Positions 1-50,192 of a stretch of 50,192 nucleotides of DNA are shown one piece after another. The notes below the pieces were generated by a model. That model searched no databases, had not been told where the DNA came from, and saw only the letters and a list, made by a program, of their open reading frames with translations. Every line of letters begins with the position of its first letter. Position 1 is the first letter of the stretch. Source of the DNA: a virus; IMG/VR virus record IMGVR_UViG_3300017917_001192, positions 1 through 50,192 of that record. One strand, 5' to 3'. The position numbers and the translations under genes were made by a program.

Positions 1-786
1 ATGCGCTTTAGGAGCAAACGCACTCATATCACTATCCCAACCAAAAGCATACTTACCATTCTTTTCAGCGGTTTGTAATACTGCTGTACTATCTGTATTC
101 TGTAACAATACATCAGCCTTTTGATTAATCAATGCTTGTGCTGCTTCACTTTCTTTTGGTGGATCGAACCATGTGTTGACCCATACAACTTTGGTAGTTA
201 CTTTAGGATTTACACTGCGTGCTCCCAATGTGAATGCGTTAATATTACGCAATACTTCAGGGATAGGGAAACTACCTACAAAACCAATTGTATTTGTTTT
301 AGTCATTGTACCAGCTACAATACCTGCCAAGTAAGCATCTTCATAAAACTTTGCTTCATAGACACGTAAGTTTTCACTTGTTTTATAACCTGTAGCATGT
401 TCAAACTTAACATCAGGATGATCTTTAGCTACTTTTTCCATAGCATCGCCGAAACCAAATGATGTAGCAAAAATCAATTTATGACCTTGTGACACTAGGT
501 CACGAATAACTCGCTCGGCATCAGCACCTTCAGGTACTTTTTCTACAAAAGTAGTTTTGATTTTGTCACCAAATTTACTTTCAATATGTTTACGACCATT
601 ATCATGTGCGAATGTCCAACCAGCATCGCCAACTGGACCAACATAAATAAATCCAACTTTTAACTGCTCTGCTGCTTTTGGAGCTTCTGTGGGTTTAACT
701 TCTTCTTTTTTAGAACAAGCAGCTATTGCGAATACAGTAAGCATTGCCCCAATTGAAAGCAATAAATTCCGTTTTTTAAATATCAT
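1..786 (-). CDS. BMP-family ABC transporter substrate-binding lipoprotein, C-terminus cut by window edge
   Basis: The visible 262 residues begin with a basic N-terminus, a hydrophobic stretch and a lipobox (A-I-A-A-C, Cys24) followed by a charged linker, so this should be a lipoprotein exported by the bacterial host. The mature part starts with 'KVGFIYVGPVGDAGWTFAH' and continues with a VPEGADAE-type helix, 'IFATSFGFGDAM', 'FEHATGYKT', 'GFVGSFPIPEVLRNINAF' and 'GWDSDMSAF'. These are hallmarks of the BMP (basic membrane protein/Med/PnrA) periplasmic binding family, whose characterised members bind nucleosides or purines. Family members are about 330-360 residues, so roughly a quarter is missing. 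The start is supported by an AGAGGAA ribosome site at 8 bases. It follows the repeat-protein gene by 22 bases on the same strand, so it is probably cotranscribed. Base composition matches its phage neighbours. Substrate is unknown; membrane components, if any, are not in the window. Confidence 0.9.
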   Translation of the reverse strand, partial: MIFKKRNLLLSIGAMLTVFAIAACSKKEEVKPTEAPKAAEQLKVGFIYVGPVGDAGWTFAHDNGRKHIESKFGDKIKTTFVEKVPEGADAERVIRDLVSQGHKLIFATSFGFGDAMEKVAKDHPDVKFEHATGYKTSENLRVYEAKFYEDAYLAGIVAGTMTKTNTIGFVGSFPIPEVLRNINAFTLGARSVNPKVTTKVVWVNTWFDPPKESEAAQALINQKADVLLQNTDSTAVLQTAEKNGKYAFGWDSDMSAFAPKAH

Positions 787-808
787 AATTAATTTCCTCT
801 AGAGTAAG

Positions 809-3800
809 TTATTTAATATTTCCGTATTTGTTATAAAAATATTGTTTACACCATGGCCAATCATAGCTGAGTTTAAGTTTTTCTATATCACCATTTACAC
901 TATTATAATATTCAACACCATCCTTTGCTCCATTAATGCTATATTCAGAAAAGTTACCCTCAGCTTTTTCACACCAAACGTCTAATCGTACTTTATCAAT
1001 TGGATAATCGCTAGCACTTAGTTTAATAGTTTCACGGAAAGCTGTACGCCATGTGCTAAATTCATCAGTGTTAAACATAGCTATACCTGAATTTATTCTA
1101 CATACTTCATGTTCGCTATCAAGTGTGAAATCTAGTCCTACTCCTGAATTATCTAATACTAACTTTTTATTATAAGCAATCATTGCTTGATGACCATATA
1201 CTAAACCATTAACTGGGTTCAATGCGTGAAATATATAATGTTTAGGCTTTTGTAATCTATCAGGTTGCCAACTAAAATCAAACTTTGGATTAATTTTTAA
1301 TTTGGCAAATACTGTAAACATCCACGGGGTATTACTAGCAACAGCAGCGGCATGATATGATTTAACTCTACCATTTACACCATCAACTCTTACTACTCTA
1401 TTATCTAAATGTTTAGTATGTTCTATCAAATATTCATAATGCTCGTCAGCTAGTTTTTCGCCATTACTTAAAAATACAATGTCTAATGGTCTGCTACCTA
1501 CACAAGTCTTACTTGTTATAATATATGGGTAATCATATAGTTCATCCTTGACATAACTTACTACATCATATGGGATAATACAATTACTTGCCCCAATACT
1601 ATTAATAATAATATTTCTGTTCTGAACTGTCCAAAAACTCATTGGTTCATCTATTTTTACTTTTGTGTCGGCATTATCTATCGTTACAAAATTAATGTAT
1701 GGAAAGTTAAATTCACTATTAACAGAATCTACCATTGTATCACTATCAAGCGTAACTATAGGACATTCTACTCTACGTGTTCTAAAGGTTTCGTTAAAAT
1801 TAATTTTATCAAATTTTGATAAATCATCCAAGTCTTTTAACAAATTTAAATTGACAAATATCGTATCGCCATATTTTTGTTTATCACATGGAAAAGTATG
1901 TAGTTGATCCGTTGCGAATGGATCCACAACATAGGTAAAGTCAAAATCAGTATAATCACTAAGTGTACTTACTATCCATACAAAATTATCTGTTTTTGTT
2001 TCTTCAATAAGTGGTAATAAAGTTTGATATAAATCAACACAATAACGCAGCGTATATTTTACTTTATTACTTGTTTTATTATTAATATTATCAACAAACT
2101 GATTTATATCTGTATTGTTGAAATCAATAACAATAACATCATATAGACAATTTGTAATAGCTGCCCTACGTGTTTTTACATGATTAATATTAGGCAGATG
2201 TTCAATAATTTTTATATATTTGGTATCTTCTTCAAACTTTTCACAGTTAACTAGATATGTTGTACCCCAATGATTCCATTGTGTACCAAATACATTTACC
2301 ATACTCATTTGCCATGGATTGGGATAGTAATTAAAGTCAAAATTAGTATAAACTAATTCGCTATTCAATATCCAACACAATTCTGTTTGTGACTTTTTGG
2401 TACATCTAACAATAGTATCTACCCAACTATTTAAAAACCGTGTGCGTTGTATATTTGGATACAATTCTTTAAGTTTACTAAAACGCTCTGAACTTTGCTT
2501 ATTCCCACGATCAACAAAAAACATATCAGGTTTTTTAAACGATTGTACTAGAAATTCTTCAGTAATTTGTTTATCATGTTCAACAAAATTAATTAACTTA
2601 TGACCTTTAGCAATCATTTTACCATTAACAAGATATGTACAAGTTATTTCACTTTCTGGACTACCAAACGCATTGATATGATAGCTGTTATCTTTATTAG
2701 GTCTCCAACTAAAGTCAAAGTTATCATAGTTTAAATTGCTACGGCATGCCCAAAATAATTCGTTCTTATGTTTTTCAATAAGTTCATCTAATGAGTTATC
2801 AATGTAATATCTAGGAATATCAGTTGGATTAATTTCCTTGCGTAATATTTTAATAACAGTTCCATCATTACCGGGAGTTATATATCTGGGTCCATCGTTC
2901 TCATCAGTTGTAGTGCCAAATTGATATATGTAAGGTGGACTAGTTCCATCAGGATGCCAACTAAAATCAAAATTGTCTACACGAATATTTTCAGGAATTT
3001 CCCAGTGCTCATTACTTGGTAGTACTTCCGCTATGATATCTTCAACATATTTTACTACAGTAGCACCTTTGACAACATACCTTGGGCCATGTGTTTTAGC
3101 CCATTGTGTTCCAAATTGGTATATGTAAGGATCGTCATTTGGATTTGGTATCCAGCTGTAATCAAATTTTTTGACTAAACGTGTGTTTTCAAAATGTTCA
3201 GGTCTTTGCTTTATTGTAGCTATAACATCATGAACATACTTTATTGTTGTGCCTTTTTTATTAACATATTTTACAGTAGGCATAACTTCAGGACCATACC
3301 ATTGATTTCCAAACACATACGTCATGGGTGGATCATATGGATCAGGTATCCAACTATAATCAAATTCTATATCATCAAAAAGTTTTTCAAATAAATCGGG
3401 GTTCTGTTTTAGTTTAACTGTTAAATCATTTATGTATTTTTTGTCAGTTGCTCCCTCGACAACATACTGTAGTGCGGGCATCTTTTCAGCACTATATTGT
3501 GTATTTCCAAACACATAGATAAATTTTGGTTCACGTGGATCTGGTCTCCAACTAAAGTCAAAACTATCTTCATCAACATCATGTAATAAAAACCAACGAT
3601 CCCATTCAGGTTTAACTGGAACATCATCACTCATATACTTACGTTGACTACTACCTGGCACATGATACTCTAATGTAGGTTGTATAACACTTGGTACATA
3701 CTTATTACCCCATGTATATATAAAAGCAGGTTCACGTGGATCAGGTCTCCAAGCCAAATCAAAGTTTTCATTATCAACTTGCTGAACCTGTACCATGTAT

Positions 3801-4324
3801 TTGCTCGGCAACAGTTCAACAAATTGATCCATATACTTGACTTGAGTTGCCCCAGGTACTATATATTCTAGTACATGTTGTAATTCATTTGGATAATATT
3901 TACATCCCCAACGATATATAAAACTTGGTTCAGTAGGATCAGGATGCCAACTAAAATCAAATTTATTTGTGTCAACATCTTCATAAAACTTCCAATTACT
4001 GTTAATATTAGCTATACGTTTAATTGGTTCTACATCGTTTCTGTAAATTTTATATTGTTCTTTGTTAGTATTGGCAACTAACCACGTACCACTATCTTTT
4101 TGGTGTTGACTAGGCCATATGTTTATATGTTCTATTGCCCATTTATCTTCATCCAATAACCTGTCAAAATCAAATTCAAAATCAAAATTTGTGTAATCAC
4201 AAAACTCGTTTATTATCCAAAAATGTTCTGTAGTAGCAAGGCTTTTCGCATGTTCAAAGTCACTTGCTTTACGTTCAGTTGGATAAACGTTGGGCTTTGC
4301 GCCATAATAAAATACATCTCTCAT
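809..4324 (-). CDS. Large 'FDFSW-PDP' repeat protein with C-terminal glycosyltransferase-like domain
   Basis: This 1171-residue protein contains about eleven copies of a module centred on F-D-F-S-W-x-P-D-P, usually followed by a (P)xYIYxFG/WG segment and a 'Y-V-V-x-G-A-T-x-x-K-Y' ending. Copies 2 to 7 sit at a very regular spacing of 195-201 bases (65-67 residues). Outer copies are more diverged (for example 'YTNFDFEF' near the start and 'YTDFDFTY' near 1940). The last copy is embedded in a C-terminal domain (about residue 943 onward) that resembles the neighbouring 318-residue protein: 'RVDGVNGRVKSYHAAAVAS' and 'NPVNGLVYGHQAM' both have counterparts there. No signal peptide or membrane segment is seen. 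No ribosome site is obvious before the ATG, 20 bases after the preceding gene. The repeats are familiar to me only from uncharacterised marine viral proteins. A glycan-related role is inferred from context; fibre or adhesin function is also possible. Confidence 0.75.
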   Translation of the reverse strand: MRDVFYYGAKPNVYPTERKASDFEHAKSLATTEHFWIINEFCDYTNFDFEFDFDRLLDEDKWAIEHINIWPSQHQKDSGTWLVANTNKEQYKIYRNDVEPIKRIANINSNWKFYEDVDTNKFDFSWHPDPTEPSFIYRWGCKYYPNELQHVLEYIVPGATQVKYMDQFVELLPSKYMVQVQQVDNENFDLAWRPDPREPAFIYTWGNKYVPSVIQPTLEYHVPGSSQRKYMSDDVPVKPEWDRWFLLHDVDEDSFDFSWRPDPREPKFIYVFGNTQYSAEKMPALQYVVEGATDKKYINDLTVKLKQNPDLFEKLFDDIEFDYSWIPDPYDPPMTYVFGNQWYGPEVMPTVKYVNKKGTTIKYVHDVIATIKQRPEHFENTRLVKKFDYSWIPNPNDDPYIYQFGTQWAKTHGPRYVVKGATVVKYVEDIIAEVLPSNEHWEIPENIRVDNFDFSWHPDGTSPPYIYQFGTTTDENDGPRYITPGNDGTVIKILRKEINPTDIPRYYIDNSLDELIEKHKNELFWACRSNLNYDNFDFSWRPNKDNSYHINAFGSPESEITCTYLVNGKMIAKGHKLINFVEHDKQITEEFLVQSFKKPDMFFVDRGNKQSSERFSKLKELYPNIQRTRFLNSWVDTIVRCTKKSQTELCWILNSELVYTNFDFNYYPNPWQMSMVNVFGTQWNHWGTTYLVNCEKFEEDTKYIKIIEHLPNINHVKTRRAAITNCLYDVIVIDFNNTDINQFVDNINNKTSNKVKYTLRYCVDLYQTLLPLIEETKTDNFVWIVSTLSDYTDFDFTYVVDPFATDQLHTFPCDKQKYGDTIFVNLNLLKDLDDLSKFDKINFNETFRTRRVECPIVTLDSDTMVDSVNSEFNFPYINFVTIDNADTKVKIDEPMSFWTVQNRNIIINSIGASNCIIPYDVVSYVKDELYDYPYIITSKTCVGSRPLDIVFLSNGEKLADEHYEYLIEHTKHLDNRVVRVDGVNGRVKSYHAAAVASNTPWMFTVFAKLKINPKFDFSWQPDRLQKPKHYIFHALNPVNGLVYGHQAMIAYNKKLVLDNSGVGLDFTLDSEHEVCRINSGIAMFNTDEFSTWRTAFRETIKLSASDYPIDKVRLDVWCEKAEGNFSEYSINGAKDGVEYYNSVNGDIEKLKLSYDWPWCKQYFYNKYGNIK

Positions 4325-4344
4325 AAGTTATAATATAAAAGTTT

Positions 4345-5604
4345 TCACAACTTTAATCTAGCTATTAGGTCAACCACATAGTTTGGGTTGTGTTTAAAAT
4401 CAATCAATAAATTGAAATTATATTCTACAACATCCCTGCATTTTTCAACTAAAAGTAATTTTTCTGAATAACTTAACTTGCTAATACTTTCTACCAAATC
4501 TAAGATTTTATAAAATCTTTCAGTATGGTCTGTTGTTTCGTCATAACTTTCATCAAATATTTCACTAAAAGTTTTAAATCCCAATGTTTTTAAATATCTT
4601 AAAATATGAGGTGGACCTAACATAATAAAAGGTTGTCTATACAATATTGGTTTGTAAGTTTTTTCTGTTAAATGTATAATGTCTGTATTAAAGTAAGTTT
4701 CACTTACAACGTGAAAAAGACTTGTGTCATATAAATTTTTTGTAGCATCAAATCTATCAAACATAAGATTACTTGTTACCAAATCATGGGTATCAAGAAT
4801 TAAAGGAAGTCTTTGTTCTACTTGATTTAATATTTCGTGATTTAAATCATTTGTATTTTTAAAATAAAAATTATAAAAATGGTGAGTACTTACTGTTTCA
4901 GAATAGTTTGAATTATGGTCAACATCTGTTTTATTAAAACTTATATAAAAATCCTCAAATAAATTTCTTTTGAATATATTATACAAAAACAAAGTACGAT
5001 GTGGATGATGGGCCCATCTACGATTAAACATCAAAAAAGTTTTATTTTTTACACTTGTTATGTAGCTATTATCATTTAAAAAATTATTGGCTAAATTAGA
5101 ATTAATCCAATAATTTTCAATCATATAATCTAATCTTAATTGAGGCTCTTCCCCTATATTATCACAATATTTTTTGTAAAGTTCATTGCCATTTAAACAA
5201 CAAGTCAAATATATTACTTGGGAATTTGGAAGATTATTTCTTTTAAAATATTCATGTATTTTAACCATTCTGTGTGGTTGTATGGGACTTTCATAAGGTA
5301 TGGTCACTAACAATATGGCAGTTTTATTTCTAATACGTTCCAATACAATATCAGGGCAAGGATCAATTTCTAAAAAACCTTCATCTCCGAAAAACTTTTC
5401 AGGTTCTATCAACCAAGATTGTTGATACTCATATAAAAAGGTTTCATCAGGAATATTACCAATAAAATATGCAGGTTCTGCTAAATTAAGTTTTTCTAAA
5501 ATATTAAAAAAACTTGTTTTACCAATACCGTGTATTCCAATTGGACTACTATGATTAAAATTTTTAAAAACAAATTTTAATTTTTTTTGCGTATTCAACT
5601 TCAA
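4345..5604 (-). CDS. Uncharacterised glycan-operon protein with N-terminal P-loop-like motif and GT-like C-terminal half
   Basis: A protein of about 420 residues. Near its N-terminus it has G-I-H-G-I-G-K-T, which fits the Walker A pattern GxxxxGK[ST]; I see no convincing Walker B. The C-terminal half contains 'LFHVVSETYF', 'HLTEKTYKPI' and 'QPFIMLGPPHILRYL'. This arrangement resembles the donor-binding region of GT10-like and other GT-B glycosyltransferases (an E-x-T-Y/F segment followed by T-E-K). Function is therefore probably glycan-related, but I do not recognise a named family. The start is uncertain. The frame is open to a TTG at 5613, but a TTG at 5604 overlaps the upstream TGA as TTGA and lies just after a GGAG. 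A TTG at 5598 has better spacing from the same GGAG. The gene lies between the FkbM methyltransferase and the FDFSW repeat protein. Confidence 0.7.
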   Translation of the reverse strand: MKLNTQKKLKFVFKNFNHSSPIGIHGIGKTSFFNILEKLNLAEPAYFIGNIPDETFLYEYQQSWLIEPEKFFGDEGFLEIDPCPDIVLERIRNKTAILLVTIPYESPIQPHRMVKIHEYFKRNNLPNSQVIYLTCCLNGNELYKKYCDNIGEEPQLRLDYMIENYWINSNLANNFLNDNSYITSVKNKTFLMFNRRWAHHPHRTLFLYNIFKRNLFEDFYISFNKTDVDHNSNYSETVSTHHFYNFYFKNTNDLNHEILNQVEQRLPLILDTHDLVTSNLMFDRFDATKNLYDTSLFHVVSETYFNTDIIHLTEKTYKPILYRQPFIMLGPPHILRYLKTLGFKTFSEIFDESYDETTDHTERFYKILDLVESISKLSYSEKLLLVEKCRDVVEYNFNLLIDFKHNPNYVVDLIARLKL

Positions 5605-6257
5605 TGACTCCAAAAAATAGTGTTAATACAATCTTCATATATTGTTGTATAACCATTATTTAAAATATGTGTTCTTACCTTTTTAGCATTTTCTTGTAAA
5701 TTAATAAATTGTGAATAAGCATCATGTATATCACACAATTCAACAATCATCATTTTTGGTCTATAAAGTTGTAAATTAAAACTATCAAATACCTCTTTTT
5801 CATACCCTTCAGTATCAACCACTAATAATTCAAAATTATTTTTGACATTATGTTTTTGAAATATATTATGTAATGTTTTAACTGTAATAGTCTCTTTTTG
5901 TAAATTTGATTGTTTATACATTATTTCATGGGCACGATTAACTTCTTCAACTACTGTGCTAAGTCCTCCACTTAAATATATTTCAGATAATCCTTCTACA
6001 GATCCTATACCCACTTGTTCAAATATTAAATCATTGTTCTTATGATTTTCTTTACACATATCCATATGAGATTTAATAGGTTCGATATAAATTCCCTTCC
6101 AACCTATATCTGCTAGAAAACCTGTATTAGTCCAGCTTCTACCGTCATATGCTCCCACTTCAACAAAAAAACCATTATCAATATTACCAAAGTAACTTTG
6201 GTATATTTCTTTTAAATTAGGTATTTGACAATCATCTGGTACTATAAAATCTTTCAT
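5601..6257 (-). CDS. FkbM-family SAM-dependent methyltransferase
   Basis: A 218-residue protein with a class I methyltransferase core. The SAM-binding strand-loop 'FFVEVGAYDGRSWTNT' lies around residues 29-44, followed by 'GIYIEPIKSHMDMCKEN' and, near residue 145, 'ELLVVDTEGYEKEVFDSF'. These are the characteristic motifs of the FkbM family, which O-methylates sugars and polyketide-type substrates. The length is typical of a single-domain member. The start ATG overlaps the stop codon of the epimerase gene as ATGA, so translation is probably coupled. Placement next to a nucleotide-sugar epimerase and glycosyltransferase-like genes suggests methylation of a sugar. The acceptor is unknown. Confidence 0.9.
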   Translation of the reverse strand: MKDFIVPDDCQIPNLKEIYQSYFGNIDNGFFVEVGAYDGRSWTNTGFLADIGWKGIYIEPIKSHMDMCKENHKNNDLIFEQVGIGSVEGLSEIYLSGGLSTVVEEVNRAHEIMYKQSNLQKETITVKTLHNIFQKHNVKNNFELLVVDTEGYEKEVFDSFNLQLYRPKMMIVELCDIHDAYSQFINLQENAKKVRTHILNNGYTTIYEDCINTIFWSH

Positions 6258-7207
6258 AATTTAGAAATTATCCAATTGTATGTTTGCGTTAATCCATATT
6301 CCAAATCTTCATTTGGTTTCCAATTTAACTTTTCTTGTATTAGTTTATTGTCACTATTTCTACCCATTACTCCCATTGGACCTTTTATATTTTTAATATT
6401 AATATTTTTGTTTGCTATTTTACCAATTAGTTTTACTAAATTATTAATACTAATCATGTATTCACTTCCCAAATTAATTGGTTTATTATAATCGCATTCC
6501 ATAATTCTGTGAATACCTTGTATACATTCATCAATGTATAAAAAACTACGTGTTTGTGTTCCTGGTCCCCATACTTCAATTTCATCATTAACATTTGCTG
6601 TAGCTACTTTACGACATAAAGCAGCAGGCGCCTTTTCTTTGCCATTATTATAAGCACCATATGGTCCATAAATATTATGGAATCTAGCAATACGTACATG
6701 AAAATTATAATTTTTCGCAAAAGACATATACAATCGTTCGCTAAATAATTTTTCCCAACCATACTCACTATCTGGATTGGCAGGATAAGCACTTTCTTCG
6801 CTACATAATGGATTGTTGGGATCTGTTTGATTGTGTTCAGGATAGATACATGCGCTTGAACTATAAAAAACCCTGTTCACGCCTTTCTTATGCATTTCGT
6901 CTAATACGTTTAGATTAATTGTGGCGCTGTTATGCATAATGTTAGCGTCATTATCGCCAGTAAATATGTAGCCAGCACCTCCCATATCAGCAGCTAATTG
7001 ATATACTTCATGTACATCAGAGGTAATTAAATTACTAACATTTTCTTGACTTCTTAAGTCCATTTTAAAGAACTTATCAGCATTTGTTGAATTATATTCA
7101 GGGTATTTTAAATCAGCACCAATAACATAATATCCCTTATTTTTTAAACTGTTTACAAGATGGTTTCCTATAAAACCACCAGCTCCACATACAATAACTT
7201 TTTTCAT
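6254..7207 (-). CDS. GDP-mannose 3,5-epimerase-like NAD-dependent epimerase
   Basis: An extended short-chain dehydrogenase/reductase of 317 residues. It has the Rossmann motif GxxGxxG (G8, G11, G14), Y149-x3-K153 (YGWEK), and the segments 'FYSSSACIYPE', 'ARFHNIYGPYG', 'EKAPAALCRK', 'WGPGTQTRSFLYIDECIQG' and 'GRNSDNKLIQEKLNW'. These match plant and bacterial GDP-D-mannose 3,5-epimerase (GME) closely. The two acid/base residues of plant GME, Cys145 and Lys217, have counterparts in Cys120 and Lys192 with the same 72-residue spacing. GME converts GDP-mannose to GDP-L-galactose and GDP-L-gulose. The reading frame is open upstream to 7234, but the ATG at 7207 has an AAGGAA site and begins exactly at the Rossmann strand, so I use it. 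It overlaps the FkbM gene by 4 bases. Substrate assignment is inferred from motif similarity. Confidence 0.9.
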   Translation of the reverse strand: MKKVIVCGAGGFIGNHLVNSLKNKGYYVIGADLKYPEYNSTNADKFFKMDLRSQENVSNLITSDVHEVYQLAADMGGAGYIFTGDNDANIMHNSATINLNVLDEMHKKGVNRVFYSSSACIYPEHNQTDPNNPLCSEESAYPANPDSEYGWEKLFSERLYMSFAKNYNFHVRIARFHNIYGPYGAYNNGKEKAPAALCRKVATANVNDEIEVWGPGTQTRSFLYIDECIQGIHRIMECDYNKPINLGSEYMISINNLVKLIGKIANKNINIKNIKGPMGVMGRNSDNKLIQEKLNWKPNEDLEYGLTQTYNWIISKL

Positions 7208-7218
7208 TATTAAATTCC

Positions 7219-7983
7219 TTAAACATAAATCCATTTTAACGGACTTATATAATTATCATCCTTTAAACCTGTAATTAAAATAGGTTCATTATCATTTTTA
7301 ATCGTGTCCCCGTTAAAGTCCTGATAATAAGGTACTTTGTGTATAAAGACACATTTATTAACATTTTTTAAACATAGTAGTGAAAGTATACTTTGATCGT
7401 GCCTATGTTCTATATATTGATCGTAATTTTTTTCAATTGATTCTGAATCATCAATAAGATGATCAATGAGTGCCAATTCATACCAATGGTTTAAAAAATC
7501 TATTGTTTCATCAGTGCGTTTCCAAAAATGTATTGTTGCTATTGTCAATGGACTATTATGATAGAATTCATAATCAGTATTGGTATATACGTATAAATCT
7601 CTTTTGGTCCATTGAATGGTGTTAGCCATAGTAAATCCTAACATTATTTTTGAATCTTGTTCTAGCATATCAAGATAAAAATTTAATCGTTTTTTACCAA
7701 GAGGATTTATTGAACATCCTGCGTCTGCCCATATTAAAATTTCATTTTCCGATAACGTTTCTAGTGTTTTTAATACACAGTAGGGTTTCCAAAACCAATA
7801 TCCATAACCCCTTGTGTGGTCTAAATTTTTTACCTTTTCTTTAAACTTTTCTGACAAAAAAACTTTGTCCAAACAAACTACACGTGAGAAAAAATCAGAT
7901 AATATGGCTTCCTTAGCCAATCTAAATTTACTTTTATGAAAAAATCCACCTTCACCAAATGTTACTAATACAGGTTTTTTCAT
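7219..7983 (-). CDS. Putative glycosyltransferase (GT-A-like)
   Basis: A 254-residue soluble protein with 'RGYGYWFWKPYCVLKTLETL' near residues 58-78, then 'ILIWADAGCSIN' with an Asp-Ala-Gly-Cys at the end of a hydrophobic strand, and 'HRHDQSILSLLC' in the C-terminal third. This set (R-G-x-G-Y-W-x-W-K-P, a strand ending in a metal-binding-like Asp, and a late H-D-Q-S) is the signature of a family of small GT-A-like proteins common in capsule clusters and marine viruses, usually annotated as glycosyltransferase or nucleotide-diphospho-sugar transferase. No classical DxD is present. The start ATG follows the radical SAM gene by 2 bases; the stop lies 11 bases before the epimerase start. Donor and acceptor cannot be read from sequence. 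Confidence 0.75.
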   Translation of the reverse strand: MKKPVLVTFGEGGFFHKSKFRLAKEAILSDFFSRVVCLDKVFLSEKFKEKVKNLDHTRGYGYWFWKPYCVLKTLETLSENEILIWADAGCSINPLGKKRLNFYLDMLEQDSKIMLGFTMANTIQWTKRDLYVYTNTDYEFYHNSPLTIATIHFWKRTDETIDFLNHWYELALIDHLIDDSESIEKNYDQYIEHRHDQSILSLLCLKNVNKCVFIHKVPYYQDFNGDTIKNDNEPILITGLKDDNYISPLKWIYV

Positions 7984-7985
7984 TT

Positions 7986-9389
7986 TTATCGTTTACAACT
8001 TTGGAAAAAATCTGTTAATTCTGGAAATACTTTAACAAAATTAGTATTATTACGACGGTCGTATTCACTATAAAAAAGATAAAAATCCTTTTTAGCAGTT
8101 TCAATATCAAAATCTATAGGACTTTTTATCCAATCAATTAATCTCTGTACTTTACTAATTTGAAAATCATAAAAACCTACGTAATGATTTTCTCGTGTAA
8201 TTCTATATTCTTCCATAAACTCTTTAGTTTTTTCAAGTTCAGGCAATAGATTAGTATATAGTTTTGCATTTAACCACACTGGATATTCTAAATGCGGCAT
8301 ATCAAAACAAATAAAACCAGGATTATTTGTTGGATATTTTTTTTGAAGTTCTAAAATATTCTTAATAAACTGATAAAAACCACTATAACTTAACACATTA
8401 AACGTTATAATAAATGTTAAGCTATGAGAGGATCCATTTTTTAAATAGTCATTAATATTGTTATATAACACATCAAAATCCATTCCATTTCGTATATACT
8501 CTGCTTGTTTGCCCCAAGTGTCTAAGCTACAATATAACAAAAATCTTTTATATGATTTATTTTCATTCATCTCTTTGAGTGAATTCATAAACTTAGCCCA
8601 TTGATTCCCTGGAGGGCAACAATTACTTGTAATACTCAATTCTAGATCCTGTTTAGGATTTTTCTTAACATAATCAAAAATTCTAAAAGTACTTTTGTCC
8701 ATTAATGGCTCACCACCAGTCATTCTAAATGTTTTTAATGTTGGGTAAATTGACGGGAACCATTCCCAAAATGCTAACAAATAAGGATTGTCTGGACCGT
8801 TGTTTGGCCACATATTAGCATTTTTCATCCAAATTGTATCATTGTGTTTTGTTTTAGTTAATTGGTATGGCCCATGTTTATCAATATCTTTCATCCATTC
8901 AGTGCTAAGATGAGGGCTACAATAACTACATTTAAAATTACAAGCTTGATTAAAATTAACTTCTACATATCTTGGTTTAGCATTACCAATATCTTTTATA
9001 TTAAGTGCTTCATTTATAATATCATCTTCATAAACGTCATTACTTCTATATGCTCTGTCACTTAATTCTTCACCACTATCTTCAATTCTCCAACAAAATT
9101 CACACTCAGGAGGGCGAACTCCTTCTAACATCATCTTTCGTTGTGACTTTTTATGTTTTGTATTATGTAAGGCACTTACATCTATTTCAATTTCTTCTAA
9201 TGGAATATGATGACTGCGTGGATGATAGCAACTATGTGTTTGTCCTGTAGGAATATGTATGCTTACATTAAACCATTTTGCTAAACAAAAACTTGGACTA
9301 ACTTCATTTAATTTTTCATATACTTTTTTTGAGTTAGCTCCGTAATTTGAAGAAAAACTTTTAACTTCGCTATTTTGATTTTCTGACAA
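7986..9389 (-). CDS. Twitch-domain-type radical SAM protein
   Basis: A protein of about 467 residues with the radical SAM cluster motif CxxxCxxC in 'NQACNFKCSYCSPH' (about C150, C154, C157 from the start used here) and the SAM-contacting 'MTGGEPLMD'. Additional cysteines upstream include C-E-F-C-W, as in the viral 'twitch domain-containing radical SAM' group, where a second iron-sulphur site is likely. Product chemistry is unknown; possibilities include peptide or sugar modification. The frame is open to a TTG at 9404, but a TTG at 9389 lies just after the preceding stop (TAAATTG) and has AAGG at 8 bases, so I prefer it. It follows the 318-residue GT-like gene directly and is in the same operon as the methyltransferase and epimerase. 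Confidence 0.88.
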   Translation of the reverse strand: MSENQNSEVKSFSSNYGANSKKVYEKLNEVSPSFCLAKWFNVSIHIPTGQTHSCYHPRSHHIPLEEIEIDVSALHNTKHKKSQRKMMLEGVRPPECEFCWRIEDSGEELSDRAYRSNDVYEDDIINEALNIKDIGNAKPRYVEVNFNQACNFKCSYCSPHLSTEWMKDIDKHGPYQLTKTKHNDTIWMKNANMWPNNGPDNPYLLAFWEWFPSIYPTLKTFRMTGGEPLMDKSTFRIFDYVKKNPKQDLELSITSNCCPPGNQWAKFMNSLKEMNENKSYKRFLLYCSLDTWGKQAEYIRNGMDFDVLYNNINDYLKNGSSHSLTFIITFNVLSYSGFYQFIKNILELQKKYPTNNPGFICFDMPHLEYPVWLNAKLYTNLLPELEKTKEFMEEYRITRENHYVGFYDFQISKVQRLIDWIKSPIDFDIETAKKDFYLFYSEYDRRNNTNFVKVFPELTDFFQSCKR

Positions 9390-9390
9390 T

Positions 9391-10347
9391 TTACCAACCT
9401 TCAATTGAACGGATTACATCCATTTCTTTTACTAATAATCCTTTGTTATACTTATCTGCCCCGTAATGTCGCTTGAAAAATCTACTTTGCTCAACATCAA
9501 ACATACACATAGGCAATCCTAACTTATCATTTAATTCTATACCAATCTGTTCTGACATTTCTGTAGGATCCTTTTCCTTACAATGTTCATCCCACAATTG
9601 TGGATAATTATCAAACCACTGTACATTATTTGGATCCCAATCAGTTAACATCGTTAAATATGTACCTAGTCTTGCTCCATATATTGCCCATATTCCGTTA
9701 TCAACATCTGTCCCAACATTTTGCCATATAGTAAGATTATTAAAATTTCTACTTACTACACTTGTTTTAAACTCATCAATACTTGGCACACGTCCACCAT
9801 GTAATACCATTTTTACGCCTTCACGAAATCCAGCACGCCATGCTTGAAAACTTGTATAGTTTGGATACGTAATACTATAACAATCGTGCATAGCCCAATA
9901 AATATTATCTCCACTATCTAAACAAAAATCTACAGTAGTTGTACGGTTTCCATCACTGTGTTCATGCGTTTTCATACCAGCAACATAAGTTTTAGTCCAA
10001 CTACTCATACCACCATTGCCATATCGCAATCCATTAATATGATTGATTGCTTTCCAACGATACTGTGCTATTTTATAAACAGGATCTTTACCACGAAAAT
10101 CAAACTGCCCATTAAAGAATTCAGGATGTGGCATGTTATCACCGTCAATCAATATAAAACGTTCAGTATCACTTGCTTCTCCTGCTGCTTTATGGGCAGC
10201 ATCACTACCTTTTACACCATCAACACGCTTTGCCCATGGCACCATGTTTTTAATCTTTAACCAAAATTCTTCTTTTTGTGGTTCATCATAGCTTAGATAG
10301 ATACAATCTAAGTCAGCAATATCAATAATATCAAGTTCTGTACTCAT
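9391..10347 (-). CDS. Putative glycosyltransferase-like protein, related to C-terminus of the FDFSW repeat protein
   Basis: A 318-residue protein with a strand 'DLDCIYLSYDEP', then 'WAKRVDGVKGSDAAHKAAG', then 'RFILIDGDNMPHPEFF', a hydrophobic strand ending in D-G-D-N that looks like a GT-A DxD metal site. Later segments include 'INHINGLRYGNGGMSSWTK' and 'FQAWRAGFREGVKM'. The same landmarks in the same order occur in the last about 230 residues of the 1171-residue protein (RVDGVNG, NPVNGLVYG, FSTWRTAFRETIKL), so the two are homologous. The ATG overlaps the upstream 111-residue gene by 17 bases. A sugar transferase role is inferred; the substrate is unknown. Confidence 0.7.
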   Translation of the reverse strand: MSTELDIIDIADLDCIYLSYDEPQKEEFWLKIKNMVPWAKRVDGVKGSDAAHKAAGEASDTERFILIDGDNMPHPEFFNGQFDFRGKDPVYKIAQYRWKAINHINGLRYGNGGMSSWTKTYVAGMKTHEHSDGNRTTTVDFCLDSGDNIYWAMHDCYSITYPNYTSFQAWRAGFREGVKMVLHGGRVPSIDEFKTSVVSRNFNNLTIWQNVGTDVDNGIWAIYGARLGTYLTMLTDWDPNNVQWFDNYPQLWDEHCKEKDPTEMSEQIGIELNDKLGLPMCMFDVEQSRFFKRHYGADKYNKGLLVKEMDVIRSIEGW

Positions 10348-10666
10348 AAACTTTTACACTCCAACATTTTTTATTAATATAATTTTCATCAACAATAATA
10401 CTTACATCATATGGATGACATGGTGTTCCATTATTACTAGGTACTAATTTTTCAACAATTATATAATTTACGTTTTTAACAATCTGCCCATCAATAACTC
10501 GTATATCATAACGTGACTCAGCAAATGTTTGACTATCAATAACAATATGGTTGCCAGGTAAATCTTCTGTAGTATAATGTAATACTTTACCCTTTTCGTC
10601 ATAATACAATCTAAAGATTGGTTTTACTATTTTAGGCGCTTCAAAGATTATTATTTCTTCACTCAT
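10331..10666 (-). CDS. Hypothetical small protein of the glycan operon
   Basis: A 111-residue protein without signal peptide or membrane segment. Its central part ('FRLYYDEKGKVLHYTTEDLP', then 'YIVIDSQTFAES'-like 'HIVIDSQTFAESRYDIRVID') looks all-beta and resembles small conserved proteins of cyanophage-like viruses whose role is unknown to me. The ATG overlaps the stop of the upstream glycosyltransferase-like gene as ATGA, and its own 3' end overlaps the next gene by 17 bases, so it is clearly part of the operon. No function is proposed. Confidence 0.7.
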   Translation of the reverse strand: MSEEIIIFEAPKIVKPIFRLYYDEKGKVLHYTTEDLPGNHIVIDSQTFAESRYDIRVIDGQIVKNVNYIIVEKLVPSNNGTPCHPYDVSIIVDENYINKKCWSVKVYEYRT

Positions 10667-11448
10667 AACATATTACAAAAGTTTTTATTTACATAATGTA
10701 CAGGGTATTTCTGTGCGTAACAATTTATTTTAAAACAATCATCATTTACTTCATAAATCAAATTATCTGTCCAATTTTCACTAAAAATGTTATTGATTTC
10801 TTTTTTCATATGTACAAAACTAAAATCAGTAAAACAATCTAACGTAGTATGTTCATACCCGATAATATGACTAGCTAAACTATATACCCAATCTGTTGTT
10901 GCTGGTTCATTACTATTACAACGCAAGATTTTTCTATATTGATCCCAATTCTCAAAAATATTTTTAACAACTTTGTAAAACTTTTGTGCTAGTTCAGTCT
11001 TAGAAAAGTAAGTCAATCCATTATATGTATCAGGTAATTTATTGTCTGTAATAAATCTTCTATAGTATTTTACTTTGCTTAACTCTTGTTTAAAGTTTCT
11101 TATATTAGTACAAACAACTACATCTTTAATAGATAACACGTCCCAATAGTAGTCTATATTATATGGTACGTAAATATCAGCTTCAATCTTTATTGTATGT
11201 TTATATGGACTAGCTTCATACACCTGCCAATCATTGATTAATTTCCAATCACTATAGGGTGCTAAGTCTCCATATGGAAGTTTTACAATACTGTCAAATA
11301 CAGGTTCATTAACATCTTCATCAGTCAATAATGTTACATGACAATTGGGCATAGACAATTTTAAACTTTTGGCACATAACTTAGCACAGTCAATATAGTT
11401 AACTTTTTTTGTGTTTTGTGCGTAGATTAAATAACCACGGTCTATCAT
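10663..11448 (-). CDS. Putative glycosyltransferase (paralogue of the next upstream gene)
   Basis: A 261-residue protein that opens 'GYLIYAQNTKKVNYIDCAKL', followed by 'CHVTLLTDEDV' and 'EASPYKHTIKIEADIYVPY'. The strand ending E-A-D is placed like a GT-A metal site. The overall order (first strand, 'LLTD' strand, 'SPY..T..(I/L)..D' strand) is shared with the 265-residue protein encoded just upstream, whose corresponding segments are 'GVLLFAHNN', 'SVTLVTD' and 'ELSPYDNTLLLDVDYVI'. The pair are therefore diverged tandem paralogues. Start and stop overlap neighbouring genes by ATGA on both sides. Likely cytoplasmic; donor sugar unknown. Confidence 0.7.
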   Translation of the reverse strand: MIDRGYLIYAQNTKKVNYIDCAKLCAKSLKLSMPNCHVTLLTDEDVNEPVFDSIVKLPYGDLAPYSDWKLINDWQVYEASPYKHTIKIEADIYVPYNIDYYWDVLSIKDVVVCTNIRNFKQELSKVKYYRRFITDNKLPDTYNGLTYFSKTELAQKFYKVVKNIFENWDQYRKILRCNSNEPATTDWVYSLASHIIGYEHTTLDCFTDFSFVHMKKEINNIFSENWTDNLIYEVNDDCFKINCYAQKYPVHYVNKNFCNML

Positions 11449-12242
11449 AACATTTCCATTAACTTACTTTTATCTAATACATGGAAATCAATATTATTAA
11501 TTGTAATGTATTCTTGTCGTGTTTTTCCATATGAATTTTTTTCAAATATTGCTGTAAAGTCAGTACAAAACTTACTATCATTGTTTTTGTAAAAATTTGT
11601 AATTTTACCTACGTGTAACAAGTTCCATGGAATTACATCGTGTGTATTAAATAAATGCCCATTTACAATATCTAATGCCAATGTTAATGAGTAATCGTTC
11701 CTATATTGATTTGGTATGAAGTTATGTATTTGTCCATAATGTTTATAATTGTTTTCAATCATTTCCATACAATCAAATACTTGTCTAGCTTTGTTTGTTT
11801 TTTTAAAACATACTACAGTTGCCCAAAATGTTTGATGGCTGTAGTTAGATAAAAACTCTTGTTTATATTCGTAATAGTTTACGTATTGTACTGTATTATG
11901 GGCACAGATATCTGTTACAAAATTAAAAACTTTTAGTAGTTGGTCACTATTAATAACATAATCTACGTCTAGTAATAATGTGTTATCATATGGGCTTAAT
12001 TCATAAGCACGATGCCGACCTTTATTAATCCAAGTTTTATTACGTATTTGATTATCAATGTTTGGTTCTACTAGTAATATGTTGTCAAAGTTATGATCGT
12101 TGTCGTTATTAAATGTTTCTATATCAGTCACTAAGGTTACTGATAAATTTAAAAAATGTTTTATTCTTTCACAACAATGTTTTGCCATACTATAATAATC
12201 ATAGTGTGAATTATTATGAGCAAATAGTAATACCCCATTCAT
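11445..12242 (-). CDS. Putative glycosyltransferase with DxD motif
   Basis: A 265-residue protein with a GT-A-like layout: first strand 'GVLLFAHNNSHYDYYSMAKH', then 'LSVTLVTDIE', then 'YELSPYDNTLLLDVDYVINS' carrying D-V-D, the likely metal and nucleotide-sugar site. A later segment 'FWATVVCFKKTNKARQVFD' resembles the acceptor-side strand of GT8-like folds. It is paralogous to the next gene downstream. The ATG overlaps the TGA of the 101-residue gene. No signal peptide is seen. It is one of at least four glycosyltransferase-like proteins in this operon. Confidence 0.72.
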   Translation of the reverse strand: MNGVLLFAHNNSHYDYYSMAKHCCERIKHFLNLSVTLVTDIETFNNDNDHNFDNILLVEPNIDNQIRNKTWINKGRHRAYELSPYDNTLLLDVDYVINSDQLLKVFNFVTDICAHNTVQYVNYYEYKQEFLSNYSHQTFWATVVCFKKTNKARQVFDCMEMIENNYKHYGQIHNFIPNQYRNDYSLTLALDIVNGHLFNTHDVIPWNLLHVGKITNFYKNNDSKFCTDFTAIFEKNSYGKTRQEYITINNIDFHVLDKSKLMEML

Positions 12243-12544
12243 CTTTTGTTTTCTATACTTTGATATTCATTATACCATTCTAGCATAACCGAATCATATT
12301 TACTTTTAACAATTTCAAGTAACTCTTTAACGTTCACACGTACTGGAACTTTATATTGGTCAGTAATAATAGCAGTATCAGTTGTAATAGATTCTAAAAA
12401 AGCGATAAATGATATATCAATTTTCCATAGACCATTTTGCTCTGCTACAATTAGTTTGTTTGTGTATTTGTTTTGTAGATAATCTTTTGCTATTTGAGTG
12501 GCAAATCTTTGTTTTGCTTCTTCAACCAAAATTCTAGTATCCAT
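12239..12544 (-). CDS. Hypothetical 101-residue protein heading the accessory operon
   Basis: A small soluble protein with alpha-helical ends: an N-terminal helix 'RILVEEAKQRFATQIAKDYL' and a C-terminal helix ending 'MLEWYNEYQSIENKR'. A short beta section lies in between. I do not recognise a family. It starts with a clear ribosome site (GGAG before ATG) and has a CTAAATA late-type motif 16 bases upstream of the start codon. This makes it the probable first gene of the transcript that continues through the glycosyltransferase genes. Its stop overlaps the next ATG as ATGA. Confidence 0.7.
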   Translation of the reverse strand: MDTRILVEEAKQRFATQIAKDYLQNKYTNKLIVAEQNGLWKIDISFIAFLESITTDTAIITDQYKVPVRVNVKELLEIVKSKYDSVMLEWYNEYQSIENKR

Positions 12545-12560
12545 AAATTACTCCGTCGAG

Positions 12561-12567
12561 TATTTAG
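12561..12567 (-). promoter_or_regulatory. Late-promoter-like CTAAATA motif
   Basis: On the minus strand this reads T-CTAAATA-CT, close to the T4 late consensus TATAAATACT. It ends 16 bases before the ATG at 12544 and lies in a 46-base gap, one of the few gaps in this region. A gp55 homologue is encoded in the window, which makes a gp55-type late promoter plausible. It may drive the whole accessory operon. Confidence 0.4.
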
Positions 12568-12590
12568 AATACGTTTAATTGATCTAAAAA

Positions 12591-13550
12591 TTAAGAGCCC
12601 GTAACACTTCCTGTTATGTTTACAGTACCCCAACTGTTTGTAATATTACTGGTTGATGGAGGTCTAATAACACAAGTTGTTGCTGATCCTGCTGATATAG
12701 TTAGACCTGAAGGAATTTGATCCCAAATTGTGTACAATGTAATAAGTGAACCTGCATCATTGTTAGACCCTTGCGTGCCATTTGATTTTGCTAAAATTCT
12801 TATTCGTCCATTGTATCCATAATAATAATAATAGTAACTACTACTTGCTGTTTGAGAGAATATTTGTGCGTTTGAAATGTTTAGTGCGTAATATCCATTA
12901 TTAGTAGATACTGTTGGTGTATTACCACCCCCACCAATTTTTGTTACACCGTTGTAATTTGTACTAGCTATGATAATAGTTCCTGTTATTGGAGCACTTA
13001 ATACAACAGTACCTATAGCACTTGCTAGCCCACTTATGGTTCCATTAAATCCTGATCCTGCTGGGTGACTACAATTGATTGCTATTTGTCCGCCAGCGTT
13101 AAAAAAATATCTAGCATTATCACCGTTAGTAAAAGTAATTAAATGTGTGAAAGTAACACTTGTACCCCAACTTGATCCATATGTTTGTGTATTACTTGAA
13201 GTTGTACCTTGTGCTGTAGCATTTAATCTGTTTGTGTATATTGTTGTTAAATTTGTAGGTACAGCACCTAAATATGTTATTGTGCCACCAGCTACAGGAG
13301 CTGTAACACTTGTTATTGTTGATCCTTGATGTAATGCTGATTTTGATGTATTGTTTATTAGATTAGACCAGTTACTGGCTGTGACTGTATCCCCTGCAGC
13401 AACTTGACTTAATGCTGTTTGTCCGTACCCACTGTTACCTCCACCTACAGCATATACTGTGTTTAATCTATTAGCTGTGGTTCCGGGACTTGTCCCCACT
13501 AAGTTGTTATAGTCTGTAGCTTCTACTAAGCCATTCTGTGCGTAGGTCAT
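12591..13550 (-). CDS. Putative virion structural or fibre-like protein
   Basis: A 319-residue protein rich in Gly, Ser, Thr and Asn and poor in charge, typical of phage fibre tips and decoration proteins. The N-terminus 'YAQNGLVEATDYNNLVG' and 'VTASNWSNLINNTSKSALHQG' resembles a conserved protein of cyanophage-like tail modules that I cannot name. A run of six tyrosines ('SSSYYYYYYGYNGRIRI') is encoded by a short ATT/TAT-type triplet tract around 12819-12832. It follows the preceding fibre-like gene by 2 bases and has an AAGG ribosome site. No enzyme domain is seen. A structural role is inferred from position and composition. Confidence 0.65.
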   Translation of the reverse strand: MTYAQNGLVEATDYNNLVGTSPGTTANRLNTVYAVGGGNSGYGQTALSQVAAGDTVTASNWSNLINNTSKSALHQGSTITSVTAPVAGGTITYLGAVPTNLTTIYTNRLNATAQGTTSSNTQTYGSSWGTSVTFTHLITFTNGDNARYFFNAGGQIAINCSHPAGSGFNGTISGLASAIGTVVLSAPITGTIIIASTNYNGVTKIGGGGNTPTVSTNNGYYALNISNAQIFSQTASSSYYYYYYGYNGRIRILAKSNGTQGSNNDAGSLITLYTIWDQIPSGLTISAGSATTCVIRPPSTSNITNSWGTVNITGSVTGS

Positions 13551-13552
13551 TA

Positions 13553-14764
13553 TTATGCCTTAATGCTTACGATTGCCTCGATAGTCCCTACACCTTCTGT
13601 GTTTTTACCTGATAAGGCTCTCCCAATAGTGTTAAATGGGTTAAGTTCATCACGCTTTGCGGCTCTCGCTATACCATTTCCTGCGCTAACTAATCTATCT
13701 CCCTTTTTGATTACCCCTTTTACTTTAACTTGTACACGACCACTCATTGCTACTGGAGGATGTGTGTTATCATCACCTGCTCCTGCGTTCATTAAGTAAG
13801 CAGCAGTATCACTTATCACACCAAATATATCTTCGCTTAACTCATACTTTACTGCGGTAATTTCTTTATCACCGCCTAATTCAACAACTGTGCCTGGATC
13901 ATAATAGCTATCAGCCTCAAATCGTTCCGCTAAGTCAGCATAAGTTGCCTGTAATCTACTGCCTGTACTTAATGTCCAATTGCCTGTAATTGTACCTGCT
14001 GTTGCTGCTGCCCCTGTTGTTAATAAAGGAGTTTGTACGTTTGCTGCTAAAATATTTCCATTATAAACAGGCATGTATGAAGCTACATTAGCGTTACTAT
14101 AGCTACCTCCAAAAGGAATAGCCGTACCATTTGAATAATAATAATTATCACAAACAATTCTATATGTTGGAGCTACATATAAACCACCTGTGTTTAATAT
14201 AATAGCATTACCACTAGCGCCACCTGTACCATTTACAGTCCAAGTACCAGTTAGTGTACCTGTTGTGGTATTTGCTCCTGTTGTTATGACTGCTGTATTT
14301 GTTGTTCCGCTATTAAGTGTTGTAATGGTACCAGTTGCTATAGTTGCTGTGTTTGTTACAGTAATGTTAACAAACGTGCCTGTTGTCGCTGCTATTGTGT
14401 TACCTACTGAAATGTTACTCGTTGTGATATTGCCTGATACTGTTATGTTTCCAAATGTTGTTGTACCTGTACTTGAGCTGGTTGCTAATGATACCCAATT
14501 AGCTGTATTAGATTCATAATCTGTTGGACATACAAGCATAGTCCCAGTACTTGTGTTGTACCATAATTGTCCTCTTAATGGATTGTCAGGTGGTGTAGTT
14601 GCCGCAAAATTTTCAACCATATGAACAAAATTTGTATCTTGTGATTGTCCATATCCTGCGTAATTCCTACCTGGCAGTGCTAAAGAGGTACTCGTTGTAT
14701 TAATGGTACCATCAGCGATTGTTGTTAGTATTTCACCATCGCTTTTAACTATTGTATATGCCAT
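13553..14764 (-). CDS. Tail-fibre-like protein with C-terminal chaperone/G2-like domain
   Basis: A 403-residue protein. The N-terminal part has a common phage fibre motif, 'PDNPLRGQLWYNTSTGTM' followed by 'NWVSL' (residues about 58-93). The middle is a Thr-rich repetitive beta region ('TGTITTLNSGTTNTAVITTG'). The C-terminal 120 residues begin 'YADLAERFEADSYYDPGTVV' and contain 'DIFGVISDTAAYLMN' and 'VKVKGVIKKGDRLVSAGNG'. This C-terminal block resembles the trimer-forming intramolecular chaperone or peptidase G2-like domains at phage fibre ends. Whether it is autocleaved cannot be judged. A late-type ATAAATA motif lies 19 bases upstream of the ATG and a GGAG ribosome site lies between them. 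It probably makes part of the adsorption apparatus. Confidence 0.75.
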   Translation of the reverse strand: MAYTIVKSDGEILTTIADGTINTTSTSLALPGRNYAGYGQSQDTNFVHMVENFAATTPPDNPLRGQLWYNTSTGTMLVCPTDYESNTANWVSLATSSSTGTTTFGNITVSGNITTSNISVGNTIAATTGTFVNITVTNTATIATGTITTLNSGTTNTAVITTGANTTTGTLTGTWTVNGTGGASGNAIILNTGGLYVAPTYRIVCDNYYYSNGTAIPFGGSYSNANVASYMPVYNGNILAANVQTPLLTTGAAATAGTITGNWTLSTGSRLQATYADLAERFEADSYYDPGTVVELGGDKEITAVKYELSEDIFGVISDTAAYLMNAGAGDDNTHPPVAMSGRVQVKVKGVIKKGDRLVSAGNGIARAAKRDELNPFNTIGRALSGKNTEGVGTIEAIVSIKA

Positions 14765-14783
14765 TTTCTAGTTGCTCCGTACA

Positions 14784-14790
14784 TATTTAT
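14784..14790 (-). promoter_or_regulatory. Late-promoter-like ATAAATA motif
   Basis: ATAAATA on the minus strand in the 27-base gap between the 206-residue structural gene and the fibre-like gene, ending 19 bases before the ATG at 14764, with GGAG between. The match and spacing are the same as for the motifs before the gp48-like and gp6-like genes. Confidence 0.5.
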
Positions 14791-14791
14791 T

Positions 14792-15412
14792 TTAAATCGT
14801 AACCAAATTCGTAAGTGACTGAATTCGTATTGTATAATCTATTTGTATTTGTCTATTAAGTGCCTTTTGTACTGGATGAAATATTACATGAGTCAATAAT
14901 CTAGTAATTACAGACCCATTTTGATCAGTACCATAATATGCTTGTAATCCTAATTCATCAAATACATAACTGCTATCTGTCTGTGTGCTATTGTCAAAAG
15001 CATCTTGTCCAGGTGGCTCACCATAATCTAATAAACACTGTACTAAAATATCACTATAAATTCTTCCAGCAGTATGAAATACTGTCATTTTATTACGTGT
15101 TGGATCAAGGTTAAAAACACTAGTATCATCTACTACTTTTTGATATGTTTGATTATATAACGCAGCATTTTGTCCTGTTGTATTTGGTGGCAAATATGTA
15201 ATAATACCTGTGTCACTTACGCTAGCACCACCGTTACCAAATGCCATTTGATAAATCTCACCGTATCCACGACTTGATAATGTGTCAGCAATGGCCTCAC
15301 TCATGTTTTCATAATTGATAGCATTCTTTTTATCAACGAAAACTTCGTTATTGTTAGGGTCATAAATCTTTAAGAACCCTTCTACTTTATACGATAAATT
15401 AATAATTGACAT
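14792..15412 (-). CDS. Virion structural protein, baseplate-region, 206 residues
   Basis: A 206-residue protein that starts 'MSIINLSYKVEGFLKIYDPN' and contains 'IYQMAFGNGGASVSDTGIIT', 'NKMTVFHTAGRIYSDILVQC' and 'FDELGLQAYYG'. Such proteins occur in the tail modules of cyanophage-like myoviruses; I cannot tie it to one T4 gene with confidence. Its location after the gene that follows gp6 is roughly where T4 gp8 would be, but that is only positional. It starts with TAATG, the ATG sharing an A with the stop of the 52-residue gene, and an AAGGG site lies upstream. Its N-terminal strand-turn-strand resembles the end of that small protein. Confidence 0.7.
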   Translation of the reverse strand: MSIINLSYKVEGFLKIYDPNNNEVFVDKKNAINYENMSEAIADTLSSRGYGEIYQMAFGNGGASVSDTGIITYLPPNTTGQNAALYNQTYQKVVDDTSVFNLDPTRNKMTVFHTAGRIYSDILVQCLLDYGEPPGQDAFDNSTQTDSSYVFDELGLQAYYGTDQNGSVITRLLTHVIFHPVQKALNRQIQIDYTIRIQSLTNLVTI

Positions 15413-15570
15413 TAGGTATCTGCCCTTTTCTGCACATAAATTTTCTTACTCTCTGGATCATGTATCTTAATATGACTGGAAAAATAGTAGCCAACATTCT
15501 CGTCAGGCTTTTTTGTGTCAACGGGTTTCCTTAATTCCGATAATTTAATTGGTGTATTTTTCTTGTCCAT
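15412..15570 (-). CDS. Small 52-residue protein upstream of the 206-residue structural gene
   Basis: The short frame starts 'MDKKNTPIKLSELRKP' and ends 'QKRADT'. Its stop overlaps the ATG of the 206-residue structural gene (TAATG), so coupled translation is likely. The central segment 'HIKIHDPESKKIYVQKRAD' can be aligned without gaps to 'FLKIYDPNNNEVFVDKKNA' at the start of the next protein, keeping the K-I-x-D-P core, the hydrophobic I/V-Y/F-V strand and the following K-(K/R). This similarity and the tight junction argue for a real gene. It lies between the giant protein gene (20 bases before it in gene direction ends upstream) and the 206-residue gene. Function is unknown; a partner or assembly strand for the baseplate is possible. 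Confidence 0.65.
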   Translation of the reverse strand: MDKKNTPIKLSELRKPVDTKKPDENVGYYFSSHIKIHDPESKKIYVQKRADT

Positions 15571-15574
15571 ATTA

Positions 15575-15581
15575 TATTTAT
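15575..15581 (-). promoter_or_regulatory. ATAAATA motif directly before the 52-residue gene
   Basis: Minus-strand G-ATAAATA-TAAT ends only 4 bases before the ATG at 15570. At this distance a late transcript would start inside the small gene, so it would better serve the 206-residue gene downstream. It may instead be a chance match in AT-rich DNA. Confidence 0.25.
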
Positions 15582-15590
15582 CTCAACAAA

Positions 15591-18500
15591 TTAACCACTT
15601 CTTAAGAACTCAGCACTATAAGTATTACTTATTTGTAGTGGGTTCGTCAAACTATTAATATACGCATTTTGACTATTCCAATCAACGTCATAATATTCAG
15701 GAGCTAATTGATTATTTTCAAATATACCGTAAATATACGTATATTTGTCTACAAAAGTTAACGTTGGAGTAACATTAACACCCCTAGTAAGACCAGTAAT
15801 TGTGTTAGTGCCTGTATCATAATCAGTGAATCTTATTTGTTCACCATTAATGTAAACAAGTCCACCCAACACTATTGTTATTGTAACACTGTTTCCAGCA
15901 GCTATATAAGTTGGATTATTCTGTATTTCTAATACAGGTTGATTTCCTACAAATGTTTGTGTAATAAGGTTATCAGGAATAGCTATGCTTAATGTATTAT
16001 TGTATATTCCGTATCCTAAAATTTGGTTAGAATTATAAAAAAGTGGTAAAGTAAATACTCCACCTGACAATGCTGGTACAGTTTGTGTATCATTTGTAAA
16101 GTTTAATAATCTAAGAACATCATAGACATTTATAGTTTCAGTAGTGTCTGTAATATCCTCTGTTAGCCAAGTCATAGCTATAGTTCTGTTTCTATAAATG
16201 CTGGCTAGACCGTTTTGATTTACATTATTAAAGTATAGTTCTTCATTTGGTGAAGCACTAGGCATCATACTTGTAATTGTTATATAGTCTGTGCTACTGC
16301 TTAATACTTTTTCAATACCTATAAAATTATTATTATACACTTGTAACTTGCTAGTAGGTACACGATAGCCATTTACAGTTACCCATAATCTATCAACATT
16401 ATACTGGCTGAATTGGCTTATATTTACAACACCAACTTGTGAAGTCAATACATATTCATCACCATCTTGTGATGTACTAACAGTAATTGATCTAGCAAAC
16501 GCTGTTCCATCACCCGATCCTATACCAGTAGCAGTAAATACTCCACCAGTAACTGGACTTCCCACATAACCTATGCTATTCCAATTAGTGGTCGTTCCCA
16601 AATCTTCAATAATATAAGTTTCGCCAACTATAAATGATCCTGCTGCTATACTTGGTCCAACTTCTAAGATCCAATATAAATCATTATCAATTAAACCACC
16701 TACAAGTGTGTCCCCATTAACAGTAGTTGAACTTGTAAAGTAGACTGGGGTTCCAGGTACTAAATTATCAATACTTGCTACACTTATTCTATTAACAGTA
16801 GCAAATGTTCTTACAGTAGTTGTTGTAGCTAATGTAAAGGTACGATCAGCCCAAGCATAACCTGTTCCAGTAAATGGACTAAAAACTGACACAGCATCCA
16901 CAGCCGACAAAGCAGGATCACTAAACAACTCATAACTAGTTGGACTGACAACATCTACATATAGTGTTCTATCATTTATTTGAGTTGTACCTGTTACACC
17001 ACCAATACGTATAGGATCACCTGAACTTAATCCTAATGTACTTGATAGATTTATTAATGCTCCTAGATTAGGACCTGTTCCTATGCTTGTAATACTTACT
17101 ACAGTACCTTGTATATTGAATTGTGTGTTTAAATATTGTCTAAATGTTTGATTAAATGTTGTTACAGCAACAACAGTGTTTAGTGCTAACGGACTACTAA
17201 ACGTTATTGTTGATGTAGCAAAATCTATTGTGTAGCCTGAACTTACACGTAATCCGTTTACTTCAACAATAGCATCAGTAACATTGTCATAAGCACAATA
17301 GTTACTTAGTGTAAACACTGTTTGACCTGCAGTGGCTGTAAATACCTCTGTTTCAGGTAAAGTATATCCATATTGTTCAGGCTCAGTTTCACCAAAGAAA
17401 CTATATGCTAAGTAATCTGTAGTTGCGTCATATTGATCAGCGAACACAACTTTAGCCTGTATGCCATTAGGTTGTAATCCGATAGCATAGTCATTAGTTA
17501 CAAATACACTACGACCTGTAGCATTAGTCAATGTTAATGGATTGCCTGGACTACTTGGATTTTCAAGTCTAAACTTAGTACCATCAACAATATTTAAAAT
17601 TGTGTAGCTTGTTTGTGGTGTAACAACTCCAAACATATTATCATCAAATATAATTGTGTCCCCTGCGTTTAATCCACCTGTTGTGCTAACTACAACTGTA
17701 TTTGTACTTGAACGTGTAGCCAACGCAACATTGGTACGTCCAACCAACAATCTATTTCCATTATGTTGAACATACGGGTCAGTCCAAGGCACACCTGCTC
17801 CTGAACTTAGTATAGCTGTCATATTACCTGTAGCATTAGTCAATACGAATGTGGGTCCAGCAAGACCACCTGATATACTTGCGCTTATAACAATAGAATT
17901 AGTAGCTGCGTTTATAAACTTTACATAATAATTTGTGTCAGCAACAATTCCACCAAACACTGTTCCTTGGAACCTAACTGTAGCGTTTAATGTAAATGGT
18001 ATGATATTATCTACAGTAATCGTATTGTATGTGCTTTCTGTTTGTGTACAATTTACATTAGTTACATAAGGTAAATCTTGTATTAGTCCACTACCATTAG
18101 TAATCGTTTTACTGTAATTACAGTTTAAGTAAATTTCATTAAATCCAGTGTTCTCATCTGTTCTAATTGGGTCATTAAATGTATTACTTTTTACTAGTTG
18201 ATCTCCATTACCAACTTCATAGATATCCATACGCAAACTATTGCCAACTGCTAATGTAGTATTTAAGGTTACAGTTTGGTTCACCCAATCTACTGTGTAA
18301 TTTTTTGTTACATAAATTGATGTTGATAATCCTGTTGTTCCGTCAATTACAAATAGTGACAATTGGGCAGTTATACCTACATAGTTAGCAAAACTATATG
18401 TTACTTGGGTGCTTGGGCTAGGAGTGAATATGACACTAACTACATTATAACCGACATTTTGATAAACTGTGGCATCCCAATTTGTTCCAGGACGTGTATT

Positions 18501-21500
18501 AACTAACATGGTTAGATTATCCTCAACAATACCTGGAACCATTTCTTCAGGACCATAACCACTTAAGAAACTGTCTCCTTGTACTGTATAAATTGGTTCG
18601 GGTGTATTAAACGATGCGTCCTTTACCCATGTAACGCCATTATCGCTACTAGTTAATATAACGTTTTCATCACCTACTGCTATCCATTTACTATTAACAC
18701 TATCATATGTGATAGAGTTTAAATTGTGTGGTACATTACTACTTACTATACTCCAAGATAATGAATTTGTACTTACTTTAATTAATGCTTCACCCAAGTA
18801 AACATCGCCAACTGCGATAAACTTACCATTAGCATAATGAACACTATTTAAGTCACTAGTCTGTGGGTACAAGTACATATATGAAGATACTGTTGGACTT
18901 GTTAAGAAAGTAACTGCTGTAAGTTGTAATTGCGTACTACTAATAATATTACTAATTGTATAGGTTGTTGTTGTATTAATTACATCAAAAGCAACACTAA
19001 ATCTTACACTATCACCAACTTGGAACCCTGCTGTGCTTGTAACGTTTAAATAATTGCTTGGTACATTCGTACTAAACGCAAATGTTTCGTTAACTCCATA
19101 CCAATTGACTAAATCAGTACTACGTGAAATTATTCCATTTTGTCCTACTCCAACTATAACAGTACCATTGCTTGCTAAACTATAATTAAAATATCTTGAA
19201 TCTGGTAAACTGCCACTCCATGTTGTACCGTTTGTGCTATACAAGAACAATGGAAGAGGAACAAAAAGAGATCCTGAAACAAAATAAGCAGATCCTACTA
19301 CACTATAATAATTTGTAGCTCCCAAAGTAATTTGTTTAGTTTCATTAAATACCACTGGTCTTGAACTTGAAAAGTTGTAAGTTGCTGTCCAAGTATTACC
19401 ATCTGTGCTCGTATAAACATCTTGCCCCGTAGCAACATACTTACCATTATAATACATTATACTATTGATTGGTTCTGATGTTAGAGCAGCAATATTAGCA
19501 TTAACAGTCCATGTAACTGCGTCCGTGCTTGTAAGCATTGGAGCATTACTATCACTTGTTGTGATAATATATTTTGTACCTGAATAAACAATATCAGTAA
19601 ATCCAACTGGTACAACTGTAATATTATCAATCTCATAATTAGCACTATCAGCACTTAATATTAACGAACTGTTGTTTGCAGAGTTTGTTGTAATAATAAT
19701 ATTAGAACCATCACTGATAACGCTGGTATTATTATAACCATACAGATAAAAAGCTTGTCCACTTAAATCAACATCTACCGTAAATTGATCAGCAGGATTA
19801 AATTGATTACCATAATAGGTTGTGTTTGGATATTCAAGCCCAGTCATTAATTGTGGCAAATCTAATCCTGGCATATTAATAGTTGGACTATAATATCCAA
19901 CTACTCTATCAAGTGCGTTTAATTTTCTACTATCACTGTCAACAATTTCCCATTTGCCAATAACAAACTCATCATCATTATTACTAATTAAACATTCCCA
20001 AACACGATTATTATAGCGAACTAGGCTTTGATTATATAATATTGGAGCCTGTTTGTAAGCTATACCACCGATCTTACTAATATACATTTCACTATTTGTA
20101 TTAAAACCTGATAATGTTTTTACACTACCTCCAGGGGTATCGCTTATTGATATCAAATAATTAGACGTAATGCTTTGAATATAGTAAGGTACATATTCAA
20201 TAATCTGTGTACCAACATTTCCTGAGAAGAAGACCTGATCATTAACTTGGTAGAAGCTTGTGTCAGGTGTTGACAATCTTAATTTATTAGCTTGTCCAGT
20301 ATCACTAATGTATTCAATAGTTTTTGTTGTTAATCCGTTGTATGGTATAGAACTAGTTGACGCTGTGCCGTTACCTGTACCTACACCAGTAGCCACAAAC
20401 TGCCCACCTTCTACTGCTGTACCAACATATCCTATAGCGTTCCAGTTGGTAGTACCTACATTAACAATTGTATAAATCTGACCAACAGTAAATGAACCTG
20501 CTGCTTCAATTGTTTCACCTACAACTGGAATAGTCAACAATGGGTCACTATATAGTGCTAATTGATTAGCATTAATTGTTTTAACATAATAACTGTTGCT
20601 TATTATTGGAGGTGTTCCTGACACGATTACATTTGTAATTTCGCCAAAACTATCTACGTTAGACACATATATAGTACAATCATTATCTGGTGTTACTCCT
20701 CCCATAGCTGTACCTGGTATAGTCAACACATTGGACTCTGTATAACCTGCTCCCTGATTAGTAATTACAACACGATATCCACCCAATATAGAACTTAAAC
20801 TAAATGTAGGACTTGTAAGTGTATTAGAGTTTTGCCCTATTGTGGTTGGCCCAATAGCCTGTGTTAATGTAACACTAGTACCTTCTACTACAGTTGATAC
20901 TTTAATATACTCATCACCTGTACCACGCATTACTGCTGTATCATTTGTTACAGTAAAGTTAGGACCACCTAAGGTTTCACTAATTGTAAAACTATTATTA
21001 CCTGGAGTATAACTAATTGATGTAACAAAATATTCAACACCAATAATAATTCCGCCTAAACCTTGCCCTGAAAAGACTATTGGCATACCAATATACAAGT
21101 TTTCAGAAGTAACACATCTTAGTGTGTTTGGAGCAGTAGTTTGTATTACATCTACAATTAAACTTGGTGTTACTATCCCTGTTTGAACATCAATACGACC
21201 ACTATAATCAGTTACATAATATGTAGTACCAGTTGCTAACCCTCCCAGTGCTGTACCTGTTATTCTTAATGGCATATTAAGATAAACATAATCAGCACCA
21301 TTAACACTTGGGCTTGGTTTCTTTAGTGCTATTTTATTAGCAGTACTGTTTGGTCCACCTATTGTAGCATTTATTGTTCGACCCCACAACTCTGTATTCG
21401 ATGGAGTTAAGTTTGGATATTGTTTGGTTGTTTCGTAAATAGTAAATTCTTGACCGTTTACAATACCGGGACTTACTGGTAATGCTACCATCATAGTCAT

Positions 21501-24500
21501 ATTACCAGTTTCGTTAGATAACGGGTCAATTAAACTTTGGTTATACAGGTAAGCACTACCTACTTGGTTTGTAAGAGCTAAACTACTTGCTCCTGCTGAA
21601 GTGCTAACAGTTATTTGTGTGCTTCCAACAATGCTACTTATATAATATAATGTACCTGATGTTAATCCACCAAATGTATTTGTACTTGCTGTACCAATAC
21701 CTTGTGTTGCTGTTCCTGAACCTGAACCTACGCCAGTAGCTATAAATTTAACACCAACCGTGTTACTGGTTGCTCCTATTGATGTAAAATTAGTACTACC
21801 TACAGATTTAATTGTATATTGCAAACCAGGAACAAATGATCCCGCATTTACAACACCTGTTCCTGTTGCTACAAATGTTTGTCCTATAATATTATATGAG
21901 CTGCCCAATAAAGTATAGTCAGTATTACCCAATGTTAAAATTGTGTATGTCTGACCAATGACAAAATTACCTGAAGTAAACACAAAGTTTGTGAAAACAA
22001 CTGGATCTTCAAAAGCAAAATCTGTATTGCTTTCTACTGTAATTAAATTACCAGTTGAACTTGTACTACTTACACTTGTGCGTGTTGTGGTACTATGATG
22101 TGATATTGTAAAGGATTCATCATCAAAAACAGCACTTACAAAATAATTTTCATTAGCAATGATGTTACCAAACTGTGTACCAGTAAATAATAAACTTACG
22201 CCAGAATATAATGTGTTAGTTCCTGCTGTTCCAATTGGAGTAGGGCTACTATAAACACGATTGTTTAAAGTTTGTGTAACTTGCTGTATTCTAGGATAAT
22301 AAACATCTAAAATTGCTGTGTCAGTGATAGTACCAGCATACGCTCTAGCTCCTGGTATTACTGGAATAGTTGAAGTTGTTAATGTAAATGTTGGACCAAA
22401 CTGATCTTCACTGATTGTAAATTCTGTTAAACTTACTATACTAGCAACATAATATGTTACGTTTGGAGTTATGCCACCTTGTAATGGTCCTTGGAATATA
22501 ATTGGCATACCAATTGTAAATCCAAATGTTGAACCTGATGCCGTATCAAAACCTGCTCCATCATCATAAGGTAGTATTACAACTGTATTGGTACCACTGT
22601 TTGTTCCAACAACTCGTCTTGGGAACTCACTATAAGTAATTAATCTATCATTTGTCACATCATTAATTACTAATATTACATCACTTGTACTTGCTAAAAT
22701 ATTATTGATTGGTGGCAATGTGCTTTGTAACTTAATGCTGCTACTTGAGTAGGAAATTAATCCTGTGCTGCTTGCTATTTCACCAGCATAAAATGTATTC
22801 GCAGTCCAATCTGTAACCTGTGGTGTATAACTTGTTCTATCAAATCGTAATGTAGGTATTAACTCACGTGTTGGTGTCGATGTAAGTGTTGGAATAGCTC
22901 TAGCACCTAAATTCAATGTATGACCAGTTCCAGTACCTGTAGAATAAAATGTAACACGATTGGTATCAAGTGTAGCATCTTGTAAGGTAGTATAAAGCCC
23001 TATTATACCACTAGGCTGTAATGATAAAACATTTATATAATACCATTGTCCATCAATTAAACCACCAATCTTGTTTCCAGTTCCAACTTTATATTGAACT
23101 AAATCGCCTGTTTGTAGTCCAGGAGCAAATACTCTTATTACACTATACGTTGCGTTAACATCGCTACTACTAAACGTAGCTATTATACTTGGTTCAACAT
23201 TGATTACAGGAGCATTCATGTAACCTTGACCTGGATTTATAACATTGATCGTTTGTACAACATCAATATTCATTACAGGTTCTAACTCAATGTATTGTCT
23301 AGGTACAGGATATGTGCTTGTATAATCTATTGTAATTCTTGGTGGTTCTGTATAACCACGACCACCATACAATACAACAACCTCAGGTAATTGTAAGTAC
23401 AACATTGTACCTGGTAAATGTACTGCTATTGATGTTCCGTTCCAACCACGTACTAATTGGCTAATTTTATTGGTTGTAGTATCAATTTCGTAGTAAGCAA
23501 TCTGTTCATCATCAATTTGAAACACGCCTGTAGTTGGAAAACCATTTACATTGTCAACATACAAATATGAACTACTTGTATCAACATAGCTATTAAGTAA
23601 AGTAGCTGGGTAATTACTAATTGTGGTTAAGCTGACTCCTTTATTTTGAAACCATTGTTTATATTGTACTGTGTCCCAAATAATGCTTGTTGGAAGGTAT
23701 TGATTATTTTCTGTAGGATTACTGTAAACTAACATGGGTGTTATAAACTGCTGTTCGCTTACACTATATTGACTTGGTAAATCAAAATCAGTTACATTAC
23801 CCTCATAGATATCACGACCTGTATACTTTAATAAGAAATCTTTTACAACTACATGATAAGGTTTAACTTCTTCAATATAATTTTCTAAAAATACTTGGTT
23901 GTCTGTTTTGTAATTTTCGTAAGGCAACAATTCACGTATTGTATGACTTACATCAACTAAACTGGTCTTGTTTAACCATGGTAAGTAATTTTGTGATTGT
24001 ATAGTTTCTGATTGGATATAATCAAATAATAATACTAAAGACTTGTTTCTAAATATTAATAGTTCTTCAGTATAGATTTGTTCACATAATGCTCTGATAA
24101 TAAAATAAGTTTCTCTAGATGGATATTGATCAAAATCGTTTACATCAAAGAAATTGTCTCCAAACCCAATCTTACCACTTGGATAATCATAAAGATATGA
24201 ACTAAACTCTATGGTACCATTTTGTAATCCAATTCTTTGCCAATTTGGATTTGTGGCTCTTGTAAGTGCTTCCGGGCTGCTACAAATATATGATTCAACT
24301 TCATTTAAACTAGCAAGACCATTTACTAAAATATTTACCCAATAATCTAATCCTGCTTGTTCAGCATAACGACCTAAACAAGTTATATAGATTTCATTTA
24401 CTAATGTAGCATATTGTGTGGCATTAGCACCTGTTACAGTAGTTGTTAACTCGGTTCCAATACTTAAGCTAGGCTCATAGATATAATATTCTTGACTACC

Positions 24501-27500
24501 AACGTTTTGCCCAACTAAAACAATTGTACCACGCGGTACATTAAGTGTAGCTAAATCAGCATAATTTGGTATCTGATATGCTGCTTTTGTATTATCATCA
24601 TACCCAGGTGCCCACCAATTAATAGTAGTCCAATAGTTTGTCACATCATATGGTGTTCTGCGACCTAAGATTAATGCTTCAGGACTACTACAAATTTCAG
24701 CACGAACTTGTTCAGTTGTTAGAAAACTATTTACTAGTATCTCTACCCAAAAATCTAAACCATTTTGATCAGCATACCGACCCAAACATTCTACATAATA
24801 GTTATTAACTTGATCACTATAAAATTCAGCTAATGGAGCATCTACTGTTGTTACTAATTTTGTTCCTAAGCTAAATGATCTATACAATAAACTTAAATCA
24901 GGTTTAATTTCCATAATGGGAAATTGCTTAACAACTGTGTTAGCATATGTTATATAATTTTTTAATGCTAATAATCTATCGTAAAAGAAACTTTGTCTTG
25001 GTCTTACTTCAATCCCTGATTGTACAGCAGGTGGTAAATAAAAATCAGGGACAACCTGACCATCATTATCAGTACCACTCAAACTTGCTAACAATCTAGC
25101 ATATAGACCAGTTGGTTCTTGTTCATAAATTGGGGTACCAGTATCAGGTATGATAGTTGGCACACCTGGTAAGAAGTCATCAGCAAAATTACTACGTACT
25201 AAAGTATACTCACTATGAGGAGAATCACTACTACGTCCTGTTGTATATCCAACATGTAATATACTATCAACTCCATTTAAATATTGTTGAACATTGTATA
25301 AACCATATGTATTAGGTAATAATGGTTCAAAATAACTTATACCTGATTGTATTGGACTTTGTATATAACTAGCTACTACACTATCTGCTAAAGTTTTATT
25401 AGTTTGTGTGAAAACAATGTTAGTATTTCTAACCCAAAAATAGTAAACTGTACCTAATTGGTTAGCAGCATTTATAACGGATTGTTCAACATACAACGTA
25501 TTATCATATGGGGTACCTGGACCAATATATTCGCTTGGTTGTACTTCGCTTACAATCCAACTGTATACCGCAACATCACTGCCTGGAAATACAGTCCCCC
25601 AATATTTACTGTTATATTTTACATCATTTTGATGATAGTTTACAAATCTTACATTGTCTGTATCGAACCACAACTTACCAACATTTTCAGCTCCCCAAAC
25701 AAGACCATTTACATCACTATCTGGACTATTGTATTTTGCTGGGTCAATATTACTAATATAATCAAGATTTTGTCTAGCAGCCCCTAAAATTTTACCTTGT
25801 AATGGATCAATATAGTCTAAATTTACTAGTGTGTTATTAGTTGTAACATCATATATTTGTATGTTTTGTATGCGTTCAATATCAACTACTTTACTAGATG
25901 TGCGATAAACACTCCAATCTTTAACTCCTAAGACATTTTGAAAAATATTTACTTTCCCATCAATAGAACCTGAGCTATATCTTGGACTACCTACAATTAC
26001 ATTATACTCGTTAAAATCTACACTGCTACCATACCTTGGACTTGCGCCATAATCAGTGCTAGTGTCATTTACACTTTGAGCATATACAAAGTTTCCTGGT
26101 GTTGATAAACTTTCATTATATGTTGGCAAATAATCAAACATATATACAGCACCCGCATTATCATAGCTGTCTATAAACTGTGTGCTATTATTGTCAAACA
26201 CTGTATCATTATCAAAATTTTCGTCATCCGTAAAATCAAATGATGTAAACACGTAACGTGTTCCTACTGGGGCACTAATTATTACACTATCAGATTCATT
26301 AAATTTAATAGCACTACCAAATTGTGTTGCTCCATCAGCATGTGGACATAATATTACTTGTGTTTCAGTATAAATTGATAATCCAAGCTCACTTAATGTT
26401 GTTGTCGCATTATCAAATACACTTAATAATAGTTTTTCGTTTGGTACTGCTAGGTTACTATCAATAATACCAATCATTAACATGTTATTGCTAGTACTGG
26501 CTTGTATATTTGGTAATTGTAAAGAATTAATTGCGTTAGCAACTCCACTGGCATTACTACCTGATGGAATAGTAACTTCAAAACCATTTAGATAAATCTT
26601 TCTTTGTGCTGTTACGTTTACAGTGCTTGTACCAATAATCAATCCATACTTACCACCACCATTTGTATAACGATATACAGCACCTTCTTGTGTTTGATTA
26701 TTCAAATCATATGGAGCACCTACTAATAATTCACTAGCATATTTTGTTGTATCAACACTGTATCCGTAACTTACACCTGGTGTTGGGGTACTTGATGCTT
26801 CTAATGTTTGAATAAGTGACAATTTACTATCACCAACAGTAATTAAATCACCTGCTAATAATGGACTTGTGTATAAAAACTTACTACCGACCACACCATA
26901 ATTTTCATTGGTTATCACTGTACCATTTTTAGTAACTTGTAAATCATTTGTCTGAAAATATACAGTAGGGTATGGATTAAAAGAAAAATCAGTAGTTCTA
27001 ATACTTAACAATGTGCTACTATTTCTATCATCTTTAATCGTAAACTTGAATGTTACACCAGCAACAACTTGTTCTATTGTCTCAATAAAATAAACTTTGT
27101 ATTCTTGTATTCTACTATCTAGTAAATTACCCACAAATACAACAGGCGTTAATGGTCTGTAAACTTTACCAGTGCCAGTGCCTGCTGCTGTAGCAGTAAA
27201 TGTTGTACCTACTGTATTAGCACTTGCTCCGATACTTGTAAATGATGTACTTCCTACACTAAGAATTTTATAATCAAGACCTTGAACTATATTTGTTGCG
27301 TCAATAATTATACCAGCAACATAATTAACTGTAATAAAATCATTTACACTTTCAGCATATGTAACAGATGTACTAACTTGAGTTGGGGTCCATCCTAAAT
27401 TGAATGTTTGATAACCATACAATATAGAATTTGACTGTACTTCAAACTGTTGTAATGTTCTGTTGTAAACATAACTTTGTCCGAAGTTACTAGTGTTTAT

Positions 27501-30500
27501 ATTATAATCATAACTTGGCGCACCTACAACTAATGTGTCACCATTATAATCAGTTGCTAAACTATAACCATAATCAATCTGAGGACTTGGCGCTGTAATA
27601 TAACCACTTGTATATGTACTTGGTCTATAAGTAATTTGATTAGCTGTTCCTGTTCCTGTACCAACACCAGTAGCTACAAATGTTATACCAACTAAATTAT
27701 CCGTAGCACCAATTAATTTAAAATTAGTTGTACCAATACTTGTAATTGTGTAAACCTGTCCTGGTACAAAGTATCCTGCGCTTAATGGAATATTTTCTTT
27801 TACATAAACATAAACTCTGTCATTGGTAATAGCACTATTGAAAATTTCACTAATGTATAAGTAATTACCATCACGGCTGAAATCAATACTATATCCAAAA
27901 TTACTTGAACCACCTGGGGTTTTAATTTGTTGTACTTCAAGTAAATCTGTTGTGAATGCACTGTCGGTGTTGGTTACATAAATATAAACCTTAGGAGTTC
28001 CGCTACTTGGTTCACTAATTGCTACAAAATTATTATGATATGTAATACTTGTCCCAAAGCTTGTACCATGTGTAATTATTTGTACTAATTCAACTTCACC
28101 TGTATATAAATTGGTATTGTAACGATATACTGTACCATCATTTGGGTCACCTACCAAATATCCAAATGCGTTATCATATGCTACACTATATCCATAATTT
28201 ACAGTACTAGTTTCATCAAAAGAATAAGTTCCTGAATAATTTATAGACTTACGATATACCGCCCAACTTCCATCGGTATCAGTTTCTACCCAAACTTTAT
28301 TTTTAGTAAATTCGCTTGTTAGCAAATCTAAATTAATTATGTCACTAGGATTTTGTACTTTATGTGATGTAAATTTTAATACAACCCCTTGACCTGTTAA
28401 AACATTATTGTTAACATCAAGTGTTAAATTAATAATAACCTCGTATGGATTTACTATAGATGTAACAAAATAGTATCCATTTGCTGCTCCATCAAAATTA
28501 ATAATAGCTATTGGATCTAGTCTTGACAAGTTATGAACATCAGCAAAACGTATTGTAGTACTACCATTTAAGTTACCACGCATTGATACAACACGCCCAG
28601 TTGATTGCCAGCCATAAACTTGCCAATCACTTAAAAAGTTAGCTAACCAAACATAATCACCTACGTAAAAATCAGTAATTGGTACAATAACATTTTCTTT
28701 ACTAACAGCATTTGGCAAGTCACCATAAAAATAACTTGACATTTTAACATCATTAAAATTCACAAAACCAGCAGTTGGATATATTTCACTTGGTGTGTAG
28801 CTTTCAATTGTTGGTAAAACATCAACACTGGTAATTGGATTAACATAGTTATATATTTTATATAATGGAATATATTGTTGTGCGCCAATCGTTGGAACAC
28901 CGTTTGTTAAACTTAATATGCTTGGATTACCTGTTAATAAATTTTGATTTAATCTTACTTCAAAAAAGTTATCATTTAAATTACCACCAAAGTCAGCAAC
29001 TTTAATTGCCCAATTTTCGTAAACATCATACTTGATACCACCTTGAGGTAATTGTGCTCCTCTAAATGTGTCAACAGCAATTCTAGTACCTTTGTTACGA
29101 ATAAAGTTTTTATATACTTGTACCTGAGCAGTATCCGTTAAATCTATTGTAGCTAAATAATCACGTGGTCTATAACCAATCAAACTATAGGCTAGTAAAT
29201 TACTGTCTTGCTCTAAGTTTGCTTTATTAACATTATAGTATAATGCTGATTCATAGCTGCGAGTACTGCTATTTGGTAATAACCCTTTTTGTATTTCATT
29301 ATAGTCAGTTTCTTTCCAACCTAATTCATCAAACTTAGCACTTGGTTGTAACTTTTTTAGAGCAGTCCAATATTTGTTTTTATATTTGACAATTTCACCC
29401 TTAGTATATGAACTATTTTTATCATATTCTAAAATATTATCTTGATTTAATATAAAGCCACTAGCTGTGACAGTGCCGTTCCATTCAGCGGTTTTAATAC
29501 CTTTCAGTAAAATTCTATCTTGTCTCAATCCAGTTACTAAATTATAGATAACATCATCAAATAATGTAATATTATCAAATACTATACCATGTTCAAAATT
29601 ACTTACATTGAATTGACTATAACTTATTGCGTCACCGCCATTTAATGGTTTTACAATAAATTCTGTACCATAACGCTCAATACACAAATCATTTAATTGT
29701 ATTGGGTATAAATTTTGATTTAATACAAAATTATTTCTTTGAACAGTTAATGGTTGTACAATATTACTGTCTTTATTAAAATATAATTTATTAGCAGCAG
29801 GATTTAATGTAACAATATTACCATCTTCCCAACCGGTAATAGCCCAATATAAGAATTCTCCTGTTAACTGCCTAAAATTAATTTCTAAACCATTTTCAAT
29901 TTCTTCAAACAATAATCCTTGTGATTCTAAATATGCGCCGTAACTACAGATAAATTGTGCCACATCTTGTTTACTATAAAATATAGTTCCATATGGTACA
30001 ATAACCTTTTTATTTGAATAATCATTTGCTACAGTAACTCTAGTCCCTTCTACTACGATATCATCATTGTTACCATTTTGTATAGGAGTTAAAATAGTAA
30101 AGTAAGCTGTATTTTGTGAATTACCATAAACAGCGTAACCATTTGGTAATATTTGAACAACAATAGAACTATAAAATATTTTATCGAATGGTTGATTTTC
30201 GTAAAGTAATAATGCGTAACTTTCATCAGGAATTAATAATGAAGCATTAATACTATTAGGTGTTCCCTTTTCTACGAAAAATTTTAAGAAGGTTTTATCA
30301 CTAAATCCTGCCATTCTATAAACTAAACGCACATCTAAATTTTTTAATAAATTTGTTATATTGGTTGTAACATTACTACCGACTTGTTTTTCAAAATCAA
30401 CAATCCAATTAATGTAACTTGTTTTAGCAACACCGTTGCCGTAAATTTCTACATTACTTAAAACCAAATGACTACGCTCATTAACCAAGTATTGATTAAA

Positions 30501-33500
30501 CTCAGGACTAAATTTGTAATTGTCTAAATCAATGCCCAAGTTAAAAAATATTGCAGGTTTTGTTAGTGCGAATATACGCATCAAATCAAATGGCCAAGTT
30601 GAACTTTTTCTATAACTAAATTCAACAGGAGCAACGTCGCCTACTTTCCATTCACGTTTGAATAAATTATCAGCATAGTTGCCAACCACACTAGCCAATG
30701 GACTTAATAAATTTCCCTCAGTATCAACTGGCAATATATCTAATAAGTTAGGTCTAATAGCTTGCTGTACAACATATGGGTCATTATTATTCCATACTAT
30801 ACCTTGAGCTAAATCATTCCAAAGTATAAAGTTATCACTTGTATATGGCGCAGGACCATAACGTGACTCCCACCAACTTGGTTTACTAACTAATCCTAAC
30901 ATTTCCCATGGTGTTGTGTTTGGTGTAGATGTGTCATAAAAGTATAAATTAACACCTCTAAAAAACCCTTGGAAAATTACGTCATCATTAATCTTATTTC
31001 CACTTTGCCAATAGTTGTATGTAAATTCATTATTGGCATTGTACAATTGAGTTTTGTAATCTAATCTGTTTGATCCAACCCAATTTAAAAAACTTTCACT
31101 ATAAATTTCTAAAAAGTCTGTTACACTAAGTGTAGTGTCTCTGAAGAAACCAGGTAATATTTCATAGTCACGCAATAATACTTCTGTACTTAGTTTAAGG
31201 TTATTATAAACACGTTTCTCAAACTCTAGCAATGCTTGGTCACGAAAGTCTACCAATGTGCCTAAAACAAAATTATAAGTTCCATATAATTTATTATATG
31301 ACCCATCATGCCCTTGTATAAAGTATGTTGGTGTACTATAACTTTCGTCTAATATAACTTTAGGTTCAAAACTTGGATATAATCCTAATTTGGTCGGAGT
31401 ATTTGGTACGTAACTACCATATGTTTGATTGTATTCTTTTACAGTAACAATATCACCCTGTTGTAAGTCATATGTTACAGTAATACTAGGACTATCAGTA
31501 CTTACAGTGTAATCTATCCCTCTTAATAATTGTTTTTCAACAACAACACCTGTTACTGTACGATATACATACACTAACAATCCATCATAATTAGCACTAC
31601 TAAAATTATAAATTTTTATAGTTGGGAAAATACTAGTATCATAATCATTATTAAATGTATAAGAATTAGTTACATAGGCATTCTTAGAAGGAATCATATC
31701 ACTCCAAAAGAATGACTGTGTATTTGTTTTGCTTCCATTCATTATATCTAGTGCGTTATCCAATACTGTGCTTGGAGTAAAAGTTTGATTCATTGTTATT
31801 TGTGCTACAGTATCTACCAACAATGATTTAAAAGTAATATATTGTCTGCTATTATATAATAACGCATCAAATAAATTATGATTTTGTAATCTTAAAAAGC
31901 TAGCTGGACTTACCAATGAACTACTATTTTGTATGATACTTGTTCCATATGGTACAAGATTTCCTAAATCACGGAAATTGTTTGCCCCGAACATTTGTCC
32001 TGTTATACTTGGAGCATTGTAAAATATACTTTGATACTGTTGACGCATATCACCAATGTTAACAGTAGTAATATCAGTATTAAATGGATTATTACTTAAG
32101 TTAATTGGTATAGTATAATAAGCATTTTCACTTACAACATTACTTAATAACAATATTTGAATTTTTGTACTAATGTCACTATTTACAACTAGATTAACTG
32201 TTGTGCTAGTTGTATTTGTTGTTACTGTATATTGTGAAGGTAACTGAAATTCATTATTAATAAAAACTTTTATACTAGGAAACGGTGTGTTTTTCCAACT
32301 TGGATTTAATGCTTCTGGGCTAGTGCAAATATAAGTTTGTACTTGGTCAAGTGTTAAAATATTATTAACTAACAAACCTACCCAATAATCTAATCCAGCT
32401 TGTTCGGCATAACGACCCAAACAAGTAATATAAAAATCATTTACTTGTATAGCATATTCTGAAGCATTATCACCAACTACTTTAGTTTTTAATTCAATAC
32501 CAGTATATGCATTTAGTGGTACATCACACACAAAAGTAAACGTTGGATTAGCAATATCAAAATCAAACTCAAAAACTTGATACTGTACACTATCACCTAC
32601 TGCTGTTTGATAACCCAATTGTCTAACATAATTTGTACGTGAAGTATAGTTATACACATATCCTGTATTAACATTTTCTGTAATTGGATCTGTATTAACA
32701 ACATAATTAAATGTATCACTATTAAAGCTTACATCAAAACTAATATCACCTACATTATCAATTGAACTATAACGTAATGGGAATCCTAATATGGGATCAT
32801 CAATGCCTACGTCAACACCATAATTAAAAAGTTTACATCCTACAAAACTAGTACCAAAATAAAATTCACTATTACCAAAACTTATTCCATTCTTATCAAA
32901 TACATCAAATAATGGAGCTTGGTTAACATTTGATTTTTCTTGTGCTACCTGATAATCAGTACCAACTAAATAAAATGTCCTACCAATATATAATGCTCCA
33001 CGTGTTGCTGTGAATTGGTTATCTTCTAAAACTTGTCCGTCTACTGCTTCTGTTAATGTTATTACAGGTGGCAATGACAAATCAACTTTTTCAAAATTTA
33101 CAACATAAATTTTTGATTTAGTAGCAGCATTACTATCATTAACAAATACAATTTTGGCACCATCAAATAATTGATATGAAGTCAATGGTTCATTTGTTGC
33201 CACTAACTGTGCATTAGTTTTTGTTGAAAATGTTTTATTACCAGTCCAACTAACTGTAATTGTTAATGTAGTTGTACCTGTAATACTTGTAATTGTTGCA
33301 TTGTTTGGAATAACACTTACTGTTGGTGTTTGATAAATGTCAGATATATACTGACCAACAGCAAATGTGCCAGTTACATTGTTTTTGTCAATAGTAATTG
33401 TTGTTGATGTACTTGCTACAACACCATTAACTGTGCCACTATACGTTGTATATACATTGGTATCGGGATAATAATTGTATTGACCAGCAACATAACTCAA

Positions 33501-35210
33501 TGCGTCCCCAGTTCTTGCGTCAACAAAGTCAACTAAACCTTTGCTAACTGTTCCTGTATCAAATAATCTTAGGTTAGGATAAAACTCAATAATAGGACGT
33601 TTAGCTTTGTTTTCATAACTACCATATGTTGTTACAATGGTAGGATCATTGTTGTAATCAGCAGTTGCTTTAATTACATCAATATGAAACCAACGATTAC
33701 TGCGGCTCCATGGATTGTTATTAATAGCATTGCGTGCTATTGTAATATAGTCTTGTTCTACTGGAACGTTTAAATTATAATCAAAGTTGCCAATATCAAA
33801 TGGTAAGAAATCATATAAGGAAGGCAAGTCTGCTGTATATGCTTCAAAGTTAGCTAGGCTACTTGAGCTAATTAGTTCAATTGCTGTACCTACCCCTTGT
33901 ACATAATATTCACCAGTACTGTAGCTTGTAGGATAAATATCACCATCAAAAATTACTTTTAATCCGTTAGTAAATACCACACCATTGGGACTTGTATAAT
34001 TTTTTCTACCTAAAATATCTGTATCAACATTAATACGACTTAATAAATTACTTTCAACTAATTTAATAATACCTACTTTGCTTGGTTCAATACTATCCTG
34101 ATAATATAGTGTATCAAGTTCAGCACTAAGATATGGAATAATTGTTATTACACCACCGACACTACGATAAAATGTACGACCTAAATAAACTGTACCATAT
34201 TGTACATTAAGTTTAACATTTGTTGGAATAGCTGTACCAGCACTTAATGTTATTGTTGGATTACTTGGGCTGCCACTAGTTGTAATCGTATAAAAATTAG
34301 TTGTTTCGGCAAAATTTCCTGAACCTGTATTATAAAATAATATGTTAAGTCCGTTTAATTGTGTAACGCCATCAATACTGCCGCCTATGCTACTTAATGT
34401 TTGTCCGTTAACTGAGGTATATGGTAATGTACATACTAAATCTACATTTAAAGAACTTGGAAAATTATATTCATCTTGTGCTGTTTTTTGTGGTACATTA
34501 AAAGTAATTGTACCAAAATTGTCACCATTGTTTGTCACACCTAATATATCACGTACATTTAGGTTTGGTTGTAACAAACTTGTGCCAGACACACCAGGTT
34601 CACCTTGTATGAAAAAACCTGATTCTTGATTTACTTGAAAAGTGTAGCTACCACCACGTAATAAAGTAATAATTGGGTTATTGGTTTCTACATTGTTTTC
34701 ACCTTCAACTTGAAAACTATAAGTGGCGTTTGAACTTGTTACAGTGTAGTTAGCTTCAGGGTATACTGTTCCACTTTTTACAATAACAGCTGGTGGACCT
34801 TCAGCCAACCAATAATATTCATTATAATTAATTAATGGGTCTAAATTACAAAAACTATCCCAACTATAGAATGGAGCACTGAACAAACTACTATTATTGT
34901 CAACAATCCCACCTTGTAATTTTAATGCGTCTAAAATACTTGGATAACTTAAAAAATCTTTAGCAACAGTTTCATTTGGTTTAGTGAAAACAACTCCAGG
35001 ATCTAATTGATAATCTGTTCTTGTTTTATTTGGTTCTGTTACATAATAATCATTGGCATTAATTCCGTAACCTAATGTGCTACCTATATAACCTTCAATC
35101 TTTTTTAAATCAGGACCATTTACAAGTTGGTCTAGTGTGGCATTTAAAAATTGTCTATTAGTTGAAGTCTGAAAAATCTCAGGTAAAAAATTTAATGTTC
35201 TTATTTTCAT
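15591..35210 (-). CDS. Giant multidomain virion/baseplate protein, 6539 residues
   Basis: One uninterrupted frame of 19.6 kb. It begins 1 base after the gp6-like gene, the position of gp7 in T4-type baseplate modules, but homology to gp7 cannot be shown by eye. The N-terminus ('MKIRTLNFLPEIFQTSTNRQ' and a 'LINYNEYYWLAEGPP' motif near 125-140) resembles very large structural proteins of cyanophage-like viruses. Recognisable parts are: DUF4214-type modules near 913-971, 3458-3515 and 3595-3651; a CBM5/12-like 'YTKGEIVKYKNKYWTA' module near 1927-1966; FG-GAP-like repeats at 2332-3087; Asp-box repeats at 5197-5538; at least six 'TITSVGTT..IGA' modules; and many 'GG(I/L)..G..YYV..I' beta modules. 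No signal peptide or transmembrane segment is evident. A cell-surface-binding and baseplate role is inferred. Confidence 0.85.
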   Translation of the reverse strand: MKIRTLNFLPEIFQTSTNRQFLNATLDQLVNGPDLKKIEGYIGSTLGYGINANDYYVTEPNKTRTDYQLDPGVVFTKPNETVAKDFLSYPSILDALKLQGGIVDNNSSLFSAPFYSWDSFCNLDPLINYNEYYWLAEGPPAVIVKSGTVYPEANYTVTSSNATYSFQVEGENNVETNNPIITLLRGGSYTFQVNQESGFFIQGEPGVSGTSLLQPNLNVRDILGVTNNGDNFGTITFNVPQKTAQDEYNFPSSLNVDLVCTLPYTSVNGQTLSSIGGSIDGVTQLNGLNILFYNTGSGNFAETTNFYTITTSGSPSNPTITLSAGTAIPTNVKLNVQYGTVYLGRTFYRSVGGVITIIPYLSAELDTLYYQDSIEPSKVGIIKLVESNLLSRINVDTDILGRKNYTSPNGVVFTNGLKVIFDGDIYPTSYSTGEYYVQGVGTAIELISSSSLANFEAYTADLPSLYDFLPFDIGNFDYNLNVPVEQDYITIARNAINNNPWSRSNRWFHIDVIKATADYNNDPTIVTTYGSYENKAKRPIIEFYPNLRLFDTGTVSKGLVDFVDARTGDALSYVAGQYNYYPDTNVYTTYSGTVNGVVASTSTTITIDKNNVTGTFAVGQYISDIYQTPTVSVIPNNATITSITGTTTLTITVSWTGNKTFSTKTNAQLVATNEPLTSYQLFDGAKIVFVNDSNAATKSKIYVVNFEKVDLSLPPVITLTEAVDGQVLEDNQFTATRGALYIGRTFYLVGTDYQVAQEKSNVNQAPLFDVFDKNGISFGNSEFYFGTSFVGCKLFNYGVDVGIDDPILGFPLRYSSIDNVGDISFDVSFNSDTFNYVVNTDPITENVNTGYVYNYTSRTNYVRQLGYQTAVGDSVQYQVFEFDFDIANPTFTFVCDVPLNAYTGIELKTKVVGDNASEYAIQVNDFYITCLGRYAEQAGLDYWVGLLVNNILTLDQVQTYICTSPEALNPSWKNTPFPSIKVFINNEFQLPSQYTVTTNTTSTTVNLVVNSDISTKIQILLLSNVVSENAYYTIPINLSNNPFNTDITTVNIGDMRQQYQSIFYNAPSITGQMFGANNFRDLGNLVPYGTSIIQNSSSLVSPASFLRLQNHNLFDALLYNSRQYITFKSLLVDTVAQITMNQTFTPSTVLDNALDIMNGSKTNTQSFFWSDMIPSKNAYVTNSYTFNNDYDTSIFPTIKIYNFSSANYDGLLVYVYRTVTGVVVEKQLLRGIDYTVSTDSPSITVTYDLQQGDIVTVKEYNQTYGSYVPNTPTKLGLYPSFEPKVILDESYSTPTYFIQGHDGSYNKLYGTYNFVLGTLVDFRDQALLEFEKRVYNNLKLSTEVLLRDYEILPGFFRDTTLSVTDFLEIYSESFLNWVGSNRLDYKTQLYNANNEFTYNYWQSGNKINDDVIFQGFFRGVNLYFYDTSTPNTTPWEMLGLVSKPSWWESRYGPAPYTSDNFILWNDLAQGIVWNNNDPYVVQQAIRPNLLDILPVDTEGNLLSPLASVVGNYADNLFKREWKVGDVAPVEFSYRKSSTWPFDLMRIFALTKPAIFFNLGIDLDNYKFSPEFNQYLVNERSHLVLSNVEIYGNGVAKTSYINWIVDFEKQVGSNVTTNITNLLKNLDVRLVYRMAGFSDKTFLKFFVEKGTPNSINASLLIPDESYALLLYENQPFDKIFYSSIVVQILPNGYAVYGNSQNTAYFTILTPIQNGNNDDIVVEGTRVTVANDYSNKKVIVPYGTIFYSKQDVAQFICSYGAYLESQGLLFEEIENGLEINFRQLTGEFLYWAITGWEDGNIVTLNPAANKLYFNKDSNIVQPLTVQRNNFVLNQNLYPIQLNDLCIERYGTEFIVKPLNGGDAISYSQFNVSNFEHGIVFDNITLFDDVIYNLVTGLRQDRILLKGIKTAEWNGTVTASGFILNQDNILEYDKNSSYTKGEIVKYKNKYWTALKKLQPSAKFDELGWKETDYNEIQKGLLPNSSTRSYESALYYNVNKANLEQDSNLLAYSLIGYRPRDYLATIDLTDTAQVQVYKNFIRNKGTRIAVDTFRGAQLPQGGIKYDVYENWAIKVADFGGNLNDNFFEVRLNQNLLTGNPSILSLTNGVPTIGAQQYIPLYKIYNYVNPITSVDVLPTIESYTPSEIYPTAGFVNFNDVKMSSYFYGDLPNAVSKENVIVPITDFYVGDYVWLANFLSDWQVYGWQSTGRVVSMRGNLNGSTTIRFADVHNLSRLDPIAIINFDGAANGYYFVTSIVNPYEVIINLTLDVNNNVLTGQGVVLKFTSHKVQNPSDIINLDLLTSEFTKNKVWVETDTDGSWAVYRKSINYSGTYSFDETSTVNYGYSVAYDNAFGYLVGDPNDGTVYRYNTNLYTGEVELVQIITHGTSFGTSITYHNNFVAISEPSSGTPKVYIYVTNTDSAFTTDLLEVQQIKTPGGSSNFGYSIDFSRDGNYLYISEIFNSAITNDRVYVYVKENIPLSAGYFVPGQVYTITSIGTTNFKLIGATDNLVGITFVATGVGTGTGTANQITYRPSTYTSGYITAPSPQIDYGYSLATDYNGDTLVVGAPSYDYNINTSNFGQSYVYNRTLQQFEVQSNSILYGYQTFNLGWTPTQVSTSVTYAESVNDFITVNYVAGIIIDATNIVQGLDYKILSVGSTSFTSIGASANTVGTTFTATAAGTGTGKVYRPLTPVVFVGNLLDSRIQEYKVYFIETIEQVVAGVTFKFTIKDDRNSSTLLSIRTTDFSFNPYPTVYFQTNDLQVTKNGTVITNENYGVVGSKFLYTSPLLAGDLITVGDSKLSLIQTLEASSTPTPGVSYGYSVDTTKYASELLVGAPYDLNNQTQEGAVYRYTNGGGKYGLIIGTSTVNVTAQRKIYLNGFEVTIPSGSNASGVANAINSLQLPNIQASTSNNMLMIGIIDSNLAVPNEKLLLSVFDNATTTLSELGLSIYTETQVILCPHADGATQFGSAIKFNESDSVIISAPVGTRYVFTSFDFTDDENFDNDTVFDNNSTQFIDSYDNAGAVYMFDYLPTYNESLSTPGNFVYAQSVNDTSTDYGASPRYGSSVDFNEYNVIVGSPRYSSGSIDGKVNIFQNVLGVKDWSVYRTSSKVVDIERIQNIQIYDVTTNNTLVNLDYIDPLQGKILGAARQNLDYISNIDPAKYNSPDSDVNGLVWGAENVGKLWFDTDNVRFVNYHQNDVKYNSKYWGTVFPGSDVAVYSWIVSEVQPSEYIGPGTPYDNTLYVEQSVINAANQLGTVYYFWVRNTNIVFTQTNKTLADSVVASYIQSPIQSGISYFEPLLPNTYGLYNVQQYLNGVDSILHVGYTTGRSSDSPHSEYTLVRSNFADDFLPGVPTIIPDTGTPIYEQEPTGLYARLLASLSGTDNDGQVVPDFYLPPAVQSGIEVRPRQSFFYDRLLALKNYITYANTVVKQFPIMEIKPDLSLLYRSFSLGTKLVTTVDAPLAEFYSDQVNNYYVECLGRYADQNGLDFWVEILVNSFLTTEQVRAEICSSPEALILGRRTPYDVTNYWTTINWWAPGYDDNTKAAYQIPNYADLATLNVPRGTIVLVGQNVGSQEYYIYEPSLSIGTELTTTVTGANATQYATLVNEIYITCLGRYAEQAGLDYWVNILVNGLASLNEVESYICSSPEALTRATNPNWQRIGLQNGTIEFSSYLYDYPSGKIGFGDNFFDVNDFDQYPSRETYFIIRALCEQIYTEELLIFRNKSLVLLFDYIQSETIQSQNYLPWLNKTSLVDVSHTIRELLPYENYKTDNQVFLENYIEEVKPYHVVVKDFLLKYTGRDIYEGNVTDFDLPSQYSVSEQQFITPMLVYSNPTENNQYLPTSIIWDTVQYKQWFQNKGVSLTTISNYPATLLNSYVDTSSSYLYVDNVNGFPTTGVFQIDDEQIAYYEIDTTTNKISQLVRGWNGTSIAVHLPGTMLYLQLPEVVVLYGGRGYTEPPRITIDYTSTYPVPRQYIELEPVMNIDVVQTINVINPGQGYMNAPVINVEPSIIATFSSSDVNATYSVIRVFAPGLQTGDLVQYKVGTGNKIGGLIDGQWYYINVLSLQPSGIIGLYTTLQDATLDTNRVTFYSTGTGTGHTLNLGARAIPTLTSTPTRELIPTLRFDRTSYTPQVTDWTANTFYAGEIASSTGLISYSSSSIKLQSTLPPINNILASTSDVILVINDVTNDRLITYSEFPRRVVGTNSGTNTVVILPYDDGAGFDTASGSTFGFTIGMPIIFQGPLQGGITPNVTYYVASIVSLTEFTISEDQFGPTFTLTTSTIPVIPGARAYAGTITDTAILDVYYPRIQQVTQTLNNRVYSSPTPIGTAGTNTLYSGVSLLFTGTQFGNIIANENYFVSAVFDDESFTISHHSTTTRTSVSSTSSTGNLITVESNTDFAFEDPVVFTNFVFTSGNFVIGQTYTILTLGNTDYTLLGSSYNIIGQTFVATGTGVVNAGSFVPGLQYTIKSVGSTNFTSIGATSNTVGVKFIATGVGSGSGTATQGIGTASTNTFGGLTSGTLYYISSIVGSTQITVSTSAGASSLALTNQVGSAYLYNQSLIDPLSNETGNMTMMVALPVSPGIVNGQEFTIYETTKQYPNLTPSNTELWGRTINATIGGPNSTANKIALKKPSPSVNGADYVYLNMPLRITGTALGGLATGTTYYVTDYSGRIDVQTGIVTPSLIVDVIQTTAPNTLRCVTSENLYIGMPIVFSGQGLGGIIIGVEYFVTSISYTPGNNSFTISETLGGPNFTVTNDTAVMRGTGDEYIKVSTVVEGTSVTLTQAIGPTTIGQNSNTLTSPTFSLSSILGGYRVVITNQGAGYTESNVLTIPGTAMGGVTPDNDCTIYVSNVDSFGEITNVIVSGTPPIISNSYYVKTINANQLALYSDPLLTIPVVGETIEAAGSFTVGQIYTIVNVGTTNWNAIGYVGTAVEGGQFVATGVGTGNGTASTSSIPYNGLTTKTIEYISDTGQANKLRLSTPDTSFYQVNDQVFFSGNVGTQIIEYVPYYIQSITSNYLISISDTPGGSVKTLSGFNTNSEMYISKIGGIAYKQAPILYNQSLVRYNNRVWECLISNNDDEFVIGKWEIVDSDSRKLNALDRVVGYYSPTINMPGLDLPQLMTGLEYPNTTYYGNQFNPADQFTVDVDLSGQAFYLYGYNNTSVISDGSNIIITTNSANNSSLILSADSANYEIDNITVVPVGFTDIVYSGTKYIITTSDSNAPMLTSTDAVTWTVNANIAALTSEPINSIMYYNGKYVATGQDVYTSTDGNTWTATYNFSSSRPVVFNETKQITLGATNYYSVVGSAYFVSGSLFVPLPLFLYSTNGTTWSGSLPDSRYFNYSLASNGTVIVGVGQNGIISRSTDLVNWYGVNETFAFSTNVPSNYLNVTSTAGFQVGDSVRFSVAFDVINTTTTYTISNIISSTQLQLTAVTFLTSPTVSSYMYLYPQTSDLNSVHYANGKFIAVGDVYLGEALIKVSTNSLSWSIVSSNVPHNLNSITYDSVNSKWIAVGDENVILTSSDNGVTWVKDASFNTPEPIYTVQGDSFLSGYGPEEMVPGIVEDNLTMLVNTRPGTNWDATVYQNVGYNVVSVIFTPSPSTQVTYSFANYVGITAQLSLFVIDGTTGLSTSIYVTKNYTVDWVNQTVTLNTTLAVGNSLRMDIYEVGNGDQLVKSNTFNDPIRTDENTGFNEIYLNCNYSKTITNGSGLIQDLPYVTNVNCTQTESTYNTITVDNIIPFTLNATVRFQGTVFGGIVADTNYYVKFINAATNSIVISASISGGLAGPTFVLTNATGNMTAILSSGAGVPWTDPYVQHNGNRLLVGRTNVALATRSSTNTVVVSTTGGLNAGDTIIFDDNMFGVVTPQTSYTILNIVDGTKFRLENPSSPGNPLTLTNATGRSVFVTNDYAIGLQPNGIQAKVVFADQYDATTDYLAYSFFGETEPEQYGYTLPETEVFTATAGQTVFTLSNYCAYDNVTDAIVEVNGLRVSSGYTIDFATSTITFSSPLALNTVVAVTTFNQTFRQYLNTQFNIQGTVVSITSIGTGPNLGALINLSSTLGLSSGDPIRIGGVTGTTQINDRTLYVDVVSPTSYELFSDPALSAVDAVSVFSPFTGTGYAWADRTFTLATTTTVRTFATVNRISVASIDNLVPGTPVYFTSSTTVNGDTLVGGLIDNDLYWILEVGPSIAAGSFIVGETYIIEDLGTTTNWNSIGYVGSPVTGGVFTATGIGSGDGTAFARSITVSTSQDGDEYVLTSQVGVVNISQFSQYNVDRLWVTVNGYRVPTSKLQVYNNNFIGIEKVLSSSTDYITITSMMPSASPNEELYFNNVNQNGLASIYRNRTIAMTWLTEDITDTTETINVYDVLRLLNFTNDTQTVPALSGGVFTLPLFYNSNQILGYGIYNNTLSIAIPDNLITQTFVGNQPVLEIQNNPTYIAAGNSVTITIVLGGLVYINGEQIRFTDYDTGTNTITGLTRGVNVTPTLTFVDKYTYIYGIFENNQLAPEYYDVDWNSQNAYINSLTNPLQISNTYSAEFLRSG
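16495..16660 (-). repeat. 'TITSVGTT..IGA' module, copy in giant protein
   Basis: Encodes 'AAGSFIVGETYIIEDLGTTT', then 'NWNSIGYVG', then 'FTATGIGSGDGTAF'. The layout is a GSF-x-(V/P)-G-x-x-Y-x-I start, a (G/S)TT(N/D) turn, then T/VATG-G-G-GTA. The best relative is the copy at 20360-20510. Confidence 0.7.
18595..19620 (-). repeat. Six Asp-box (BNR-like) repeats, probable beta-propeller in giant protein
   Basis: Six S-(T/S)-(D/N)-x-x-x-W motifs occur at near-regular intervals: TSTDAVTW near 19530, TSTDGNTW near 19400, YSTNGTTW near 19230, RSTDLVNW near 19115, VSTNSLSW near 18765, TSSDNGVTW near 18640. Each is preceded by a hydrophobic strand such as 'GKYVATGQD' or 'GKFIAVGDV'. This is the pattern of BNR/Asp-box propellers found in sialidases and binding proteins. 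No sialidase catalytic set was identified, so binding is more likely than hydrolysis. Confidence 0.65.
20360..20510 (-). repeat. 'TITSVGTT..IGA' module, copy in giant protein
   Basis: Encodes 'AAGSFTVGQIYTIVNVGTTN', then 'WNAIGYVG', then 'FVATGVGTGNGTAS'. It is a close relative of the copy at 16495-16660, sharing the NWN(A/S)IGYVG insertion that other copies lack, which suggests that these two share a more recent origin. Confidence 0.7.
21709..21985 (-). repeat. Tandem pair of 'TITSVGTT..IGA' modules in giant protein
   Basis: Two adjacent modules: 'NFVIGQTYTILTLGNTDYTL' with 'FVATGTGVV', followed directly by 'AGSFVPGLQYTIKSVGSTNF' with 'FIATGVGSGSGTA'. The head-to-tail arrangement suggests that the unit expands by duplication. 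Confidence 0.7.
24258..24836 (-). repeat. Two DUF4214-type modules in giant protein
   Basis: Module at 24664-24836 encodes 'VNNYYVECLGRYADQNGLDF' and 'EICSSPEAL'; module at 24258-24425 encodes 'VNEIYITCLGRYAEQAGLDY' and 'YICSSPEAL'. The pattern Y-x-x-x-L-G-R-x-x-D/E-x-x-G-L-D-(Y/F)-W and a later S-P-E-A is typical of DUF4214, a module found in S-layer-like and secreted proteins. Between them lies a 'GTIVLVGQNVGSQEYYIYEP' segment. Confidence 0.75.
27165..27290 (-). repeat. 'TITSVGTT..IGA' module, copy in giant protein
   Basis: Encodes 'IVQGLDYKILSVGSTSFTSI' and then 'NTVGTTFTATAAGTGTGKV'. It sits between propeller blades of the FG-GAP-like region. Confidence 0.65.
27645..27780 (-). repeat. 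'TITSVGTT..IGA' module, copy in giant protein
   Basis: Encodes 'GYFVPGQVYTITSIGTTNFK' and then 'LVGITFVATGVGTGTGTA'. It interrupts the FG-GAP-like region between its third and fourth blades. Confidence 0.7.
32296..32470 (-). repeat. DUF4214-type module, first copy in giant protein
   Basis: Encodes 'VNDFYITCLGRYAEQAGLDY' and 'YICTSPEALNPSW'. Over its core (32379-32432) the DNA matches the copy at 24336-24389 at 50 of 54 positions by my count, although the two are 8 kb apart in the same gene. Confidence 0.75.
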
Positions 35211-35211
35211 G

Positions 35212-38200
35212 TTATCTTATCTGAAGTTGGTTAGGCGTTAATGCTGGTATTACTTGTACGTCATTTGCTGTGGCAGCGTTTACAAAAATTTCATATGGTT
35301 GACATTTTATTTCATATAAATCTCCAAAACTCATAGTAGGATCGTTTGGAACTAATACAGCACTACTAATTAACTCTCCGCATTCTGTATGTAGATAAGC
35401 ACTAAGTTCGCTAAAGTAAAACGTATCTCCAAAGTTCCAATTATTAATACTAAAATAATTATTCATAGCTGTTAAAACTGCACTGCGAATTTCACTATCA
35501 CTAGCATTTGTTGTGCTATCTTTAATAACTTTAATTGTGGCACGCAACGCAGGAGCTGCTTTAGCACCAAATAATGGTTTAAAAACTACACTATTCATTA
35601 CAATACTATCACTTAACATTTTATAATCATTAAGCTGACCATATGCTGTTTGTAACTCAGTAATGGTTGGCATATCGGGTTCAGGAACAGTATTTGTACT
35701 ATCTTGTATATAATTTTGATATGCTAGATAGTAAGCATTTGTAACTACATAAATGTCAATAATGTTGCTTGTGGCTGGATCAATACGTGTTGTATTGTTA
35801 CTGTTGTGTCTATACTGATAACTTAAACCTTGACGACCTGGTTGCACGCTATAGTTAGTTTGCTCAACTAATACATAGCTTGGAGTTGTCACTGTTGTTT
35901 CTTGTACTGTTTTATAAAACTTATTGTCACTATAAGCATAAAATAATTGACCAAGTGGATAATCATATTTTACAACTTCAACTTGCGCCTTAGTTGGATA
36001 CTGATATGCTACATCAGTGCTAGGAATTAATTGTAACTTTGTTAAGTTTAATGGATCCTGTACAGTTTCAAAGAACGCATAAATTCCAATATTACTTGCT
36101 CCAGTTACATAACCTGTCACATCAGTAAAAAAATCAGGATTAACAATAACTTGTGAATTGTTCGTATCAGTACTTGCTACTTCAACTTCAAAATTATTTA
36201 CATATCCATCACTCTCAACTTGTTGTCCTACAATATTAACTTTATAATCAACTCCCAAACTTGTTGTTGAGTTTGGTTGTGAGTTAATGTTCAGTATGTT
36301 TACAAAATCTTGTAATACTTTACCACTAAATGGATCATAAACTAATTCATTTTGACTATAAACAAAACGTGTTTGACTAACACTACCAAACAAATATTCC
36401 AATGACCTATATTGCGTTGTATAAATGTTACTGCCATTTGATGTAATTTTGACAAACCAATTTGTATTATCTATATCATCCACTGCCCATCGTTCTTGGG
36501 TAACAAGTAAAGAGTTATCAAACACTAAAGTAAAATCTTGTAATAACTCCATTTTTAAAACTATTTCGTTTATTAACGTTGTACTAAAAGTATTATCAAA
36601 AACTGGAATAACTGTTGTTGCTATAGCACCAGTAGGAATATATCCATTTATTGTAACAGGACCTGTTCCATTTACAAAATTACCTAAACCGTTATTTGTT
36701 CCGTCACCAATAACATTTAGCATAGTTGTCCAAATATGTGTGATAGCATTTGCCGGTGGAATACCACTTACTAGTCTATACTCACTGTTAAAATAGTAAC
36801 CAGCTGGTGCTACAAATTTCACGATTGCTCCATTGGTAACATACTTTAAATTATTAGTAGCAAGTGTATTAACAGTAGCAGGAACTTTTGTGCTTCCACT
36901 TAGTGTGTAAAAATATCCAGTATTGCTACTTGCGTCAACTGTGCTTGTTTGCCAATATACAGTTGAACTTATACTATATCTAGGATAGTTTTGTATATAA
37001 TATTGTATAGGATTATTACCACCCAACAGTGATGCCAACTCTACAATAAAAGCACGAATGGCGCTTGAATTTGTAAACAATCTTACAATGCTTGCTGGAT
37101 TAGTGTTTTGATATAATGCTCCATCTGTCCCGAAAGTATTAATACTACTATATTTTCCAGTTGGATCTAATAAATCTAAGTTCTTACTTACACCAATACT
37201 ACTACGATTAATTGCTTTACTTTTAATAATGCTATTGTATAATGTATATGGAAAGTTATTATAATCTTCTCCATTTACCATACGATTTTGTGTATAGTAA
37301 CGTGTTGGAGCACGTTGTTTTATTTCAGCTAATGATTCACGTGCTTGTGCTGTACTTGTAGGCAAAGTTAATGATAATACAAATGTAATATTTTCAAGAC
37401 GACCTGTTCTGCTTACATATGTAAATGTTACACTTAGTCCCTGCATTTCATTTGGATCAATTGTATATGTTAATGCGTTACCACTTCTAACATATGCTCT
37501 AAAAGTTCCTACAGGTATTTGACTAAACACCCCATCACCGAATACATAAGTAACTTGATCATTAAATCTACTGTCTACTGAAAAAATATTACGTATGCTA
37601 TTTTCAGTCTGTAGATAGGCATTAGCGTAAACATTTTCTACTTGCTTCCATAGCAGTTTACTATTATTGTTCGTATTCAACTGATATAACCAAGTATCGG
37701 TATTATTAATACCTTGTATATCTATGTTAACTGTTTGATTGCTAATTTGTTGTTCAAAATTAAAATCTACAGCTTGTAGTGTTCCTTGTTTAAAGTAAAA
37801 GAAAAATCCAGTTTCAGGACTACCAAATCCTAATTGGTCATTACGATATAGTATATTAAACTTCCCAGTTGGGGCAGGAGGTATTTCATAAATATAATCT
37901 TCATTTAAACTTGTTACGCTTACAAGTTCAAAATTCATTGATATAGCATCTACTGTACTTTGAAATGGTACAACTGGTAAACTTGTAGCTGGAATACTCA
38001 TAGAATATTCTTGTGTATTAACACCAACTATTTCTGCCTCATTGCCTGGTCTGCCAATTCTTTGTGGATTAATTAAAGTAGCATTAATGATAGCATTAAA
38101 TTGTTCTTGCCAATTTGGGTTGGCAGTATCATTCCATAAAATTGTACTATTAGATAAATTTAAACCATTCAAATCAATAATATTTTCTGTTGTGCGAACG

Positions 38201-38565
38201 CTTGTAACTTTTAAATATCCTTGACCAGCAATATTACGCTTCGGTGTATAGCTTACTAAGTTTGCAAGTTTAATTACACTATCACGGCGTTCAGCAGTAT
38301 CTAAAAAGTTTTCACGTGCGTTTAAATCATTACGAAACGCTAAACCTTGGCCCATAAATGCCATAACATCAAGTAATGCTATAAACTCACTACTTTCAAT
38401 ATAGTCATTAAATGTTTCGGGATAATAAACTCGTAAATAATCAATAAAACTTTTACGCAGTGTTTCATAATCGTAACTGCGAAAGTCTGCTTCACGGAAA
38501 GTTTGGTAAATAGCTTTCCAGTCGTTTACCCCAAAAAGTGCTGATTGTCGTGAACTTATAGCCAT
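35212..38565 (-). CDS. gp6: Baseplate wedge protein gp6-like
   Basis: A 1117-residue protein opening 'FGVNDWKAIYQTFREADFRS', then 'RKSFIDYLRVYYPETFNDY', 'SSEFIALLDVMAFMGQGLAF' and 'NARENFLDTAERRDSVIKLA'. This N-terminal block is the conserved signature of T4-type gp6, the wedge protein that forms the inner baseplate ring and belongs to the wider baseplate J-like group. It is longer than T4 gp6 (660 residues), as is common in cyanophage-like relatives. The stop is one base from the ATG of the giant gene. The ATG is preceded by AGAGAAAG and, 16 bases upstream, by GATAAATACTA, a strong late-promoter match. It follows gp25, the usual order. Confidence 0.88.
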   Translation of the reverse strand: MAISSRQSALFGVNDWKAIYQTFREADFRSYDYETLRKSFIDYLRVYYPETFNDYIESSEFIALLDVMAFMGQGLAFRNDLNARENFLDTAERRDSVIKLANLVSYTPKRNIAGQGYLKVTSVRTTENIIDLNGLNLSNSTILWNDTANPNWQEQFNAIINATLINPQRIGRPGNEAEIVGVNTQEYSMSIPATSLPVVPFQSTVDAISMNFELVSVTSLNEDYIYEIPPAPTGKFNILYRNDQLGFGSPETGFFFYFKQGTLQAVDFNFEQQISNQTVNIDIQGINNTDTWLYQLNTNNNSKLLWKQVENVYANAYLQTENSIRNIFSVDSRFNDQVTYVFGDGVFSQIPVGTFRAYVRSGNALTYTIDPNEMQGLSVTFTYVSRTGRLENITFVLSLTLPTSTAQARESLAEIKQRAPTRYYTQNRMVNGEDYNNFPYTLYNSIIKSKAINRSSIGVSKNLDLLDPTGKYSSINTFGTDGALYQNTNPASIVRLFTNSSAIRAFIVELASLLGGNNPIQYYIQNYPRYSISSTVYWQTSTVDASSNTGYFYTLSGSTKVPATVNTLATNNLKYVTNGAIVKFVAPAGYYFNSEYRLVSGIPPANAITHIWTTMLNVIGDGTNNGLGNFVNGTGPVTINGYIPTGAIATTVIPVFDNTFSTTLINEIVLKMELLQDFTLVFDNSLLVTQERWAVDDIDNTNWFVKITSNGSNIYTTQYRSLEYLFGSVSQTRFVYSQNELVYDPFSGKVLQDFVNILNINSQPNSTTSLGVDYKVNIVGQQVESDGYVNNFEVEVASTDTNNSQVIVNPDFFTDVTGYVTGASNIGIYAFFETVQDPLNLTKLQLIPSTDVAYQYPTKAQVEVVKYDYPLGQLFYAYSDNKFYKTVQETTVTTPSYVLVEQTNYSVQPGRQGLSYQYRHNSNNTTRIDPATSNIIDIYVVTNAYYLAYQNYIQDSTNTVPEPDMPTITELQTAYGQLNDYKMLSDSIVMNSVVFKPLFGAKAAPALRATIKVIKDSTTNASDSEIRSAVLTAMNNYFSINNWNFGDTFYFSELSAYLHTECGELISSAVLVPNDPTMSFGDLYEIKCQPYEIFVNAATANDVQVIPALTPNQLQIR

Positions 38566-38581
38566 ATCTTTCTCTTTTTAG

Positions 38582-38588
38582 TATTTAT
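38582..38588 (-). promoter_or_regulatory. Late-promoter-like ATAAATA motif before gp6
   Basis: Minus-strand sequence GATAAATACTA in the 44-base gap before gp6. It matches TAAATACTA of the T4 late consensus (TATAAATACTATT) and ends 16 bases before the ATG at 38565. This is the best late-promoter candidate in the window. Confidence 0.55.
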
Positions 38589-38609
38589 CATACCAAAATA
38601 GTAGTGTTT

Positions 38610-39065
38610 TTATGAATTTTGGAATGTAGCAGTGTTTGTAGCGTTATTAAAAAACAATCCTAATAATGTTGCTTCATTAAAAGGACTCACAGCAATTTCT
38701 ACTTCAACAAGTATTCCATTCTCTTTAGGATAGCACTTTACAGTATTAACTTGTATGCGAGGATCTAAACTAATTACTCTACGTATTTCATTTTCTAACG
38801 CAAATTGATCATCAGCCGTATTGGGGTCAAAAATAAAATCCCATATTGTAGTACCATAATTAGGTTGACCTACTTTTTCGCCTTTTTTAATATTAAAGGC
38901 ATTTAACAAATCTTGTTGAACCAATGCTGAGTCAGTATTTCTAAATTTTTTTCCTATAACAATTGTGCCAGTTACACCACCGAAACCACCTGCGGAGCCT
39001 GCAGCAAGATTAGTAGTTCTTGGTTTACAAGCGTTTTGTGTACTGAATCCTACATAATATGGCAT
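38610..39065 (-). CDS. gp25: Baseplate wedge protein gp25-like
   Basis: A 151-residue protein of the GPW/gp25 family: 'NAFNIKKGEKVGQPNYGTTI', 'WDFIFDPNTADD', 'EIRRVISLDPRIQVNTVKC' and 'GILVEVEIAVSP'. gp25 helps clamp the inner baseplate and contacts the sheath in contractile tails. The N-terminal 50 residues, Gly and Ala rich ('NLAAGSAGGFGGVTG'), extend beyond the minimal fold. AGGAT before the ATG is a reasonable ribosome site. It lies between the gp5-like and gp6-like genes. Confidence 0.92.
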   Translation of the reverse strand: MPYYVGFSTQNACKPRTTNLAAGSAGGFGGVTGTIVIGKKFRNTDSALVQQDLLNAFNIKKGEKVGQPNYGTTIWDFIFDPNTADDQFALENEIRRVISLDPRIQVNTVKCYPKENGILVEVEIAVSPFNEATLLGLFFNNATNTATFQNS

Positions 39066-39082
39066 AATATATCCTAGTATAA

Positions 39083-42000
39083 TTATTTACTTATCAAAGC
39101 ATCAAATTCTTTTTGTATGTCTAATAACTTTTTAACTTCATCATCATACTTTTGTTTTAATTCCGCTACCGCAGGATCACCCTCTGGTAATGAATTTTTA
39201 GCTTCAAGCCATGCTATTTTTGCTACTTTAGCCACTTCCAATTGTTTATTAAATCTATCGTTTACTTTTTTTCGTTCAGCAAGTTCGTCAAGAAGCTTTT
39301 GGTTTTGTTTGTCAAGTGCCTGTACCGCTTGATCTCTTTCGAGAGGGTAATCACTAAAAGTTGGAGGAGGTATCTTTGGATCACCTAACACACTTACAAT
39401 TTGTGTATTAAGTCCTGATCTATTAAATGTCTCGGTTCCGATAATTGGCATTTTTACAGGATTTCCTCCACCAAAGTTTAATGCGCTTAATGCTCCAGTC
39501 AATTGAGCTACCGCACTTTGTGGTAATCCAGTATTTGCTAAACCTAATAATGCTCCAGGTGATTTAAGCTGTGCGTCTTTAGGCAAGAAGCTATTTGCTA
39601 TATTGGTAATGTTTGTAGCAGCACCTATGATAGGATTTATAGCAGGAGCAAAAGTTCTAGCAGTAGCACTTAACAGATTATCTGGACTAAAGGCATTTAA
39701 AATCGCTGTGCCTGTATTAGTAGCAGAACCACTTACATTGCTTAATCCTGGTAATGTATTATATGTTAAACTGTTATTAACCACTGCCGCAGCAACTCTT
39801 AATCCACCTGGTAAATTACTCATACCACTTGCTAAACTTGCTGTTGCTCCACGTAATGTATTACTAGCAACTGAGGCTGCTATTTCACTTAAATTACCTC
39901 CCACTGAAGGACCACCTAATAAAGTGTTAACGCTTGCTTGCCCAATTGATGAAACTAAATTTTGTCTAGCAATATTATATAAATTTTGAGGGACACCGGG
40001 CTTAAGTGGTTTAAATCCACCTAAGATTTTATCAAACGCAGCAGCAGCAATACCTTTAGCAGCAGCATTCAATCCACCTAGTGTTTGTATTTTGCCTGCT
40101 GCTCCTAAAGCTTGATTAATGCCAGCTAAACCTTTAACCTTACTTTGTGCTAAACTAGCAGCAAAAGTTCCTGCTGCTATGGCACCCAATACATTTCCGT
40201 TAGCTCCTGCTACAGCAGCATTGGCAATATTACTTAAACCTTGTACAGTGCGTATTGTGCTTGTAACCTTAGCAATACCTTGTGTAGCAGTTGCCATTAC
40301 TGAACCAAGAGATTGTACGCTACTTTCCTTACCAGATAATAAACCAACTTGTTGTAATGCTCGTTGAGATTGTTGTAAGTTTCTTACCACGCCATATGCT
40401 TGACCTGTTACATTAGTTGCTAATTGTGTAAGATTTTGTACTCCAGCTATTCCTGTAAACAATGAACTTGGTAATGATTGCTGTGGAGTTTTTCCACTTG
40501 ATATTAATGAATTAATTAAAGGAGCGCTACCTGGTTTTATTAGACCGCTTTGTTCCATTTGCTGTGGATTCATAGCAAATGCTCCAACAGCTAGAACTTT
40601 ATTTGATCCTTCAGTAACTACTGCTATACCTTGTTTTACAGCATCTTTAGCTGGACCGGTAGCAGCATCAACCGCCATCTGACTTAAAGCTACGCTTGTT
40701 GTTGCTTTATCAATTGCTTGACTAACAGCTGGAACATTTGGCACTGTAGAACTTGTTGAAACACTTGTTGGAGTAACTGAAGAACTTTGTGCTGCTTGAT
40801 TTGCTTGTTCAACAGGTTGACTTGCTGGTTGTGGAGTATTATCCGCAGCGTTAGGACTAACTTTTACGTCAACACCTTGGTTAGCATTAGCCCATGGTGT
40901 ATGAGCAGGTGCTCTGCTTACTATAGTAAGTAGGCCTCCAGGTGATGCAGCATAACCTTTCTTTTCATCATAAAGTGTATCAATTTGTGCGATAATAGGC
41001 ACAGGTTTAACTTCAGCAGGCTTACTACTTGCTGAACCAGTGTTTAAATTTATTTTTGATTTACCATTTATATATGTAATAGCATCACTTGCAAATGAAC
41101 TATCTCCTGCACTTTGAAAACTCATGCTACCGTCTACTTTTGTAAGCAATTTTCCTAAACTATTTAAGTTATAGTCTCCTCCCACTCTTTGAAGGAAATC
41201 CTGATCAGTATTCATGTGAAAGTTTTCACTTTGAATGTTTAATTTTTTAGCAGCATGAATATTAATGTTATTATCAGCATGTAAATTTAAATCACCTTGT
41301 GTTCTTACATTAAAACTATTAGTGCTAAAAATATCAACAGTACCTTCTTTGCCTAATTCTATATAACTTTGTCCATTACTATGTATAATGAATAGTGTTT
41401 GTGCGTCATCACTCATTAATATTTGATGACCCTTTGTACTACGTATTCTTATTAATTGGTCACGTCCTACTATGTCTCCATCATCCATAACAATACTATG
41501 ACCAGCTCGACGGCCTACAATTTTTAAGTTTTGACGATTCTCTGCTGAAAGATTTTCAACTAAAGAATCATCAGTAAAACCTCCTTCATATATCGGTCTT
41601 CCTGGTGTGCTAACTCCCCATCCAACACGACTAGGTGTTTCACGTTGGGCACTACTGCTAATTGGACCACGAACTGTGTCACGAATCAAACCCTGTTGCG
41701 TATAAACTGCGGCAGCATAACTATGAATAGGTTTGGGAGCAGTTACAAAATCAATACTATTTTCTATACTTGGATTATTTTTATTAATATTTGCTACTGG
41801 AAGTCGTTTAGCACCACCATAACTTTCTGCTTCACCTGAATTTGCTACAATATTGTCAGTTGCTCCAATAGCAGGAATCATTTGTAAAGCACTTGGGTCA
41901 GGTATACTACCTAAATAAAATCCTTTACCCTGATCACCATCAATAAACAATACAACAACTACTGTACCTATATCAGGCGGACTATGCCAAAACCCATAAC

Positions 42001-42283
42001 TATTTGGATTGTTTTTATAAGTACCAAAGTTATCATTATTTGCTGAGGGTATTGTTTGTCCATAAAATGTACTTAAGAAATTTACTTGTACCCAATTACC
42101 TCTATCCTCTGGATCCTTGCCTGAGTTATCGCTTAAGTATACCCATATTCTACCTGATCTATTTGGATCGATATTATCTTTAACAATAGCAAGCAAAGGA
42201 ACAGTGCGTGTTGGAGCTTTGCCTCCTGAATCAGGTGTAGCTGCTGCTAATACTCCATGTGGCTTAAAAACATTTTCTGCCAT
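39083..42283 (-). CDS. gp5: Baseplate hub/spike protein gp5-like, without lysozyme domain
   Basis: A 1066-residue protein. Residues about 25-135 form a gp5/VgrG-type OB domain ('PLLAIVKDNIDPNRSGRIWV', 'WHSPPDIGTVVVVLFIDG', 'GKGFYLGSIPDP'). Residues about 255-405 are needle-like repeats ('RIRSTKGHQILMSDDAQTLF', 'YIELGKEGTVDIFS', 'DLNLHADNNINIHAAKKLNI'), the triple beta-helix of the spike. After a 'APAHTPWANANQGVDVKVSP' segment there is a Ser/Pro/Gln linker, then roughly 430 residues that are Ala- and Gly-rich, and a C-terminal coiled coil (about 995-1066). The T4 lysozyme domain is not seen. It should form the membrane-piercing tail tip. AGGAAG lies before the ATG. Confidence 0.85.
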   Translation of the reverse strand: MAENVFKPHGVLAAATPDSGGKAPTRTVPLLAIVKDNIDPNRSGRIWVYLSDNSGKDPEDRGNWVQVNFLSTFYGQTIPSANNDNFGTYKNNPNSYGFWHSPPDIGTVVVVLFIDGDQGKGFYLGSIPDPSALQMIPAIGATDNIVANSGEAESYGGAKRLPVANINKNNPSIENSIDFVTAPKPIHSYAAAVYTQQGLIRDTVRGPISSSAQRETPSRVGWGVSTPGRPIYEGGFTDDSLVENLSAENRQNLKIVGRRAGHSIVMDDGDIVGRDQLIRIRSTKGHQILMSDDAQTLFIIHSNGQSYIELGKEGTVDIFSTNSFNVRTQGDLNLHADNNINIHAAKKLNIQSENFHMNTDQDFLQRVGGDYNLNSLGKLLTKVDGSMSFQSAGDSSFASDAITYINGKSKINLNTGSASSKPAEVKPVPIIAQIDTLYDEKKGYAASPGGLLTIVSRAPAHTPWANANQGVDVKVSPNAADNTPQPASQPVEQANQAAQSSSVTPTSVSTSSTVPNVPAVSQAIDKATTSVALSQMAVDAATGPAKDAVKQGIAVVTEGSNKVLAVGAFAMNPQQMEQSGLIKPGSAPLINSLISSGKTPQQSLPSSLFTGIAGVQNLTQLATNVTGQAYGVVRNLQQSQRALQQVGLLSGKESSVQSLGSVMATATQGIAKVTSTIRTVQGLSNIANAAVAGANGNVLGAIAAGTFAASLAQSKVKGLAGINQALGAAGKIQTLGGLNAAAKGIAAAAFDKILGGFKPLKPGVPQNLYNIARQNLVSSIGQASVNTLLGGPSVGGNLSEIAASVASNTLRGATASLASGMSNLPGGLRVAAAVVNNSLTYNTLPGLSNVSGSATNTGTAILNAFSPDNLLSATARTFAPAINPIIGAATNITNIANSFLPKDAQLKSPGALLGLANTGLPQSAVAQLTGALSALNFGGGNPVKMPIIGTETFNRSGLNTQIVSVLGDPKIPPPTFSDYPLERDQAVQALDKQNQKLLDELAERKKVNDRFNKQLEVAKVAKIAWLEAKNSLPEGDPAVAELKQKYDDEVKKLLDIQKEFDALISK
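39084..39090 (-). promoter_or_regulatory. Weak late-promoter-like GTAAATA motif
   Basis: Minus-strand GTAAATA overlapping the stop codon of the gp5-like gene, 18 bases before the gp25 ATG. Spacing fits the other motifs but part of the match is supplied by the stop codon, so it is uncertain. Confidence 0.2.
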
Positions 42284-42295
42284 AATTCTTCCTAA

Positions 42296-44584
42296 TTAGG
42301 GTCCCATTCCTGAACCTTGTCCAGGATTGTCATCATCATTTGTTCCTGCTACAGGTTGATTGTTTATTGTAGATGGATTAGAAGGAGCTGCGCCTACATT
42401 AGCAACTGATGAAGCTACAGGAGGATCGCCCCTCAAGCCTGTCGATCCTGTTGTTGATGTTCCTCCACCACTTGAACCTGGAGCAGAAGGTGAACCTGGT
42501 ACTTGACGATTACTTAATCTTCTACTTTCAGCAGTATCAAAACTTCCATCATCACGTCCTGTACCCTCAGTTGGTTTAGCATCATCAAAAGTATTAATAC
42601 TACAAGTTAAAACTTGTGTAAATTTACCATTTTGAAAAATACTTTCTACCTCCAAAACTCTATAACTAACACCTTCTACAATTTTACTAATATCTTCAGG
42701 ATAACGCCAAAACAATATTCTATCATTTAATTTAATTAATCCATTATTATTATCAACATCAACTGCTTCAACAAAATCAATTTCAATAAAAACTTGTCCA
42801 CCATTTGCTTTAATTGTAAATCCATCACTACCATAAAATTTACTGTAAACAGCTTGAGCACTTGTAGGCAGTTCACTATCGCTTATTAAATAATCAGGAT
42901 CTCCTAGTATTGTAATTTTAGCTTCGGCCCAATCACTAGGACTATACAAATTATTTAAATAAGCATTTTGTGCTTCCATACCAACATTTAATCTTCCTAT
43001 ATGTGGTTGGTTTATACGTTGATTAAATTTTTGTGGTATATCAACAGGACCACCTGTACCTATACCATCTGTAAGCGCAGTATTTAATGCTACGTTAAAA
43101 TACTGAGTATTTAAAGTTTGTTTATAATTGATGATTTCTGAATTTTTTCCAGTATACCAAAATTTATATCTTTTATGTGGTCCATAATATTTTATTCCAG
43201 GATTACTTATAGAGTTTTGTATAACTGGTGTATCATAAGGACTAATAATATATGTAATATTATAAGCAAAGTCACTACGTAGATTATCCCATTTAGCATT
43301 TTCTATAACGGCACTTATATTATACCAACGAACTGGAATTTTACTTTTAGGATCAATTTGATTTTCGGTTTTCTTTTGCGGGTTAGCTTGTAAATTTGTT
43401 GTGTATACAACTTTTAAAGCATCTTCTAAATAACTACTTTGGCTAACAACTTGATTAACTGCTTGAATTATTGGTGTAGTTCCCTGAAAAGTAAATTGTC
43501 TTTTTTTATTATTAGGTACAGTTCCTGATTTTTCTTCACTTACTTCAGTTGAATTTTTTACACCCGAACCTCCCCAAGTATACTTTTGTAAATCAGCTTC
43601 ACTAACTACTATACTAGTTTTAAATCTTTCTTCCATATCATCCAAATATTTAAAATCATATACATCAGGATGTACGATTCCTGGGGGATCAGTTAATAAT
43701 AAATTTTGTTGATCCTGATTAAGTTTTTCCTTTAATTTTTCTATAGCTTCATATACAGTAGTAGCCTCAAAACTGGCACCCAAATCAATTAGACCACGTT
43801 TAATTCCAAATGCTTCATTACTAGGTAAACTTGATGCTGTTACAGTATAAACTGTCATTTTACCAGTTATTTCAAATTTTACCTCTGTTAATACAATATC
43901 AAAAAAGTTTTGAAATACTCCACCACGAGCAGCAGGATCATCACTAAATGAACTTGTACTAGTATCTACAATATTTCCATTTTGATCGTACCCAATAAAT
44001 TTGATACCTAATACAAAAAATTGTCTTATAGGATTAGATAAACCCTTTTGAGTTCTACCAGTAGCATCAACGTATTCCTGTAGAGCATCTTGTGCTTTTT
44101 TTAAGTTATTAACAAAACTGAAACCATATGGTTCATAAACATTAAACGACATTTTAGTTGAAATGGTTGCCGATTGTGTCTCGCTAAAACTTACTAAACT
44201 TGTCATTTTTAAATTATCAATATAATAATCTAAATTAAATCCAGGTGCTCGCCTAGATGTTGTATTGTTAATACCCCCACTTTGAGCAATTAAATATACC
44301 CCTGCCGCAAATTCTTGATTTGAATTTGCTGAAGCTTGTGCGAAAGCATTAATATTCCTTCTTCCTGATTGTATAAAAGCATCATATGCTTCAGGAGTTA
44401 CCATATACAAACTTAAATTATAGGTATAACTAGCAAATTGACTTAATGGATTATAAAGCCTACGACCTGGATTTGAAGGTACAGTATTTTTAGTTTGAGT
44501 TTTGTTTTGGTTTGTTATATATTCCAATACAGACGCATCACCGCTGGTTCTGTCACCGTCTGCTGATCCAGTTAATTCTGCCAT
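42296..44584 (-). CDS. Baseplate hub-like structural protein, 762 residues
   Basis: A 762-residue protein lying between gp53-like and gp5-like genes. It has 'MTSLVSFSETQSATISTKMS', 'FNVYEPYGFSFVNNL', 'QFFVLGIKFIGYDQNGN', 'SPSDWAEAKITILGDPDYLI' and 'DRILFWRYPEDISKIVEGVS'. The late block (GDPDYL, then 'YRVLEVESIFQNGKFTQVLT') is what hub proteins that sit on the spike contain, and the location before gp5 suggests a gp27-like partner. The C-terminal 70 residues are a low-complexity Gly/Ser/Pro/Asp tail. I cannot confirm homology to gp27 by eye. The ATG directly abuts the gp53 stop. The TAATTAGGG junction leads into gp5. Confidence 0.65.
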   Translation of the reverse strand: MAELTGSADGDRTSGDASVLEYITNQNKTQTKNTVPSNPGRRLYNPLSQFASYTYNLSLYMVTPEAYDAFIQSGRRNINAFAQASANSNQEFAAGVYLIAQSGGINNTTSRRAPGFNLDYYIDNLKMTSLVSFSETQSATISTKMSFNVYEPYGFSFVNNLKKAQDALQEYVDATGRTQKGLSNPIRQFFVLGIKFIGYDQNGNIVDTSTSSFSDDPAARGGVFQNFFDIVLTEVKFEITGKMTVYTVTASSLPSNEAFGIKRGLIDLGASFEATTVYEAIEKLKEKLNQDQQNLLLTDPPGIVHPDVYDFKYLDDMEERFKTSIVVSEADLQKYTWGGSGVKNSTEVSEEKSGTVPNNKKRQFTFQGTTPIIQAVNQVVSQSSYLEDALKVVYTTNLQANPQKKTENQIDPKSKIPVRWYNISAVIENAKWDNLRSDFAYNITYIISPYDTPVIQNSISNPGIKYYGPHKRYKFWYTGKNSEIINYKQTLNTQYFNVALNTALTDGIGTGGPVDIPQKFNQRINQPHIGRLNVGMEAQNAYLNNLYSPSDWAEAKITILGDPDYLISDSELPTSAQAVYSKFYGSDGFTIKANGGQVFIEIDFVEAVDVDNNNGLIKLNDRILFWRYPEDISKIVEGVSYRVLEVESIFQNGKFTQVLTCSINTFDDAKPTEGTGRDDGSFDTAESRRLSNRQVPGSPSAPGSSGGGTSTTGSTGLRGDPPVASSVANVGAAPSNPSTINNQPVAGTNDDDNPGQGSGMGP

Positions 44585-44899
44585 TTAAATACCTAAAACT
44601 TGTTTTAATGTTTCTAATTTTGGAACATATATTCCTAAACCAGTAACAAAATCAAAATATGGATCATTACCTAGTCTGTTTGGATTACGTTGTGCGAATA
44701 CCCACCATAATTTACTATCTCCATATAAATCAAAAGCTAGTAAGTCAGGTCTGTATTGATATGTTTCTGTAAGAACAATATATACATCGCTTGGAAACAT
44801 TGGAATAGGCCTGTAAACCATAAAATCTAAAAACTTGGCATTTGTAACGCCAGTATTATAATACGGACTTGTTGCTGGGTATATTGTATTAATTGCCAT
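44585..44899 (-). CDS. gp53: Baseplate wedge protein gp53-like
   Basis: A 104-residue LysM-like wedge protein: 'SDVYIVLTETYQYRPDLLAF', 'DLYGDSKLWWVFAQRNPNRL' and 'DFVTGLGIYVPKLETLKQVL'. This is the gp53/LysM-like pattern, the D-L-Y-G-D-x-x-L-W-W motif being diagnostic. It connects the wedges around the hub. The ATG at 44899 shares an A with the TAA of gp48 (TAATG). The frame continues 6 bases upstream to a TTG, but the ATG is the better start. Confidence 0.9.
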   Translation of the reverse strand: MAINTIYPATSPYYNTGVTNAKFLDFMVYRPIPMFPSDVYIVLTETYQYRPDLLAFDLYGDSKLWWVFAQRNPNRLGNDPYFDFVTGLGIYVPKLETLKQVLGI

Positions 44900-46638
44900 T
44901 ACCAAATTCCTGCGTTACTTGTTTGACTACCGCGTAATAATTTACCTGTAGCATAATCTTTGAAGCTAAATCTATCACTAATATCTTTTCTACTAGTAAC
45001 AGGAATACATGTAAGTTGTATTTGTAACTTAGTAGGTACGTATGTTGGTTCAATTGTTCCTGAAGCAGGATTACTAAATACTGTTGGGGTAGTACCTCCA
45101 CCAGGAGCTACTCCTTGAGGCAATTGTCTGTTAGTGCCAGTTGTACTTGTCGCAGTTGTATTTGTATCTTTTGATACACCGGCAAGCGTTGTAGTTGAAC
45201 TAGCACGTATATAATCTATATCGTTTGGTAAGTTGTATGTAAAACTTTGAATAACCAAAGGATGATTATCAAATTGAAATGCCCCATAGCCTTTTAAATA
45301 TAATAAAGGCGGAGGAGTCCCTAATTTTGGTTTTTCATCCTGACCATAAAACATTTTAGTTGCCGATCTTAAAAAATGTATCACTGCTAATACATAATTA
45401 GCTTCAAAAGTATCCTGCGCTGTAAAATCACAAGTAATTTGTACATTGTCAACACTACTTGATTGATATTGTACAACTTTATAATTATTATGTGTTAATG
45501 GTTGTTGGTCATAATTAGCAGAGTATGTCACAGCTATAATAGGTGTGTATGGGAATACGATACCTTTAGTAGCAATTAATGGTTCTAAAATTCCAGCAGG
45601 TTTTGCGTTATACAAGTAATCAGCATTTTTTGCCAAAACTAATCTTACACGCCAATCTTGCCTATTACCAAAATTAACACTATCCTGATAACTAGCTTGA
45701 CTTATAGCACTGGTTATCTGTCCTTGTATACCACGTGTGTTACTTGTAGCATATGGGGCAGCACCGTCATATTCATAACCATATAAATCACTATTAACAG
45801 GAGCAGCGGCAGCACTAGCGGCAGCATCATCAGCAAAACTATTATTGTAAGCAGGGTCATTGTCTACAGCAGGTGGTTCATTAGCAGCAATAAATTCTGC
45901 TTGTCGTTCGGCATTTATTAAATCTTGAAATGTTTGTGGTTCTTGGTTGGCATCAATAATAGATTGATCTATGGGTGAAGGATTGGGATCAACTGGAATA
46001 CTAGTTATAACTGGTTGCGGCGCTACTGTCCCAATTGTGACACCAGCATTTTCCGCCCCTGGATTAGTGTTTGGATCTGATGCTGATAAATTTGTATTGT
46101 CAGAACTTATTGCTGGTGGTGGTTGTGAACTAGTAGGTTGTGGGCTAGGAGGTAAATTACTAGGTGTGTTTGTAGTTTCATCTACTGCTCTAGTAGCTGC
46201 AAAGTAACTAGAACTATTTTTAGGTGTTACACTTGCTAAAGCATTGGGTGGCAATCCTGCTGCCTGTATTCTTTCTTGAGCCTGTTCCAATGTCAATGTA
46301 ACAGATGGATTACTTTTTAAATCAGTATATGTACCATCTTTATTTCCAACTATACCTGTTTTTTGTTTGGTTTCTTTTTGCAAAGCAAAAAAATCTTCAT
46401 TCTCTTTACGTTGATTCAATATAAATTCAGGATTAAAACCAGTTGTTACAGGTAATCCAGTATTAGGATTAATAGCAGTTATTGTAGTAGGAGTATTTGT
46501 ATTGACAGACTGTACGTATGCGTTTAATTGTGTTTGATCTTGGGCATTAACACGAAATGTTTGCCCTTTACTATTGGTTATAATATATAACCCGGTATTA
46601 TCATCAATTCTTACATTTGGGGGTAGTGTCAACGACAT
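44899..46638 (-). CDS. gp48: Baseplate tail-tube cap gp48-like
   Basis: About 580 residues. The C-terminal half has 'DWRVRLVLAKNADYLYNAKP', 'GILEPLIATKGIVFPYTPII', 'NYDQQPLTHNNYKVVQYQSS', 'ITCDFTAQDTFEANYVLAVI', 'HFLRSATKMFYGQD' and 'PPPLLYLKGYGAFQF'. This matches the gp48/gp54-type tail-tube cap of cyanophage-like viruses. The N-terminal about 300 residues are a Pro, Ser, Thr and Asn-rich low-complexity extension. The start ATG at 46638 (M-S-L-T-L-P-P) has AGGA at 9 bases; the frame is open further upstream but has no ribosome site there. The stop shares TAATG with gp53. It heads the baseplate transcript. Confidence 0.8.
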   Translation of the reverse strand: MSLTLPPNVRIDDNTGLYIITNSKGQTFRVNAQDQTQLNAYVQSVNTNTPTTITAINPNTGLPVTTGFNPEFILNQRKENEDFFALQKETKQKTGIVGNKDGTYTDLKSNPSVTLTLEQAQERIQAAGLPPNALASVTPKNSSSYFAATRAVDETTNTPSNLPPSPQPTSSQPPPAISSDNTNLSASDPNTNPGAENAGVTIGTVAPQPVITSIPVDPNPSPIDQSIIDANQEPQTFQDLINAERQAEFIAANEPPAVDNDPAYNNSFADDAAASAAAAPVNSDLYGYEYDGAAPYATSNTRGIQGQITSAISQASYQDSVNFGNRQDWRVRLVLAKNADYLYNAKPAGILEPLIATKGIVFPYTPIIAVTYSANYDQQPLTHNNYKVVQYQSSSVDNVQITCDFTAQDTFEANYVLAVIHFLRSATKMFYGQDEKPKLGTPPPLLYLKGYGAFQFDNHPLVIQSFTYNLPNDIDYIRASSTTTLAGVSKDTNTTATSTTGTNRQLPQGVAPGGGTTPTVFSNPASGTIEPTYVPTKLQIQLTCIPVTSRKDISDRFSFKDYATGKLLRGSQTSNAGIW

Positions 46639-46657
46639 ATCATAGTATCCTATTACA

Positions 46658-46664
46658 TATTTAT
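46658..46664 (-). promoter_or_regulatory. Late-promoter-like ATAAATA motif before gp48
   Basis: Minus-strand C-ATAAATA-TG, ending 19 bases before the ATG at 46638 in the divergent gap. It is a candidate gp55-dependent promoter for the whole baseplate cluster. Confidence 0.5.
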
Positions 46665-46705
46665 GATAAATAAAAAAGCACTTTTTTACCCACATTTTAC
46701 CCTAA

Positions 46706-46726
46706 ATGTTGTGCCCTCCGCAACAT
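46706..46726. repeat. Inverted repeat in the gp48/gp55 divergent gap
   Basis: ATGTTG and CAACAT flank TGCCCTCCG; with a G-T pair the arms extend to ATGTTGTG/CGCAACAT, closing a five-base loop. It ends four bases before the extended -10 of the gp55 promoter, covering the -35 region. This is a plausible operator for a repressor. A hairpin in a transcript reading through is the alternative. Confidence 0.55.
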
Positions 46727-46729
46727 ATG

Positions 46730-46738
46730 TGTTATAAT
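46730..46738 (+). promoter_or_regulatory. Extended -10 promoter for gp55
   Basis: TGTTATAAT is a perfect extended -10 (TGnTATAAT). The start of transcription would be near 46745, giving a leader of about 15 bases that holds the AAAGGA ribosome site at 46750-46755. The -35 is weak (TTGTGC near 46709), as expected for an extended -10 promoter recognised by host sigma-70. Confidence 0.6.
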
Positions 46739-46759
46739 ATTTCTAAAATAAAGGATTCT

Positions 46760-47656
46760 ATGAGTACCACAAAAAAGCCTGTTAACTACCTTAATAATAG
46801 GGACATACTAAAAGAAATACACGAAAGCAAAAACAGTTATTGCTATTATACAAAACAAGAATATCATCATTATGATTTAATAGTTGATATGCCTCAAGAT
46901 ACGCTTGAGGCTTGTTTTAAATACGCACATAAACGTGATAAGATTAAACAAGCAAAAGAAAATCGTGCCGCTAGATTATCAAACGAAACTGGTACAAAGA
47001 TTGAACCAAAATCTATTCCAACTACTGATTTAGTATTTCGTGTTATGACTTGGGAACATATCCCACTCAGTCCAAAACTACAAAAGAAAACATTAAAGAA
47101 AAAAACAGCAATTGATATAATGGAGTTTGATGATATTGATGAAGAAATCTTTGTTGATTTGGAAGACCCAACCACAGCAGGTGAGGTTGATGATATGGTA
47201 CATATGAAAGTAAACTTCCCACCATTTCAACATTATAAAATTGATGATGAAGGTAGCTTTTATTGTGTAGGTAAAAGTCATTGGAAAGGTGGCATTAAAC
47301 GTGGTCATTTTAGCAAAGATCATGGAAATCTTACTGATAAACTAGCACGTATGTATATTATGTTATGTGAAAAATACGCTATGAAGTTTAATTGGCGTGG
47401 ATATACATATAACGATGAAATGCGTAATTCAGCTATATTACAATTGACTTATGTTGGGTTGCGATTCAACGAAGCAAAATCACAAAACCCATTCGCATAT
47501 TATACCGCAGCAATTACAAATAGTTTTTGCCGTGTATTGAATACGGAAAAACGCAATCAAAACATACGTGATGATATATTAGAAATGAATGGACTTAACC
47601 CAAGTTATTCACGCATGAATTCAGGTATACGTGAAAAAGCTTGGTTAGAAGATTAA
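46760..47656 (+). CDS. gp55: Late-transcription sigma factor gp55-like
   Basis: A 298-residue protein from the ATG with AAAGGA at 4 bases; an earlier in-frame ATG at 46706 lies in the inverted repeat and has no ribosome site. The N-terminal 'NYLNNRDILKEIHESK' resembles T4 gp55 'NYVNNKELLQAI'. The core at about 195-275, 'NWRGYTYNDEMRNSAILQLT', 'RFNEAKSQNPFAYYTAAITN' and 'SFCRVLNTEKRNQNIRDDI', is the sigma region that binds late -10 elements. The C-terminal 'EKAWLED' resembles the sliding-clamp-binding end of T4 gp55 (DFLYE). An insertion of about 140 residues, acidic and Lys-rich, separates the two parts. It should direct host polymerase to the ATAAATA motifs upstream of tail genes. Confidence 0.9.
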   Translation: MSTTKKPVNYLNNRDILKEIHESKNSYCYYTKQEYHHYDLIVDMPQDTLEACFKYAHKRDKIKQAKENRAARLSNETGTKIEPKSIPTTDLVFRVMTWEHIPLSPKLQKKTLKKKTAIDIMEFDDIDEEIFVDLEDPTTAGEVDDMVHMKVNFPPFQHYKIDDEGSFYCVGKSHWKGGIKRGHFSKDHGNLTDKLARMYIMLCEKYAMKFNWRGYTYNDEMRNSAILQLTYVGLRFNEAKSQNPFAYYTAAITNSFCRVLNTEKRNQNIRDDILEMNGLNPSYSRMNSGIREKAWLED

Positions 47657-47667
47657 TTAACCAATAT

Positions 47668-47684
47668 GTTTGATTTAGTCAAAC
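47668..47684. other. Small inverted repeat between gp55 and gp47
   Basis: GTTTGA and TCAAAC flank TTTAG, giving a six-pair stem. There is no U-tract after it on the + strand, so it is not a standard terminator. It overlaps the candidate -35 of the gp47 promoter. Confidence 0.3.
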
Positions 47685-47698
47685 AAAAGATTTATAAT
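47670..47698 (+). promoter_or_regulatory. Candidate sigma-70 promoter for gp47
   Basis: TTGATT, 17 bases, then TATAAT. The predicted start would coincide with the ATG at 47704, giving a leaderless or nearly leaderless message, consistent with no clear ribosome site before gp47. Confidence 0.4.
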
Positions 47699-47703
47699 AC
47701 TGA

Positions 47704-48717
47704 ATGGCAAATTTATTTAAAAAAGCAGCATTTTTTACCGATCTACATTATGGTTTAAAGAGTAACAGTCTACAACATAATCAAGATTGTGATAATTTTG
47801 TAGACTGGTTTATTCAAAAAGCTAAAAAAGAAAACTGTGAAACCTGTTTCTTTTTGGGCGATTATAATCATCATCGTGCTAGTATTAACATACAAACATT
47901 ACAGTTTGGATTGCGTGGATTAGAAAAACTCAGTCAAAATTTTGACATGGTTTATTTTATTCCAGGCAATCACGACCTGTATTATCGTGACCGTCGTGAT
48001 ATACATAGCGTTGAATGGGCAAAACATTTACCTAATGTAAAAATTATTAATGACTTTTTCAAACAAGATGATGTAGTCATACTACCTTGGTTGGTACAGG
48101 ATGATTATAAAAAAGTTCAGAAAATGTCAAGTAAGTATTTGTTTGGTCATTTAGAATTACCACATTTTTACATGAATGCTATGGTAGAAATGCCTGATCA
48201 TGGCGAAATGAATGAAAATCATTTACAAGGCTTTGAATATGCTTTTAGTGGTCATTTTCATAAACGCCAAGCCCGCAAAAATATTTGGTATATAGGAAAT
48301 GCTTTCCCACATAATTATGCTGATGCCGGTGATGATGCTCGTGGAATGATGATATTAGAATGGGGAGAAACTCCCACATTCTATAGTTGGCCAAGACAAC
48401 CAGTTTACCGTGTACATAAACTTAGCGACATACTTGACAACCCACAAGGCTTGCTATTAATTGATAGTCATGTTAGGGTACATTTAGATATTGACATTAG
48501 CTATGAGGAGGCAAACTTTTTGCGTGAAACTTTTATTCCAGAATATAAACTTCGTGAAATGACATTGATACCTATGAAATTAGAAAATGTTGAACAAGGT
48601 AATTTTGAAGGATTGAAATTTGAAAGTGTTGATCAAATCATTGTGGATCAAATCAATGCTATAGAAAGCAAAGGCTTTGATAAAAAACTATTGTTGGACA
48701 TTTATAACACACTATGA
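47704..48717 (+). CDS. gp47: Recombination endonuclease subunit gp47-like (SbcD/Mre11 type)
   Basis: A 337-residue metallophosphoesterase, near the 339 residues of T4 gp47. The metal ligands are in order: D13-x-H15 (TDLHYG), G52-D53-Y, G-N89-H90-D91 (PGNHD), G-H149 (FGHLE) and G-H184-F-H186. It is the nuclease part of the gp46/47 complex that resects DNA ends for recombination-dependent replication. It starts 47 bases after gp55 and its TGA overlaps the gp46 start (ATGA), consistent with obligate partnership. No ribosome site is clear. See the promoter entry for possible leaderless expression. Confidence 0.95.
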   Translation: MANLFKKAAFFTDLHYGLKSNSLQHNQDCDNFVDWFIQKAKKENCETCFFLGDYNHHRASINIQTLQFGLRGLEKLSQNFDMVYFIPGNHDLYYRDRRDIHSVEWAKHLPNVKIINDFFKQDDVVILPWLVQDDYKKVQKMSSKYLFGHLELPHFYMNAMVEMPDHGEMNENHLQGFEYAFSGHFHKRQARKNIWYIGNAFPHNYADAGDDARGMMILEWGETPTFYSWPRQPVYRVHKLSDILDNPQGLLLIDSHVRVHLDIDISYEEANFLRETFIPEYKLREMTLIPMKLENVEQGNFEGLKFESVDQIIVDQINAIESKGFDKKLLLDIYNTL

Positions 48718-50192
48718 TTTCACTTAAAAATATTACACTGCGTAATTTCCTTAGTATTGGACAGGTTACTCAAGCAGTTGACTTTGATAGAAAAGAATTG
48801 ACACTTATTTTAGGTGAAAATCTAGACTTAGGTGGAGATGGTGCTAGAAATGGTACAGGAAAAACTACATTAATACAAGGCTTATGCTATGCTCTTTTTG
48901 GTGTACCAATAAATAATATTCGCAAAGACAATCTTGTTAACCGTACCAATGCTAAGGGAATGCTAGTTACACTAGAATTTAATGTAAATGGTACAGACTA
49001 TAAGATTGAGCGTGGCCGCAAACCTAACTTATTAAAATTTTATGTTAACAACACGTTACAGAAGTCGCAGGATGATGCGCAGGGCGAGAATAAAGAAACA
49101 CAGTCTTTCATTGAACGTACTGTTTGTATGTCACCTGATATGTTTAGGCATATTGTCGCACTTAATACTTACAGCGAGCCTTTTCTAGCACTTAAAGCAA
49201 ACGACCAACGGGCAATCATTGAACAACTACTTGGCATTACACTTCTTTCAGAAAAAGCTGAAACAGTAAAAGATTTAATTAGACAAAGTAAAGACGATAT
49301 TCAACAAGAAGAATTTCGTATTAAAGCGGTTGAAGAAGCCAATAAGCGTGTTAAAGAACAGATTGAAAGTACAAAACGCAGACAGAAACTTTGGAGAGCA
49401 AAACATAACGAAGATTTAGAAAATCTTGCTACTCAATATACTAAATTAAGTCAAATTGATATTGAAAAAGAATTGCAGGCTCATGTAGATTTAGCAACTT
49501 ATAATCAACAGGTTAATCTACAAACTACTTACAATAATAAAGTTGATAGTTTGCGTAAGGATATTGCTAAAGAAGATAAAAGTTACAAAAAACTAGAAAC
49601 CGAAGTTGCTACATTAAAAGATCATAAATGTTATGCTTGTGGTCATGAATTACATGATAAACAACATACTAGTTTTTTAGAAAGCAAACAATCATCATTA
49701 TTAGAAAGTAAAAATTTATTAGATGATTACAGATTTCAATTAGATGAATTGTTAAAATTTCCAATTACAATAATTGACAAACCTATTACACACTATAGCA
49801 CTGAGACTGAAGCTATTAAACATAGTAGTCAAATTGAAACTATTATCAAACAGATTGAAGATAAAAGTAATGAAACTGATCCATATCAGGAACAAATTAA
49901 TGAGATGGAGAGTCAAGCATTACAAGAAATTAGTTTTGATAAAATTAACCAAATTACAAAAACTATGGAACATCAAAAGTTTTTACTTGATTTATTAACA
50001 AGCAAGGATAGCTATGTGCGTAAAAAGATTATTGATCAAAACTTAAGTTATTTGAATTCAAGGTTAACACATTACTTAGATAAGATTGGATTGCCTCATC
50101 AGGTTGTATTTAAAAATGATTTACAAGTTGAGATTACAGAATTGGGTCGTGAGCTTGATTTTGATAATCTTTCGAGGGGTGAGCGTAATAGA
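48714..50192 (+). CDS. gp46: Recombination endonuclease subunit gp46-like (SbcC/Rad50 type), C-terminus cut by window edge
   Basis: The visible 493 residues begin 'MISLKNITLRNFLSIGQVTQ', with a Rad50-type Walker A N-G-T-G-K-T (residues 46-51). Long coiled-coil segments lie on either side of a zinc-hook C-Y-A-C at about 306-309. The window ends at L-S-R-G-E-R, the ABC signature motif, so Walker B and the C-terminal lobe are outside. It is the ATPase partner of gp47. The ATG overlaps the gp47 TGA (ATGA). Confidence 0.95.
   Translation, partial: MISLKNITLRNFLSIGQVTQAVDFDRKELTLILGENLDLGGDGARNGTGKTTLIQGLCYALFGVPINNIRKDNLVNRTNAKGMLVTLEFNVNGTDYKIERGRKPNLLKFYVNNTLQKSQDDAQGENKETQSFIERTVCMSPDMFRHIVALNTYSEPFLALKANDQRAIIEQLLGITLLSEKAETVKDLIRQSKDDIQQEEFRIKAVEEANKRVKEQIESTKRRQKLWRAKHNEDLENLATQYTKLSQIDIEKELQAHVDLATYNQQVNLQTTYNNKVDSLRKDIAKEDKSYKKLETEVATLKDHKCYACGHELHDKQHTSFLESKQSSLLESKNLLDDYRFQLDELLKFPITIIDKPITHYSTETEAIKHSSQIETIIKQIEDKSNETDPYQEQINEMESQALQEISFDKINQITKTMEHQKFLLDLLTSKDSYVRKKIIDQNLSYLNSRLTHYLDKIGLPHQVVFKNDLQVEITELGRELDFDNLSRGERNR

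Follow-up and report, generated by a model that had tools for sequence, protein, structure and literature searches.

A BMP-family lipoprotein encoded by T4-like viruses is predicted to capture purine bases for host uptake

The window, by which we mean the whole stretch of 50,192 nt analysed here (IMG/VR record IMGVR_UViG_3300017917_001192, positions 1 to 50,192), carries at one edge a gene for a protein of the BMP family. We interpret this protein, with a probability of about 0.75, as the viral copy of the substrate-binding component of a bacterial purine-nucleobase ABC transporter of the AtzT/3s99 type, which would boost purine uptake by the host. Among nutrient-binding proteins encoded by viruses, the known examples are mainly PstS proteins, which bind phosphate. 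The features of the window are collected in Table 1.

Table 1. Features of the window, with positions, strand and basis of assignment
Feature	Position	Strand	Basis or remark
BMP-family (PF02608) periplasmic purine-base-binding lipoprotein (predicted), residues 1-262 of ~373	1..786	-	Pfam, sequence, PDB-relative comparison
Predicted ligand-pocket codons Trp57, Ser109, Phe110, Glu177, Trp206, Asn230, Asp232	91..618	-	AtzT alignment, PMC6834077
Signal peptide and lipobox IAAC (lipidated Cys24)	715..786	-	read from sequence
Ribosome-binding site AGAGGAAA	793..800	-	sequence; AGAGG/AAAGGA-type site in syntenic relatives
1171-aa repeat protein (WxPDP-type repeats), directly upstream of BMP	809..4324	-	window and relatives
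TAAATA, core of T4-type late promoter, upstream of BMP	810..815	-	overlaps stop codon of upstream gene
T4-type late sigma factor gp55, marks contig as T4-like virus	46706..47656	+	
gp47/gp46 (SbcD/SbcC-like) recombination nuclease subunits	47704..50192	+	

The BMP frame is open at the contig edge after 262 codons. Full-length relatives have 372–378 residues and the window frame covers only about 70% of the protein; the absence of the ~110 C-terminal residues is due to the end of the contig and not to a break in the gene. The Pfam Bmp model scores 176.4 bits (cut-off 24.1; E 1.6e-53). The N-terminus reads MIFKKRNLLLSIGAMLTVFAIAAC and then SKK, a lipoprotein signal, which together with the Pfam score bears out the binding lipoprotein described in the earlier note. 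The same arrangement of signal peptide and lipobox is found in other freshwater viral copies, and marine viral copies have plain signal peptides without a lipobox. The spacing to the repeat protein is exactly 22 bases (787–808), and both this gap and the gene's own ribosome-binding site agree with what had been read earlier. The GC content of the gene is about 0.36–0.37, against about 0.30–0.31 in the neighbouring gene. The repeat protein is also the upstream neighbour of BMP in six other contigs (G001, G002, G003, G006, G008 and G012), and it has no match in Pfam or PHROG; a shorter relative at 9391–10347, likewise without a Pfam or PHROG match, lies further along the window. The AlphaFold2 model of a full-length viral relative (L002), of moderate confidence with a mean pLDDT of 69 from a shallow alignment, shows the two-domain type I periplasmic-binding fold. 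AtzT ranks first in the PDB for this model (6pi5, Foldseek TM 0.86 of target).

All seven T4-like contigs, as well as G004 and G005, have the TAAATA motif upstream of BMP. In the window this motif occurs upstream of genes 9 times, with 3.6 expected from shuffles and at least 1 of 200 shuffles reaching 9; in the 158-kb contig G008 it occurs 35 times, with 13.9 expected and a maximum of 24 among 200 shuffles. Since the motif in the window shares bases with the stop codon of the preceding gene, it may be coincidental there. From the motif we predict late expression of BMP.

The viral setting of the gene, as claimed in the earlier note, is well founded. Besides gp55 and gp46/47, the window contains a match to baseplate wedge gp53. 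IMG/VR contig 3300010354_007082 (G001, 54 kb) has the same junction of BMP and repeat protein, with alignable DNA across it, and shares 19 syntenic genes with the window at a mean identity of 82%. Its BMP is 94% identical to that of the window at the protein level, so it is not the same molecule. G008 and the window are collinear over about 20 genes, with BMP in the same slot, and G008 encodes the T4 capsid protein gp23 (E 1e-99) and a terminase. The gp23 gene was not found in the window or on most fragments, as expected for incomplete contigs. The BMP proteins of the syntenic contigs are 86–94% identical, yet the DNA shows divergence (dS from about 0.26 to more than 1), so these contigs are independent genomes. 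Three other loci were seen in these contigs. A single 6539-codon frame at 15591–35210 of the window probably encodes a giant virion protein; it is conserved in G001 (82%) and in part also in G008 (41%). A cluster at 4345–12242, with a FkbM methyltransferase, a NAD-dependent epimerase, a radical SAM protein and unassigned proteins, probably serves surface-glycan modification. In G012, the terminase frame is broken by stops at 44676–47403, probably through an assembly error or insertion.

The nearest solved structures to the window part of the protein are AtzT (E 3e-95) and Brucella 3s99 (E 4e-85), and a full-length relative matches 6pi5 (AtzT) with E 1.6e-118. AtzT of Pseudomonas sp. ADP (PDB 6pi5/6pi6/6pii) was purified with guanine and binds guanine with a Kd of 110 nM, adenine with 2.5 µM and pyrimidines only at 620 µM or above (PMC6834077). 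Its ligand contacts Tyr45, Ser97, Phe98, Glu165, Trp194, Asn218 and Asn220 (PMC6834077) correspond, in this order, to the pocket residues of the window protein in Table 1. The two proteins are about 57% identical over the mature protein and share the fold and the pocket positions; AtzT differs in being encoded by a bacterial plasmid gene and in having Tyr45 and Asn220 where the viral protein has Trp and Asp. The same Trp and Asp predominate among 80 bacterial relatives and occur in 3s99. The pocket is Trp, Ser, Phe, Glu, Trp, Asn/His and Asp in 22 of 22 close viral copies, and the same positions are invariant in 62 more-distant viral copies. Brucella 3s99, with adenine modelled in the site, has a pocket (Trp, Ser, Phe, Glu, Trp, His, Asp) identical to that of marine viral copies; it is bacterial, and it has His where the window copy has Asn. 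All ligand-contact positions of the window protein thus carry residues of the AtzT/3s99 subfamily. The conserved pocket and the relatedness to AtzT and 3s99 make a purine base the likely ligand. Asp replaces Asn220 of AtzT, as in all 80 sampled bacterial relatives and in 3s99, so the preferred base may be either adenine or guanine.

Gene neighbourhoods in bacteria point the same way. One bacterial operon (L059) contains an ABC ATPase, two permeases and BMP, and plasmid relatives also have an ABC ATPase and permeases. Another (L041) contains BMP, a Rieske oxygenase and adenosine deaminase. Other bacterial relatives, on plasmids, have BMP with xanthine dehydrogenase (xdhABC), guanine deaminase (guaD), 8-oxoguanine deaminase and urate hydroxylase. 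The purine link suggested earlier is therefore upheld by the operons with xdhABC, guaD or adenosine deaminase. The BMP-type permease family BPD_transp_2 was found in 0 of 13 and 0 of 26 viral records (39 in total, most of them incomplete), while the same search found it in 12 of 14 bacteria and archaea. The viral protein would therefore have to use a host permease. A cognate permease or ATPase does not belong to the definition of a binding protein, and the missing permease in these records means that viral BMP does not make up a whole transporter by itself.

In the proposed role, a late-type promoter would drive expression of BMP during infection, and the product would pass through the Sec/Lol machinery of the host and be anchored as a lipoprotein. 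It would capture purine bases in the periplasm and hand them to the permease and ATPase of the host, because the virus brings none. Purine uptake would be kept up or raised despite the shutdown of host expression, and the captured base would be converted to nucleotide by host salvage enzymes or, in marine relatives, by a viral adenine phosphoribosyltransferase (APRT). We infer the timing, the binding, the docking to the host transporter and the benefit to the virus. If this is true, viruses draw on dissolved environmental nucleobases for genome building, which links viral lysis products (DNA and RNA debris) directly to the following round of infection. The long-standing question of the source of phage nucleotides becomes testable on one transporter, and the predicted beneficiaries are hosts with BMP-type purine permeases.

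Partner genes also occur in the viruses. A 2OG-Fe(II) oxygenase (PF03171/PF14226) follows BMP in 60 of 62 distant viral loci, at varying genomic sites; the remaining 2 loci end just behind BMP. APRT is present in 27 of the 62, with scores above the NCBIfam equivalog cut-offs. This cassette of BMP, 2OG oxygenase and often APRT is seen at L191:6125-8585 and 59 similar loci, some of which adjoin a T4-type DNA polymerase. In some marine viral contigs (L188:5804-6805, also L203 and L220), a PstS-type phosphate-binding gene lies behind the BMP/oxygenase pair, so that these contigs encode two substrate-binding proteins in adjacent positions. Two loci (L010 and L015) have a Rieske/VanA-type oxygenase directly behind BMP, in the same order as the bacterial operons. 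The oxygenase slot is thus occupied by the 2OG-Fe(II) type in marine viruses and by the unrelated Rieske type in some freshwater viruses. One tentative extension, which we regard as possible and still rather doubtful, is a compact viral import-and-salvage pathway for modified purines: BMP would catch an N-substituted purine, the oxygenase would strip the substituent and APRT would make AMP. In that reading, the two unrelated oxygenase types sharing a slot would point to a common reaction important to the virus. APRT and 2OG genes are absent from the freshwater T4-like contigs, where the next genes encode a nuclease, a kinase, AhpC, TerC, AhpD, D-amino-acid dehydrogenase and a Gram-negative porin. 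An island with AhpC, AhpD, TerC, D-amino-acid dehydrogenase and the porin is found at L006:11714-18321, with equivalents in L014, L017 and L022. Porins of this family are encoded on 17 viral contigs, several of them without BMP in the stretch fetched; it is speculative that the porin passes small solutes through the outer membrane for BMP.

A tree of 104 proteins, including bacterial homologues as the earlier note had proposed, places 18 freshwater viral copies in one clade (SH-aLRT 99) adjoining Burkholderiales proteins. The L018 copy groups with a Burkholderiaceae sequence and Hylemonella, and the marine viral copies group with Brucella 3s99. These three separate placements indicate that viruses acquired the gene at least three times and later passed it among themselves. 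The window gene is nested within Burkholderiales BMP proteins, consistent with derivation from bacterial transport genes. The GC content is 0.31–0.43 in freshwater viral loci with close copies and 0.49–0.74 in bacterial loci, so the viral copies have taken on the base composition of viruses. The dN/dS of BMP is 0.04–0.15, where dS above 1 is saturated and the lowest ratios are approximate; the viral gene is under purifying selection. That the closest 'bacterial' matches come from plasmids or MAGs was considered and rejected; they are 72–90%-identical relatives in high-GC Burkholderiales contigs. Those contigs and the viral loci share only BMP-type and Rieske homologues, plus one weak match of 22% identity. 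Burkholderiales may be the hosts, judging from the position of BMP in the tree and from a porin match of 39% identity, a suggestion to be read with the swapping of the BMP gene among phages in mind. A strict porin search had no match in 120 genomes of the order, and the 39% identity comes from a looser search of six genomes and is not informative for the host.

Several other explanations were weighed. The position of the gene at the very edge of the window might suggest a bacterial chromosome fragment mis-assembled onto a viral contig, but the identical arrangement on the independent contigs G001 and G008 refutes the assembly chimera that had been considered earlier. The viral copies also form their own clade and have a lower GC content than the bacterial loci, and we take the probability of mis-assembly as negligible. 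The gene could instead be a passively carried host gene (a moron) of no benefit to the virus, as AT-rich T4-like viruses hold many host-derived genes in the BMP island. The low dN/dS, the repeated acquisition and the presence of BMP in several unrelated virus groups make this improbable. Phage lipoproteins with exclusion functions are known, and a lipoprotein with an apparent late-type promoter would also fit a role in superinfection exclusion or masking, at the cell surface or in the periplasm, in place of nutrient uptake. Such a role would require neither that the ligand pocket stay intact and invariant nor that the gene be linked to APRT and oxygenases, and the marine copies lack the lipobox; this alternative, also raised in the earlier note, is disfavoured and we judge it very improbable.

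A further alternative is that the transporter role holds with another small ligand, such as a nucleoside, an N-substituted purine, vitamin B6 or riboflavin, or a triazine. The BMP relatives PnrA, BmpD and RfuA bind nucleosides or riboflavin, and AtzT binds 2-hydroxyatrazine at 2.2 µM (PMC6834077). The adjoining oxygenases suggest a ligand needing oxidation, and there is a weak NCBIfam match to a putative B6-binding protein. However, the match to the B6 model reaches 56 bits where the cut-off is 400, the E-values of nucleoside- and riboflavin-binding members fall 15–80 orders of magnitude behind those of AtzT/3s99, the pocket positions agree with base-binding members and the bacterial gene contexts are purine-catabolic. 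PnrA, BmpD and Lbp share Pfam PF02608 and the fold with the viral protein but are only about 20% identical and bind nucleosides, not bases. A different ligand is thus unlikely. The nucleoside or purine ligand first proposed is narrowed to nucleobases of the AtzT/3s99 type: the purine part stands, while nucleosides are disfavoured by the far weaker matches to PnrA, BmpD and Lbp.

As a purine-base-binding protein, viral BMP would most likely work like cyanophage PstS (PMC10976474), by analogy with a virus-encoded substrate-binding protein that derives from hosts, presumably uses the host permease and is swapped among viruses. PstS differs in its ligand, phosphate, in its fold family and in its cyanobacterial hosts; BMP would represent a different ligand class, in other viruses, and it lies in cassettes alongside genes for salvage enzymes and oxygenases. 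The gene is spread across aquatic viruses. A scan of IMG/VR with the window protein gave 22 loci on contigs up to 167 kb, and the number of other viral contigs with close copies is at least 22. A profile scan of IMG/VR, extending the search suggested earlier, gave at least 374 related viral loci. For 12 of 12 large records, searching the entire contig confirmed that the gene is there. The carriers include T4-like contigs with many genes in common (G002, G003, G006, G008 and G012) and other large contigs with few (G005, G007 and G009). The marine carrier L191 has a T4-type DNA polymerase and lysozyme near BMP by profile and a clamp loader as read from the sequence, and G037 is a 328-kb contig with a terminase. 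Viral nature was checked for part of the IMG/VR contigs; a terminase match was found in 6 of 26 distant records (3 of them strong), most of which are short fragments.

No description of a viral BMP, or of its cassettes with salvage and oxygenase genes, was found in open-licence PMC full text, and a pelagimyophage survey mentions neither 'basic membrane' nor 'purine'. One deposited viral protein, the 'PnrA-like domain protein' of Podoviridae sp. ctC2p8 (BFVD A0A8S5LUW4), is named as BMP/PnrA-like; it is an undescribed fragment from a gut metagenome, with 28% identity over 188 columns. There is no close match to the window protein in 50,697 phage records. Among named phages, relatives occur only in 14 unannotated human-faecal 'Bacteriophage sp.' records (including MT836531 and MT835719), with up to 43% identity, and these records may be bacterial DNA.
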